NCBI GenBank assembly: GCA_033220425.1
Contig: CM065647.1
Span: 4,836,001-4,900,000 of the forward strand
From: Lepraria neglecta
Taxonomy: Eukaryota; Ascomycota; Lecanoromycetes; Lecanorales; Stereocaulaceae
Reading direction: 5' to 3'
DNA length: 64,000 nucleotides
The position numbers and the translations under genes were made by a program. The notes beneath the pieces were generated by a model. The model saw only the letters and a program-made list of their open reading frames with translations. It did no database searches and was not told where the DNA came from. Positions 1 through 64,000 of the stretch are shown piece by piece; within the stretch, counting starts at the first letter, position 1; each line of letters starts with the position of its first letter.

Positions 1-1597
1 AAGGCTGTGAAAGCGGTCAGCATCACTCCACGTAGTCTTACAAGCCTACTCACTTCTTCAAAAGAATGTTCTCCGGTTTTAGATCACAATGTATAAGCCT
101 TGCCTTGTTGAGGAGACCCAGCCCGTTCAGCAATTGCTGCGCAAACACACGCACCAGTGTGGTACTCAACCCTCGGAATTGATTCTGTTTGATCAGCTCG
201 TAGAGGTTGACGCTCAGTAGCTCGAAAACTAGGCACAAGTGTTGTCGGTGAATGAAGGTGTCCTTCAATCGCAGAAGATGGTGGTCATCGTTCTTGTCCA
301 GCTTCTGGTTAAGCAGGTCGAGGACTGAGACTTCCATCATACTTTGATTGAAATATGCGGTTCGATTCTTGACGACTTTGACTGCGACCACCTCCTGCGT
401 TTTGAGATTTTGGCATTTAACCACTTGGCCGAAGGTTCCCTGGCCAAGAACATCAAGTATGAGATACCTATTCTTGTGCCCATTTTCTTCGTTACCAAGT
501 ATGTCGTTGACGAACAGGATGTAGTCACTATCCTCGTTGTCGTATCCGTCATTCTTGACTCCTTTGCTCGGCTTTGTGAGGACTCGGCGAGGGTTTCGTG
601 AGGACTCGTATTTGAACGCCGGATTGCATATACGGTAAGTTGAAGGAAGATGGGTTGTCAAGGCTTGCAGAGGCTAGGAAATTTTATGTTAGTGATGTTG
701 GCCAGTCAACTTAGATAAGGAACATACACTAATGAAACCACCTTCGGGATTCGCTCGTCGATATGCTGGCTGCGCATTTATCCTGGGCTGAAGATCATGC
801 GTCGCGTCCAGCATTTTGAGCTTTGGGACTGGACCTCGAGGCATGTCTGCTGTACCAGTGGTATGAAGTGGCCGCGTTTTTCGAGGAGACTTCGCTTCCC
901 GGCCGAAAACGGCGTTCAGATGGGCTGTTGCAGAATTTGGATAGTATTGATCATAGCTTGAATCACCAGGTTGGATAGGAGGGAGGTGAAGCGATGGTTG
1001 CCTCGAAGTTGCCGCTGAAACATTATCAGTAATCATGTCAAAATTCCTCGACCCGTGCATATAAAAGTCGTCAGACTTACTAGGTGTTGTGTAGCTCGAT
1101 TGAGAAGGTGTCGAGTAGTGAGATGAGCGTGTTGGCGATTGTCGGGCTGAAGTGCTCTGAGAGGGGTAATGCCCATACGGGCTTTGGCTGGGTTGCTGAG
1201 AGCTAGAAGCATACGGCGAGGACGGTGCAGCTGTCATAGGGGAATATCTCCGCGCTGCTGAAGAATCTTCTTGGCCTAGATATTGTCCTGAGGGTCGATG
1301 CTGGTGACTAGGTCTCGCAGGATACTTCATCCGATTGTAGGGGTCCGCGTCCTCCATTGCTACATCTCCATCTCCAGAGGCGTACGAGCGCGTATGTGGG
1401 GTTCCAATAGGCGAGACTGCCATAGACTGTGGCTGGGAAGGAACAGAAGGGCTTTGGTAGGCTTCGTACCCGTAGCTGGACTGCTGTTGATGTTGCTGTG
1501 CAGAGCCGTTGGACTGCTGCGGCTGCTGCTGCGTTGTGGGGTATCGTGCCTGGCGATTTCCTGCTATATCCGAGTAAGGTTGCCACTGTTGATCCAT
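1..1597 (-). CDS. YAK1: Yak1-type dual-specificity (DYRK family) protein kinase, 3' part cut by window edge
   Basis: Growth-restraining kinase of the DYRK/Yak1 family, acting downstream of PKA/TOR nutrient signalling. Exons read 1597..728, 673..54 and 4..1 (continuing outside the window); introns are GTATGT...CTAG (727..674) and GTGAGT...CACAG (53..5). Exon 1 encodes about 290 residues of Gln/Ser/Pro-rich low-complexity sequence starting MDQQWQPYSD. Exon 2 opens with the Yak1-typical segment PLQALTTHLPSTYRICNPAF, then the glycine loop VLGQGTFGQV near residue 365, the VAVKVVKN lysine, and the catalytic loop HCDLKPEN near 485. Phases agree across both introns. The rest of the kinase domain lies left of the window. 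It is divergent from RAD26 with about 840 nt between the starts. Family assignment is secure; the exact start Met is the first in-frame ATG and looks right. Confidence 0.93.
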
Positions 1598-2440
1598 GGC
1601 AACGGTGACTGACAGCTCGTAGAGTCACTCTCGACCGGAGTATCTGGAGTATTCTGAAGGGTGTCTGGACCGGGGGCGAGTCTTGTTTCCTTGGCCAAAC
1701 CTAATCGCAAGCTGGCATGTATCCAATCACTTCGCGAGCAGGCAAGCGACAATCACAGCTTGCAAGTGGCCGGCAGCACCTGAACGGTGTTCAGAAGCAG
1801 CTACTTGCTGCGTGTTTTGCGGTCTGAGGTCGAAGCATAAGCGCCTTAGGCCGTAGAGCGACGTTTAGCTGCCCGATCCTGAATCGTGGCTTTGGCCTAG
1901 GCGGCTAAGTACACTCTAAAGCTAATTCCGGCGATCAACCTGTTCGCCACGGTTGGCCTCTGCTCCGTTAATATCCATAGGGGGTCAGGGAGAGCGAATG
2001 TCGAATAAACCCGGTGGTATAGGAATGAAGGATGTATTTAAGCCCGTCTAACAATGGGACAATGAGCTGAGACGGCAGGGACCTAACTCGCTTAACTTTT
2101 AAGGGCGGCGCGCCCCAAGATCCCGCTCTGAACAAGGATGTCATGAACCCTACGTAATCAGGCATATCTCCAAGATGGCAAAGATGCTTCATTTTCCTGA
2201 AGGATATTTTTCATTTCTTCTATCAAAACAAAGTATTCAAGCTAGGCACTACGATTTATTGTTGTACACCGCGTCATAGATGGTTTTGGCTTTGATCTTT
2301 GGTACTGACAGACTGAGGTGAAAGGAGAGGATGACTCTTCGGGGGTAAACGGTTAGCTGCAGCATATACGTGAATAAAAGTGTCCCACCAAGCTCCGCAA
2401 CTTCAGCTGATTCGTCTACGGTACTGTTGAAACTCCCAAA
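1598..2440. other. Intergenic region between divergent YAK1 and RAD26
   Basis: About 840 nt with no convincing gene. Short ORFs here (for example 1968..2192 minus) have no recognisable family and no splice partners. The interval should hold the 5' UTRs and promoters of both flanking genes. I see no clear TATA box or repeat. Confidence 0.6.
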
Positions 2441-5400
2441 ATGACAGTAGGCACCCGGGTAGAGCAAGTCATGGATCGACCAATGCAGCATTCCCCAGCC
2501 GACAAAGACAATTGGTCGCCTGAAGAAGCCAACGAGAAGCCTCAGTCTACACTCACCCATGGAGACAGTCTAGGTGAAGATGAAGCAGCTCGCCTCAGAG
2601 ACCTTGCTACAGAGGTCAGGGATCAAGACGATCTCGAGCGTGATATTGGTCGTCAAGCAGATCAACTACTGACCGAACAAGCCAACGAACGGGATCAGAA
2701 GCGCCTAGAGAAGACTCGAGCAGACAGAGACAAACTTCGAAGTCAAGTCCAAAAACTTCACGAACGCTTAAGACGCCCGATAGGCTCCGCCACGGCTACC
2801 CGTACGAATGCTGAGATCGCACACCTTGACGCCAGCATCAGAGCGTTGAGCACGGATCTCGAGCAGATACAGGAACGCATAGATCAGCGGCATGAGGGGG
2901 AAGCAAATGACGACGAAGCTGCAGGAGAAGAGACTGGGAATCGAAGGATGCCAAACGAAAGTTTACGAGACTTTCTCATCCGGACTGGGAAGATTACCCC
3001 ATTCTCCAAAATGCCAGGAGGGGCTCTCAGTAGATCTGACTCTACACTCCAAGGGGCGCTCTTGGCTGCTGAAGAGGAGGAGTCTGAAGAAGAGCCTGTT
3101 GCTGATGAGCCGGTGGCTACAGAGGCTCTATCGCACCGCCATTTACTGCAGCCAGGTTTCATGGACGATGAGGAAAGCAATGCTAGCTTCGAGGTACCAG
3201 ATGATTTGGATCGGCCGAAGAAGCCGCGACGTCTACATAGGGAGAAGTCCTCAGCTGGAGGTGATGCGGAAAGGAGACAGCAAGCGCCCGCAGGCATCGA
3301 CAAGCCTACTGGCGGGATGTCTTCTGAAGATGAGGAAGATACTTATATGCCAGATATGGATGACCGGGATATTGCAGCTCTAGGCGAATCCGAAGAAGAA
3401 TCTGGTGATGAGACAGAAGATACGTCATTCATGGACACGACTCCACCACGTCGCGCTGGCGGTAAGCGAAGCAAGAAGTGTCCCGCCGAGAGTCAGAAGG
3501 AAGATTTGACTGGTCTCGATGATGGGAATGAACGGCTTTATCAGAATCGCCTACGTAGCTGGGTTGAGAGACGGCGCACTGCACGAGCAAAGGCGATAGC
3601 CAGAAAAGGCTCAGAGGCCGGCGAAGGAGAGAGCCTTACAACTGGGTTGGACGGTTTGCAACGAAACGGCCAACTTGGCCATGCACTAAATGGGCAAACG
3701 GAAGATGAGGAATGGCACCTGCCACATCCTGCGAGGCCCGATACCGATTTCGAAGGCGGCTACCGAATCCCTGGAGATATCTATCCCTCCCTTTTCGACT
3801 ACCAGAAGACTGGCGTGCAATGGCTATGGGAATTGTATTCGCAACGAGTGGGTGGCATTGTAGGCGACGAGATGGGTCTTGGGAAAACGATCCAAGTAAT
3901 CGCGTTTCTTGCTGGCCTGCATTACAGCAAGAAAATTACGAAGCCCATCGTCGTCGTCGCACCAGCTACAGTCATGAAACAGTGGGTCAACGAATTTCAT
4001 ACTTGGTGGCCCCCATTCCGAGTATCGATCCTACACACATCTGGTAGCGGCATGATTGATATCGGCCGAGAGGCTCGAGAAGAGGATGAGCTGATGTCGG
4101 AACTTCCACGCTCTAGTGGTCGAAAGCCTTTGACAAAAGCGCAGAAATCCGCAAAGAAGATTGTGGATCGTGTCGCTCAAGAAGGCCATATTCTGGTCAC
4201 AACTTACTCTGGGCTACAGACATATGCTGAACTTTTGATACCCATGACTTGGGAGTACGCGGTTCTTGACGAGGGACATAAGATCCGGAACCCAAACACT
4301 GCCATTACAATATACTGCAAAGAATTGAGAACCGCCAATCGTATCATCCTATCAGGAACACCTATGCAAAACAATCTCGTGGAGCTGTGGTCACTTTTCG
4401 ATTTCGTGTTTCCTATGCGACTTGGAACACTGGTCAACTTCCGCCAGCAATTTGAGTTTCCCATACGCCAAGGTGGCTACGCAAATGCGTCTAATCTCCA
4501 AGTCCAGACCGCTATGAAATGTGCCGAAACATTGAAGGATACGATTTCTCCTTACTTACTGCAAAGGTTCAAAGCTGACGTGGCGTCTGATCTGCCCAAG
4601 AAGAGCGAACAAGTTTTGTTTTGCAAGCTCACCAAATTCCAGCGCGATACATATGAGGCCTTCCTCGGCTCAGACGATCTGAAAGCGATTATGAACGGCA
4701 AGCGCCAGGTCTTGTACGGTGTCGACATCTTACGGAAGATTTGCAATCATCCAGATCTTCAAGAACACAAGGTCCTGTCTAAAGATATTGGATATGATTA
4801 CGGAAACGGTTCCAAATCTGGAAAGATGCAGGTGGTGAAAGCATTGCTGGAATTGTGGAAAGAACAGGGACATAAAACCTTGCTCTTCGCCCAGCACAGG
4901 ATTATGCTGGATATCCTTGAAAAGTTCATTCGATCAATAGGAGGTTTCAATTATCGTCGAATGGATGGAACTACGCCGATTCACACTCGGCAAGGTCTGG
5001 TTGATGAGTTCAACAACAATCCCGATGCTCATGTCTTTCTCTTGACTACGAAAGTTGGAGGTCTTGGAGTCAATCTCACGGGAGCTAATCGAGTGATTAT
5101 CTATGATCCTGACTGGAACCCATCGACTGATGTCCAGGCAAGAGAGAGGGCTTGGCGCCTGGGTCAAAAGCGGGAAGTCATGATCTATCGATTGATGACA
5201 GCTGGGACCATTGAAGAGAAGATATACCATCGTCAGCTCTTCAAACAATTCCTCATCAACAAGATCCTGAGAGATCCAAAGCAGCGGCAGACGTTTCAAA
5301 TGAAGGATCTACATGACCTTTTCACACTGGGTGGTGCTAATGAGCCTGCTACAGAGACGAGTCAACTGTTCAAAGGCACAGAGGTGCACTTTGGCAATCG

Positions 5401-6175
5401 CGATGCAGCTCCGGAGTCAGCGACAACGAATGGCGCAAGCAACGGAGGAGCGCCAGTCAATGCCGCCAATGGCAACGACAATGTCCGCAATTTGACCGGT
5501 GTGGCTTCGATAGAGCGTTTCTATGGCGAGGAAGAAGAAGAACGCAGGGCTGCCTCCAAAGATGCCACAAACTCCGAAGCTCGCGTCATGGAAGGCATAT
5601 TCGCACGATCTGGAGTACAAGCCGCCCTAGAGCACGATCAGATTGTCAATGGCAAGAGAAAAGTTACTGCGGACCCTACGATCATCGAAAGAGAGGCGAA
5701 GCGAGTGGCAGCAGAGGCAACCAAAGAGTTGAAGAAAGCAGGCGAAGCCGCCAAGAATGTACCCGTAGGTACGCCGACATGGACTGGCCAGTTTGGAACA
5801 GCTGGTAGGCCTGAGCAACAACAGCAAGGCTTTGGTCGAGGCAGGGGTGGGCCAGCCTCGTCTAGTATTCTGGCTGGTCTGCAGAACCGGCAAGCAGCAA
5901 ATGCTACCACTAATGGCTCGAGATCGAGCACGCCAGGAAGTAATGCTTCCGCCCCCAGGGGTATGGACTTCATGAAGATGATACATGATTATCTCGTTGC
6001 ACAGGATGGACAGGTGTATTCTCAGATGCTAGTTGACCATTTCAATCGCTATTGCAATACGCCAGCAAAGTCAGCGGAATTCAAGGCTATGCTTACAGAA
6101 TTAGCGACACTGGAGAAGGGAAGTCGAGGCAGAGGGAGGTGGATACTGAAAGAGGAGTACAAATCACGAGCATAG
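2441..6175 (+). CDS. RAD26: Rad26/CSB (ERCC6) SNF2-family DNA-dependent ATPase, transcription-coupled repair
   Basis: Single-exon 1244-residue protein. CSB/Rad26 works at stalled RNA polymerase II and starts transcription-coupled nucleotide-excision repair in the nucleus. The acidic, coiled-coil-rich N-terminus covers about residues 1-430. The SNF2 ATPase core begins near 453 (DYQKTGVQWLWEL), with Walker A DEMGLGKT near 475-482, the DEGH box near 609 (DEGHKIRNP, the CSB-type version), SGTPMQNNL, and in the C-lobe LTTKVGGLGVNLT and QARERAWRLGQ near 897. The last 70 residues (MDFMKMIHDYLV to the end) look like the CSB C-terminal winged-helix/ubiquitin-binding region. The start ATG has a good context (cccaaaATGA). 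No introns are needed. The order of motifs and the length match filamentous-fungal Rad26; an ISWI/INO80-type identity does not fit the DEGHKIRNP signature. Confidence 0.93.
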   Translation: MTVGTRVEQVMDRPMQHSPADKDNWSPEEANEKPQSTLTHGDSLGEDEAARLRDLATEVRDQDDLERDIGRQADQLLTEQANERDQKRLEKTRADRDKLRSQVQKLHERLRRPIGSATATRTNAEIAHLDASIRALSTDLEQIQERIDQRHEGEANDDEAAGEETGNRRMPNESLRDFLIRTGKITPFSKMPGGALSRSDSTLQGALLAAEEEESEEEPVADEPVATEALSHRHLLQPGFMDDEESNASFEVPDDLDRPKKPRRLHREKSSAGGDAERRQQAPAGIDKPTGGMSSEDEEDTYMPDMDDRDIAALGESEEESGDETEDTSFMDTTPPRRAGGKRSKKCPAESQKEDLTGLDDGNERLYQNRLRSWVERRRTARAKAIARKGSEAGEGESLTTGLDGLQRNGQLGHALNGQTEDEEWHLPHPARPDTDFEGGYRIPGDIYPSLFDYQKTGVQWLWELYSQRVGGIVGDEMGLGKTIQVIAFLAGLHYSKKITKPIVVVAPATVMKQWVNEFHTWWPPFRVSILHTSGSGMIDIGREAREEDELMSELPRSSGRKPLTKAQKSAKKIVDRVAQEGHILVTTYSGLQTYAELLIPMTWEYAVLDEGHKIRNPNTAITIYCKELRTANRIILSGTPMQNNLVELWSLFDFVFPMRLGTLVNFRQQFEFPIRQGGYANASNLQVQTAMKCAETLKDTISPYLLQRFKADVASDLPKKSEQVLFCKLTKFQRDTYEAFLGSDDLKAIMNGKRQVLYGVDILRKICNHPDLQEHKVLSKDIGYDYGNGSKSGKMQVVKALLELWKEQGHKTLLFAQHRIMLDILEKFIRSIGGFNYRRMDGTTPIHTRQGLVDEFNNNPDAHVFLLTTKVGGLGVNLTGANRVIIYDPDWNPSTDVQARERAWRLGQKREVMIYRLMTAGTIEEKIYHRQLFKQFLINKILRDPKQRQTFQMKDLHDLFTLGGANEPATETSQLFKGTEVHFGNRDAAPESATTNGASNGGAPVNAANGNDNVRNLTGVASIERFYGEEEEERRAASKDATNSEARVMEGIFARSGVQAALEHDQIVNGKRKVTADPTIIEREAKRVAAEATKELKKAGEAAKNVPVGTPTWTGQFGTAGRPEQQQQGFGRGRGGPASSSILAGLQNRQAANATTNGSRSSTPGSNASAPRGMDFMKMIHDYLVAQDGQVYSQMLVDHFNRYCNTPAKSAEFKAMLTELATLEKGSRGRGRWILKEEYKSRA

Positions 6176-6769
6176 CGTAGTGTTTACAATCGAAGTGATA
6201 ATACCCATAGATTCAGATCTCTCAAGAAAACATTTACATGTACATCCAGCGATGTATTAAAATACGACTCATTATGATAACGTAGAGACAACATTGATTC
6301 CATCACATCTTCAAAATTCATTGTTGTACGTGATGTTGGTGATTCCTCTCGTAATGGTCTCTTAGGGTGGGATCGTATCCGGTGGCGACGACGCCTCGGC
6401 CGCCAAAAATAGACAATCATCGCCAAGCCTTCTCCGATGCTTTCACAACATTCACTCTTAGCCTTTCTATCACCTCCACGACAACCTTGCACTGCCATTG
6501 TCGAGTTACAGGCACACACTCGTTCATTGCCTGTTGATTCGCTTTACTGTTCTTTCTCTTCGTCCACAATAGCGTGAATTCTTGGACTTTTCACCGAATT
6601 TTACAGGGGCAAAGGGTTAATCAACACTGCCGTACCTTCAACTACGACTTTGCACACCTCAAGCGGCACACGTCTTTAATATTGAAGAGGAGGCTTGTAG
6701 CGTTCTCAAAGATTTCAGAGGGCAACCAAAGCAATCGACAGCTACAATTCGTCCTACCGCACCTCCATC
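6176..6769. other. Intergenic region between RAD26 and the DUF7137 gene
   Basis: About 590 nt, holding the RAD26 3' UTR and the DUF7137 gene leader. ORFs at 6184..6519 minus and 6574..6918 plus show no family features and the latter overlaps the real signal-peptide exon in another frame. Nothing else stands out. Confidence 0.5.
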
Positions 6770-7767
6770 ATGATTCAGAGACTTCGACTCGGCCGTATCC
6801 TCCTAGCCCTTTTCCTCTGGACCTCCATAACGGCAGCATGGCCATGGCCGCCATCATTCAAGGATATGGGTTTGGAGGGTCTGATAGTGAGGAGGCAGGA
6901 CAGTACCAAGAGTGGTAAGAGATTGATTGATGCCATCATGCTTCAGCATTAGGAGTGCCGTGGAATTTCAAAATTGACAACTGATGCAGATACCACCTCA
7001 CCAACCAAGACAGCTACCGGCAAAGCTACCTCTGCAACCTCAAAATCAGCAGCAGCTTCAAAGACTGCAGCACCAGCATCCAAAACAGCGAAAGGCAGCA
7101 ACACAGCAGCAGCTACAACCGGTGCAGCAGCTAGCGCCTCAGGAAGTGGTGCAAAGACCTCAGGGAAAGCCGCAGTCACCAGCGTGAACAATGTCCTACC
7201 TCCTGGCGGTGTCAACATGATTACGCCTTCCGCCCTCGCACAATCATCATATTACAAGATTGGAGACTACGTTACATTTGCATGGAACTATACCTCCCTC
7301 TCAATAAAACCCAACAAGATTGACGTCGTGGTGACTTGCGCTGACAATAGTGCAACTTATCCATTGGCTACCAACGCAACCTTCAAGCCGACCGATACTG
7401 TTGTCTGGGACACGGCGCCGGATGAGACGGGGACGGCCCCTCTGCTGATGGGTGAGTATACACTGTTAATATATGATGCTGGTCAAGGTCCTACAGCAGC
7501 CGCTCAGGCTGGACGGTTGGGTACATCTGACGATATAATGTTTGGCATGTACATCCCACAGAAACCCACGCCGCGATCTGGTAAGCCGTTCATTCCAGCA
7601 CCCGTCCACTTCCAAGAGCTATTACTGACCCCTAAACCATAGAATGGACGTGTGCAGTATGCAACGCTGCCCTCTCGGATACGGAGCGGCAGGCTTTGAA
7701 ATTCATGTTCGGCATGTGCGCCGTCACTATACTCTCCTTTACCTGGTTCGTCAGTGGCCTATTCTAA
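6770..7767 (+). CDS. DUF7137-type secreted/membrane-anchored fungal cell-surface protein
   Basis: Exons 6770..6914, 6990..7580, 7643..7767 joined by GTAAGA...GCAG and GTAAGC...ATAG introns, phases consistent. The N-terminus is a signal peptide (MIQRLRLGRILLALFLWTSI...). A Thr/Ser/Ala/Lys-rich low-complexity stretch follows, then a conserved beta-rich domain with the hallmark segments GGVNMITP, YKIGDYVTFAWNYTSL and GEYTLLIYDA, then a Cys pair (WTCAVCNAAL) and a single C-terminal membrane helix (MFGMCAVTILSFTWFVSGLF). This is the architecture I know for DUF7137 proteins of Pezizomycotina. Function is unknown; a role at the plasma membrane or wall is inference. About 286 residues. Confidence 0.82.
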
Positions 7768-8680
7768 GAGCCTCAATCTCCAAATCGGTCACCACGCAGG
7801 AACGGATCACATTCTCCGACAACGACTCTGTATTTAATGAAACATCAGCATAGCCAGCGACTGGATCTGGAAATAGGGCAGAGGCATGGAAAATGGGTAA
7901 AAAGGCGTCTCGCATTCCCGGGCTTCAGGTTGCATCGGGTACCGGCGTGGAATATTGGGTATGGCAAATAATGGAAGGATGTCGTACGTACGTGAAACAA
8001 AACATAATGATTACAAGCACTGACATTCTCTCGTTTCCCTGCATCTGCCAGACTTTATCTGCATGGTTCTTCTCTTCCCTTTTTCTACCGTCGGCTTCTA
8101 GCCTGTAGCCTTGTTATGCCACGGCCCTGCCCTTCGCCATGTGGTTTCTGAACCCGCTTGGGCATCAATGGCGGATGCATTGTGCCTTCCCGAAAGCACT
8201 GTTGTACTGGGCAAAGGCGCTGAGATGAGGCTCTTGAGGTTCTAGGAATACAGCAACCGCGTTACACACATGTGGATCCTCTACTTTCAATTGCTAATAA
8301 TCAGCGATCCCTGACGTTTTAGTCAAACATCTCTATAGTTGCTAAGCACGCGGTTGAAAGTGTTACTCCAGACCGCCATTCATCGTTACTTTACATAAGA
8401 AGGGGCGAAGAAGCACTAGTCATTCTTTTACACGGCCTAGGTCCTCCTTCACTACCCGAACTCCACGCTCGTACCACTTCCGATCGGACCCTCGCCCAAA
8501 CGAAGCGTACTTTGCGGGGACACTGCCTTCCTGTATGCCTATACACCGCTCCCAAAATATATGTGTCGGGACGAACGCTGCTCCAAAAAAACTTTTTGTG
8601 CCTAATCCCTTGCTCTTGAGACGTGCATTCTGGTGCGAAGTCCACTCTGAGACAGCCCCCATCACAATCCGCCAACAAAA
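7768..8680. other. Intergenic region, no supported gene
   Basis: About 910 nt between the DUF7137 gene and the small gene at 8681. ORFs at 7893..8108 plus and 8391..8735 minus are short, overlap in opposite frames and carry no domain. It contains the 3' UTR of the upstream gene and probably the promoter of the downstream one. Confidence 0.45.
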
Positions 8681-8929
8681 ATGCCCGCACCAACGCCATA
8701 CAACACACCCTCCAACACCCGCTCATCCACGCCAATTAGTCCTCAGCGGCCCCAGGGTTGGAACACCGAAATGACACGATTCGTCCGCGACGCTCTCCTC
8801 AGTGGGGAGGATTCTACATCAACTGTTATTCTTATCGAGACGGAATTCCCTCAGATGAGGCGTAAGGTCACCAAGGTGTGGGTGGAGGAGGTGGGAAGGA
8901 CTCCCCCGTGGGGGCTGGAGGAAGTGTAA
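8681..8929 (+). CDS. Small hypothetical protein (82 aa)
   Basis: ATG in good context (acaaaaATGCCC). The N-terminus is Pro/Ser/Thr-rich, followed by a compact segment with GWNTEMTRFVRDALLSGED and VILIETEFPQM, which looks like real coding sequence rather than a chance ORF. I do not recognise a family. The last codons coincide with a strong donor (gt|GTAAGTG at 8929); splicing to the acceptor near 9199 would also end the protein at Val, so the intron would sit across the stop codon. Immediately downstream lies the 32-nt tandem repeat array, in the same position relative to GTAAGTGCA as in intron 2 of the oxidoreductase gene at 26.5 kb. Confidence 0.5.
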   Translation: MPAPTPYNTPSNTRSSTPISPQRPQGWNTEMTRFVRDALLSGEDSTSTVILIETEFPQMRRKVTKVWVEEVGRTPPWGLEEV

Positions 8930-8964
8930 GTGCATTTTTTGGATTCATCACCGAGCTATTTGTC

Positions 8965-9165
8965 TATCTACTGCTCTTTAGAGATAGCTCTTAGCATGGA
9001 GTTAGCTCTCGGATAGCATGTTGTTGCCAAATGTCTACTCCTTGAGCATATTTTCTGGCATAGATCCTGCTTCTGGAACTTGTTTCCCGGCACGAACTTA
9101 GCTCTCGAACACCTTACTGTACCCTATTGTCTACATCTCAGACTCGCGTTCTGGCTAGACCTAAA
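8965..9165. repeat. Degenerate 32-nt tandem repeat array, copy A (about 6 units)
   Basis: The short anchor GCTC/ACTC/GCTT recurs at 8973, 9005, 9037, 9069, 9101 and about 9133, exactly 32 nt apart each time. Each anchor is followed by a purine-rich part (CGGATA, TGAGCA, TGGAAC, CGAACA), a T-rich part (ATTTTC, TTGTTT) and often GGCA. Single units are quite diverged but the period is strict. The same unit forms the arrays in introns 1 and 2 of the FAD oxidoreductase gene (25.7-26.75 kb). Confidence 0.75.
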
Positions 9166-10260
9166 GTTTGAAAAAGCAGATGCTGACAACAACGCGTGTA
9201 CAGATGAGCAGTGAAAAGGGAACAGGGGCTGGAGTTTGAAGAGAGGAAAAGTCGTTCTCAGCATGCACAGTTCCACGACGTGCTAAAAGGAATGCAAAGA
9301 TATCATGGAAGGTGGTCGTTTGTCCTTCTTTATAATTGTTCGAAGAGCTTCTCTTGACGGCACTGCCGACTGTACTGCACGATGCATCAACATCAATTGT
9401 CATTCTTCAAAATTTGCTTTAGGATCTTTCTCTCAACGGTGTTGCACGTTGCATTAATATCAATCACCATTTTCCTTCCCCATCTCCACCTCCTCTAACA
9501 CCCCTTTGGCGGCCCACTTCCAATCCCCCATCCCCCTACACAGCAACATGCGAATGTTTCGAGCAGGGAGAAGCCGAGCATGCCTAATGCGGCTGCGAGG
9601 ATGCAGTGGGCTGGAAATAGGAACACGTTATGCTTATATTTCTCCTCCTGCTACTAGACCAGTCAAGTTTTAACTACCAGAAAATACTCTAAATCCATCA
9701 TTTTCTGGTTCTTGAAAAAACAGGGAGGAGACGATCTTTAAAAAGGGAGTGAAAACTGGAGGGGGAAGAGAATGAGCATACGTACTCGTTTTGAGAAAGT
9801 AGCTGCTGTGGAGGAAATGGCGCGGGGTGAGGGAGGGGTTGCTGGGTTGGTTGGTTGGTTGGTCAGTTCATTAACTAATATGTCAAGTTCGGAGTAGGAT
9901 GTTGGTACCGTGATTTTGCCATGTTTATGATATGATGTGGTGGGTTTGGGCCAGGGTATGGGTTGGTGATGGTAGTGGTAGGGTGGATGGGAGCGTGGGA
10001 GAGCGATTTGTCAATGGAGCAAGAGCAAATTAGAGAGAATTTTAGACTTCTGTGTAACGGCTTACATTCATTGTTGTTCTTATAACATTTCGGTTGCCTG
10101 CGAGATGTGGCACATTCCTCGCTTGATAGCATATCTAGTGCTGCCGTGTTATCACATAAACGCCCATGCCATCGCCTAGCATCATGCATAGCAGCAGCAA
10201 ACTTGCTTTCGTTCATCGTAAAAGCCCCAATACCATAGACCACTTCCCACCTAAGACTTC
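9166..10260. other. Intergenic region downstream of eIF3l
   Basis: About 1.1 kb with no recognised gene. It includes a short GGTT tandem run (near 9845-9862) and the 3' UTR of the minus-strand eIF3l gene. The 139-aa minus ORF at 9875..10294 overlaps the eIF3l 3' end in another frame and has no domain. Confidence 0.5.
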
Positions 10261-11757
10261 TTAATACGTCCTCGCCAAATTCCTCAAATACCAATCCACC
10301 AACCTCCTCCCCACCTTCGCCTCACTAACATGGATCAAATCCCCCTGCATAGCATAATCCAAATCACTCCCATTAACCACCTCCCCATCCAACAGCGCGC
10401 CCTCACTCCACCGCACCTGCCTACTCCGCTGCTTATTAACCAACAACCACCCCCTAAGCTTCTCAGGCTCCACTTCCAGAAACCCAGCGAGTTTTTTCAA
10501 GTCCATGGTTGTGTAGAGCTTTAGGTAGGATTTCACGGTCGGGGACCACATTGTGTTTTTCACTTCTTCCATGAAAATCCTGCAGTGGTGGTCTACGGGG
10601 TCGACGTTTAGTTCTGGGGTGTCGAAGTCGGGAGGGGTGGGGGAGATGAATTTCGGACAGGCGGTGCGGAAAAGATCTTCAAACAGTGGCAGTGCCTCTG
10701 GTCCTCCCCTCTGCAGGCGGACAAGCTGATCGCCGTATTTCTCCCGTAAAGCGGTGTGGATCGTGTCGTCTAGTTTCGTAGGGTTGAAGGCTACGCAGAT
10801 TGCAATCAGGGCGTACATCTGGTCGTTCTTTTTCGAGACGCTGTCGTATTGGGCGTTTTTTTGGAAGTTCTTGGTGCGGGAGACGTAGACGAGGATGTGG
10901 GAGAACATGCGGATTGCGTCGGCGTAGCGCCGCATCATCATGTAGCTGAAGCCGACGTAATAGTATGTTGTGAAATGCGCGGCCATTACGCGGGCGAACA
11001 TGGCCTTTTTGTTTAATTCGATATCATCGAGTGTCTTCAATGCCAGCGAGAAATCTCCAAGTAGGCAATGCACCCGTAGTAACCCAATAATCGAGAAGTA
11101 GCCTAGCATTCGGTATAGAGGTCTAGTACCGTATTCGCCAGCGACTTGGTTAGGATCTTCATTCCGCTTCATAGAATCGAGCTGCTCATTTATTTGCGAG
11201 CGTTGGATGAGCGAGTAGAGGACATTGAGGACGGAGTAGCAGCCCCATGTGTTTGGATTGTCGCGCAGGAGTTGGGCGTCGTCCGAGGAGGGTTCTTGGC
11301 GGGCGATGCGGTTGCGGTAGCGGCAGAAGGATTCGAATTGGTAGATGAATTCGTCTATTACGTCCCAGGCCCAGAAGTACTAGAACATGCCATCAGCTGT
11401 CTGTGATATTAGGAAGAGGGGAGCTGTGCTCACTGTAGGCACCTCCAAATCCACCGGCCCTTCCGAATTGAGTATGTAGTGAAACAAATTGCAATAGTTG
11501 TCGTAACTAGCAAACTTCGTATCCAGCGCTGCTCCATACTCCAGCGGCGTAGCAGCAGCCGTAAGCTGAGCTTGCATATCATGCGGTCCTCCAGATGTTC
11601 CAAAGGAAGCTGTGCGGTCCAACTCACCCATGTCATCGTCGAAGTGGACTTGCTCTTTGTAGTCCTCCACCAGGGCATTTTCTTCTTCGTCTGACTCATT
11701 AGCGGCAACTTTTGAACGATCGGCCGTCGTGTACGGCTCTCGTTGGTAGAGTGCCAT
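10261..11757 (-). CDS. Eukaryotic translation initiation factor 3 subunit L (eIF3l)
   Basis: Exons 11757..11434 and 11379..10261; intron GTGAGC...CTAG, phase 0, giving about 480 residues, the normal fungal length. eIF3l is a PCI-type subunit of the eIF3 complex that supports 40S binding and scanning in the cytoplasm. Exon 2 starts YFWAWDVIDEFIYQFESF. It contains the family segments NTWGCYSVLNVLYSLIQRSQ, MLGYFSIIGLLRVHCLLGD, YYVGFSYMMMRRYADAIRMF and the C-terminal PCI-like part ending RLVDWYLRNLARTY. The gene is divergent from the nitrilase gene with only about 206 nt between start codons. A second eIF3 subunit gene (NIP1) lies 21 kb away. Confidence 0.93.
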
Positions 11758-11963
11758 GATGGCGAAGTATGACTGTTTGTATGTTGAGTTTCGCGCTGGA
11801 CTTGGTGGAGAGTTGAGGCTTTTCGCTTAGAGATGGCCGTTGCGCTCAAAAATGATCTGCACAGGGGTGCGGAGCCCTGAATAATGCCCCGCAATCTTCA
11901 GAATTCTCTTCCAGCTCCCTTATCCCTACGGATTGAACAAATCCATTGAACAGCCTCACGACC
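11758..11963. promoter_or_regulatory. Compact bidirectional promoter region (eIF3l / amidase)
   Basis: The 206 nt between the divergent ATGs at 11757 (minus) and 11964 (plus) must hold both promoters and leaders. I see no canonical TATA box. The assignment is by position only. Confidence 0.5.
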
Positions 11964-13033
11964 ATGGCACCAACCTACAAAATAGCGCTCATACAGCTCT
12001 ACCCCGAGGTCCTCCAACCCTCCCCTCCCCTCCACCAACCGCAACCACCCTGACACCCCGCAGCCCCTCCAACCAGACCTCAATTTCTCTAAAGCCGCCG
12101 AATTCATAATATCGGCGGCCCGCGAAGGCGCCCAACTCGCCGTCCTCCCCGAATATCATCTCACAAACTGGGCGCCCGAGGACCCGAAATGGAAACCCAT
12201 ATGCGCGCAATGGGAGATGTATCTAAACAAATACCGGGATCTGGCGAGGGAGTATAAGATTTGTATAGTACCGGGAACGATCGTGCAGACGTACATGGAT
12301 GAGGAAATTGGGGAGGAGCAGTTGCATAATATTGCGTATTTCATTAGCAATGATGGGGAGGTTTTGGGGCGTTATCAGAAGAAGAATATATGGTATGCTA
12401 ACCCCTCGCCCCTCCAACCCTCCATGCATAGCTACTCCCATCCCTCCCCCTCTCTCACACAGAGTAGCCTGACTAAGCCCCCCTTCTCCCTTCCACAGGC
12501 ACCCGGAACGCCCCCACCTCACCTCCTCTTCCTCACACTCCCACATCACATTCTCCACCCCCCTCGGCCCCATCGGCCTCCTCATATGCTGGGACATCGC
12601 CTTCCCCGAAGCCTTCCGCGAGCTCATCGCCTCAGGCGCCAAACTAATCATCATTCCCACCTTCTGGACACTAGCAGATTGCTCCCCCTACGGCCTATCC
12701 CTCAACCCACACTCCGAAGCACTTTTCCTGCAAACAACGCTCACAGCGCGGGCTTTCGAGAATACGTGTGCAGTGGTATTTGTGAATGCGGGCGCCCCGC
12801 CGGGTGATGATAAGTCTACTTATTGTGGATTGAGTCAGGTGGCGATGCCGTTTGTGGGGGCGTTGGGGGATGAGACTAAGGAGAGTAGTAGGGAGGGAAT
12901 GAGTATTGTGGACGTTGATATGCAGGTTGTGGAGGAGGCGGAGGAGAATTATAAAGTTAGGGCTGATATTAGTAAGGAGGGATGGCATTATACGTATCGA
13001 CATCAGGAGAGGGGGGAGAGGGTTGGGGGATGA
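11964..13033 (+). CDS. Carbon-nitrogen hydrolase (nitrilase superfamily amidase)
   Basis: Exons 11964..12008, 12064..12392, 12499..13033, about 302 residues. Nitrilase-superfamily enzymes cleave non-peptide C-N bonds of amides or nitriles. The Glu-Lys-Cys triad is complete: Glu45 in LAVLPEYHL, Lys121 in RYQKKNIWHPE, Cys154 in GLLICWDIAFPEAFREL. Splicing at the second intron (GTATGC...CCACAG) rebuilds the WHPERPHL segment in phase. The first intron needs an unusual donor GTCCTC (12009) with acceptor CCCCGCAG and branch CTGAC; it restores YPEPLQPDLNFSKAAEFI, which is expected for the family, whereas reading through hits TGA. The substrate cannot be told from sequence. Confidence 0.88.
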
Positions 13034-13536
13034 TTGAAAGTGGGGATGGGTTTTGGATGTCTGAGCGTTGGCATGGGATGAGATCTGTAGTATCTTGGAT
13101 TTTAACATATAATGGGATCTGGAAGATGAGAGCGTAGTATTAAATTCCATTTCGAGCCTTGTTTGTTCATTGCTGTGTACTATCGATATCCCTCATAAAC
13201 CCTACGGCTAAAGTACTAAGCACACTGCGAGTTGGGGTATCTCTTCGAAAGCATGCGAGAAACGAATAAGAAGACAGCGTGAAGTATGTAAGTCCGGAAG
13301 TGGACGAGACCCTTATGCGTACGCCATTTTACACCTTTGTTCGATCCGTAGCCGTCATGTACACCGATTTCGCCCGCGGTAAGAACAGCCGGAGGCCGTT
13401 AACAAGGACGGCCCTTTCGTAAGAAATAGAAATGTTCGAAGTGTGTTGCTCCGGAGCCAGGAGCGAAGTTGTGCGCGAGGTCGAAAATGCCTCGATAAAT
13501 GGAAGAATTCGAATGCAATTTTTGGCAGCAGAAAGT
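13034..13536. other. Convergent intergenic region
   Basis: About 500 nt between the 3' ends of the amidase and Nrd1-like genes. It contains both 3' UTRs. No further gene or repeat is seen. Confidence 0.5.
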
Positions 13537-15206
13537 TTAAGCTGCAACCGTGCGAGGGTTCCACGGTGATCGATGGTCGATGTTGAGAGACGAGAGCTCC
13601 GACCTGATCTCTCCCTCCTCTGATCCTTCCTCAGTATCGTCCCCATCCATATTGAGCATCTGGAAGCGGTTCATCATAGAATTTGCCTTCTTCGCCGGCG
13701 GTGGTGCCAGGTACTCCTTTTTCGGTACGTGTTGGATCTTCGGTAGAGGCTGGGCGCACTCATCAGGATACCACTCAATCTTCATGCCTTTGTATTCTTT
13801 ACGAGACATCATGCAGGTCCTGGCAAAGAGAGAGTTGTGGATCGAATTGAGTGAAAAGTGGGCGTCACCATTGCGAAAGAACATTTCGATGATGATCAGA
13901 TTGTGGATGTGGTCGAGGTCGTCGTGCAGACGCTCTTCCGTGATGTTTGGATGGATGTTGCGGATGATGAGGTTTCGAGTCGCTCCTATGCCGATCTTGT
14001 TGGCGACGTGGCCTGGTAGGACGAATTGGCGGTCGTTCCATGAGAATTCCATCTGTGGCCATATGTTAGCTGATATCTCGTCTTGGTGGACGGGATGGGA
14101 TAACATACTCGCTTGCCATGTACATAGATATCATTGCGCTTCACATAATTCATGAATTCCTGAGCTGCAGAGCCCTCCACAAAAGAGATACTGGCACTAC
14201 GCTCATTGGAGCGCAGATATATGTCCAGAACAAGGCCACCGCGTACGAAGTCAACAATATCCTTGTGCGTCGTACGATCCGAGAGATTCTTCGCAATGAT
14301 GGTCCGCTGTTCTTCCCTAGCGTATCGCTTCCTCTCCATGCGTGGTACCGTGAGGCCTTGGTCATCCTTATCCAGATCAGGATCCCATGAGACATCATCC
14401 TCTTGTGCTGAGCTATTGTGGCGGCTGTACGACGGCGCCTTCCCTTGGTTGTAGCCACGATGGTAATGCCCATTCCCACCATGTCCACCATTCTTCGGAG
14501 GCCAATTGGAACTCTGGTCTGCCCATGTATCTCCAGATGGCCGTGACGTTGTGACTTGAGTCTTTGGGGGGCGATTGAAGAGGTTTACACCTCCGTCTCC
14601 TGGTTGGTCTTCGTCGACGAAGCTGTCCATGGTGGCTAGTGGGACTGATCCACCACGAATGAGCACCTGCAACGTTTAGTCCGTGCACATGTGTGCATTT
14701 CCTTACGATTGTAGCTGTACCTCTAGAGTGTCTCGTTCGATACCTCCATTGAATAGTGCTCGGGTAAGGCTTGCTAGTTGAAGTCAGCGAGAGCTCCTGG
14801 AGTTTGCCCATTGGGGGCTCTGAAGTGGTGTGGATGAATTGCTGTGGATAGGTTGTCACACATACCATATTCTTGTGCCATACGAAGCTGTGAGGACGGC
14901 CTTATTAGCAATTGTCTGAGCTTCAAGAGATTCATACCTCACCAGATTGTCATGGTCAACTTTGGGTATGCTGACAATGGGGATATCCACAGGAGTTGTC
15001 AGATCTCTGCCCGATGTATGCTACAAAATCCATAAGCCCTCGCTCTTGTACTCCAGCCATCGTCGTAGGTGTGACCGACAAACTCAGCTCTATCGAATTG
15101 TTAGCTGGTAAGCCCACTGTGAGATAAGAGGGGAGCTTCTTGGGTGAACATACCGCCGAAGTAGCGTCTCGAAATATGCCTTGTCTATAGTGACGGTAGC
15201 TGCCAT
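13537..15206 (-). CDS. Nrd1-like (negative regulator of differentiation) RRM protein
   Basis: Start MAATVTIDKAYFETLLRR at 15206. Exons that I can join in phase: 15206..15154, then 15006..14943 (a small extra exon from 15089 with AEF may exist instead), 14887..14866, 14773..14721, 14666..14109, 14052..13537. Together they read ...SIPKVDHDNL-LRMAQEYASLTRALFNGG..., the typical N-terminus, then Gly/Ser-rich sequence and two RNA-recognition motifs: one around RTIIAKNLSDRTTHKDIVDF and one around RNLIIRNIHPNITEERLHDD, ending YKGMKIEWYPDEC and an acidic tail. About 420 residues. These fungal RRM proteins bind mRNA and act in differentiation; the target is not visible. The uncertain point is the second exon: phase fits the long 147-nt intron 15153..15007, but AEF right after RR also resembles the family. 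Confidence 0.82.
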
Positions 15207-15545
15207 GATGCCTCCGATTGTCGAAGCTAGTCGACAAGCATGTAGTGGTGGAGGTTTAAAATGACCGGTGGAGGAAGTTTGCCGGTTTTGGCGCGTGCAA
15301 GTCTTGGCAGGGATCCGGAGTTTAGCATTCTGGACCGGTCTTTCCCCATGCACCCTTTTCAAATTACCTATTAATACATATCCCAATGCCAATAGATCCT
15401 TGTCCTGTGTAGAGGGAACCAACAATGGCATCGTTCTAATTGCAGTATAACATCATGTATATCAAAGCTATGAAATACTAGACCCTGATCTAAACGCTAA
15501 ATTCAGTATGCTTCTAAAACAGATCTCGAAGGATGAGCTCAGCGC

Positions 15546-16376
15546 CTAAACATTGGCCATTTCTCTGCTCTCAGGACTTTTATCAGAGTATGCTATGCTT
15601 TTCCTATAACCATAAGCTTTCTCCCCAGTCTCGCTCTTGTCATTTCCATCTTTGATGGTGCTCCAGATCACAACGGCAAGCCAAATGATCCAAATCACAC
15701 CAGCAATGACTCCGTATGCGATCTCGCCCTTCACAGTATTGCCGCTGAGCTCAAGACCCAAGCCGGCATTGATGATGCCGACTGTGACGAAGATTCGTCC
15801 CCACCAAACGTGTAGCGGAGCCCAAAATGTTCGTTTCTTGTCCTTTTTGTAGATGAGGTGGTGGATGTAGCCTGTGATGGGCTGGAACGCGAGGCTGCCG
15901 ATGACGATAATGCCGATAATGGGATGGCCGTTGCTAGCTGTGAGCTGAGAGAAGAAGGAACGTCAGCTTTCTTGCTCCGCTTAACATAACGGCAGGAGAG
16001 TGGGGCTTTCTCACCAGTGAGTCAGGGTAAATGGCGATGTATACACCCAGAGCGAGCCCGGTTAGGGCTAGTAGCCATGCGAAGACTTGAATCCCAGCAT
16101 GTATCCAGATCAATCCTCGGACGGTAGAAGTGCGAATAATGATTGCGCCCACAGGGAACAAGAAGGCGAAGGCGAAACCCATGATGGTACCATGGGCGAT
16201 GACTGCGTTTTTTCTGATTGGATTGACCTGCTCCGTCGTGCCTCCTCCTCCTCCTCCTCCTCCTTCCTGGGCACTCGCTAAGGCCGCTATGGTAGCTGTT
16301 AGCATTGAATTGGAGAGGTGGCTTTGGTTGGGGGCTTACCGAGCCAGAGGCCCACAAGCAATGCTATGGCCTTCAT
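15546..16376 (-). CDS. Cytochrome b561-type integral membrane protein
   Basis: Exons 16376..16340, 16286..16015, 15944..15546; introns GTAAGC...ATAG and GTGAGA...CTCAG, about 235 residues. A signal peptide (MKAIALLVGLWLAALASAQ) is followed by a poly-Gly tract and four to five hydrophobic segments. His residues sit where b561 proteins bind two haems: VIAHGTIMGFAFAFLFPVG, WIHAGIQVFAW, NGHPIIGI and PLHVWWGRIF. This family moves electrons across membranes from ascorbate or similar donors. No DOMON domain is present. The cytosolic tail is Lys/Ser-rich. The acceptor (for example ferric iron) is not deducible. Confidence 0.85.
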
Positions 16377-17429
16377 TATCGATGATATGAGGTGGTCGAC
16401 ACTATTCGCAAGGAATAATCGAGTCTGAGGTAAGGAGCTCACAGGGCCCACAGAAATCTAGTATGTGGTAAAACTGCAATGTTAAATGCTTGAGGACAAC
16501 GAGGATGGAATACTACAAGCTATGATTCGCAGTCGACAACGCAAGTAACCAGAGGAGAAAAGGGCGTGTAGGCCTGCCGCACATATGATATGTTAAAGGA
16601 AAGGTGCGAATACGGTGGAATTATATGACAGCATGATATATTCATTACGTTGGCTACCAGACCTGCGACCGAGGTTGGCATGAGGTATGGAATGCATAAA
16701 TGTCAATTGGACCGTTGAAAGTGGCTGCAACTAGTGAAACGCGTGACCCAGATTAGGCTACTCGAGCGGTGGTGCGCACTGATGTAGTTGATGGCTGAGA
16801 TAGATCCGCGCCAACTGTTGATGTCATCCAAATTGACATGGTGTCTCCAAATTCGGATGCGATTTTTCCCCACCTCCAACTTCCCTCTCGAGCCATAAGA
16901 CCGGTCATTGGAATACGGAGCAAAAAGCTGTGAATTCTAGAGACTTCTGGACTAAATTCCTTCTCTGTTAAATCATAAGCAAGACGTTAAAACCTAACAC
17001 CCACCCACACTCCATTGCACTTTGTGCATCTTGTCGCACTTTGGTGACATCTGTCTTAGATCTCACGCTAGCCAGTACTAAGAGATCCTTACTTTAAACG
17101 GTATCTCAGATCGGCCAATGAGATGAAAGCATTGCAGAAAACAGCTGCGCAAAAACATCGGATTTCAAATATTGATCAATTTAATGGTTGCTTGCCTTTG
17201 AGGCCCGAAATTCCGCTGACCGAACTCACGTCATGTTGTGCGCCTTCCTATTTAGAGTTGACTTTCGGTCCCCGCGGCCGAGTGCGCGACTTATGCAAAG
17301 ATCATTTATGCGGTGGCGTTTGTGCCAATAGTATGAGCTTGGCAATGCTGCACTCTCCATGAGCTGGCATATTCTGCGCGAACCGGTTGAAAGGTAGGAA
17401 ACACTGTTCTGGAAGCTGAGCGGTGCGAA
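16377..17429. other. Intergenic region between the b561 gene and TYR1
   Basis: About 1.05 kb with no recognised gene. The 79-aa plus-strand ORF at 17123..17362 has no domain and no splice partners. The part next to 16376 should be the b561 promoter, the part next to 17430 the TYR1 3' UTR. Confidence 0.45.
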
Positions 17430-19302
17430 TCATGTCTTCGCCAGAATGACCCTGATCATCTCGTTGCCAAGTCGTGTTGCTTCAGGGAAGCGAGGTTCAA
17501 AGTACTTCTGTATATTCTCGAAGCGATCTTTGTACGATGCGAAGTCACCAAATGAGACGCACTCTGACCATGCCTGAATTGAACACCATTAGCGAACTTA
17601 TGGCGTATGGCTTATCAACAGTAACGTAAGGTTTCAACATACTCGAGCAGCAAATGTAAATTCTAGATCATCTGAACGAAATGTGTTGTCCTCGATGGCT
17701 GTGTCGATGATTTCATCAAGAAGCTGGGGCTTGCGGAACAAGTACTCCGTGACACCGAGCCAAAGTCGGAAAGGCTAACGCGAAAACGTCAGCTGTCATG
17801 CTCTGCAGGTTCTGATGGGAAAGCTTGCCGGTGTAGAACAGATCATGTGATCATATGGTACAATGCCAAGCTTCCACCAACAGTCAACCATAGCCAGAAG
17901 ACTTAAATGGTTATTCCGTGTCCTTTTCTTCGGCACGTTGCCTAGGGAGTATCGATCCAGTACATCGTCCCTCAAAAGTAGCTCCCTCTCTTCTCCTGCA
18001 GTGCCGAACACGGCCTCTCCAGCTGTCCTGATCCGTTTCTCGAGCTCCTCTCGATGGCCACCAAGCATCAGCTTGAAGAGCTCCGTGACTGATTCGGCGT
18101 ATTGCCGGATCTGCTTCTTTGCCCACTGGTTGAGAATCGCAAGACCCGCGTAAACGTGCCACTTGTTGGAGTAAATGCGTAACATGATGTTGCACTTGAC
18201 ATTCTCAATACCACCAACATAGCGATTCATCTCCCAGGGGAATTGGTTGTTCGCGTGCCAAGCGGTGCCCATGCTTAGGAAAGCAGCATGTGTGACAGCT
18301 TGCGTGTCTGCTGTGATCCTGTCATGCTCTCGGGCTGTGAGATAGACATGTTTGGAGCCGAAACTTGAGAGGATCTTCTCAACCAGGGCAAAGCTTTCAT
18401 CCGAGGCATGCTCCCGAATCAGGACAAGAGGTTGGCCTTTGGGGTCGATTTTGGGCCCATGTAGGGAATGGCAAGACACGATCTGGACGTCTTCTGGAAG
18501 ATGCTTTCTGAAAGCGTCAATCTCGATCTCTTTGCAGGAGGTCTGTCCGCCGACAATGGCGCCTTGCTTCGTTGCTGCATTGTGTCAGTGCAATGACTCG
18601 AGAAACCTACATGCGGATATCCGAGGCGTACAAGGCCCATACAAGCTCACGATGCGAGCAATAGCCTCAGCCTCCACGCTGTACAGGATGACATCGCTCG
18701 ATCTGGAAACAAGACGGCCGTCTGCATATAGGTGGATTTTGCTCTACGGTCTTCTTAGCTATAGCACCACATTTCTTGGCTCAGAACAGCACTTACATTG
18801 CCAGCGAACTCCTGTGTCAATGCTTCGTATTTTTCGGGCTTGTCGCAGGCGTTGACTCTGCCCAGACAAGGGTGTCAGCTTCTGCTCTAACGGCTAGCAA
18901 AGCTGCGGAAGAGCGCGGATGTGCGATCTATAGATGAGGCTTATTAGTACCGTGTTGGCCATCTTCATCGCATTAAACAGCGGCTTTAAGAATGTATGCT
19001 TCAGACAAAAATAAAATTAGGTAGCTGAGATGTTACATCAGTGACAACCTGCCAGCTCGCCGGAACACCAGAATGGTGCCATAGCTCACTAGCAAGCCAT
19101 ACTCGAGCCAAATGCACTCAAGTCATCATTGCAAAATGTGGCAAGAATAGTAGACAGCACTTACCAGATAAGAATCTCGCCCAAGCATCCGAATAAGTAG
19201 GAATTTTTACCTCCAACCCGCAGCGCTGATCCGCCTAGCATACATCTTCCCCATGTCACCCATCCCAATGATACCCACCGCTATCTTATCCATATCGACC
19301 AT
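17430..19302 (-). CDS. TYR1: Prephenate dehydrogenase (NADP+), tyrosine biosynthesis
   Basis: Converts prephenate to 4-hydroxyphenylpyruvate in the cytosol. Exons 19302..19211, 18857..18797, 18743..18632, 18574..17829, 17774..17643, 17573..17430 give 428 residues with all phases matching. The N-terminal Rossmann motif is VGIIGMGDMGKMYARR; exon 2 gives RVNACDKPEKY; exons 3-4 join into YGPSTKQGAIVGGQTSCK; then VSCHSLHGPKIDPKGQPLV. Exon 4 ends HMICSTP and exon 5 starts PFRLWLGVTEYLF. The intron between them (17828..17775) begins GCAAGC, so it is a GC-AG intron. The first intron is 353 nt, long for this region. A second in-frame ATG (MDKIAVG, 19293) is an alternative start. The gene is divergent from RPS14. 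Confidence 0.92.
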
Positions 19303-19694
19303 GCTGTAATTGAAAGGTAGATCCCAACCACTCTAGATGCCTTGGGGGGAAGTCGAACACGGATAAATTCAAGGAGAGAATGAAACCCAAGGCGTATGAG
19401 CACAAACCCCGCAAAAGCGCTCCATAATCTAGCTTTGTGTTGGCAGTAGAGCCTCAAGCCGAGCATGAAATACATGACATGATTTGGAATCAGCTCACTG
19501 ATGTGACTAACGCACACGATCCCTCTGACAGATAAAATTACTTTCCCCACAAGCCTGACCCTCGCTTAGCGGCAAACGGCGGCACAGAGCGCTAGCATTT
19601 TCGCCGAGATTGAACGATCAACGCCCAACAATTCTTAATACTACAAACCCACCTTCTACCACATCTACAAGAAGACAATCCAAGCTTCTCCATC
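19303..19694. promoter_or_regulatory. Bidirectional promoter region TYR1 / RPS14
   Basis: 392 nt between divergent starts. Just before the RPS14 ATG the sequence is pyrimidine-rich (CCACCTTCTACCACATCTAC), as is common for ribosomal protein gene leaders. No TATA box or named site is claimed. Confidence 0.45.
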
Positions 19695-20335
<641 letters not shown>

Positions 20336-20472
20336 GCGAGTAACCCTGTTGGTATACGTGGTCTATTTAGTGGCGGAATAGTCGAGATAAACGAGAAGAA
20401 CGGCTCTAGCCTGGTCTTCGTGCAATTCAGCTTGCACTTCCAAAATCAAACCATTGCAAAATGTTCTCGACG

Positions 20473-21663
20473 TCATGGATCATCTAAGTCTACCACAACA
20501 GGAGCATACTCCCCCCTCTCATCCTCCCCCTCCATCTCCTCCATCTCAACCTCCACCCTCTCCCCATCCTCCAACTCCAACAATCCCCTCCTAACAAACT
20601 CATCCCCCAATTCCCACCCATACCCCCCCTTCAAAAACGCCTCCAAAGCCTCCATCTCCTCCTTAACATCCTCCCCCTCCCTCTCTCCAAATACCTGCCC
20701 CAATGTCCTCTTAAACCGCTTCAGCAGCCCCTTCAATAACCCACCACCCTCATCACTTAAATCAAACAGCCCTCCCTCCACATCCTCACACCTCTCCATC
20801 TGCCTCCTCAAAACCCCAAGAAACGTAGCAAACCACCCCTCCCTCTCCCTGACGGCGCGTTTACACGTCAGCACCAATCCCACGATGCGCTTCCACTCTT
20901 CCAAACACGAGTAACTCGCAACCGTAAGCACCATCAGGAACGTTGCTTCCATCTGCCCTAGCACTACATCGCCCCAGCCCTCTCCCTCCTCCCGCCATCT
21001 CTCCACCACAACCCCAAGCGCCCAACTCCGATCCGTCGCCGCCTCCGTCCTCTCCCTCCCCACAGCCCCCTCCCTCCACGTCCGCTTCAAATCTATACCC
21101 AGCACCCCTAGTTCCCTCTCTTCTTCCCCCACTTCAGCAGCCGTCAAGCCGGGTATCTCATCTCGATCCTCCTCTGCACAGCTACCGGACGTGATCTTCC
21201 ACTCCTCATTTTGCGATAAATGGCTGAGCAATCTCGGCGTAATATGTTCCGTCAGCTTTGCCCAATCCCCTCGTTCTTCTTCTACCTCCGCTTCCTCGCT
21301 AGCGGACTGCCGATACGGCGTCAGTCCTCGTTCCCACAGCGCTGCCAGCTGAGAACGACAGCTCTCGGGATTCTCGACGACGGGGTGTAGAGAGCCGGTT
21401 GAAGGGTCCCATTTGCGGACTATTAACGGAGGTGGGCTTGTTGAGGTTGGTAGGGTGGTGGGGATGTCAAACCAGAAACCGTCGCGGATGGAGAGGGAGG
21501 TTGTTTCTGAGGTGAAGATGAAGTGGTAGCCTGGTGGTATGGCTTTGATGCCGTAGAATTGGGGGGTGGTGGTGAAGGAGAGAAGGTCGATGGAGCAGAG
21601 GATTGGGGAGGGGAGGGAGAGAAGGAGGGCGGTTGGTGTTGAGGTTGGTTGAAATGTAGCCAT
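20473..21663 (-). CDS. AAR2: AAR2-type U5 snRNP assembly/splicing factor
   Basis: Single exon, 396 residues. Aar2 binds Prp8 during U5 snRNP maturation. The N-terminal domain carries the family signature FYGIKAIPPGYHFIFTS followed by SLSIRDGFWF and VRKWDPSTG. The C-terminal helical half (about 230-370) includes GQMEATFLMVLTVASYSCLEEW and GVLRRQMERCEDVEGGLFDL, matching the Aar2 C-terminal domain. The protein ends in a Glu/Val/Asp-rich tail. Start ATG at 21663 gives a normal length. The opposite strand shows a long Pro/Ser ORF that is only a shadow. Confidence 0.88.
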   Translation of the reverse strand: MATFQPTSTPTALLLSLPSPILCSIDLLSFTTTPQFYGIKAIPPGYHFIFTSETTSLSIRDGFWFDIPTTLPTSTSPPPLIVRKWDPSTGSLHPVVENPESCRSQLAALWERGLTPYRQSASEEAEVEEERGDWAKLTEHITPRLLSHLSQNEEWKITSGSCAEEDRDEIPGLTAAEVGEEERELGVLGIDLKRTWREGAVGRERTEAATDRSWALGVVVERWREEGEGWGDVVLGQMEATFLMVLTVASYSCLEEWKRIVGLVLTCKRAVREREGWFATFLGVLRRQMERCEDVEGGLFDLSDEGGGLLKGLLKRFKRTLGQVFGEREGEDVKEEMEALEAFLKGGYGWELGDEFVRRGLLELEDGERVEVEMEEMEGEDERGEYAPVVVDLDDP

Positions 21664-22209
21664 TATGCGGTGTTTTCACTTCAACGGCCGAGTAATCAAA
21701 GCTGTGGTCGAGAAGGTAGGAATGTTTATAAGGTCTTTGGACAGTGTTATTTCGGTTGGCTGCAGAGCAGGTGAGATGGAGGGCGCCATTGTGGTGAGCG
21801 GGCTTCTGCTGAAGAGCATCGCTGTTCAATGACGATTGCAGGACGTCAAATCCAAGCAGGGCAAGCGAGTTGCATGATTGTTAGGCAATGGCTAAGCAGC
21901 AACCTGGGCAATTTACTACTGCATGCTTTTACCAGCGCAGAAGTTAGTGGATAGTCAAAAAGGACGAAGGATCTTCGCATCGATCTCACCTCTGCTGTCG
22001 ACGTTTTGGCAGAGTTGCCTATGTACACGAATCTAGTCCAACGTAATTTCGACAATATGCATTTCTCTTTCCTTGACATATTCAAGATGCTGTTCAAGTG
22101 ATGTTCATAGATCCCATTGTCCACCAAGACAATCTCCTGTTGTCTATATATGTAAGGCTTCGCTATAAACATTGACAAATACGTTACACCATTGGGTATC
22201 ATACACATC
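21664..22209. other. Intergenic region upstream of AAR2
   Basis: About 550 nt. The minus ORF 21846..22211 has no domain. The region presumably holds the AAR2 promoter. Nothing else is supported. Confidence 0.4.
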
Positions 22210-22214
22210 ATGCA

Positions 22215-22512
22215 TCATGCGTCACTGAAATAATAGACCCAAAAACCAGCCATCAAAAATGCGGCAAAAAACGCCGTCCATTTAACAGATTCATACGCAC
22301 TAGGCAGCGCCCTCAGCCCAATGAACCCTCAAGAATAACATAAGACCTCGCAACCAGTAAATCGCTCCACAAAGGGTGACAGGAACAAGAGCTCTCAACG
22401 GAACATCCATTTCCGGATCCCCTGACTGCGTCCTATTCCTCATCTTAGCCGCAACACGCTTGAGAAGGCGTCTAGTATATCCAATGTTCTCCTCAATGTC
22501 CAGGTCCTTCTC
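22215..22512 (-). pseudogene. Decayed C-terminal copy of the adjacent multi-pass membrane protein
   Basis: Translated on the minus strand, this segment gives DVPLRALVPVTLCGAIYWL, then after a one-base shift ARSYVILEGSL, then after another shift LRALPSAYESVKWTAFF. These align in order with the end of the intact neighbour (YIPLPALIPVLLCSTVYIL, SRAYVILESF, LRALPPSAYESVNWTAFL). It extends about 15 residues further downstream than the neighbour. No intact frame remains, and nothing homologous to the first three quarters of the protein is left. It is a tandem paralogue remnant. Confidence 0.8.
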
Positions 22513-22560
22513 TTAATGCATTATAACTCGCTAGTAGGTTTACATATTCGGGGATTTTTG

Positions 22561-23892
22561 TCAGAAATGCGGTAAGAATGCCGTCCAATTAACAGATTCA
22601 TATGCGCTTGGAGGTAGAGCTCGAAGATCAATGAAGCTTTCGAGGATAACATAAGCGCGAGAGAGAATATAAACCGTGGAACACAGCAGGACAGGGATTA
22701 AAGCCGGCAATGGGATATATGTCGCGGGGCTGTATGGGTCTCTGAAGACTTTATTTGGGACTTCCGTCAGAATCTTCCCCTCTTGTTCGAGTACTCTTCT
22801 TCTGCGCTTCGTAAGAGCTGGGGCCCAAACCCACCAGCAGAGATGGATAAACCAGAAGAGCAAGAGGCTCACCATAACGCTCAGAGTCGCAATGCGCCAT
22901 AGAGTTTTCTCCGCCTGGGATGGGAACCTGAAATCCCAGCCGCTAATATGCACGGCAGCATACCCCGTGTGTACGATAAAGAGGATCCACATCGGGCCCG
23001 CTGGCTGTGGAGCGAAATAGTCGTCAGGTATCTTGTCGATGGGCCACTTCCTCGGGGCAACACGAATGCGCAGTGTGTCCATGATGAGCCAGCAGTATTT
23101 CCAACATAACGAAAATGACCAGTCTGGACGTCCGGTCGCAAAGTCGAAGGGTGTCTCGATCTGAGGCCCTCGTGCAAGATCACCAGCCCCAAGGAGAATC
23201 TCTTGTATGGTAGCGTTGGCTTCCAGAACCAACGGTTTTCCTACGTCCATCGGTTTGTTGAACCAGAAGTAATATGTTCCCACGCTGCAGAAAATGAACC
23301 CGATTGTCGACAGCTCCAGTATGGTTATTGAGATATTTTGGAACGCTCTGGCAACAGCGCCGACCAAGTACCACAGGATCTGGCAGACTGTAATGAGGCG
23401 GATGAGGCTATCGACTTTGTTCTTGTCTTTTATCTCCTCCAGTTCGATTTTGACCGCTGAGTATGGAATGTAGTTGTTTGTGACGAGGTAGTGGATCTGA
23501 TTCGCGTCGAGTGGGAATGCTGGCCACTGCTCCGTAGGCGACAGTCGTGGATGTAGAACGAAGCCGCCCATGTTCGCAAAAAACGCATGTTTTATGGTCC
23601 ATCCTTCATAATGCGAGTGTCGGAATTTCTCCACGGAAGCTCGCGCTGAGCACCATTGCCCGATTGCGAGCTGAAATACGAATTCGGGTGCGAGCCATGT
23701 GAGGCCTGCCATGAGAGCCTTTCGAAAATTTCGTCTCCACCAGTTGAAGGATGGTGGGAAAATATTGAGGCATAGGACGGTCCAAGTACAGAGGATGAGT
23801 GTAACGATGCTGTTCCAAAGAATGTCAATCGTTCCTCGGCCACCTGGCGATGAGGTCCAGCCTTGTAATGGTGCAGTAGTGTTGTGGCCCAT
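22561..23892 (-). CDS. Fungal multi-pass integral membrane protein of unknown function
   Basis: Single exon; start chosen at 23892 (MGHNTTAPLQGWTSSPGGRG) because this opening is typical of an expanded fungal family, while the ORF itself runs upstream to 24078. About 443 residues. It begins with GTIDILWNSIVTLILCTWTVLCLN and FNWWRRNFRKALMAGLTWLAPEF, and has seven or so hydrophobic segments, including a Trp-rich pair around WILFIVHTGYAAVHISGWDF and LFWFIHLCWWVWAPAL. I know this family only as uncharacterised membrane proteins, often near heterokaryon-incompatibility loci. The decayed paralogue lies directly downstream. Confidence 0.7.
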   Translation of the reverse strand: MGHNTTAPLQGWTSSPGGRGTIDILWNSIVTLILCTWTVLCLNIFPPSFNWWRRNFRKALMAGLTWLAPEFVFQLAIGQWCSARASVEKFRHSHYEGWTIKHAFFANMGGFVLHPRLSPTEQWPAFPLDANQIHYLVTNNYIPYSAVKIELEEIKDKNKVDSLIRLITVCQILWYLVGAVARAFQNISITILELSTIGFIFCSVGTYYFWFNKPMDVGKPLVLEANATIQEILLGAGDLARGPQIETPFDFATGRPDWSFSLCWKYCWLIMDTLRIRVAPRKWPIDKIPDDYFAPQPAGPMWILFIVHTGYAAVHISGWDFRFPSQAEKTLWRIATLSVMVSLLLFWFIHLCWWVWAPALTKRRRRVLEQEGKILTEVPNKVFRDPYSPATYIPLPALIPVLLCSTVYILSRAYVILESFIDLRALPPSAYESVNWTAFLPHF

Positions 23893-25377
23893 CAAATGAT
23901 AAGGGGGTATATACAAAAGTTCGTTAAAATTCGTGAGTTGTGACGACGCGTAACAGCAATGAATGAGGATGTATGAACGCAAGTATTCAGCTTTGTATGT
24001 CCAAAATCGTGTCAAACAATGTAACATATAATGAAGGTGGAGACTGAAAACACAGCCAGCTGTGCTATGAGTTAGCAAAGAAGGAAAAGATTACAAGCCA
24101 AGAATAGAAGTGTGGCAGGGCTAATGCTAGGGGGGGCCTGCAGGGGGTTGAGCCCCAGCACATCCGAGGCCACTAGCATGAACATGGGCGGAAGATGATG
24201 ATCAGATGAACAAATGAAACAGGCAGCTCCAGTCCAAAGCACCACATTGGGAGGATACTTGAACCCGATCTGCCCCGTTGCACCGCGGCAGACTTGATAC
24301 TGGAATAGCATTGTGGCTTTTGAAAGAAGACACATGTGGTCACCTTGTCGAAGCGGTGTTCTCCATCTAGCGTACTATATGTGGAGGAAATGTGCACTTG
24401 GCGTTAAGATCCAGCTTGTCATTCGCCAGGCGGAGGCGGGACAGTTGCATCCGGCGTGCGCAAGATGCACCGGCGCATCTCCAGGTTTGATGTCAACGTT
24501 TCACACCTTTCTCCGAATTGACATATTGATTCGCTAGTGGTCCATTCAAGAGAGTTGAACGGCATGCTTCCTTCGCTGGCATCGGCCCCCTCAGCGACCG
24601 GGAAACGAGTGTTCTTGGCATTGGCGCTTGAGAGTGCATCGCCGACTATTATAATAGTTGAGACTCGATTTCTTTTTAGAAAGAAATCAATTTCGGTACT
24701 TCTATCCTTGAGAGCAACAAAGACTGTTCAGCGATGTTTTTTCGCGCTGTTGAGATACTTTAGCCCGCCGACGGCTTGCGGCAGCGAGCGGTCCATCCCT
24801 AAAATCCGTCTTCTTATCTTCTTCACTTCAAGGAATCCACAACGACTTACGAGCAATGATTCTATATGAAAATTTTAGGTCTCGGGAATTTGCAGAAGAA
24901 TTTACTCTAAAACTTTACCCCTCAGATGTTGTCTCAATCCTTTTTGATGCAAATTCACGCCTACAGCTGACTTTACAGCTGACTTTACAGCTGACTTTTC
25001 AGCTACCCGTCGCCAGCGTGAGCCCGTTCCTTGGTTCGCAAAAAGACAGGCTTAGAGCGACGGTAGGATTCGACGATGCTTTTTCTGTTTTCCCGTCTTG
25101 TTTGCTTGCAGCTTGCAGCGTACTTGCCCTTTTCCTGTATACGATTATATTCTACAATACCTAGCCATTTACTGTCTGTCCTATTAGGCCACTCCAGACG
25201 TATATACCTGTTTCTGTCTTGTCGATCACCCGGAATCGCCTCGAAATTCGAAGTCTGTAAGCTTTGGTACTCGATATATATAGTCTGCTTTCTTGTTTAA
25301 AGTCATTGCAGCAGTGGGTGTGCGGTCCCAAGAACGCAGGCATCGTTGAGAGGTCTGCCAGCTTTCTGACCGCGCAG
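23893..25377. other. Intergenic region with small repeats and no supported gene
   Basis: About 1.5 kb. It contains a 12-bp tandem repeat (24961-25005) and a perfect 9-bp inverted repeat GATTTCTTT/AAAGAAATC with a 4-nt loop near 24668-24689. ORFs at 24537..24869 and 24856..25164 have no domain. The right end should hold the promoter of the FAD oxidoreductase gene. Confidence 0.45.
24961..25005. repeat. 12-bp tandem repeat (TTACAGCTGACT), about 3.5 copies
   Basis: Units read CTACAGCTGACT, TTACAGCTGACT, TTACAGCTGACT, then TTTCAGCT. Each contains the palindrome CAGCTG. A short minisatellite in an intergenic region. Confidence 0.85.
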
Positions 25378-27764
25378 ATGAATACCCACAAAGATACGGT
25401 AGCAGCTATTGCCGCGCAAGTCCGGCAATTCTACGACCGCCGAGAGCCTTTTCGCGTCTACCATGGCTCTACGAACAGCACTCGCCCCTCCCAGCGTCAA
25501 AAGGATCGGATGGTCGATATCAGCAACCTAAACCAGATTCTAGAAATTGATACCCAAGCCAAGTATGCACTCGTAGAGCCGAACGTCCCCATGGATGCTT
25601 TGGTCGAGGGAACGCTTCGTCATGGCATGGTCCCGCCAGTAGTAAGGATCCCCCTAATGCATTCCTTCACCTCTCGAGACATCTTTTTTGGCATCCCCCA
25701 TATCCTGCTTCCGAGACACAATCTGTGGCACGGACACCTCTTCCAAGCCTTCTTTTTCTCCCCAGATCATGCTCGTGAGACGGGCTTCATGGCACGGCCA
25801 CCGCTTCTAAACGACCTGTCACTTCTAGTATCCCACTCAAGGAAAATCGAACTCCTGAGAGTTGTTTTGGGGCGAGAGCGCCGCTTCCAACGAGCCTTTC
25901 ATCCTGAATAACTTGCTGCTGCGAGTTGGGTTTTGGCACGAACAATGCTTGCATATAGCCTTCTATTCCATATCTTCAAACTCTAGTGTCTTTTCTTTGC
26001 GGCACAAGTGCTTCTACTAGAAAGGCAACGCTGACTCTGAAACGCTTCAGGTCATGGAGTTCCCAGGCATAACGGCCGGTGGAGGCTTTGCGGGGACTGC
26101 TGGGGAAAGTAGCTCCTTTCGATATGGATTTTTTGACAGAACGGTAACTTGGATCGAAATCGTCCTTGCCGATGGCGAAATTCAGACTGCGTCGACGACA
26201 CAGAACCCTGAACTTCTATATGGCTCAGCTTCCTCCTTTGGCACTCTAGGCATTACCACACTCCTGAAAATTGAGCTGAGAGAAGCAAGGACTTATGTTG
26301 AATTGAGCTATTGGCCGATTGCAAGTATGACCGAAGCTTTGGAGAAGATCGAGGAGAAAACTCAGGATCCTGAGACTGACTATGTGGATGGAATCATCTT
26401 CGCAGCGAACAAAGGTGTGATATGTACAGGGCGTTTGAGGGATGAACCACGCGGTCGAGTGCAGCGATTCAGCCGTAAGTGCAATTTCCGGCGCCATTTC
26501 CTTCCGTTATTATCGATTCACTGCTCCCAAGATATATCTCTTGGCATGTGTTCTGCTCCCAGACAGCTTTTTGTCCCCCTGATGTCTGCTCCTGTCCCCT
26601 GCCATTTGGCATAATATCAACTCCCGTACAGCCCTTTGTTCTCAATATGCTGCTTCCAAGACTTATTTTCTGGCAAGCAGTCTGCTCGGAGATAACTTTT
26701 TGTGCCTTGTTACTTGCTCCTGGATTTTGTGTTTTGGCTCGCAAGAAGTTTTGCTGACCCCAAAATCCGCAGGTGCATCTGACCCATGGTTTTATCTACA
26801 CGCTCAAAAACTCGTCAATGCCCCCTCTGATCTAATGATCGAGTCAATCCTCCTCAAGGACTATCTCTTCCGCTATGACCGAGGCGGGTTCTGGATGGGG
26901 GCATACGCCTTCAAATACTTCATCACGCCATTCAACCGCATTACACGCCAACTCTTAGACTACTTCATGCGAACCCGCGTGATGTACCACGCCCTCCACA
27001 AAAGCGGCCACTCAAAACAGTACATTATCCAAGACGTCGTACGTATATTTCGGAGTGTTCTTCTCATTTTCGAACCGCTGTCTCGTTCGCAAGACCTTTT
27101 TTGGGAGCAATGAGACAGGCTGTATTCCCTAAAGATGTCCCACAATCTCGTCTTATATCTGGAAAAAGTAATGCTGACTCCGAATTCTCCGCAGGCCGTA
27201 CCCTATCCTGCCGCCAATGAGTTCTTCGACTTTGTCGATCAATCTTTCGGCCATTATCCTCTCTGGCTCTGCCCATTCCGGCAGAGGGGGCAATCTCCTC
27301 AGTCTCCATGTGGTCCTTTAGCCGAAAAGCCTGCTTCCAGATACCCGGAAATGCTCCTCAACTTCGGAGTCTGGGGTCCAGGACCTAAAGAACGCCGCGC
27401 GTTCGTTGAAGCCAATCGACGCTTAGAACATAAGATTGAAGATCTTAATGGCAGAAAGTGGCTTTACGCACACACATATAACACGGAAGAGGAATTCTGG
27501 AATATGTACGACCGCAAGAGCTACGATGCCTTACGTGCAAAGTATAACGCTACCTACCTCCCTACTATATATGACAAAGTCAAGGTCGATGTCGATGCTG
27601 AGGAGAGAGCTATGCAGGAGTCCTGGGTTATCTGGCTTCTTGCGTTGTTCTGGAGTATTTGGCCGTTGAGCGGATTATATGGCGTTTATAGTGCTGCGAT
27701 GGGGGGAAACTATTTGCTGCCGAGACAGAAGAGATGGGGGCGTGTGCAAAAGTCGAAGGGGTAA
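25378..27764 (+). CDS. FAD-dependent oxidoreductase of the Delta24-sterol reductase (DWF1/DHCR24-like) type
   Basis: Exons 25378..25641, 26051..26474, 26773..27038, 27195..27764, about 507 residues, all phases matching. The PCMH FAD-binding domain is visible: FRVYHGSTNSTRPSQ, YALVEPNVPMDALVEGTL, and across intron 1 PPVV-MEFPGITAGGGFAG, followed by SSFGTLGITTLL. The C-terminal half carries DRGGFWMGAYAFKYF, LLDYFMRTRVMYHALH and FGHYPLWLCPFR. A hydrophobic stretch near the C-terminus (WVIWLLALFWSIWPLSGLYG) suggests membrane association. The reaction is NAD(P)H-dependent reduction of a sterol-like double bond by family analogy; the substrate is unproven. Introns are 409, 298 and 156 nt, much longer than the usual 50-70, because two hold 32-nt repeat arrays. 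Start chosen at MNTHKDT; an upstream in-frame ATG at 25264 gives a less typical N-terminus. Confidence 0.87.
25665..26042. repeat. Degenerate 32-nt tandem repeat array in intron 1 of the oxidoreductase gene (about 11 units)
   Basis: The anchor (GCTTCC, GCTCGT, GCTTCT, ACTCAA, GCTTCC, GCTGCT, GCTTGC, ACTCTA, GCTTCT) occurs at 25707, about 25739, 25771, 25803, 25835, 25883, 25915, 25947, about 25980 and 26010. Spacing is 31-33 nt with one irregular step at 25851-25883. Units share CGAGAC-like, T-rich and GGCA parts with the arrays at 8965 and 26521. Confidence 0.75.
26521..26755. repeat. Degenerate 32-nt tandem repeat array in intron 2 of the oxidoreductase gene (7 units)
   Basis: Units start CTGCTCCCAAGA (26521), CTGCTCCCAGAC (26553), CTGCTCCTGTCC (26586), CAACTCCCGTAC (26618), CTGCTTCCAAGA (26650), CTGCTCGGAGAT (26682), CTTGCTCCTGGA (about 26713). 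Steps are 32, 33, 32, 32, 32 and 31 nt. Several units end in TTTTTGT or TTTTCTGGCA. This is the cleanest of the three arrays. Confidence 0.85.
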
Positions 27765-27854
27765 CGTGAGTTCTATGCGGGCTTGGAGGAGGGAGAAGTG
27801 TCGGCTTTAGGTGGGCAAGGGAATTTCGCCCTGAATGGCTGAGAATGGGGTCGA

Positions 27855-27990
27855 GTTGAGCAGTAGATTTTGGCATCTGGAGCTTTTGAGTATGGAATTT
27901 AATGCTCAAATTTGCAGGAATTGAGCAGTAGATTTGAATTGACTACGATATAAAATGCTCAAATTCACAGGGAATGAGCAGCATCTCCGA
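27855..27990. repeat. About 66-nt direct repeat with TGAGCA...TGCTCA ends
   Basis: TTGAGCAGTAGATTT occurs twice (about 27855 and 27921), each time followed about 35-40 nt later by AATGCTCAAATT. A third TGAGCAGC lies near 27976. Each unit therefore begins and ends with short inverted TGAGCA/TGCTCA words. The origin is unknown. Confidence 0.6.
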
Positions 27991-28558
27991 CGATTGGAAC
28001 TCATTGCTATGGAAAAAGTCCCCGAACCAACCCTTTCTTGAGCAGTTTGTGCGTCCCAGCCGAACACAAAAGCGCCAGAATTTTTAATTGTCTTGATATA
28101 AGTGAGCGGCATATGTGTCAATCTTGGCTTCAATTGCGGTTCGGAAAACCCCCAGATTGCTTGCGAGCTCGGGTGTTCTACTTTTCTATTACTTGATATT
28201 GAGGACACCGCGATTTCAGATTTAATAGAATGAACGAGGTTACGAATTGCCAAGGATACATCTCGTGCGTCCAGGTCCCAGTGGAGAAGATAGAGCCACC
28301 TTTGCGTGTAGGTGTTAGATGTATCCACGGCGTATCAGTAGAATGTTCAAGGAGAAAGGCGCCTGAGCTATACAGGTATTGAAGACATTCTGGCTGAATA
28401 ATTGATCGTTGAACTCCAAATGCATTCAACTGTACACCAGGCGCTTGAAATCTTAGCCTCCTCCAGTACGCGAAATGACCGAAAATGACGCAACAATCGA
28501 CTCGCCTATAAGCTAAGTCGGTATAGGACTGATGTATGCTGGAATATCCGAATATCAA
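27906..28558 (-). other. Possible gene remnant, unrecognised
   Basis: Two overlapping minus ORFs (28558..28178 and 28328..27906) shift frame between WIHLTPTRKGG and LYLLHWDLDARDVSLAIRNL. The latter has a coding look, but I recognise no domain and no intact gene. It may be a decayed gene or chance sequence. Confidence 0.25.
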
Positions 28559-28689
28559 GAAGCCTCAGAAGCGTACAATCTCGTAGACATTTCTCTTTCT
28601 CTTGAAATCACCTTAGGCTGCCCCATACACGGACCTAGTAAATAACAACAGAGGCATGAAACAAAAGACCTGCTATTAGTACCGTCCCT

Positions 28690-29160
28690 TTTCAAACACT
28701 CCGTATGAAGGTCTTCTCCATGAGACACCAGAATCGAAAATCCCCAACAGGATGATCAATTTCGGCGTCTGGGGTGGGGTCTAGCAATCGTGCAGTATGT
28801 GTAAAAGAAAATACAGGAGGATAGGTCCAGGAGTTCCATCGTAGGAATTAGCTCTATGCACATACCTACTACTCTGAGAAGAAATTTTGGACCATGCATG
28901 ACCGTTAAAGCCATGATGTTTTGAGAGTCAAAAATAGCGTAAATCTCTTGCCAAATATCTGACAAGGTGAACATGGATGTTGAAGCTAAATAAAAAGGCT
29001 GTCAAAGAGTTCTGGGTCGCTTGGTTTTTGGCGATGTTTTGGAGCATCTGGCCGGCTCTTGGTGTGGCGTGTACAAGGTCTTGGTCGGCGGAGACTATCT
29101 TTTGCCTCGGGAATCATTGTGGGATCGTTTACAAAGGATGAAAAAGCCTAGCCGTGCCTG
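28690..29160 (+). pseudogene. Decayed C-terminal copy 1 of the FAD oxidoreductase
   Basis: DNA and broken translations match the last exon of the intact gene in order: INFGVWG, then FWTMHDR, then KEFWVAWFLAMFWSIWPA, and GDYLLPR-like sequence in another frame, ending in a Lys-rich tail. Stops and frameshifts are frequent. No sequence for the FAD-binding half is present upstream. Confidence 0.75.
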
Positions 29161-29258
29161 ATGTCCTATAACAAGTGAATAGGCGGATGCAAGTTGCAAA
29201 CAGGTTCAACAGGTCGCGGGCACACTATTGTATATAAAGATGTGGGATGTTGAACATA

Positions 29259-29862
29259 GAAATCCTTATGGACCGTGGCGGATTCTGGATGGGGGCGCAT
29301 GCCTTCAAGCGTTTCGTAACGCTATTCGCCCGTATCATATGCCGGATCTTGGACCATCTTATACGAGAGTGGCGGCTTAGAATAATAGATTATCTGAAAT
29401 AGGCTGTCCTATCTCTTGCGATCACTGAATTTCTGGACTTCGTGGATTACTGTTCCGGCCACTCCCCGTTCTGGTTGTGCCCAGGAAAATTCCTGGAGAC
29501 ACTCTTCAACTTCAGGGTACAGGGTCTGGGGCCGAAAGAAGGCCGTGCATTTGTTGCAGCCAACCGGCACCTAACGCATAAGATCGAGCCGCAGAATGGC
29601 AGGAAGTAACATATTCATAACATAGAAACCGAGTTCTGGGACACGATCAGAAAGTCTAGAAGGCGTTGCGCGCAAAACATGATGCTACTTAGTTATTCAC
29701 TGTCCATATTATGGTCAAGGTCGATATTGACGCGAAAGAGAAGGCGCAAAGGTAATATGGTCGCTTAGTGGGTTATATTGCGGGTACAAAGCATCTTTTG
29801 GGGGAGACTTTTTGCTGCGACAAAAGCTGGATGGGGGTCATATGCAGAAATTGAAGAATTAG
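29259..29862 (+). pseudogene. Decayed C-terminal copy 2 of the FAD oxidoreductase
   Basis: Begins with a match to the exon 3 segment (DRGGFWMGAHAFKRF) and continues through DFVDYCSGHSPFWLCP, LFNFRVQGLGPKEGRAFVAAN, EFWDTIRKS and KVDIDAKE to the C-terminal tail and a TAG. Several stops and frameshifts break it. The intron between exons 3 and 4 seems shrunken or lost. The FAD domain is absent, as in copy 1. Confidence 0.78.
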
Positions 29863-30620
29863 GATTCGCATCTTCACATCTTCGAGCTTTTTCCGCATAT
29901 TGACATGGGGGTAAAAGAAGATGGAATGGTTTCTTAATACTTTTTCCTTCGTGATGGAAAAGATGGGAGGAACAAACCTCCTTTAGATGTGAGGATTGAG
30001 TGTGCCTAAGGTACCGCTGATCTGTAGAAGTGCCATATGTTAAGCGACTTGCGACTATATGTTGGCAGAGATATAGCCGAAGATACGAGGGGATAATCTT
30101 GATGTATATCCTTGATGGAAGAGGCAAGTCATTGCGGCCTTGGCAATCACTGGCCCACGCATGAATCTAGAAAATGATTGCTCTATTGGTAATGACATGT
30201 CAAGAAACCTGAATGCCAGGCAAGCTTGAGGATGTAGACGAAATCCCAAGCGTCTCCTTCTTCACCGATGCTGTTTGACTGGGACCTCGAAATCTTTCCG
30301 AGGCACCATTGACACCCAACCCCTAATTCCTGAGATTGACATAGCTCCATAATCTTGGCATGCGTAGATGCTCTCAATCGCGAGGCTGATGGCGTGACTC
30401 ATAATTAAAGGCTCGTCACGTAGTCATATATAGTGAAGGCGGGGAGGAAGGAATTTCCTCCTTAGAAAGGGACGTTCGACTCGGCTTCCATGAAGCTTGG
30501 GTGTAATAGATGGAATTGGACGGCCTCACCACGTGAGTGTAACATCTGCACATTTTGGATGTGCTCGGTAGACCCACCCGACCTTTACGCTGAGGACTCA
30601 ACTCTCTTTCATGATACTCA
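29863..30620. other. Intergenic region left of the hAT element
   Basis: About 760 nt; short minus ORFs (29765..30127, 30183..30377, 30416..30601) show no domains. It ends in the target-site copy TGATACTCA at 30612-30620. Confidence 0.45.
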
Positions 30621-30636
30621 CAAGGCTCTTGATGGT
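30621..30636 (+). repeat. hAT left terminal inverted repeat (16 bp)
   Basis: CAAGGCTCTTGATGGT, matching the inverted copy at 31805-31820 without mismatch. Confidence 0.9.
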
Positions 30637-30840
30637 TGAACCAACTATTCAGTAATTAGTTGGTTTAGGTGGTTGGTTTGTCTTTTTCTTGCTCGTAGTT
30701 GGTCCAGTTTGAGATGTTGGTGGTCCAGTTTAAAACGGTTGGAGTTATATGGTTGGTGGTTTCGATCAGTTGGACTATGGTTTTTGGAGGTGTGGCGAAT
30801 TTTTTTAAGGTTAGGCGCGTTACCTATATAGGTTAGTGTA

Positions 30841-31221
30841 TTGCATTATTGGGTTAAAAGCCCTAGCCCTTTATGCGAAGATTACCCGCTGAAAACCTTA
30901 CTCCGAGATTTTTCTAACAAATCGCCGGCAATCCAGTGGCTTCTTCCAGAACAGCGCCAGCGACTTCCACTACTATCTAAGATAGCAATCGACATCTACT
31001 CGATCCCTCCTATATCCTCCGAGCCCGAGAGAGTCTTCTCTTCTACCAAACATACGATTAGCGACCAGCGCTGCAGCCTGAAGATCGAGACTATTAAGCT
31101 ATTAGAATGCCTGAAGTCTTGGTTCCGTATTGGGATCTTTACGCAGGAAGATTTATATAGCGTTATTATAATACAGGCAAGAGATAGATATAATATAGGG
31201 GACGGTGAGGGTAAACTCTAA
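30841..31221 (+). pseudogene. hAT transposase C-terminal fragment (dimerisation domain)
   Basis: 127 codons open. It contains IYSIPPISSEPERVFSSTKH and TISDQRCSLKIETIKLLECL, the hAT C-terminal dimerisation signature (Ser-x-x-x-Glu-Arg-x-Phe-Ser then an Arg-Leu-x-Pro/Leu-like helix followed by LLxCLKSW). The catalytic DDE part and zinc finger are missing, so this is a deletion derivative and needs a complete relative to move. Confidence 0.85.
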
Positions 31222-31804
31222 GGAGACTTATAGGAGATAGACTATACCAGGGACTACACCACAAGCATACATGAGACTGACGCTATACTATTATTGGTTA
31301 GCGTTACACACATGTATCAACTCGAAAAAGTGTCGCAATCGCATTTTGAACGTTTTGGAGGTTCAGCTAGGTTCTGCCAAAATTTCAAAAAGTCGCTGTA
31401 TTACACTTTTACTGGGGGCGACAACATACTACTCTGACTTAATCTATCTACAAGCCCGATGTACGCCGGTATTGTTTAGGGTGCTTATGAACCCCCCAGG
31501 GTATTTCTATATACTTGTTTTGTGGTGTTGTCGTCGCCAACCCTGTTGGCGGAGTTAGCAAATACACCGCATTTTGGACTTAAGATTTCCAAGGGAACTC
31601 GCATCCAATTTGAGCCGTAGTGCACCAAATTTTGGTGAGGTGCGGCTCCTTTCCGATACCCCGCACTTAAACCATTTAAAACCATTAACAACTACTGGTT
31701 TTTAGTGGTTTTTGGTAGTTGGTCCGGTTTGAGATCCCAACTGGACCACCAACCACTAAAACCTCGTAGTTGGTCCGGTTTGGGTTTCAAACTGGACCAT
31801 TTGG

Positions 31805-31820
31805 ACCATCAAGAGCCTTG
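31805..31820 (-). repeat. hAT right terminal inverted repeat (16 bp)
   Basis: ACCATCAAGAGCCTTG, the inverted complement of 30621-30636, followed at once by the target-site copy TGATACTCA. Confidence 0.9.
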
Positions 31821-32077
31821 TGATACTCAATGCCACAGCTTTCTAAACTGAGGAGCGTGCCGTGAGTGCTACTGTCGGACTGGTCAATACCGCAGAGATT
31901 AGGCCTTGCTGCGTCGAGGATTACAAAGTCGTTCTACCAACTACTATAAAGGGCCTTATTGTTTTCTTGAAAATCCCTTCAAGCATCTTATCCGAGTAAA
32001 GGAGTGGTCTCGCCGTTGCCAGGGATTAGCTTTCAGATAGACAAAGCTGTGAGTAATCAGGATAGGATAGGAGGAGC

Positions 32078-32504
32078 TTACAGCACAAGGAAGAGAGCCA
32101 CCGCTGGGATCCAAAATAGAGGCTCGCTGTACCAGAAAGGCATCTCATATATCAAAGCACCAATGCCGAACAAAGCGACAATCGTCCATAGTAAAAGCTT
32201 GATACACTGGAAGACGAAGTAGTCGAATGGTTCAAGATTGTGTTCCACGGGAACAATGGCCTCGAGGAAAGTAAGGATCAGGATGGCTGCGCTGAGGCAT
32301 TCGCCCACTGTCCAAGCACTAGAAAACATTATCAGTCGAAGCCAAGAAAGAGGATTGGAAGTGTAAGCGCCTTGTTACTGGTCCTTGTAGTTTAGATTTT
32401 GTGCTCAAGACTGCGGCGAAGAAGCCGATGGCAAGCATCATTGCGATTACGCAAGTCGATAGGAGGACTCGGAAGAGTATTCTGATCATTTGTTCTGGAG
32501 ACAT
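32078..32504 (-). CDS. Small multi-pass membrane protein, hypothetical; splicing unresolved
   Basis: Two open blocks on the minus strand are strongly hydrophobic: 32504..about 32379 (MSPEQMIRILFRVLLSTCVIAMMLAIGFFAAVL) and about 32318..32078 (AWTVGECLSAAILILTFLEAIVPVEHNLEPFDYFVFQC, then LLLWTIVALFGIGALIYEM and WIPAVALFLVL). A 60-nt interval with GTAACA donor and TTCTAG acceptor lies between, but the joined phase is off by one base, so either another splice site is used or the gene is broken. About 120 residues, three to four membrane helices. No family recognised. It is divergent from NIP1. Confidence 0.5.
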
Positions 32505-32945
32505 CTCTTCGGTGTTACGGAATAGACAGTGTGATAAGGTATTAGTCTAATGGTGATGCTTCACTGGGTTAAGGGCCGATTGCTGTACTGTGTTGCAAAT
32601 GGTACGATATTTGAGCGTTGTGAGAGAGAAGATACAAGAGAATTGATGCCCGGATCAGGATCAACCAGGATCATTAGATTTTGCTCAATATTCCGTACTG
32701 TATTACATTTGTAAGACTGAACCATTTATAAGCAACAGCATTTTCTACTGGTGGGTGAATGTATTGACAAAGGGTTGTGCAAATGGAGTGAGTAGGAGAG
32801 TGGTCAATCAGTAGAGGGCATTTAGGTTTGAGCCCTCATTCTTCTGACTCATTAGCCGCATTTGTCGCTTAGCGCTAGTCGCGCACGGAATTTCCACCGT
32901 TGATATTTGTAACACAGCTTCCTTCCCACACCAAACCCAGCAACC
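32505..32945. other. Intergenic region upstream of NIP1
   Basis: About 440 nt between divergent starts. A pyrimidine/CAAC-rich leader (ACACCAAACCCAGCAACC) precedes the NIP1 ATG. No other feature. Confidence 0.5.
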
Positions 32946-35647
32946 ATGTCTCGGTTCTTCACCCAGGGCGATAGCTCCAGCGAGAGCAGCTCCTCCGACG
33001 AGGAGGAGTTGTACAGCGACAACGAAGCCGAGCAAAAGTCGGAAGCAGAAGAGTCCGAGGAGGAAGAGGCATCAGAGGAGGAGGAATCCTCTTCCTCCGA
33101 TGAAGGGGGAAAATCTGGAGCCTCGAAATTCTTGCGAGAAGCGGCGTCTAGCGATGAGAGCGAAGATGAAGACAAAACTCACATCGTTAAAAGCGCAAAA
33201 GACAAGAGACTGGAAGAGCTGGAAGGGGTAGTCAAGATCATTGACAATGCCGTCAAGATCAATGACTGGAGCACGATTGCAACAGGTGAGTTGTTCAGAC
33301 TGGGCGTGCTTTTGGGGATTTTGGACTGATACGGGCTCTCTCTACTAGAATTCGACAAGCTCAATAGGCAGGTCACAAAGATTACAACTTCGGACAAGGC
33401 GCCTAAGGTCTACATAAAGACTATCGGCGACCTTGAGGACTTCATGAACGAGGCTATTGCAAAGCAGAAGGTTTCAACAAAGAAGATGAATGCTACGAAT
33501 GCCCGAGGTCTGAACGCGATGAAGCAAAAAATCAAGAGGAACAACAAAGATTATCAGGCTGAGATCGATAAGTTTCGGGAAGATAAATTCGAGTACATGA
33601 TGTCAGAAGAGGAGGAAGAGGTTGTCCCAGTTGAAAAGACCAGGAAGCCGAAGGCTGTGTACACGGAGGGAATAGATATCGGAGACGACGAAGGCTTCTC
33701 GACGGTAGGCCGAGGAGGCAAGACACTGCAGTACACCCCAGAGAGCATTCTCAAGCATCTACGGTCGATTGTTGAGTCCCGAGGGAAGAAGAATACGGAT
33801 CGAGCAGAACAGATCAGGGTTATGGAGAAACTGCGTGAGGTGGCCGACACGCCATATCGAACCATCCGAGTCCTGCTTACAGTGATCTCTACACGCTTTG
33901 ATCTGACTACTGGATCGACTGCAACATTCATGTCCCAGGACAACTGGAAATCGGCTGAGCACGAGTTTGCTGATCTTCTTGAAGAGCTGGAGGCCAACCG
34001 TAACATGGTTGTTCTGGAGAATGCTGAAGAGTGGGAAGATGATGAGAAGCCACCTCAGCCAGCAGCTGGCGAAACGTTGAAGATTCCTGGCAGCATTGTC
34101 TCTGTTGTCGAGCGGCTCGATGATGAGCTAACGCGGTCGTTGCAGCATATCGATCCTCATACTGCCGAATACATTGACAGGTTGAAAGATGAGCAGGCTT
34201 TGTACAACAACATTCTCCGAGCTCTTCTCTACGTTGAGAATTTGAAGAAGGATGCCAAGCTCGAGTTGACAGACGACGGCGCCAATCGCGTTGTTATGCG
34301 GAGGCTAGAACATGTCTACTTCAAGGTACGCAGTCGTTCTTTAAGCACCTTTTACAATACTGACATTCCTGCTAGCCCGCACAAGTCGTGCATGTCCTCG
34401 AAGACACAGCTTGGGGAAAAATTCCCTCCAAACTTGATTCAGACATCACCCCTCGAGCCAACGACGCCGATATAGATTCTCTAGTCCAGACGCTCAGTAC
34501 CTACCTCTTCAAGCACAGTGCCGATATAATCAGGGCGAGAGCGTACCTCTGCCAAGTCTACTACTTCGCTTTGCATGACCAGTATTACAAGGCACGAGAC
34601 ATGCTGCTGATGTCTCACTTGCAGGAAACAATTGGTAACTTCCCCATCAATACTCAGATCCTCTTCAATCGGACCTTGGTGCAAGTCGGCCTCTGCGCTT
34701 TTAGGGCTAATTTGGTCTACGAGTCACAAAACACGCTGCAAGAGATCTGTGGTAGCGGCCGGCAAAAAGAGCTTCTAGCCCAAGGTGTCATGATCCAGAG
34801 ATACTCACAAGTCACACCGGAACAGGAGCGGCTGGAGAGGCAACGACAATTGCCTTTTCATATGCACATCAACCTTGAGCTCCTTGAATGCGTGTATCTC
34901 ACTTGCTCTATGTTATTGGAGATACCGCTGTTAGCACAGACCGGCTCATCACCGGACATCAAAAAGCGAATCATCAGCAAGACCTATCGCCGCCTCTTAG
35001 AATTCCACGAACGACAGATTTTCACCGGACCGCCAGAGAACACCCGAGACCACGTCATGCAAGCCTCGCGAGCCTTGGCAGCAGGCGAATGGAAGAAATC
35101 GGCACAGCTAATCAACGATATCAAGATCTGGGAACTGATGGCAGAACCCGAGAAGATCAAAGCCATGCTATCAGCTCAAATCCAGGAGGAAGGTCTGCGG
35201 ACTTACCTCTTCACCTATGCACCATTCTACGACACGCTCGCAGTCAGCGCCTTAGCATGGATGTTCGAGCTCTCGGAGAGGAAGGTAGCCGCTGTCGTGA
35301 GCAAGATGATATCGCATGAAGAACTTGCGGCGGCCCTAGATCAGGTCAACAGCGCCATCATCTTCCGGAAAGGAGTCGAATTGTCACGGCTGCAGAGTCT
35401 GGCACTTACGCTTAGCGACAAGGCTAGTGGGCTCATCGAGGCTAATGAGAGGACTCTGGAGCAGAGAACTCAAGGCACAGCTAACGCTTTCGAACGGCAG
35501 GGCGGCCAAGGAGGTCGGGGTGGACGTGGTGGAAGAGGCAGGGGCAGGGGGAGGGGCGGAGGCGAGGGGGGTGATCGTGGTGGATCAAGGACGCGCGGAG
35601 GACAGCAATTTGGTGGCGGTGCACTTGGTGGAGCGATCAAAGCTTGA
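32946..35647 (+). CDS. NIP1: Eukaryotic translation initiation factor 3 subunit C (Nip1)
   Basis: Exons 32946..33285, 33349..34325, 34376..35647, 862 residues. eIF3c bridges eIF1/eIF5 to the 40S subunit during scanning. The N-terminus [20 protein letters not shown] is the classic acidic-serine start. It is followed by [18 protein letters not shown], the helical body ([29 protein letters not shown] across intron 2) and the PCI domain ([47 protein letters not shown]). The C-terminus is RGG/Gly-rich. Introns are GTGAGT...CTAG and GTACGC...CTAG. The gene is convergent with SNF8, 160 nt between stops. Confidence 0.95.
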
Positions 35648-35807
35648 ATGGTCTATGTTTCTTTATCTTCTTGCTGCTCCAAGGAGCAACATGAGTCTAT
35701 GCATGTAGATTGAGAGCTTAGGGCGCCGCGCTATGCATTGCGTAAGGGGTATCTTCGATCATAAAGAGAAAAGTCATTGCTCCAAACTCCACATGCCATA
35801 CATATCA

Positions 35808-36593
35808 TCAATCTTCGAAGTCATTCATAAACGCCGGTGACCAATACTCCTCCTCTGGAGCCTGTAAATCCACCCAAACCAACGAATCGGACAAAAGGTC
35901 CTTAATCACCGTATCCGCCCTCGCATGTTCCCACCCCAAATTATCCTCCAACATCGAGCACGTAACATATCTAAGCACCTGTATCGCCTCCAACACGGTA
36001 GCCTGATCCGTATTCAACTCCTTCGGTATGCTCCTAATCATCCGCTTACTCCCAACATCCACAATTGAAAATCCCGATCCCAACGGCTTCAAAGACTCGA
36101 CGGCACGGAGGACATCATCATCACTAACATCCATCCCCCCACCAATGCCCCTCCCCCTCTTCACCAACTCCTTACACTCCTCCACACCCAACAGCCCGCC
36201 ATTCTCCCCTCTACTTCCCCTACAGACCTCCACGACCCTAACAGCCAGCTCGAAGTAAAAATCATTCACATCTCCTCCCAGCACTTTCGCCCATAGACTC
36301 CCAATACCCTTCCCCCCACTTACGCCTTTGCCCTTGACATTACTGCCGGCGAGAGGATCGACGCCGATGGCATTGCACATGCGGGCGAACTCGGCGCGAA
36401 AGGTGGGGTTGGATTTTATGGTATCGGCATGTTGGAGGGCGAAGTTGTGGAGTAGGGATTGGAAGACTGAGAGCTGGGTTTGGAGGGATGTGAGGTGCGT
36501 GCTGCGAAGAGAGGCGCCGTGGGTGGCGTAGGAGGTGGAGAGAGAGGAGCGGTTTTGGAAGGCGGAGAGACCGACGCCTCGGCGGGCGGACAT
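35808..36593 (-). CDS. SNF8: ESCRT-II subunit Vps22/Snf8 (EAP30)
   Basis: Single exon, 261 residues. It sorts ubiquitinated membrane proteins into multivesicular bodies on endosomes. The N-terminus MSARRGVGLSAFQNR is the EAP30 signature, followed by the helical hairpin (LRSTHLTSLQTQLSVFQSLL), FRAEFARMCNAIGVDPLAGS, FYFELAVRVVEVCRGSRGENGG, and two winged-helix domains ending WEHARADTVIKDLLSDSLVW and the acidic tail PAFMNDFED. Length is normal. It is divergent from RPL7 with 237 nt between starts. Confidence 0.94.
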   Translation of the reverse strand: MSARRGVGLSAFQNRSSLSTSYATHGASLRSTHLTSLQTQLSVFQSLLHNFALQHADTIKSNPTFRAEFARMCNAIGVDPLAGSNVKGKGVSGGKGIGSLWAKVLGGDVNDFYFELAVRVVEVCRGSRGENGGLLGVEECKELVKRGRGIGGGMDVSDDDVLRAVESLKPLGSGFSIVDVGSKRMIRSIPKELNTDQATVLEAIQVLRYVTCSMLEDNLGWEHARADTVIKDLLSDSLVWVDLQAPEEEYWSPAFMNDFED

Positions 36594-36830
36594 TGTGATA
36601 GCACTCGAATTCTTGCTTGCTGGGCGATTAGGCAGTGTATAGCATCGAGAACGTCTCGATGCCTTTCACGAAGACCATTTGATAGGGCTGGAAAGCAACT
36701 AGTCCCAATTTGAGGTTAGCGTATAATTGCCGAGGAAATCTGCTAGCGCACACATTTTTGGACTCCTCTGCTTGCTCTTCACGACATCTCGACAACCACC
36801 ACCCACCTCGAGCGCCAGCACACCGTCAAG
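36594..36830. promoter_or_regulatory. Bidirectional promoter region SNF8 / RPL7
   Basis: 237 nt between divergent start codons, ending in a pyrimidine-rich RPL7 leader (TCTGCTTGCTCTTCACGACATC). No specific site is claimed. Confidence 0.5.
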
Positions 36831-38389
36831 ATGGTGCCAAAGAAGCACCAAGCTCAAGTTAAGACGTATGCCATTCCCTCGATCCTCTCCCTTCCCAATC
36901 CCTCGCCCACGGTCGTACCATAGCTGTCCGCTCCCTGGCTGGGTTGCCTCCACAATGCACCGTGGCAGCACCAGCTCGATTAGTCCCGCCATCTACCATC
37001 TTTGATCCATCATTGATAGAAGATAATGGGGTGTTGAGGCTGGAGACCATCTCCTCCTTGAAATACAGTGCCACATTCGTCCTTCGACCCGCAGCTTGTA
37101 CCCTACTCGCTGCCCGTCAACGAAGGCTCGAATACGTGTGTGCAATCTTCCTGAGTTCTACTCGGGGTTTTGTCGATTGAGAAAAGTGGCTACATTTCGC
37201 GAAAAGCATGCATGCAATGCTTAGTAGTGAATGGGTCCATCTCACCGATTAAATTCATTCCGTCGAGTCTCCCCCCTGTCCGAGAATGCCGCTTCAGCTG
37301 CACTTCTACACTCGACGTTTTCTAGATACACACTTGCGGACAGACTATGCTGACCTTGTACACTTTGGGTAATTAGGTCAGTGCCGACTGAGGATGAGAT
37401 CCTTGTCCCCGAGACGTTGTTGAAGAAGCGCAAGAGCCAAGAGAAGGCGCGTGAGGAGCGTTCTGCCGAGCTTGAAAAGAAGAAAAAGGTTAGCCACACT
37501 TTCCTTACTGTTGTTAAGCCAAGCTGTGGATGTGGACGATGGTGATGATACATACCAACTTCGCGACTAGACCTTCGAGTCGATGCTGTTGCTGAATTAA
37601 CCATCTTTCGGGTCTGAATCATCCACGAAACAACGCTTGTCACGCATACATATCTCCCACAAACCATGCTAACATATCATTAAAACACAGGCCCAAAAGG
37701 AAAAGCGTGGCGTCATCTTCAAGCGCGCCGAGTCCTACGTCAAAGAATACCGCGACGCAGAGCGCGAGAAGATCCGTCTCTCCCGCCTCAGCAAGCAGAA
37801 TGGCACCTTCTACGTTCTCGATGAGCCCAAGCTCGTCTTCGTCGTCCGCATCAAAGGGTAAGCCATCTTTTTCACTCTACTCCCCATCCCATTCCCCTTA
37901 ACACAACATCTGCTGACATGCATCACCAGTATCAATAAAATCGCCCCCAAACCCCGAAAAATCCTCCAACTCCTGCGTCTCCTCCAAATCAACAACGGCG
38001 TCTTCGTCAAACTCACAAAAGCAACCTCCGAAATGCTAAAAGTAGTCGAACCCTACATCGCCTACGGCTACCCCTCCGTCAAAACCGTCCGCGACCTCAT
38101 CTACAAGCGCGGCTACGGGAAAATCGACAAGCAACGTATCCCCTTGACCGACAACCAGATCATCGACGAGCAGCTTGGGAAATTGGGCATTATCTGCATG
38201 GAGGATTTGGTGCATGAGATTGTTACTGTGGGACCGAACTTTAAGCAGGCTAGTAACTTCTTGTGGCCGTTTAAGTTGAGCAATCCGACGGGGGGGTTTA
38301 GGACGAGGAAATTTAAGCATTTTGTTGAGGGGGGTGATTTGGGGAATCGGGAGGAGAAGATTAATGCTTTGATTAAGCAGATGAACTAG
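36831..38389 (+). CDS. RPL7: 60S ribosomal protein L7 (uL30)
   Basis: Exons 36831..36865, 37377..37488, 37691..37857, 37930..38389, 257 residues. Large-subunit protein. The N-terminus is [12 protein letters not shown], then [20 protein letters not shown] and a basic coiled region, [20 protein letters not shown], the core [60 protein letters not shown] and the end [20 protein letters not shown]. Introns are 511, 202 and 72 nt. Intron 2 carries a C/D-box snoRNA; RPL7 genes of budding yeast also host such RNAs in introns. The 511-nt intron 1 shows no clear C/D pair. Confidence 0.96.
37538..37623 (+). ncRNA. Intronic C/D-box snoRNA (snR39/snR59/snR39b type) in RPL7 intron 2
   Basis: C box GTGATGA (37542-37548), D box CTGA (37614-37617), a candidate internal D' CTGA (37592-37595), and a short closing stem GATG (37538-37541) / CATC (37620-37623). 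The sequence just before the D box, CCATCTTTCGGGT (37601-37613), is complementary to GACCCGAAAGATGG, a conserved stretch of 25S rRNA as I remember it. The fifth base upstream of the D box (37609) pairs with the G of CCCGAAA, which I believe is Gm805 in yeast numbering; yeast snR39 and snR59, which target the nearby A807, also sit in RPL7 introns. The RNA should guide 2'-O-methylation in the nucleolus after debranching of the intron. Confidence 0.78.
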
Positions 38390-38660
38390 GTTGTGGTTGA
38401 GGAGGTGTTGGGTGGCAGAAAAAGTTGAAGAGCCAGCTGCTGCTAGTAATGCGCATGCATTATGAAGGCGCTTGTTGTTAGCTACCATAAGTCTAGAGCA
38501 TTCGTACTAAATCAAGTCAAATCAAGCTCCTTGCAAACGTTTATGTCTTGCTGTCTTGCTGATACTTTTTTCACTTGGTACGCTACCCTAGTCGACTGTC
38601 CAGACGCCATGACAACCTGCAAAGCTAACGACATCTTGCTTCAACCATGTCCGCATCGCC

Positions 38661-41600
38661 CTACCGCTGCAGCGCAAACCCAAACAACCCATCCATCTGC
38701 ACCCAAACCCTCCCACACCTCTTCAAATACCCCTCCACCACATTCTTGCAAGTCCCAAACCTCTCCCTATTCCACTCCTTCACCGCCTCTACCTTCTCCC
38801 TCTCCTCCCCCTCCCCCTTAACCTCTACTTTACCCATCTTCCCATCCACATCCCACAATCCCCTAAAATAAAGCAACTGATTATACATCTCCTTCTCACC
38901 AACTTCATACCTCATCCTACCCAAACACCCCTCGGCCCTCCCCCTCGGCCCAAGACAGCGGTGTCCATACACGCTCATCTGCCGCGTTCTGTTTCCGCAA
39001 GAGCTGTCATCGCAGACGAGGTAGCCGTCGTAGTATCGGGATGTCGCGAGGCGGATGGCGTGTTCGAGTTGTGCTACTATTGTGAGGGTGGTGAAAGGGC
39101 GTTTGCACTCGCTGTTGGCGCAGATGATGCCTTCGGGTGTGATATTTGCGATTGAGGCTACTAGACCTTCGAAAGGGAAGGAGGACTTGCAGTGCCGGCA
39201 TTTGAGCGTGAGGCGCGTGCAGTCTTTAAAGCGGATGGAGTCGGGGATTTGGCTTTCCAGCGGCGAGATCTCTGTGGTTTGGTTGCTGGATGAGGAGGAA
39301 GCGATGCTGTATTTCCGCGTATCGAGACCGAGACACTCGGCGAGGTGGACGGCGTCTGTACCGGGCATGGGGGCGCAGAGGCGCTCGATGGGCGGGAAAA
39401 TCTGCTTGTAGAGGTACCATTCTGCGTCTGGTTTTAGGGTTGAGGAGGCTGAGGTTACTTCTGCGGGTGCGTAGGCTCGTTTGGCTGTGGATTCGTGTGG
39501 GCCGGTCAAGGAGCCGGCGGCGGTCATGATGTAGGAGATTACATCGTTGACGCGGACGGATTTTCCTTGGGCGAGTGCTCGGAGGGCGACTTGGACCTGT
39601 GGCATGCTGTCCGGGTTTGGGTAGTCTTTGGGATTTTTGCCAAGTTTCTGGAGAAGTGTCAGCTGAAGATTTCGGGGATCATGAGTATAAATCAAACAGG
39701 GAAGACTTACTGTGAAGATGATGTACTTCTGGGCAGGGACCTTTTCTTCTCTCATCCTCTCCGAGAGCTCTCTGAGATACTCATGAATCTTGCCGACTAC
39801 TACTTCAGGCTCCTCGCCGGATAGGATAAGGTTGAGCAGACGAGAAGATGCTTCTTTTGACAGAGCACAGTACTCTCTTCGTCTCATATCAAGACCTTTG
39901 ACCTCCAGCTTGTCCACATACTTGCCATCAACTTCTGTCATATTGATAGCCGCATACTTCTTTTTGGCATGTAGCAAAAGCCTTCGGAAGGTATTGTCAA
40001 TATCAATCTCCAGGAGCTTGTACTTTTCGTTGACTGAATGCTTGAACTCGTGGCCAATCTTCAAGGCCTCCTCGATGTTGTCAGCATTGGTATTGATCAT
40101 GACCGAATCGGTATCTCCATAAATGACGCGTAATTGGTTGCTTTCTGCGAGATCCTTGGTGCTTCTCAGGATCTCTCGTCCCTTGAAAGTGGTGAGCATA
40201 GCCAGTGGTCGAGCATAGAACCTAGACTGCACATAGCCAAGACACCCATACATAGAATTGGCAGTCAATTTGAGAGCCAGCTGCTTGATGTCCCATGTCG
40301 CAAGCTGGTCAGGCGTCGCTTTCTTGTCTTTCATCAGAGACTTGACTTGTCTTCGACGACTGACAAGTGTGGCAATAAGCTTTGGAAGAATGCCTTGGTT
40401 CTGATCCACGGGCACATCTGGCACTTTGTCGTCATCCTCGGACTGTTTTCAATTAGTCTAATTTTGTTATGGTGACAAGGGAAGATACGTACCTTTTCGG
40501 ATCGATCGACGGTTGTAAAGCAGATGTTGTACTCCTGTATGATACTCGGGTACAAGCTGTTGAAGTCCATGACTATGATGATCTTGTCGTAAAGCCCCTT
40601 TTCTGGTTCGAAGACCAGTCCACCCTTAAACTTGTCTTTCTTCTTCGCGTCGACACCCTCTTCTCCTTCAAGTGCCTCATCTTCGGCATGCACCTTGCCT
40701 TTACGATAGATTTTATCCGGACAGATGTACTTATTCTTGTTGAATTCGTGCAGCAGAATGTACTCGTTGCGCTCGGCTCTGGTACCACTCAATGTTCTTG
40801 CCCAGGAATTACCTGCTAGATTCGTGAGGACCTTGCTCAGCGGCAGGATCTGCACTCTCAGGGCGATCGCAGCAACGAAATACGTATCAGCCTCGCAGTG
40901 ATTGACGTAATTCAGAAGACCATCTCTCGATGTCGCCCAGGTCTTGAGTGCAACATCGTTTTCAATTTCGCGCCGAACATTTCCTTCGCCTAAATAAACG
41001 TCACACATTTCTGTTAAGCTCCAAGATTGGCATTTGCTCATGAGAGACTGTAGGGTTGTCAGCGAAAGTTCTCGACTGCAAGGTAATATATCATACCTTG
41101 CCCATATCGTTTGCGATATCACAGATCAAACGACCTGCTACCAGCTGTCTTTCAGCGATGAAGCTGCCACCGCCCTTGCCCATATTCTTAGGCCAATCGT
41201 GCCGCCTCAGCCTTCCAACGCGATGCCAGCCTGGAGTCTTTCGCTCTCTAAACCTGCTCAGCAGAATAGGGTAATCGACATCTTGCAGTTGATGGCCCAT
41301 TAATACGTCTGGATCTGCCCTCTCCAAAAGAGCTAGGAACTTCGCTAAGAGCATGTTTTCGGTCTTCTCGAGCATTATAGTGCCTCGCTGTTTCTTCGCA
41401 AGTGCATCGAAGCCAACTGGAAAGGCCCCATCGGCAGGACGCATGATGGTGTAAGTCTTGCAGGGCAAGTCCTTAGGGCGGGACGTATCCGTCAGATAAA
41501 TATTCTCGTATACTCGGGCACTGGCAACAAGGATCTCTTGCTTGTTCTCCTTTACGTTCAGGGTTGTCCTCAGTGCAATGCTCATGAACGTCAAAGGTGG

Positions 41601-43399
41601 TGCGTCTAAGTTGTCGGACTCTGTAAGCGAAGTGATGGCCTTGGGCGAGGTGACTTGGATTTCGAACTTGCACCAAGAAGTATTGTTGAGCGCCGCAAAC
41701 TCGGCGTCGTCGATCTTGAGCCAGCAAGGTCCCATGATGTTCTTCCACAGGACGAACTGCTCGAACAGGGCAGTCGTAGTACCAAAGACATGTGAGAATG
41801 TATCTCCTTTGATACCGACGGATAATGCGGGCTCTTTGATTCTCAATTAGTAACTGGCTTTGCAATCTCAAGTCGGACTACTTACTATCGTAAGGATACA
41901 TAAGCTTTAGATAGTCCGCTTCCTTGGGTATGTCGGGAAGTTCGAAGGCATACTTTCTTGAACATGGCTTGATCTTATGCATGCCAACTCGAAGCTTTGT
42001 CATGACCTCGTCCACTTCTTGGTAGACAGCGCCCATTTCGACTTCCGTAGAAGTGTCTCGGCCGTGTTCTACGATGTATTAGTACAATGTTTGCAATGCC
42101 TCGTCTGAATGGCTTACTTTGGCGGTAGGTCCTTGGGAGAAAATACAGCTTTCTCAAGATATTCTCCACTTTCACGAACGCGCTGACGTATGCTCCTGAA
42201 TTCTTATTCTTTACTTTGCCGAACAGACAGAGACTACCATTGATCTCAGTATAGTCGGTCCAGAAGAAGTGTAGGCTTCCATCAGCCTCTGTTGCATCTT
42301 CAATCTGAAGCTTGCCAAAGCTGGTGGTCTCTGATTCTTCACTACTCAAGACGTTGAGCTTTGAAGTAACATCATTCCACACAGATGCATCAATAATATC
42401 GGCTGGCGGGCGTGTAGGAGAAGAACTCGCTGGAGATGGATACGCAGGAGCCTTGGCAATTTTCGGGGCAGGACGTGATCCTGACATGTTGACGCTGGCA
42501 GACTTGACTTTGTGATCTCCAATTGCCTGAGCAACCTCCATCATATCGTCATCTTCTTCTTCGACCTTGATTGACTGTTGGCCCTTGCGGTCTACTGCAT
42601 TGGTAGTAGGCGATGAGGGTACTGGGTCGCTAGGTGGGAAGACGTCTTCGTCCATGCCGCCAAGATAGTCATCGTTGTCACCATATGCTGGCTCCAGTGG
42701 GGGAGTGTTGAGCAGGTGAGTAGCGTTCCTGGCGTCCTTGGGCTTGGGAAGGGAGGCTTTCTTTTCACGAGATGTTGGAGGGGAGAGGACACGAGTCTTA
42801 TGGCGAGAGGCTGTCTTGACTGTCTTCAGAGGCAGACGGGGGACAACGTTGACGTCAACTTCGCCAAGTAGGTCGGCCATGAATGCGGCATCTTCGACGG
42901 TAGCAACAGGCTGCATTGCAATGAGTACAAAGATTGCAAAAAGGATCTCCAGATACTAACTTTCGGTTTTGGAGCAGCGGCAACGGGTCCATTGCTGAAA
43001 TACTTGTTGATGCTGTTGTTCATCCTCTCGGTCTTCTCTTTGTCTTCTTCACGTTTCCGTTTTGCTATATCATTATGTCAGCCCGCTTGGCCAACCATTC
43101 CAGTCACGAGTATACTGACCTGCCTTGCCCTTCAATGGCAATTCCTCTTCACTCCCGCTGGCACTGTCGTATCTTCTCTCCCCCATCCACTCTTCGCGTC
43201 CATCGTCCGCATACCCTTCTCCATTGTCGTCAATGACGAAGTCGTCTTGATCAAGCCGAGCTCGGACAACTTTCTTATATCCCTCTTCGTCTACTTCTTC
43301 GTATAGGTTCTCCTCCTCTTCGACTTTGTATGTGGAGAGTCGTGTTTTGCCGGATTCGCGCAGAGCTCGAAGCTCTGCGAGCTGGGTTCTTCTCGACAT
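38661..43399 (-). CDS. POL1: DNA polymerase alpha catalytic subunit
   Basis: Exons 43399..43120, 43064..42961, 42910..42118, 42068..41886, 41833..41097, 41047..40493, 40442..39711, 39647..38661, about 1456 residues, close to known Pol1 length. The enzyme extends RNA primers together with primase at replication origins and Okazaki fragments. N-terminal [20 protein letters not shown], then [15 protein letters not shown]. The exonuclease-like domain is present but lacks catalytic acids ([18 protein letters not shown]). Polymerase motifs: [46 protein letters not shown]. Zinc-binding Cys clusters lie near the C-terminus ([12 protein letters not shown] and [12 protein letters not shown]). All intron phases fit; the exon 4/5 border (CAAAG acceptor) is the least certain. 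A pogo element sits 117 nt upstream of the ATG. Confidence 0.95.
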
Positions 43400-43497
43400 A
43401 GCTACTACTCAATTGTGAGGCTCGTCAAGAGATAAATCAGTTCGTTGTATTCATGATTGTTGGGCATTGAGCATAGTTGATGTTGCGGGTTTGAAGG

Positions 43498-43514
43498 ACG
43501 CGATCACGTCGCGT
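43498..43514. promoter_or_regulatory. Paired MCB-like sites (ACGCG / CGCGT) upstream of POL1
   Basis: ACGCG at 43498-43502 and CGCGT at 43510-43514 form an inverted pair about 100-115 nt before the POL1 ATG (minus strand). MluI-cell-cycle-box elements with core ACGCG are the MBF sites that drive S-phase genes, POL1 included, in yeasts. Another ACGCG lies at 46159-46163, on the far side of the transposon, so the original promoter cluster was probably split. Confidence 0.5.
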
Positions 43515-43515
43515 A

Positions 43516-43575
43516 GAAGTATTGACCTATGGCTCGGCAATACCCATGGCTCGGCACGCTAAACCCGATTAGGAA
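43516..43575 (+). repeat. pogo/Fot1 left terminal inverted repeat (60 bp)
   Basis: Identical in inverted orientation to 46093-46152 over all 60 bases as read by eye; ends in GATTAGGAA. Confidence 0.93.
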
Positions 43576-43779
43576 TCGCAATCTTCTGAATTTGTCAACA
43601 ACGACTGTTTATCTATCACATAAACCACCCAACCACCCAACCACCCTCCCAGTACTCCCAAATACCTCAAAGAACTCCCCTAGATACCTGTCACGGGGCC
43701 CAGCAAAGCTTCCCCCCTCAAGACGAAGCTGACGAGCAAGAAGAGCTTCCCAAAGAACTCCGATACCAACTTGCTTGTC

Positions 43780-45639
43780 AACATTTTCGATTACCAACCA
43801 ACAACGACTCGCTGAGCAAGGTTGCAAGGCAGTATGGGCTACCCAGAAGCACCTTGAACGATCGAGTCAACGGTAAAACACCTCACGCTGAGGTAGTTAA
43901 ATTTCGACAGCGTTTAACAGAAGGAGAAGAAAAAGCACTTTGCAGCTACATTGAGCGACTGGAGGCCTGGGGCTGGCCGTTAACGATCCAACAGCTTGTT
44001 AGTATAGCTAAAGAGCTACTGGAAGCTAAGAACGACATAGAGCCTATCGGAGTACACTGGTCAGCCAAATTCCTTGCTCGACACCCTCAATTCAAAACCA
44101 AATTTGTTCCTCCTCTCGATAAAGCACGGCGTCAGGCAGAGAATCCAGCAGTCATTAAGCACTGGTTCGATATATATCAAAAGGCTAGGAGCATGTATGA
44201 CGTTGAGGATCAAGATATATGGAATATGGATGAGAAAGGCTTCATGATGGGAGTTATAGCCAAAATGCGAGTCATTATTTCAAAGCATAACAAAGAAGCT
44301 ACGATGACTCAACCTGGCAATCGTGAATGGGTAACTACTATCGATTGTATCTCAATGGATAGCCGGGTCCTTCCTCCCTGGATTATCTTTAAAGGCAAAG
44401 TAGTCATGCATTTATGGGTTGATCAGCTTGAAAAGATGGAGCCATTATGGTCTGTACGTACCAGTATAAATGGATAGACCGACAATAATATTGGCTTCGA
44501 GTGGCTACAGTGCTTCCAAAAGCAGACATACAGGAACGATTTAGGCCAAAAATATCGAATACTTATCTTTGACGGCCATGCATCACATATCACTACTAAG
44601 GCTATCGAATTCGCTGTAGCCAATAGGATTATCGTACTCTGCTTGCCACCGCACAGTACACATCTTCTACAGCCGCTGGATATTGGCTTCTTTGCACCAC
44701 TCGCCAATGTCTATAAATCGAATATTCAACGAGCAAGTAGACTAGGAGCTAGTTACTCTATCGATAAATCAGAGTTCTTAGAGTTCTATACACTTGCTCG
44801 TCGGCAAGTCACTACCACTTCAACCATCATAAAGGCCTGGGAGGTATCAGGTCTAGCTCCTTTTGAGCCAATGCAAGTGCTCCAGAAGCTTCCTAACTAT
44901 ACAGCCAATACACAGGAGGATGCTTCAAACCCAGTGATCCAGGGTAACCTCCAAATCGCTTATTCTATCTGCCCTACTACACCACCAGAAATCCAGATCG
45001 ATAGCGTCACTCACAGCATCAGCGATATTCTGCAGCCGGATACACCTTACGATAATGCTGCTATAGAAAGGCTGCTCCGCACATTCAAGGTATTCGATAT
45101 AAGAACCCAGAAGATTGCTAAAGCAGCAACCTATCATCGATCCAATGCACAAATTCATTGCCATACTGCTAATCATCTCAAAGAGCTTAATGAGCGGAAA
45201 CAGAACAAAACTAATAGAAAGTAAGCTTACTTTCCTAGTACAATTCTTATGAACGATGAACTCCTCGCGGAGCGTAAGCAAGCCGATTTAGAAAAACAGC
45301 GTCTATAGCAAGAAAGAGAGGATACAAAACGTGCAAAGAAGGCGAATACCAGGCAGCTAAAGGCTGTCAGAGAGCTCAATAGAAGAGGCCGTAAATCGAC
45401 GCCAGGGAGGTCTATTGATTTCTGCTATCCACCTACGATACCAAGTACCAGCGATCACGATCTGTCCAGTCCAGCATCAGCACCGCCAGTAGCATCAGCT
45501 CCACCAGCAGCACTAGCTCCGCCAGCAGCACCAGCTCCGCCAGTACCAGTTCCAGCAGCTCCGCCAGCACTAGCAGCAGCTCCGCCAGCAACAGCACCGC
45601 CAGCAAAATCAGCTCCACCAGCAGCACCAGCCCCGCCAG

Positions 45640-45703
<64 letters not shown>

Positions 45704-45791
45704 AGCAGCAGCATCCGCCCTGCCAGCACCAGCTCCCCAACGCAGCCGCCGTGGCAGATGCATCAGGAAACCATCCAAGCTGTTGGATTGA
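43780..45791 (+). pseudogene. pogo/Fot1 transposase with three in-frame stops
   Basis: One continuous plus frame (start not determined; the coding match begins around QDEADEQEELPKEL upstream of 43854). It contains a helix-turn-helix/CENP-B-like DNA-binding region (SLSKVARQYGLPRSTLNDRV, LCSYIERLEAWGWPLTIQQL), then the DDE endonuclease with the first Asp in DIWNMDEKGFMMG, the second in ILIFDGHASHIT and the third-acid region at LQPLDIGFFAPL. Stops occur at 44475 (TAG where GW-T is expected), about 45222 (TAA) and about 45306 (TAG). Each could arise from one CpA-to-TpA change. The C-terminus is a long Pro/Ala tract. The element is therefore likely non-autonomous. Confidence 0.88.
45470..45745 (+). 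repeat. Pro-Ala coding microsatellite (CCAGCx)n in the transposase C-terminus
   Basis: Near-tandem CCAGCA/CCAGCT hexamers encode a Pro-Ala-rich tail of roughly 90 codons. The purest part, alternating CCAGCA and CCAGCT, lies at about 45640-45705. On the opposite strand it makes spurious long Leu/Gly/Ala ORFs. Confidence 0.85.
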
Positions 45792-46092
45792 CCAATCAGC
45801 TTGAGCAACCTGATGTAGCCATATCCGCAGATCCTCAATACTTATCGGCGTAAGCCAATCAGGATTGAGAGCTCTCAACACCTCGTGAATCGAATTCGAA
45901 TTGACAGTTAAAATCCCTATCTATCTTCGCCATTAATCACAATTTCTGTGCTTCTTTTTAGTTTAATTGGTCAATTAAGGGTCCGCCCTGGCTGGGGGGG
46001 TATAGGGTAACGTTCACTGAAGCTCTAAATCAATGTATAGCTTAGTGTAATAGATGTAGAGTAATAGATAATGTGGAGAGAAATGCATATGG

Positions 46093-46152
46093 TTCCTAAT
46101 CGGGTTTAGCGTGCCGAGCCATGGGTATTGCCGAGCCATAGGTCAATACTTC
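46093..46152 (-). repeat. pogo/Fot1 right terminal inverted repeat (60 bp)
   Basis: Inverted complement of 43516-43575, followed by the TA target-site copy at 46153-46154. Confidence 0.93.
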
Positions 46153-46154
46153 TA

Positions 46155-47020
46155 CTTGACGCGATTCTCGGCGCGCGGGGATAGCATAAGGCTGAGCACA
46201 CGCCAAGAAAACTTATATAAGCATTTCGCTAAGGCTGGAGACTTGACTCCCCTTCTTCCTTAGCGACGAGATTTTTGTATTTGGGATAAGCATCACTACT
46301 CGGTCAGTGCTCTGAAGACCTGGGTTGAGTGAATCTGCTCGCAGGTCTTCTTTTTTAACAATTTTCCTGGCACTGATGTCGGCGCAGTTAGAGCTGCACC
46401 TAGCATCGTCAAGGCCTTCGACAGCAGAAACAACTCATTACGCCGAAGGCAACATCGAACCCTACGCGATCATGTAAAGGATGTTGAGTGCCGATATGGA
46501 ACCCAAAAAAGATGATGTAAATATCATGGAGGCAGACAAGGCAATGGCTCCAGGACTCTTACTCCTGAGAAGTTTGAAGAACAATGCATATGACTTCAAC
46601 TGTTTTCAACTTGATACATCATGACGCTGACATCGAAGGATTTATGGCCGTTGAGTCATTGTAAAAGAAAATCAAACCCTTTAAACAACGCTCCTTGAGA
46701 GGAGAAAAAGAAGGACCTTTCCTGTGGACAACATCTGCGGCTTTCCACCCGAGACGACTACTATGGATGGCGAATGGAACTTAGGGAAAGACATTTCTTG
46801 AACAAAAGAGTACTAGAAAAGGAGATAAGACGAGATATACCCAGAGGAAATACATGTGTGTCCATCCACCATACCCAACGCGCCATCAGGCTTTCACTTT
46901 TTCTTTGCCTTGCCCAACGACGATGTGATTGATTCGATGACCGAGCATTCCTTTTGCCATTGTAGCGCTATAGCACCTCCCTAAAACTCTGAGTATCTTG
47001 CGAGATATCTGTGCGGCCTC
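46155..47020. other. Non-coding region right of the pogo element; possible original POL1 upstream flank
   Basis: About 870 nt without a supported protein gene. It has a TATA-like CTTATATAAG near 46212, the GAAGACCTG hairpin with T6 tract (46314-46356), and a 34-codon ORF at 46376. The ACGCG at 46159 and GGCGCGCGGGG beside it are the likely distal half of the POL1 promoter. Confidence 0.45.
46314..46356 (+). other. Hairpin followed by T6, possible small RNA 3' end
   Basis: GAAGACCTG (46314-46322) and CAGGTCTTC (46342-46350) form a perfect 9-bp stem with a 19-nt loop, followed directly by TTTTTT. A TATA-like box lies about 100 nt upstream. The layout resembles a pol III transcript end, but the upstream 100 nt match no snRNA or tRNA that I know. 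Confidence 0.35.
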
Positions 47021-47503
47021 TTAGCGGTGCAAGCCACTAGGTATGACTTCGTCTCTAGACTGGTTGCTGTCGTCGATGGCGACTGCTCTATGTGGCATTC
47101 TTGTGGGCTCGCCCAAAGGCACCGAACGTTCTTGTGTTTGAAGATGTCGTTGGTGAGGAAGGACTCGAGGTCTCAGTGGGCGCCTCTGCGGGTCGTAGCT
47201 GCGCTGCGGTGGGCGGACGCTGAAGGTCTCGTCAAAGTCTGCGTCGACCGTCAATGTGCTCGAACCCCCTAATACGCGATCTTCAAGATCCAGGTCAACA
47301 TTGGCAGATATCGCAGCTAAATGGCAACAAAAAGGAGTCAGCGAATTGTTTCAAGTAAGATGCAGCAAGATGAGTGAACAGAAAGGAAGAGCCTACCAGC
47401 AACTGAGGCGACAAGATTCGAGGAGTGCAATGTCTGTAGCGTTTGGTACAGGCTTTTGAGAAGATAGCTTACGCCCACAACCTTGAGGTGTAAGTACAGG
47501 CAT
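47021..47503 (-). CDS. Hypothetical protein, probably two or more exons
   Basis: A 3' exon on the minus strand is open from about 47318 to 47021 (ANVDLDLEDRVLGGSSTLTV, then DADFDETFSVRPPQRSYDPQ, ending IPSGLHR). It has an acidic then Arg/Pro-rich composition that looks coding. A TTTAG acceptor lies just upstream (about 47319). A plausible 5' exon starts MPVLTPQGCGRKL at 47503. A donor near 47400 would join them in phase, though not with a strong consensus. About 130 residues. No family recognised. Confidence 0.4.
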
Positions 47504-47579
47504 TGTATTGTTGGTGGAGAAGTTTATTTTGGGTTGCGAAGACTCTAAATCGATTGTAATTATGAACAATACAGACAAT

Positions 47580-48761
47580 CTGAAAGTATATCTTTTAAAT
47601 TATGATGTGCCGTGGCGAGAGAGCATGTTGACATTTGATATACAGCCTTCCTTTAGCGCCGTTTATATCGCACCATGACTAGCCTCAACATCGCGCTTTC
47701 CCAAAAGTTTCTGTCATTAGCGTCACAGCTAGTTCGGCGCTGTCTACATCCCATGTCAATTGCGGGCCGAGAAATCAGCAGGATTCGATGATAGAAAACC
47801 AACCTTTTGCTTAGTCAGCAATCACGTGATTTGCTGAAAGCTGCTGATCCTGCTGTTCGCAAGCCGGAGTTGCTGAATGCGCTGAAATCGATCTGTTAGC
47901 GGGCGCTATTTGAACATCCAATTCGCGAATAATACGAAAACTAATATGAAAATTAATGTCACACCGCACATTTACAATATACTCTACAATGAGAGTCTAC
48001 CAAATATGATAATATACATGCCGTTGTGACGCTATGTTGGAAATTTGCTCCATCAGTGATCTTGCGGGATTTTACTGCTATAACCAATACCTCAGTCCCC
48101 TCTGTCCTTTTCAGGATGAGGGATTTAAGGTGCCGATAGCTCATACGACTGCACAACTTCACAACGAAAAGAGTGGCGAACGAACTTTGTAGACCAAGGT
48201 TGTTCGGAACTTTTGGACTTACAGCTTTGCATGCAAAAGTCTTGTGTCAACGGCTTTCATTAAGGAGCTACAGCGGTATGGCGGTGTTTTTGCAGGCTGG
48301 TCAAAGAAGGTACCCGAGGCCGCAAATTTTTCCTGTACCCCGCTACGGACTCGACCGGGCTCTTGGGACCAAAAATTAGGGCATCGATGCCAGTTGTCAT
48401 TGGGAGACACTCCCGGCGTGCTTGAAGACTGCAAGGCTGCAGGGCTTAGTCTTGCATGAAGCATGCAGCTAAGCTAACCGAGACACTGATAAGGCAGATG
48501 AGATGTGAAAATGCCAATCTTTGGGTTTCTTCCAGTCCTTTCCGTGAACAGGACTTCTACCAGGAACCCACTGTTCACATTACTTCTTAGTCTTCAATAA
48601 ATTCACACATACACTAAACCCAAAATACATATCTTCGCTTCAATTCTGATGATGATGATGAAAACAGCCCTGATCAGAATACCGCGGTCTTTTCTTTTGG
48701 TGTTCTAGGATGATCATTGACTTCTGTCAATACCTAGCTCGATGCGTTCGTCTCTTCTCAC
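47580..48761. other. Intergenic region, no supported gene
   Basis: About 1.2 kb. Overlapping ORFs on both strands at 48173..48464 are mutual shadows with no domain. A short GAT microsatellite (TGATGATGATGATGAAAA, near 48647-48664) lies near the right end. Confidence 0.4.
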
Positions 48762-50044
48762 TTACAGTAACACTCGACGGTAGTTGCAGCAATATCTCAA
48801 CTTGTGACCACAGGCTGCAAAGGCATTCGTTATGCATAGAGAACCACGAGTCCATCCACACCCACAATCAGCTTCCCCATCCCTCTCTAACCTCTCAAAC
48901 ATCCCTTTCACAACCTTCTCAAGCTTCTCCTCCCCTTCTCCAGAAACCCTATCCATCCCCCAGACTGCTCTATCCCCTACCCCTCCAAATAGAACGTTCC
49001 TCTCCAACAGCATCATAGCCCCATCAAAGAAACCCTTCTCCATCCTTCTCTCCCCCTCCCTAATGCACTCATCCACCTCTGAGCTAACCATATCCCACTT
49101 CTTCCCATCTGCCCTCTCCAGCACCTCTAATAGCTCGTTCTGGCTCGTCACGAACTCGGCCTTATAGAAATACGAATTTCTGGACGTCTCCTCTTCTAGA
49201 CCTCTCAAGGCTTGTAATACTGCCCGCCCAACTCCATCAAGCGTACTACAAGGAAACTTCTTATCCCCAGCCCCGTAGACTGTAGCGCTCTTCCATTGCA
49301 GGCCGAACGCCAGTAGCCCCTCCAATAAGCCGTTCTCGAGGTTGCATCCTGTTGCCAGCGCCGTCCAGTTGAACCCTGTATTCTGCCCATTCTTCTCCCT
49401 CAGACAGTCCAGCACTTCAGCTCTTGCAGCACATGGTGGGTACGCATCTCGAACGTCTGGGTTCTGGGTATCGTAGCTTAACTCGCACGGTATGAAATGC
49501 CGAACGCCGGCAGCGAGCGCAGCATCGATCAGCCATTTCTGGGAGGGTATGTCTGCAGGCGCGATGGTGGATATGACAACATCTTGCTCCTTGAAAGCGG
49601 CGCTCAAAGACTCGAGGGTGTAGTCTGAGGTCCGGTGCTGTACACTATGGATCGCCGACGGTTCTTGTTGTGGCCTGGTGAGGAGGGCTAGAGTATATGG
49701 AGAGGTGTGGGCATGGTGATGGTCGTGCGTGTGCGTTAGTGTTGAGGTGCTGCGTTGGTGGATGTGATGGGCTTTTAGCGTGTGATAGTAAATCGGGATT
49801 GCTTGGCAGTGGGACTCTGCAACGCTTGGGTAAATTTATTAGAAAATCTCACCAAAAATTTCCCTTCATTGTTGTAAACGTCCATAACAACCACAACCAC
49901 TATTATCGCTGCTATCGCACATAACCTGATTGCCTATTCGGGTAATCGTGAGGCTCCTGGCAGTGGTTTTTTGGTATTTCATTCCTGATATTCCAGTAGC
50001 TGCCACCTCCTGCTATCTTCTGCTGCTACCTCCTGCTGCGCGGT

Positions 50045-51067
50045 ATGCCTCTATTCAGAAAAGATCCATCCGTTTATCAGCGCGCCTTGCTACTATTCGA
50101 ATCACGTTGGCGCCCTCAGGCAGTAGCTGCAGACGCTCGAGCCAGTCGAACAACAGGCTACCGTTGGGAGAGAAATATTGTAATATATGGTGATACTGTG
50201 GTTCCTCCTTATCTACAGACCCGTGGACCACACCGTCGCCTTACTCCTAGTGCTCTCGAGTTACTACTTGAATATCAGCGTCAAAAGCCGTGGCTCTATC
50301 AGGATGAGCTCGCCAGGTTCCTTGCGGAGGAGTGGGATATATAGGTTCATCGATCCACCATCTCAAAGGCCCTAAAAGAAGCCGGCATCAGTCGGAAAAA
50401 GAGTCAGCGGATAGGCCCACAAAGCGAAGAGTTGCATATTGCATGGCAAGCGTTTGCGATGCAGGTGAGGGCCGAGCAGTTGGTATTTATCGACGAATCG
50501 CTGTTTAAGCTACAGACGATATGGCGAGCTATAGCTTATGCTCCTCTCGGTAAGTCTGCTCGCTACTATGGCAATATGAGAAGAGGTGATACATACAGTG
50601 TTTTGCCTGCATATACTACTGAAGGCTACCTTCCCTGTACCGGGATCAAGCAAGGTTACTACAACAAAGAGGATATTATCGACTGGTTGGTTAACCACCT
50701 GCTACCGCTGTGTAACGAGTATCCAAGGGAGCGTAGTATCATCGTTCTAGATAACGTTAGCGTTCATATCGACCAACGGATTATACAGGCGATTAAGGAG
50801 AAGGGTTATATCGTGAAATATCTTCCTCCTTACTCGCCAGACTATAATCCTATTGAGCTTATATTCAGTTTACTTGAGGCGTAGATAAGGCATTATTTCG
50901 AAACCTTCCGTCCCGTCTTTCAGAATGATTTTAAGGGCTTCTTACAGTATACAGTTGATAATAGTAGATGTGATACGAAGGCTAGAGAACATTTCCGATA
51001 TAGCGCCGCTGGCTATATATTTAACAGTGATATTAAGGCTTTTAAGCGAGATCTGGAGGAGCTATAG
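50045..51067 (+). pseudogene. Tc1/mariner transposase with two in-frame stops
   Basis: One frame of about 340 codons: an N-terminal helix-turn-helix (QRALLLFESRWRPQAVAADA and WERNIVIYGDTV), a second one (YQDELARFLAEEWDI then HRSTISKALKEAGISRKKS), and the catalytic domain with Asp in LVFIDESLF, Asp in IIVLDNVSVH and the third acid in LPPYSPDYNPIELIFSLLEA. TAG stops lie at 50342-50344 and 50882-50884; both fit CAG-to-TAG or TGG-to-TAG changes. It ends KRDLEEL at 51067. Autonomy looks lost. Confidence 0.88.
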
Positions 51068-51412
51068 TCCTGAGGCAGCTGTATCTATATTATTATCTAC
51101 TGCTAAAACTACTTTAATCTATAGACTTGCCTCTATACGATCTAAAACCCGCCCCCGTACTCAGCTACCCTTTGTAGATTGCGAGCATATTAATATATAT
51201 CCCTCTACTGCTGCTTAAACTCTTTTAGATTATCTTTAAGGCCTCGTACTAAGCCGTCCGGCAGGTCTTTATCAATAGCCTTCCTGTAAATATCAGATAA
51301 CGTGTCAGCCATAGCTTTAAGGCCACTGATCTTCCATATCTGCCTCTCGACTATCGCCTGCGCCTAAGAGTATTATAGCTTCCTCTCTACCTTGTCTATA
51401 GTCTCTCTTCCA

Positions 51413-51784
51413 CTACCAGAAACCCTCTATTATATCATCTTCCTCGTTCCTCGGACCAATCGGACTGGAGCGTTGCGCCGCTTGAACAGGTGGACCGGGT
51501 GGATTGGATAGAGCTCGTGGAGCAGGTGTTGGAGACGGCGCTTGAGGAGGGAGGACGTATTGCTGGGTAGTATAGCCACCGTAGCTACTGTACGGTTGCT
51601 GCGTCGTCTGCTTCTCCTCCGCCTTCCGCTTCTCCTGCTCCGCCCTCCCAGCTACTGCGGCGGCGGTCTGTTCATCAGAGAAAGAGACGCCGCGTCGACT
51701 ACGAGCGCGGCGTTGAGGAGCAGAAGCCTCAGCTGGGTGGCTGTCGCAAGCCGACGAGCGAGAATTTTGGGTGTTTCGTGGCAT
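51413..51784 (-). CDS. Second ORF inside the Tc1 element (123 aa, minus strand)
   Basis: MPRNTQNSRSSACDSH start at 51784, just inside the right inverted repeat. The product is basic at the N-terminus (RRARSRRGVSFSDEQ), then Ala/Glu/Lys-rich (AEQEKRKAEEKQ), then Pro/Gln/Tyr-rich, ending EEDDIIEGFW. Low-complexity but with an open frame over the full length. It is transcribed from the opposite end to the transposase. I know no function. It could be an element-encoded accessory protein or captured host sequence. Confidence 0.5.
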   Translation of the reverse strand: MPRNTQNSRSSACDSHPAEASAPQRRARSRRGVSFSDEQTAAAVAGRAEQEKRKAEEKQTTQQPYSSYGGYTTQQYVLPPQAPSPTPAPRALSNPPGPPVQAAQRSSPIGPRNEEDDIIEGFW

Positions 51785-52030
51785 CGTAACACCGTCGTAT
51801 TCGTATTGGGTCTATACAAGAGCTTCAATGATATTTGCAATAGTGGTTGTGGTTGTTATGGACGTTTACAACAATGAAGGGAAATTTTTGGTGAGATTTT
51901 CTAATAAATTTACCCAAGCGCGTTGCAGAGTCCCACTGCCAAGCAATCCCGATTTACTATCACACGCTAATTCGGAGAGATTGCGGCTGCCAACCACGAT
52001 GACGTTATGAATTCCGGAGGGCATTTTCAT

Positions 52031-52484
52031 TCACGAGATTCACGAGAGCAGAGGATGTCTCAATGGAGAACGTATGTCATATTAATACTACAATAATGCA
52101 CTTTTCGGCAATGCCATAGCACTCCGCCATCTGCCCATGTTATGGGCCTCCGTGGTGTGCCTTTCGCCCGAACAACGTATAGTTCTCCCTGGACATCAAA
52201 TCCGTGAAGCTACATCGAATCTGTGGATTCTAGGATCTACCTTTGGATGCAATGTTACGACGTGTGACGTTTTGCCTCATTGACATTGGTTCACGGCTTT
52301 CTTGATCTATCACCCAGCCAATACCTGAAGAAGGTATTGGGGAACAACCATTTTTGGGAGCTATCACTGGAGTAAAGCTTGGTCTCTTGACGAAGCGACG
52401 TTCATGGTAAACATTTGATAAATTCCGTTAGCTGTGAATGTCAAGAAATCGACGGTCTTGCTCGTCCTTGGTTGCTGAAATCGA
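52031..52484. other. Intergenic region upstream of the NmrA-like gene, downstream of the HET gene
   Basis: About 450 nt. It must contain the promoter of the disrupted NmrA-like gene and the 3' UTR of the HET gene. No repeats or ORFs of note. Confidence 0.45.
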
Positions 52485-54620
52485 CTAGACAATGACTATG
52501 GTGTACATGCCATTGCCATGGCTCTTGATATATTCGTCTTTTGACAGCTCACGGAACCTTGCCATTCCGAGTACATGTCGGATCCCTCTTACCAGGTCAC
52601 AGCCACCGAAGCGCTGATACATACCTGGAGATCCGGGCACTCGCTCTAACAAGAGACTGACTAACGTTTCGGGACTTTCACCATACTTTTCTCGAATGAA
52701 TGGCATGCAGTACGTCGACGTTGGGGCAGAATCTGCTGACGTTGCAAAGTCTAAATCAATGACATCTTCGCCTATTTTGGTAAATGTCTCTCTCCGCCAT
52801 TGCAAGTGGGCTGTTGTGACTAGCTGGTGCCGACTTTGTGCTTGGAATTCAAGCTCAATCTCTAACAGAGAGCCCTTGATCAACAATTCTGCTGACTTCA
52901 CCTGGCCGAAGATGTCATCCGTGAGGTGTGTGATGTCCATCTTCAGAATGTCTACCATCGCAGAGCAATTTTCGACGGCTTCTTGATTGGTTCTGTGATT
53001 GTAGATCGTGCCGTCCACCGATGCCCACGACCAGCTTGGTGCACGATAAGGTTTTGGTCTGATTGTTTGGTGGCCGTATCGTAATCTCCATTGCATGTGC
53101 AAAAGCAGGTTACGTTTCCACAAGCCCACGACGTATTCATCAGGGATTGCAAAGCTTGTATGAACCTGTTTGGCTAGACCTGAGATAGCAACCAGCTTGT
53201 CTTCGGATCGGGTCAAGTTACGACCGGTATAGTCATTAACAGTGTTCATCCAAATGCGATAAAGCCAATAATCTGGGTGTTCCTGCTCATTCACTGTTCT
53301 AGTGAGCAATGCAGGACCGCCAAACCAACGTCGTTTCCTTGGTGAACCAAGTAGCATCTCATTGGGAGCCTTCTCGCTCGCTCCAAGAGAACCACATTCC
53401 CATATCAGTCGGTGGGGAGTGAAGTAGAGAATCCGTGGAGCTAACAGGATTTCTTGCACGACCCAAGCTCTGGACTCAAGGTATGATGACTCGACATCGG
53501 TATGTAAAGTCTCATGGTTCTCGATCTCATAAAATGCTTGTGCCGAATCACCCATAGCAGCCCGGACAACGCAAGTATGTGATGAAAAAGGGTCATAATC
53601 CTGGAATAGGCCTGAGTAGCTGTCTGGTCCAACGCATGCTGCCAGATTGCAGAATGAAGAGCGATATGTGTCTCCCATTGCGCTCGACTCTTGCTGCCAA
53701 TCCTCGACAGAGTCTTGGATGACGCAAAGTGCATCAATCCAGATATAGCTGACACCAAAAGCTGATCGAAGTTTCCGCGTGACTTTGATTGCATCTTTGA
53801 ATGTGCCCGGCAATGGCTGCCACGGAATTAATTTTTTGAAATCTTGCTCGGAAGAGCTTGTTAGTTTCATTTGTAGACCATGCCGTCCCCAACTGTGGCT
53901 GAGAGTCACATATAAGGCGTTCGACGGAATTTCGTGACTGAGGATCAACCTTACATCGGAGAAGTCGTCACGAGAGCCAACGTATATAAAACGAGATGGC
54001 TTTTGGCGACTTCCTAGTGGGCGGTGGGTGCAAGCCCCATGGTTCACTACGCAATTCATGATCCACGACAGTGCAATCGCCCATGTCTCGGCTTGATTAT
54101 GTCTAGAATTACAGGTCTCAAGATCGCAGTGGGTCACTATTCTCCATCAATCAATGACCTTTTGACCTTGAGATTCAGTATCCAGACCTTTAGTAGGGCG
54201 TAGATCAAGTTTCATAGCGCTCATTGTTGTATAGCGCTCTTTCCTCAATCCTTCGAGCGTACCATGTGACAGAAGTAAATCGTATCTTCCGGCTTTCCTG
54301 TGCTGAGCGTCCTGAATACCCATCTTCAAAGCCTTCGTTGGATTCTTTGACTCAAAAGCTTGGAACATGGAACGTTCTTTTCCAGAGACTTGAAGCAAGA
54401 ATAGAGCGCAAAGATGGCAGCCATGATATGCTGACTTCATGAATTCGCAAAACGTAGGCCAATGAGCCTGCCACAGTATTTCATGACGTGTCTCACGATG
54501 GTTCGCTGACCATCGCTCAGTCCTTCCGTCCTCCTTTGTCCAGAGGCCTAAGTTCCCGGGAATGAGGATCCTGTCGAAGAACGACTGGCAGTAATTACAC
54601 AGGTGATCGTTATCAGGCAT
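52485..54620 (-). pseudogene. HET-domain (heterokaryon incompatibility) protein with one internal stop
   Basis: A single minus frame of 712 codons, interrupted once by TGA at 54147-54149. The N-terminal part has HLCNYCQSFFDRILIPG and YHGCHLCALFLLQVSG, a Cys-rich start typical of HET proteins. The HET domain follows: YVTLSHSWGRHGLQMKL, FKDAIKVTRKLRSAFGVSYI, WIDALCVIQDSVEDWQQESS, MGDTYRSSFCNLAA, ESRAWVVQEILLAPRILYF. These proteins trigger cell death after fusion of incompatible strains. Downstream translation could start at 54137 (MTHCDLETC), leaving an intact HET domain without the Cys-rich start. No intron removes the stop in phase. Confidence 0.85.
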
Positions 54621-54926
54621 CTTTGATCCATCGCGGTAGCAACAGAGTCCAAAACCTCGATAATGACAACTGAGCTACCATACAAAAAGTTGCGGGAAGC
54701 CGCTGATCGCTTAGTCATCACGAAACTCACTTAGTTCGATGGTACCATGCGACCAGAGGGACCAAATACTTTGTGACAGGGTTTGAGAAGAGGGTCATGG
54801 CGATTTGCTATTCTCATTGCATTGCTGTCGAGAGATAAAGACGTAAGAAAATAATCGGAAAAGGGAGCTTTCTGCTCTGATACACCATGGTTTGCTGTCT
54901 GCCAGATACGTTGGTATGCCCAGACT

Positions 54927-55219
54927 GTGCTTTCTTTCATTTCAGAGTTCTGTCCAACCCTATGGACTGAGGAGAAAGACGATACTGGGAAGGTTACGAA
55001 AGCGGCCCCTACTACAGCAGAGAAGACTGAATTTAAACGAATTTACAAGGAATGGAGTGTCAAGAATCGGAGAGCAGCACAGCTGCTCATTATGTACTGT
55101 ATGGACAAACCTGCGTCTACGATCGAAGACATGGAGGATGCCTTCTCTATTTGGTGCATGCTCAAAAAACCTTATCAAGACTCAGGCTTCACTGCAAGAC
55201 ATACAGCTTTTCAGAAGCT

Positions 55220-55257
<38 letters not shown>

Positions 55258-55814
55258 CGGTCGGAGACTACGAAGGCTCAGTGGACAGCTACATACATGG
55301 AATCCGCACTAATGCAAAGGACCTCAAAGATATGAATGCTACCGCCCCTGGTTGGATCCTAATCTCAACACTACTCAACAACCTTAATGACAAGTATACA
55401 GACTTCGTCCACCGAATAGTCCTTACGGCTACTGGAGAACCAGATTTTGAAGAAGTCGTCAAGCTTCTCTATAAGGAAGACCGTCTGGCCAATCGAGAAG
55501 TTATTTCGACAGCTATGGCTGCTGCCCGTGCAAAGGGCTCAAAACAAACCGAAATATGCGAGGAAGGAGAGTGTCGGCACTGCCCTAAAGGGAAGAAGAA
55601 GAAGATCCACCCGGAAGAGACATGTTGGATACTACATCCAGAATTACGCCCTGACCGTTACAAAAAGAAGAATGAAAAGGCCAACGCCGCCGCAGGACGC
55701 GACTACGACCACGACGATGACGATATGGTGGCTCCTCAGTTCGGATTATTCGCTTCTATGGCCGTACTGAGTCCATTCGACGAAGAAGACGTTGAATCTG
55801 ACGGTTCCAAATAA
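54927..55814 (+). CDS. copia-type gag fragment (295 codons)
   Basis: Open frame with the gag helical part (EFKRIYKEWSVKNRRAAQLL, IEDMEDAFSIWCMLKKPYQD), a run of 13 Thr from an ACA microsatellite, GSVDSYIHGIRTNAKDLKDM, and a Cys/His zinc-knuckle-like segment (CRHCPKGKKKKIHPEETCW). It ends ESDGSK at 55814. It probably lacks the true N-terminus. Confidence 0.7.
55221..55258 (+). repeat. (ACA)n trinucleotide repeat coding poly-Thr
   Basis: 38 nt of perfect ACA/CAA repeat inside the gag frame, adding 13 Thr residues. It keeps the frame open. Confidence 0.95.
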
Positions 55815-56277
55815 GACGCACCTTACTGCAGCCAAGCGTGTCCTCCGATATCTCAAGGGGACACTGGACCGAGGAATTATCTACGGTAAAGGACAAGGCC
55901 TTATTGGATACAGAGATGCTGACTGGGCTGGTGACAAAACAACAAGTAGATCTACCGGTGGCTATATATTTACCCTTTATGGGGGTGCTGTCAACTGGTT
56001 CTCCAAGCATCAACCCACCGTTGCACTGTCCTCCTGCGAAGCCGAATATATGGCACAGACGCAGGCTTCTAAGGAAGCTATTTGGATAACTTGACTGCTT
56101 GCAGGGCTAGATCTTGGCCATCAAGCACCGGAGATACCGGTCACCATAAAGGCAGAGAATCAGGGAGCAATTGCACTCACTAAGGATCCAAAATTCCACA
56201 CTCGGACCAAGCATATCGATATTCAGTGGCATTTTGTACGCGAGAAGAAGATATCAGCCAATGGGAACGAGAATTGA
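55804..56277 (+). pseudogene. copia-type RNase H (C-terminal pol fragment)
   Basis: In another frame right after gag: HLTAAKRVLRYLKGTLDRGI, YRDADWAGDKTTSRSTGGYI, SKHQPTVALSSCEAEYMAQT and KHIDIQWHFVREK, the standard end of copia pol. A TGA at 56092-56094 interrupts it where Trp is expected (WIT-stop-LLAGLDL). It ends at 56277. Confidence 0.85.
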
Positions 56278-56748
56278 GAGGATGTCCAAAAGGAAGGTGT
56301 TGTATGCTATTTGCCATTTTCCTTTGCCATTTTCCTTTGTCACCATTTCTTTATCAACATTCTAGCGTCTTCTAAGATGTTGATCCCATCATGTATATTA
56401 GGAGCCTCATTCCATAGATTCTGGCTCCTCAGGCTGTTCACATTCATAGATCTCATTGATATCTTGCAACGCTTGCACCAGAGCGACAGAAGGGTTGCAT
56501 GGAAAACACCATGCACTCATGAAAATTGCTTAGTCATGCTTAGTTAGCACTGTCTTCAATAAGGATGTCTGCATGCAAATAGCTTCTTCTTCTTTAATCA
56601 ACTCAATGAACAACACCTTCTGCCCCATAATTTCATCAGATACGTTTCTTCCTCTCCTGTTGGCACGTTTGCCTGCGTCTATGTACCGTATGCCGATATA
56701 ACTTACCATGCGCCTCCATGATTTGCAGCTCCTCTCATGCCTCCCAAT
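56278..56748. other. Intergenic region, no supported gene
   Basis: About 470 nt, right flank of the copia remnant. No LTR-like repeat or ORF with a domain was found. Confidence 0.4.
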
Positions 56749-57773
56749 TTACCATAGTTTCTCGAAAACGATAGCCCGATACCGTATCCACTTATCCCGG
56801 ACATTCAATCTATGCTTATACACAGTTTGCTCCACAATCTTCAAGTATGCCCACGAGCCACGAAATATCCCGTTGTTTCTTAGCCTCCTGTCCAATTCCG
56901 CAAGGAATTCTTTCCCCCGGTGATCTCTCGTTACTATTGCATTCTTCGCAAGATCTTCTATGTATTTTTCGTCCACAACGATGATGATATGGCCGCCTCT
57001 AGCCACCAACTATACAGCAGTATTGAATACTTCCAAAGGCACACCCCAAGGCCCGGGTCCTAAAGCCTCGCAAATCACTACAGCTCTGAACCTATTGGTC
57101 TCCTTCACGAAGCCTTGCACAACCGGATTGAAAGTATCCGCTAAATCCATCGGGATGATTATGTTGTCGTAAGCTGCCGACGTCTCTTTACTGACCGTGG
57201 CGTGAGCTTCGAAGGAGGGATCAACGCCGGTAAGATGGAGAGTCTTCCCCAAGTAAAAACGCAGCTGACGACCGACTTTCCCGTCACGGGAGCAAATCAT
57301 AAGTACTGTTGTCATGTTGCCAACAGGTTATCCGAGCTGCTGTAGAAGAATGATTGAGAGCATCTCTGGAGTCAGGCACAGGAGGACATCATGGTAAATG
57401 TGTCTGTGGATAGTATTAAATCAGAAGGACCTATCGATATATGAATAAAAGAGGAAGGGGACGCACTCGTATAGTCCAGGATACCGACTTATCGAGTCAA
57501 TGGCATAGATGGACAGCATCACGCCTTTCACGTCCCGATGGTGCTTGAATCCACCGCAACAAATTCATCATTGGGATCTTTTCCCCGTTCTTGAACCTTA
57601 TTGACGGAGTAGAGCACAGAAGGTGATACATTCCGCAGTGCAATGCCGAATGCGTTGGCGGCTTTATCTTCATCGCCGCTGTCTTCAACGCTGCTGTCTT
57701 CAACGCTGCTGCCTTCAACGCTGCTGTCTGCCATTTCCTCATCTACGCCTTCCATGGTATTCGCATTATTCAT
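56749..57773 (-). pseudogene. Broken gene, Rossmann/methyltransferase-like protein of unknown function
   Basis: Pieces on the minus strand in order: 57773..57528 (MNNANTMEGVDEEMADSS, then FGIALRNVSPSVLYSVNKVQ), a frame-shifted piece (GVMLSIYAIDSISRYPGLYE), HIYHDVLLCLTPEMLSIILLQ after a possible intron, then 57315..56749 (MTTVLMICSRDGKVGRQLRF, AVVICEALGPGPWGVPLEVF, ARGGHIIIVVDEKYIEDLAK, YKHRLNVRDKWIRYRAIVF). The last block is cut by a TAG (about 57010) where CAG would read through. The alternating beta-alpha pattern resembles a SAM-dependent methyltransferase fold, but I recognise no named family. Confidence 0.5.
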
Positions 57774-58162
57774 GTCGTTCGATCCATCAATGTTGTCTCT
57801 CAGCTATACCAAGGTAATTCCAACCTAGCAATTCGGCAAGCATTGAGACTGTACGTAAGCAATAGGTCTGGTGTGCGTGATCCTGCGCGTTTGTGAGTCC
57901 GGAGAACGTTGTAGTTGAATGTTTGTGTATTATCGTCCGTCGCGGTTGCCTAGATCGTTCGGCTGAAGTAAAAGCAAACTTCTTTCACCTCCGCAGCTCT
58001 GCTGCCAATCTGCAATCCCTGCGAAAATGGAAAGGGCCTTCCACTTTGAAATGAAACTTGGATAAGATAAGGCAGCTACGATACTGCTGCCCCTTCTCAT
58101 GAATTTGATCCCAGCATGATATTCGCTATCGCATCAATACAGCCTCTTCAAAGAAAGGAAGA
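57774..58162. other. Intergenic region, no supported gene
   Basis: About 390 nt; likely the promoter of the broken gene to the left and the 3' region of the minus-strand gene to the right. No repeat noted. Confidence 0.4.
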
Positions 58163-59008
58163 TCAAATCAACCCGGCCAACCTTCCTGCAACCGCCTTTA
58201 TACCCAGTAGCCTTCCAGTCATCGCTTCAACATTATTCTGCAGCAACGAGTTCTCCGGCTGCAGTCTCAGATCATCCCAAAGAAACAGCACACTATCCTC
58301 GTTGGCCCACTTCTCCTTATCCAATACCACGATAAACGTCCGATATTCCGGTTCGTTCATAAACGCTGTCCCGGCTGCCTCTTGTCCGTGATGAGGATAT
58401 CGACGCTTGTCGCCATCAGGGTAAAGATTGCCGGTACTGCGAGGAGACTGACAGCGATGGTGGCTTATGCAGGAACCGATATCCTGTAGGAGGTGATAGA
58501 AAAAGAATGGCAGGCTAAGAGCTGGTTTTGGGGGATGGGACAGTAGCGAGGTTGTGAAAAAACGGCCTAGTGCCTTAAGATCATCGCTTATACCTTCGGG
58601 AGGTGAAACTATGGCGTAGATCGAGTAGCAGAGATTGGTGGTCTCTGTGTCCGTTCCAAAGTGACGTGTAGATAGCTCGGGCTGAGATCGGTGCTGGAAG
58701 ATTGAAGTATGATTTTTTGCGTTGTCCCTAAGTCAGGAGAAGGCCCCAGCAATCGCATAGTGTTTCTCCAAAACCTCATCAATTCCCATGGTCCACTTAT
58801 CACCTCTCATCCGCATCAAAATCCATTTCATATTCAAATCAATCTGTTCAAAGATCCCCGCATCCTCATCATTAAGGCCCGGCTCAACAACGGCAAGATG
58901 CGCTGGCCGAACATCAAATGACACAAACAACGGACGACGGCCTTCCGCTTTCCCATTCAGCATTATTGATGATGACGCCGGAATGCTGATCTTCGCAGTA
59001 ACATGCAA
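58163..59008 (-). CDS. Hypothetical protein, two exons, unrecognised
   Basis: Minus strand. The 5' exon starts at 59008 (MHVTAKISIPASSSIMLNGK, then FVSFDVRPAHLAVVEPGLND, FEQIDLNMKWILMRMRGDKW). The 3' exon is open from about 58700 to 58163: QHRSQPELSTRHFGTDTETT, NLCYSIYAIVSPPEGISDDL, PEYRTFIVVLDKEKWANEDS, VLFLWDDLRLQPENSLLQNN. It is not seen from ATG-only ORFs because its only Met is near the end. An intron of about 50 nt with acceptor CTTCCAG or CTTAG around 58705-58735 would join them. About 270 residues. I do not recognise the family. No membrane segment or signal peptide. Confidence 0.5.
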
Positions 59009-59638
59009 ATGTTATGCTCGCACGGACTTATATTTGTGTGATTTTCTTACGCTTACTGTACTGGCACTCTAGACTTTGATGCGCTATGCAAGCGTATTTT
59101 GAGGGAAGGGGAGCGTGGACGTCAAATGTAACGCTGCCTTCAACAATTTACAGGCTTCATAGGAATTGGGATACACTGACAAGATCTTCGTCGGGGTTTA
59201 TGGTTAAGGTAAATTTGCTAGGAGAAGGCTGGATGTGAGGATGCGGCGCCCTTCCAAATTTTTTGAATTGGGCGGTCGTTCTGGTCTTGTAAGGTTATTG
59301 AGTACCAAGTCTGCCTGCTGAGTAGACAGGTGGCTCCTCGAGCGCTTGGCTGAGCGATTTGTCTTTCATTTGGCAGCGTTGACGTGAGGCTTAGGAAAGA
59401 AGACCAACTACGCTAGTTTAGCGCTATAGGGTAATCTATGTTATCTTGTTATGTAATGTAATGTACTACGTATTATTGATGGCGTTGTTCGAAACGTATA
59501 CGCTAGGAGTCGGCTACGACGATTCTTAGACATGGTCTATACCGCTCCGCTTGCTCTCCAGCATTGTCACAGGACGTAATCGCCAGCTCCGAATATCCCT
59601 CCAGACACTCTAGGACCTACACTTAAGGCTCATACCAA
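59009..59638. other. Intergenic region, no supported gene
   Basis: About 630 nt. A tandem TAATG/TACTACG run (ATGTAATGTAATGTACTACG, near 59452-59471) is the only local repeat. Confidence 0.4.
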
Positions 59639-60075
59639 TCAATTTGTAGACAAGATCCCGATTTCTCTTGCTGGAAAATCTTGCACCACCTGCAATAGAT
59701 CACTGATATGCTGAATAATCGCCTCGAAGCCTTCGGTGAAATCAACAATGCCTACGTATTGAAAGTTGCAGGTCTCAACATCTGTACCACCTACACTCTG
59801 TCGTATGTATACGGCTTCCATACCACCATTTACAAAGATAATGATGATGGCAACGTCCCCTGCTTCATCAACGCAGTATTAGGCGGTGTTATAGTCGATT
59901 GATTCGTACCAAAGGACGTAAGTAGTGGCCCTAAAGGAGGTCTGGCTCCCTGAGAAGTGAGTGGCATCATATCTTCGTCCGATAGCGAAGGTTTGCAAAT
60001 TTTGTTGCTCTGTGAATTCGAGAGTGCCCCGCCTGCGCTGGTATATGTGATATTGACCTGACGTTTACGGCGCAT
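59639..60075 (-). CDS. Weakly supported hypothetical ORF pair
   Basis: Two minus ORFs (60075..59830, MRRKRQVNITYTSAGGALSN; 59821..59639, FQYVGIVDFTEGFEAIIQHI) abut around a GTAAATG donor-like site. They could be exons of one small gene, but no family or matching acceptor makes it convincing. Confidence 0.25.
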
Positions 60076-60370
60076 TACTGAAGGTAAAAAGAAGGGAACA
60101 GGATTGCTGCGGGACGCTAAGCAAATAAAGACTCTGGGAGATTAGGGACGTGTAGGCCTTATACACCAGCCGCAGCTCGAGATTCTTCCAACGGCGATGT
60201 AATGGAAGTATTCAGACTATCCTCGTTGGCTTCCCAAATCGAAATCACCCTCAATTTCGCGGAATCGATCAAGGATTGTAGCAGCTCTTGATGCAACGAT
60301 TTTGAACAAAATGAGGATCTTCTATGGAATACTGACTAACCTCGAGAGGAGTCTGCCCCCTTCAGAATTC

Positions 60371-61075
60371 TCACGGCTGCACTACACCACTCGGCACCAT
60401 ATCAGCCAGAGCCCCACACCCCCCACAAGTCCTCTTCCCCTTGTCCTCTCCAAACTCAACCACAGCCTGCTTAATCTGCGTCCCCAAATCCGTACAGTGG
60501 AACGCGGCCTCATGTACAATCTCCTTGCAGATCTGGCAGTACCAGCGTAGACGATCGAGGCTGTCCTCAGGGCGAGGCTGCTCGAGCACAATACCCACGG
60601 TAGAGGCAAAGCGAATGGGGTTGTGTGGCGTGTTGGGGGGCAGAAGGAACATTTCGCCCTCGCGGATGGGAATGTCGCGGAAGGTTGGTTTTAAACTTGT
60701 CGCGTCTTGCTCAACGACCTTGAGCAACATGCTGCCTGTGTATTGGTAGAACCATTCGGGGGTTGAGTTGATGTGGTAGTCTGTGCGGGCGTTGGGTCCG
60801 CCTACGATCTGGGTGATGGAGGGTTAAAGGTGGCTTTTCTAGCAAGTTTGCTTTTTGTAGAGAATTCTGCTGGGGTTGAAAAGGGGGAATCTTGTGAAGA
60901 GAGGGTGATCAGACCATGACGGTGACGCCCTCATTGTATACACAGTAATTGTTGATTGGTGGCTTAAGGAGGTGGGAGTTTTCTTCGAGCCTAGGTTTCA
61001 AGCGTTAACAGCCGAGAGACTGGGGCTGCCTGGGTAAGTTTACCATTTTGGTAGATTTACAGGGGACGAAAGCAT
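60371..61075 (-). CDS. BNA1: 3-hydroxyanthranilate 3,4-dioxygenase
   Basis: Exons 61075..61044, 60990..60915, 60808..60371, 181 residues. A non-haem Fe(II) cupin enzyme that opens 3-hydroxyanthranilate in the kynurenine route to quinolinate and NAD. The joined N-terminus reads MLSSPVNLPKWLEENSHLLK, PPINNYCVYNEGVTVM-IVGG across intron 2, then PNARTDYHINSTPEWFYQY with the metal-binding His and Glu, and LPPNTPHNPIRFASTVGIVL with the second His. The C-terminal part has two Cys pairs (WYCQIC and CGGCG), the rubredoxin-like site of the family. Intron 2 uses a GTCTGA donor. Length is normal. Confidence 0.93.
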
Positions 61076-61311
61076 TGTTGGTTGTGTGTGGGATCTAATG
61101 AGACGAGTCCTCTAAGCCCGATTGTAGAAAAGATTGGGATGAGAGGTGCAGTGATATGGTTGAAAGAAAAATAAGGAATCAGGCTACGTTTGTTTTATTA
61201 TACGTCATACCGTGGTGGGGCACGGAAATAAGACAGCCCGCAATGCAGGCAGAGACATCATCATGCAGCGAAACAATAACGCACAAAATAAGACGGCCCT
61301 TCCCATCCCGA

Positions 61312-62609
61312 TCAAGAGTACCCCTGTTCCTCATCTGCCGCTGAACTCTCAATCGCCCATGTCCTAGTCTCTCTGATGATCTGTGCATCACTATTTTGGC
61401 TCCCACCATCCCATCCTGCCTCGTGTCCAAGAGTAGTAATCGTGATATCATTATTACCATTCTGTAATTCCAGACTTCCGGCTGCCGTGCCCCGTATTCC
61501 GGTGCTTCTAGTAGAGAGTTCGAAGGAGCCTTTTGGGTTTGTCTGCCCCTTTCGCCGTAACTCATCGCTTCGAATAAATCCAGTCTCGAGGGTTTCGAAA
61601 AGCGGCTTGAAGTAGAGAAAACAGAACGAGGCTATGCTCAGGCATTGGATTGTTTGAGTACAAAGTGTGGCGGGCCAAATTGCGAAGGTTAGGTCGTCAG
61701 AGTGTCGCGCTCTGTTCCAGTAGACAAGCTTACAGATCGAAGCTACACAAACCCTAATATCGGTGAGCTCCTCTACCACAATCTTATCCTGATAGATGCT
61801 TACGTGTTCCTCAGTGCGAACATCACCCCAACAGATGCTTTCTTAAGTAGAGACATGTGCACCCTTGATAGAATGTGAATAGGCAGAACGACCAGCGCAA
61901 GATTAATCAAGATGTTCATAACTTCAACGCAATTCCACCAAATGGCCTAGACTACATCAGCAGGTTTGAAGCAATAAGGTGGGAAAGACCTACGCGATCG
62001 ATGCAGCGGCCACTGAAGTAGTTCCATGGCTTTGGCGAACCACATTCAGCAGCACTGACTATAATTCCCGTAGCAGTCCAAATGAGCGTGACGCTTCCCA
62101 CGCCGAAAATCATGAGCCTGTCCCGTCGGACTGGCGTGATATTTCTGACAAATAGGAGGACTGAGAGCTCAGAAAGGCACATGCTACTTATGTACAAGAT
62201 GTTGGCAGCGTATGTAGCCTTTGGCCGAGATGAGTATTAGTTGCCGCAGTTAAAATTGGCGGTCGAGCAGCTCACCTTTGAATAAGCGGAGGTTTGGGAA
62301 GTACTTAATGCTGTGGCATGTTTGCCCAGTCCGTTTGAGGTTCGTACTGTGACGGCAACTGATTGAGCAATACTGAGAAGCTAAATGGACAAGCGTCAGA
62401 TCAGCGTAAAATATCGCTCGTCCGAGAGCTATGATTGAGGTCACCAATGAAGAGATGCTCGAATAATCATCCGGGCTTATCCTGCGAGTGAAGATGATTT
62501 TTGTAGCCCCTCGGGCTACCATGCTCAAGACTGAGATGATGCACAAAAACCAAGTGACAATCAACACCAGTGGAGAGAGATTGCTACTTGTGATGAATGT
62601 TTGAGCCAT
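61312..62609 (-). CDS. Rhodopsin-domain (Pth11-like) seven-helix membrane protein
   Basis: Exons 62609..62445, 62380..62276, 62218..61994, 61946..61804, 61753..61312, about 359 residues, phases consistent. Belongs to the fungal rhodopsin-like membrane domain family, expanded in Pezizomycotina and thought to include G-protein-coupled receptor-like sensors. Visible parts: VTWFLCIISVLSMVARGATK, the SPDDYSSISSL-LLSIAQSV junction, KATYAANILYISSMCLSELS, CGSPKPWNYFSGRCIDR-AIW, WNCVEVMNILINLALVVLPI, RNT-VCVASICKLVYWNRA, and a Ser/Thr/Gly-rich cytosolic tail ending EEQGYS. No N-terminal CFEM domain. Ligand unknown. Confidence 0.85.
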
Positions 62610-62640
62610 GGAGCAATGATAGTCAATGTTCAAAGATGAG

Positions 62641-62678
62641 ACTGACTGACTGACTGACTGACTGACTGACTGACTGAC
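62641..62678. repeat. (ACTG)n tetranucleotide repeat in the rhodopsin-domain gene leader
   Basis: About 9.5 perfect copies of ACTG starting 32 nt upstream of the start codon (minus strand reads CAGT). It lies in the probable 5' UTR or core promoter. Confidence 0.95.
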
Positions 62679-63887
62679 AGACAAGCTAATGATGGAACGG
62701 CGAAAAAGACACAGGTAGCACGCGTCCTTGTTATTGAGCAAGGCGTGAGACGGACGCTGAGGCTGAGTAATACCCGGCGAGATATGCCCTGCAACATAAC
62801 TCTGCAGCAAGTGTCAAAGGCGATCAATCGACTTCTCGCGGCCCAATGGGGTGGTGATTTCTACTTCCTCTTGAGCACAGCAGTGAAAGTCAACTGCAGT
62901 CAGATGCTACCCTAGCAGCGGCAAAGACGAATTCCACCCTACCATGTGGCAGATTTGTACGGAACAGCTATCTGGTTCTTTGTGAGACAGAAAAAATACA
63001 CTTTCAGAATATCAAAAATAAAGCATTGGTTACCAGTACCGTTCCCATGCACCTGCTTTTAGGGGCTGAAGGGATCGTCGTGAGATCATAGTGGGGGCTT
63101 CGGGGCGGAATGAGTAGCTCCCGTCTTACCCGCGTGGACGTCCCCGTGGCCTTTTAAATTGGCTACTGGCTACCACCTGCTTTTACCCAACCATATTCAT
63201 ACTATCAACACCTGGTGACAAGTCTCCCGGGACTTAGGTCCGCGACGTAGGATATTCATTCCGTAGGATTCCCTCCGTGATATGACATCTCCGTTCTGGT
63301 CCTTGCACCGATTGGCTCAAGCCGGATTATGCGGATCTATCAGCTAAGGTTTCTTGCCGCTGTGTCGCTTGTTTGGAGTCGGAATTTGCACGGCAGTGAG
63401 GCTGAGAAGAGCACTTTCGTCTCCATACAATAGGTCATTGGCGCGGAAATAGTCCTTGTAACTAGATGCCGTTGAACCAGACATTCGGTACCATCTCCAG
63501 CGTTGATCATGGACGAGCGAACCCATATTGAGTAAATCGCGCGTTGATCCTTTCATTTCAAGACACGGTCGTGGAACGAACACGCCGTCATTGAGATTCC
63601 CATCATTGAGCAAATGCAAACCATCATTGACTGCTAACTGCACACGAGGGCGTAGCTCAAGACAGCCAGCTATGACGCATGCTTACTACCCTTGTTGTCT
63701 TTCTTCTCCTTCCCCGGTTACTTCCAGCGCTTTCCTTCACTTTGATTGCTCTTCATGCACCTCTTGAAGGATTTATCTTCTACGATCGAGATTCATGAAA
63801 TTTCCCTTCTCGACCTTGTCACATCATAGTCCGCGTCGGTGTTCACTTGTTGCTGCCTAAACACTTGCCTGCGGCCATCTAGCTGAG
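62679..63887. other. Intergenic region with one weak ORF
   Basis: About 1.2 kb. The minus ORF 63643..63344 (99 codons, MQLAVNDGLHLLNDGNLNDG...) is the only frame of note, with no family. Otherwise there are promoter regions of the flanking genes only. Confidence 0.35.
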
Positions 63888-64000
63888 ATGGAACTACAAG
63901 GGTCTCGTGAAGCTAAGGCCTACGAGCTCGAAAGCTTCGGTTTTAGGAAGACCTTCTCTAAGGACCGTCCATCAGTGGATGGAATCAAGCATGATGAGGA
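63888..64000 (+). CDS. Start of an unidentified gene, cut by the window edge
   Basis: ATG at 63888 (gctgagATGGAA) opens a frame that is still open at the window end: MELQGSREAKAYELESFGFR, then KTFSKDRPSVDGIKHDE. A charged, hydrophilic N-terminus like this is common in fungal permeases, but 37 residues are too few to name it. Confidence 0.45.
   Translation, partial: MELQGSREAKAYELESFGFRKTFSKDRPSVDGIKHDE

Follow-up and report, generated by a model that had tools for sequence, protein, structure and literature searches.

A candidate introner family with an internal array of 64-nt repeat units in Lepraria neglecta

Results

Repeat-bearing copies around a sterol-reductase-like gene

The stretch of Lepraria neglecta DNA analysed here, called the window, is 64,000 nt long (C2:4836001-4900000) and contains five copies, W0 to W4, of one repeat-bearing family (Table 1). 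Three of them are the introns of a gene for a delta(24)-sterol-reductase-like FAD oxidoreductase, whose predicted protein matches PF01565 and has homologues of up to 75% identity, the two best named ones being those of Imshaugia aleurites (71%) and Mycoblastus sanguinarius (67%), both Lecanorales. When the three introns were excised at the boundaries given in Table 1, the resulting protein was ungapped at all three junctions in an alignment with six homologues. Two of the arrays thus sit inside introns 1 and 2 of the FAD gene, as had been proposed before. The model of the family's 5′ end found no match in W2 and, at E up to 5, none in W4, which also shows no 32-nt period (148/1000 shuffles). 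The third array had been placed right after a donor-like site; it does lie within a splice-competent unit, W1, whose coding host is putative at best: the frames are short, and precise removal gives 11 codons against 10 with a shifted acceptor and 20 on retention. Upstream of the sterol-reductase-like gene, at 24962-25004, there are 3.6 copies of the 12-nt unit TACAGCTGACTT, so that a branch-point motif (CTGAC) and an acceptor-like one (TTTACAG) recur there.

Table 1. Host gene, family copies and half-units in the window
Feature	Position in window	Strand	Description
Host gene, delta(24)-sterol-reductase-like FAD oxidoreductase	25378..27764	+	exons 25378-25641, 26051-26474, 26773-27038, 27195-27764; 507 aa
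W0, decayed copy	8504..8675	+	array 8548-8667; doubtful 5′ end remnant, 7.5 bits, E 2.7; no splice sites found
W1, introner copy	8926..9203	+	278 nt; donor, branch point and acceptor intact; 5′ end model 25.4 bits; chain ABAABA
W2, introner copy (intron 1)	25642..26050	+	409 nt; longest array of the window; 3′ end model 34 bits
W3, introner copy (intron 2)	26475..26772	+	298 nt; canonical 5′ end-(A-B)x3-A′-3′ end; chain ABABABA, score 173.9
W4, introner copy (intron 3)	27039..27194	+	156 nt; array mostly lost; 3′ end model 20 bits, E 1.6e-4
Half-unit A			about GCTCCYGAGACWTGTCTTTTGGCA + 8 nt; 32 nt
Half-unit B			about GCTCCCAGACAGCTTTTTGTCCCC + 8 nt; 32 nt

Periodicity and the repeat unit

The three arrays (8965-9165, 25665-26042 and 26521-26755) were found where the preliminary description had put them, and they have a common unit. 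The 32-nt period claimed for them held against shuffled sequence in two regions, 8930-9200 (self-match at lag 32 of 0.381 vs a shuffle mean of 0.257, reached by 0/1000 shuffles) and 26475-26773 (0.378 vs 0.267, 1/1000), but in region 25642-26052 lag 32 by itself was not above chance (191/1000 shuffles), the top lag being 64 (0.383, a value that has no shuffle control of its own). When lags 32, 64 and 96 were averaged, the value of each of the three arrays was reached by 0/1000 shuffles. The 32-nt spacing is recurrent, but the real unit is 64 nt long and consists of two unlike 32-nt halves, A and B. Clearly typed neighbouring half-units alternate between A and B in 132/145 cases, and 130/150 steps between half-units are exactly 32 nt, in a chaining procedure that permitted only 30-34 nt and rewarded 32.

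Profiles built with one array left out recovered the missing array on the plus strand of the window: the 11 held-out 64-mers scored 17.2-43.8 bits and the best minus-strand match 7.0-9.9 bits. One other plus-strand place, 15510, reached 16.7-21.4 bits, above the held-out unit at 25771 (20.4). This weak match to the 64-nt unit (15510-15573, cmsearch E 0.025) is perhaps a decayed copy. None of the arrays was reported by TRF, and a BLAST search with the longest array returned the query itself as the sole match. Imperfect 12/18/36-nt repeats rich in CAGC/CCA occupy window positions 45466-45736, possibly as a coding low-complexity repeat.

A dispersed family in the genome

The 42.0-Mb assembly consists of 11 contigs, of which C1 to C8 measure 4.5-6.3 Mb. 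The pattern of the A half, with at most three mismatches, occurred at 51 places, four of them within the window, vs one for the reversed-pattern control. Against the same kind of control, the 5′ end pattern gave 35 places vs 2, the 3′ end pattern 11 vs 0, another segment of the 3′ end 15 vs 0, the 5′ end plus A pattern 7 vs 0, the B pattern 10 vs 0 and the A′ pattern 2 vs 0; the last four of these jointly gave 34 vs 0. Together, all patterns marked 128 distinct places (three control matches in total), which form 87 clusters on all eight large contigs; 23 clusters carry at least two patterns and 64 a single one, and 12 of the 34 clusters with the 5′ end pattern contain another pattern as well. 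The copy number is uncertain, since the 87 clusters include a few chance matches and omit diverged copies. Twenty 10-kb segments, sampled systematically, contained one array (L013) and a single short copy (L009); extrapolated to the genome, this gives roughly 400 copies, with a very wide error.

The letters were inspected at 30 of the 51 A-pattern places and in five other regions. L035 and L046, which by their letters are apparent chance matches in coding sequence, were excluded from the anatomy, and L001, L031, L032, L049, L050 and L034 are duplicates of the window or of L033. Chains of half-units numbered 50 in the loci and the window, most of these loci having been selected by the A pattern, vs one in 723 kb of control sequence that had been reversed or complemented.

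Anatomy of a copy

A canonical copy is about 300 nt long. Its 5′ end opens with the donor, three A-B units and a last half-unit A′ follow, and the 3′ end contains the branch point and the acceptor. In the oriented loci the 5′ end occupies about 46 nt, from GTAAGTGCACTTTTCGG to CACT, A′ ends with TTTTGGCTC, and the 3′ end is like CGAAGRGYAATGCTGACTCCRAAATCTGCAG. The 18 copies with both splice ends range from 142 to 428 nt, with a median of 276.5. In the 142-nt copy, which lies in a histidine phosphatase gene (L056:1-621), a half-unit A is apparently inverted.

In ten copies sliced by hand, units in equal position showed an identity of 0.639 vs 0.592 when permuted (0/2000 permutations). In six copies sliced automatically, two of them wrongly, identity was 0.522 for the same place, 0.488 for units of the same type in another place and 0.548 within a copy. 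The position-0 units are the best conserved (0.904), partly since the copies were selected by that pattern; similarity is lowest among the middle units, which several copies lack. As units in the same position are more alike than permuted ones, the array was already present in the founder, with about 3.5 units of 64 nt, and later decayed or changed in length.

Coincidence of element edges with splice sites

The edges of the elements are splice sites, and excising the elements restores the frame of the sterol-reductase-like gene as well as that of five further hosts whose products carry domains. Thirteen spliced proteins were obtained, and nine of them (those other than L025, L037, L052 and L053) were submitted to Pfam. 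In five of the nine a domain crosses the junction, namely alpha/beta hydrolase in L024, short-chain dehydrogenase in L028, fungal rhodopsin in L041, FAD-linked oxidase in L043 and histidine phosphatase in L056; three had no Pfam match, and the match of L045 starts just past the junction. Precise removal was better than acceptors shifted by 1-2 nt in 12/18 copies, in W1 and L055 by one codon, and retention leaves a two-sided frame of equal or greater length in 7/18, including L041 and L056. On these sequence grounds we infer that the RNA of the copies is really spliced.

A young pair and the insertion target

Two copies on different contigs, L052 (C2) and L053 (C4), are identical in 232/246 columns (94%) from GT to AG, and their flanks have no notable similarity except a common CCGT right before the donor. 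A BLAST search with L052 returned L053 at 94% and next best matches at 71-86% over partial lengths; most of the inspected copies are therefore old, with degenerate ends, and a few are younger.

Flanks were counted in copies with nameable ends, leaving out decayed ends, the reversed piece of L038 and L029. The acceptor is followed by GT in 15/24 copies (binomial 6.7e-6, assuming a 20% background) and by GTG in 11/24; a pyrimidine precedes the donor in 17/20 and AG in 0/20. Insertion thus appears to prefer Y^GTG over AG|G. In the sterol-reductase-like gene, the GT that follows intron 1 starts the Val89 codon, which is invariant in 7/7 proteins, and so belongs to the target. Identical flanks of 2-3 nt were seen in 4/18 copies and none longer than 3 nt, the 3-nt match occurring in L052 alone; a 2-bp duplication of GT is indistinguishable from target choice.

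Some copies lie next to each other or lack splice ends. In L027 and L029 (around 1501; L029 by eye) two elements are arranged head to tail, and where one reaches its 3′ end the next begins, which a GT-directed target would allow. L038:1-520 is a sense-antisense-sense cluster of three element pieces; the reversed one is intact at its 3′ end, is shortened at its 5′ end and is joined head to head with the next. By eye, splice ends are missing from L013, L023, L036, L040 and window 8504-8675.

RNA structure

RNA folding had been suggested as one possible role of the arrays, and our results do not support it: the mean fold z-score was -0.20 over 19 copies, compensatory pairing was absent in 89 A and 65 B half-units, RNAalifold predicted zero pairs over 12 units, and Rfam gave no match. 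Single folds of the three arrays, five more copies and the majority row showed no conserved structure; L056 alone reached a z of -2.28. A 10-nt palindrome, AGACATGTCT, occurs in a number of A halves. The two copies of the young pair have whole-copy z-scores of only -1.43 and -0.82, though their ends pair, at -19.7 kcal/mol vs -10.2 (sd 2.8) in shuffles for one copy and -16.6 vs -9.2 (sd 2.5) for the other. Among 14 other copies, end pairing was -10.3 kcal/mol with a copy's own ends, -10.4 with crossed ends and -8.9 with shuffled ones, and 2/14 lay under the 5% shuffle level. Since own ends pair no better than crossed ones in these copies, end pairing is not maintained; age-related decay may mask structure.

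Discussion

The suggestion of old, repeatedly spread introner-like elements, made in the preliminary description, has held up: the copies have common ends and a common array, lie in unrelated genes on eight contigs, and include a 94% identical pair with unrelated flanks. We consider it very probable that the family is a non-autonomous introner of about 300 bp and that the arrays make up its interior. The first bases of such an introner would provide a strong 5′ splice site and its last bases a branch point and 3′ splice site, and an element landing in sense in a transcribed gene would be removable as an intron. The younger pair moved as a unit bounded by splice sites. The copies presumably spread by copying, and an enzyme is likewise presumed.

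Other origins of the arrays fit the data far less well. Arrays that are tandem and vary in unit number could be ordinary minisatellites, each formed on its own within a long intron, but unrelated loci have in common the unit sequence, the unit order and both intron ends, the common ends contradicting separate origins, and units in the same position are more alike than permuted ones (0/2000); we regard this explanation as extremely improbable. The copies recognised by eye as having no splice ends (L013, L023, L036, L040 and 8504-8675) would suit a non-intronic transposable element that landed in pre-existing introns. Against it, donor, branch point and acceptor lie within the common sequence, the 94% pair runs from GT to AG, and the exons of the sterol-reductase-like gene directly abut the element, which makes it very improbable. 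An RNA structure, or an RNA-protein function in the splicing of these long introns, is improbable too as the reason why the array is preserved. The spacing is well preserved in several full-length copies and the palindrome AGACATGTCT recurs in A halves, but the folding, covariation and Rfam results given above count against such a function, as do middle units that are least alike and missing from several copies.

Within the introner reading the route of spread is more evenly contested. We lean slightly, at about an even chance, toward DNA-level insertion of an element whose inverted ends are weak and whose target is fixed, over reverse splicing; insertion as DNA explains the Y^GTG target, the inverted ends seen in the young copies, the reversed piece and the copies without splice ends. 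The other route keeps the introner core identical and has reverse splicing of the excised RNA into DNA as the sole means of spread; we give it somewhat less than an even chance. It would agree with unit edges exactly at splice sites and with identical flanks longer than 3 nt in 0/18 copies, and PMC9860276 describes ascomycete introner families as having neither terminal inverted repeats (TIRs) nor target site duplications (TSDs). Reverse splicing is harder to reconcile with a Y^GTG target that, with AG before the donor in 0/20, is unlike an exon junction, with ends that in the young copies pair beyond shuffles and so form imperfect inverted ends, and with the reversed piece and the copies without splice ends. 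A bolder version of the DNA-level reading, which we think rather unlikely, holds that the phased 32/64-bp array is the part that makes the element work: every three helical turns or so it would offer a putative binding site to a mobilising protein, and the family would be an introner that inserts as DNA, at a fixed Y^GTG target and with ends that are imperfect inverted repeats. The array is best viewed as a feature of the founder, with a binding-site role as a possible one.

Mobile introns are already known, and one built on a regular array of 32/64-letter repeats is an unusual version. The origin of new spliceosomal introns is still debated, and an array introner could help to show it. The copies of the family can be counted and their ends are defined, and the family also offers a younger pair, a Y^GTG preference, reversed and decayed pieces and a repeat that serves as a ruler; with these features, spread at the RNA level and at the DNA level yield different, checkable predictions. 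In PMC9860276, ascomycete introners are an outlier group without transposon marks, and if the array were a working part, the family would represent a DNA-level introner in a phylum reported to have introners without TIRs and TSDs. The titles and abstract openings listed in literature searches, a scope that leaves subscription papers mostly outside, contained no introner family of a lichen-forming fungus and none with an internal tandem array. 

Comparison with known introners

Several groups of known introners resemble the Lepraria family in part. Introner-like elements (ILEs) of Dothideomycetes, in the Capnodiales, were reportedly described by van der Burgt in 2012 and Torriani in 2011. According to PMC4457414 (Collemare 2015), Capnodiales ILEs are, like the Lepraria copies, spliceosomal introns that recur in unrelated genes within a genome, sometimes more than one per gene; they degenerate with age and have no consistent target duplication. 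Reverse splicing of excised intron RNA into DNA has been proposed for them, as retold in PMC8469720, where an AG/GY insertion preference is attributed to van der Burgt. The Lepraria family differs in its internal 64-nt array, in its Y^GTG target, with AG before the donor in 0/20 copies and the GT half present in 15/24 (against AG/GY as given in PMC8469720), in a whole-intron RNA stability that is not significant over 19 copies, and in a host whose nearest named relatives are Lecanoromycetes. It works like a Capnodiales-type ILE; we do not class it as one because the stable structure and the AG/GY preference, both tested, were not found.

The sister stwintrons and cropped sister introns of Hypoxylaceae, according to PMC8469720, have likewise proliferated; they too have inverted ends and lack consistent target duplications. 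Unlike the Lepraria family, they are described there as having inverted repeats of 45-55 nt, nested introns and no bordering exon pattern, whereas here end pairing is weak and confined to young copies and GTG is preferred. With the DNA-transposon-like introners of algae and other eukaryotes, as presented in PMC9860276, the family shares mobility, a target preference and, in its young copies, imperfect inverted ends; a consistent target duplication of 3-9 bp was not found here, a 3-nt match occurring in 1/18 copies (L052). As far as testable, the Lepraria family corresponds to introners in the general sense: unrelated genes carry one intron sequence, whose edges are the splice sites and whose removal restores the frame.
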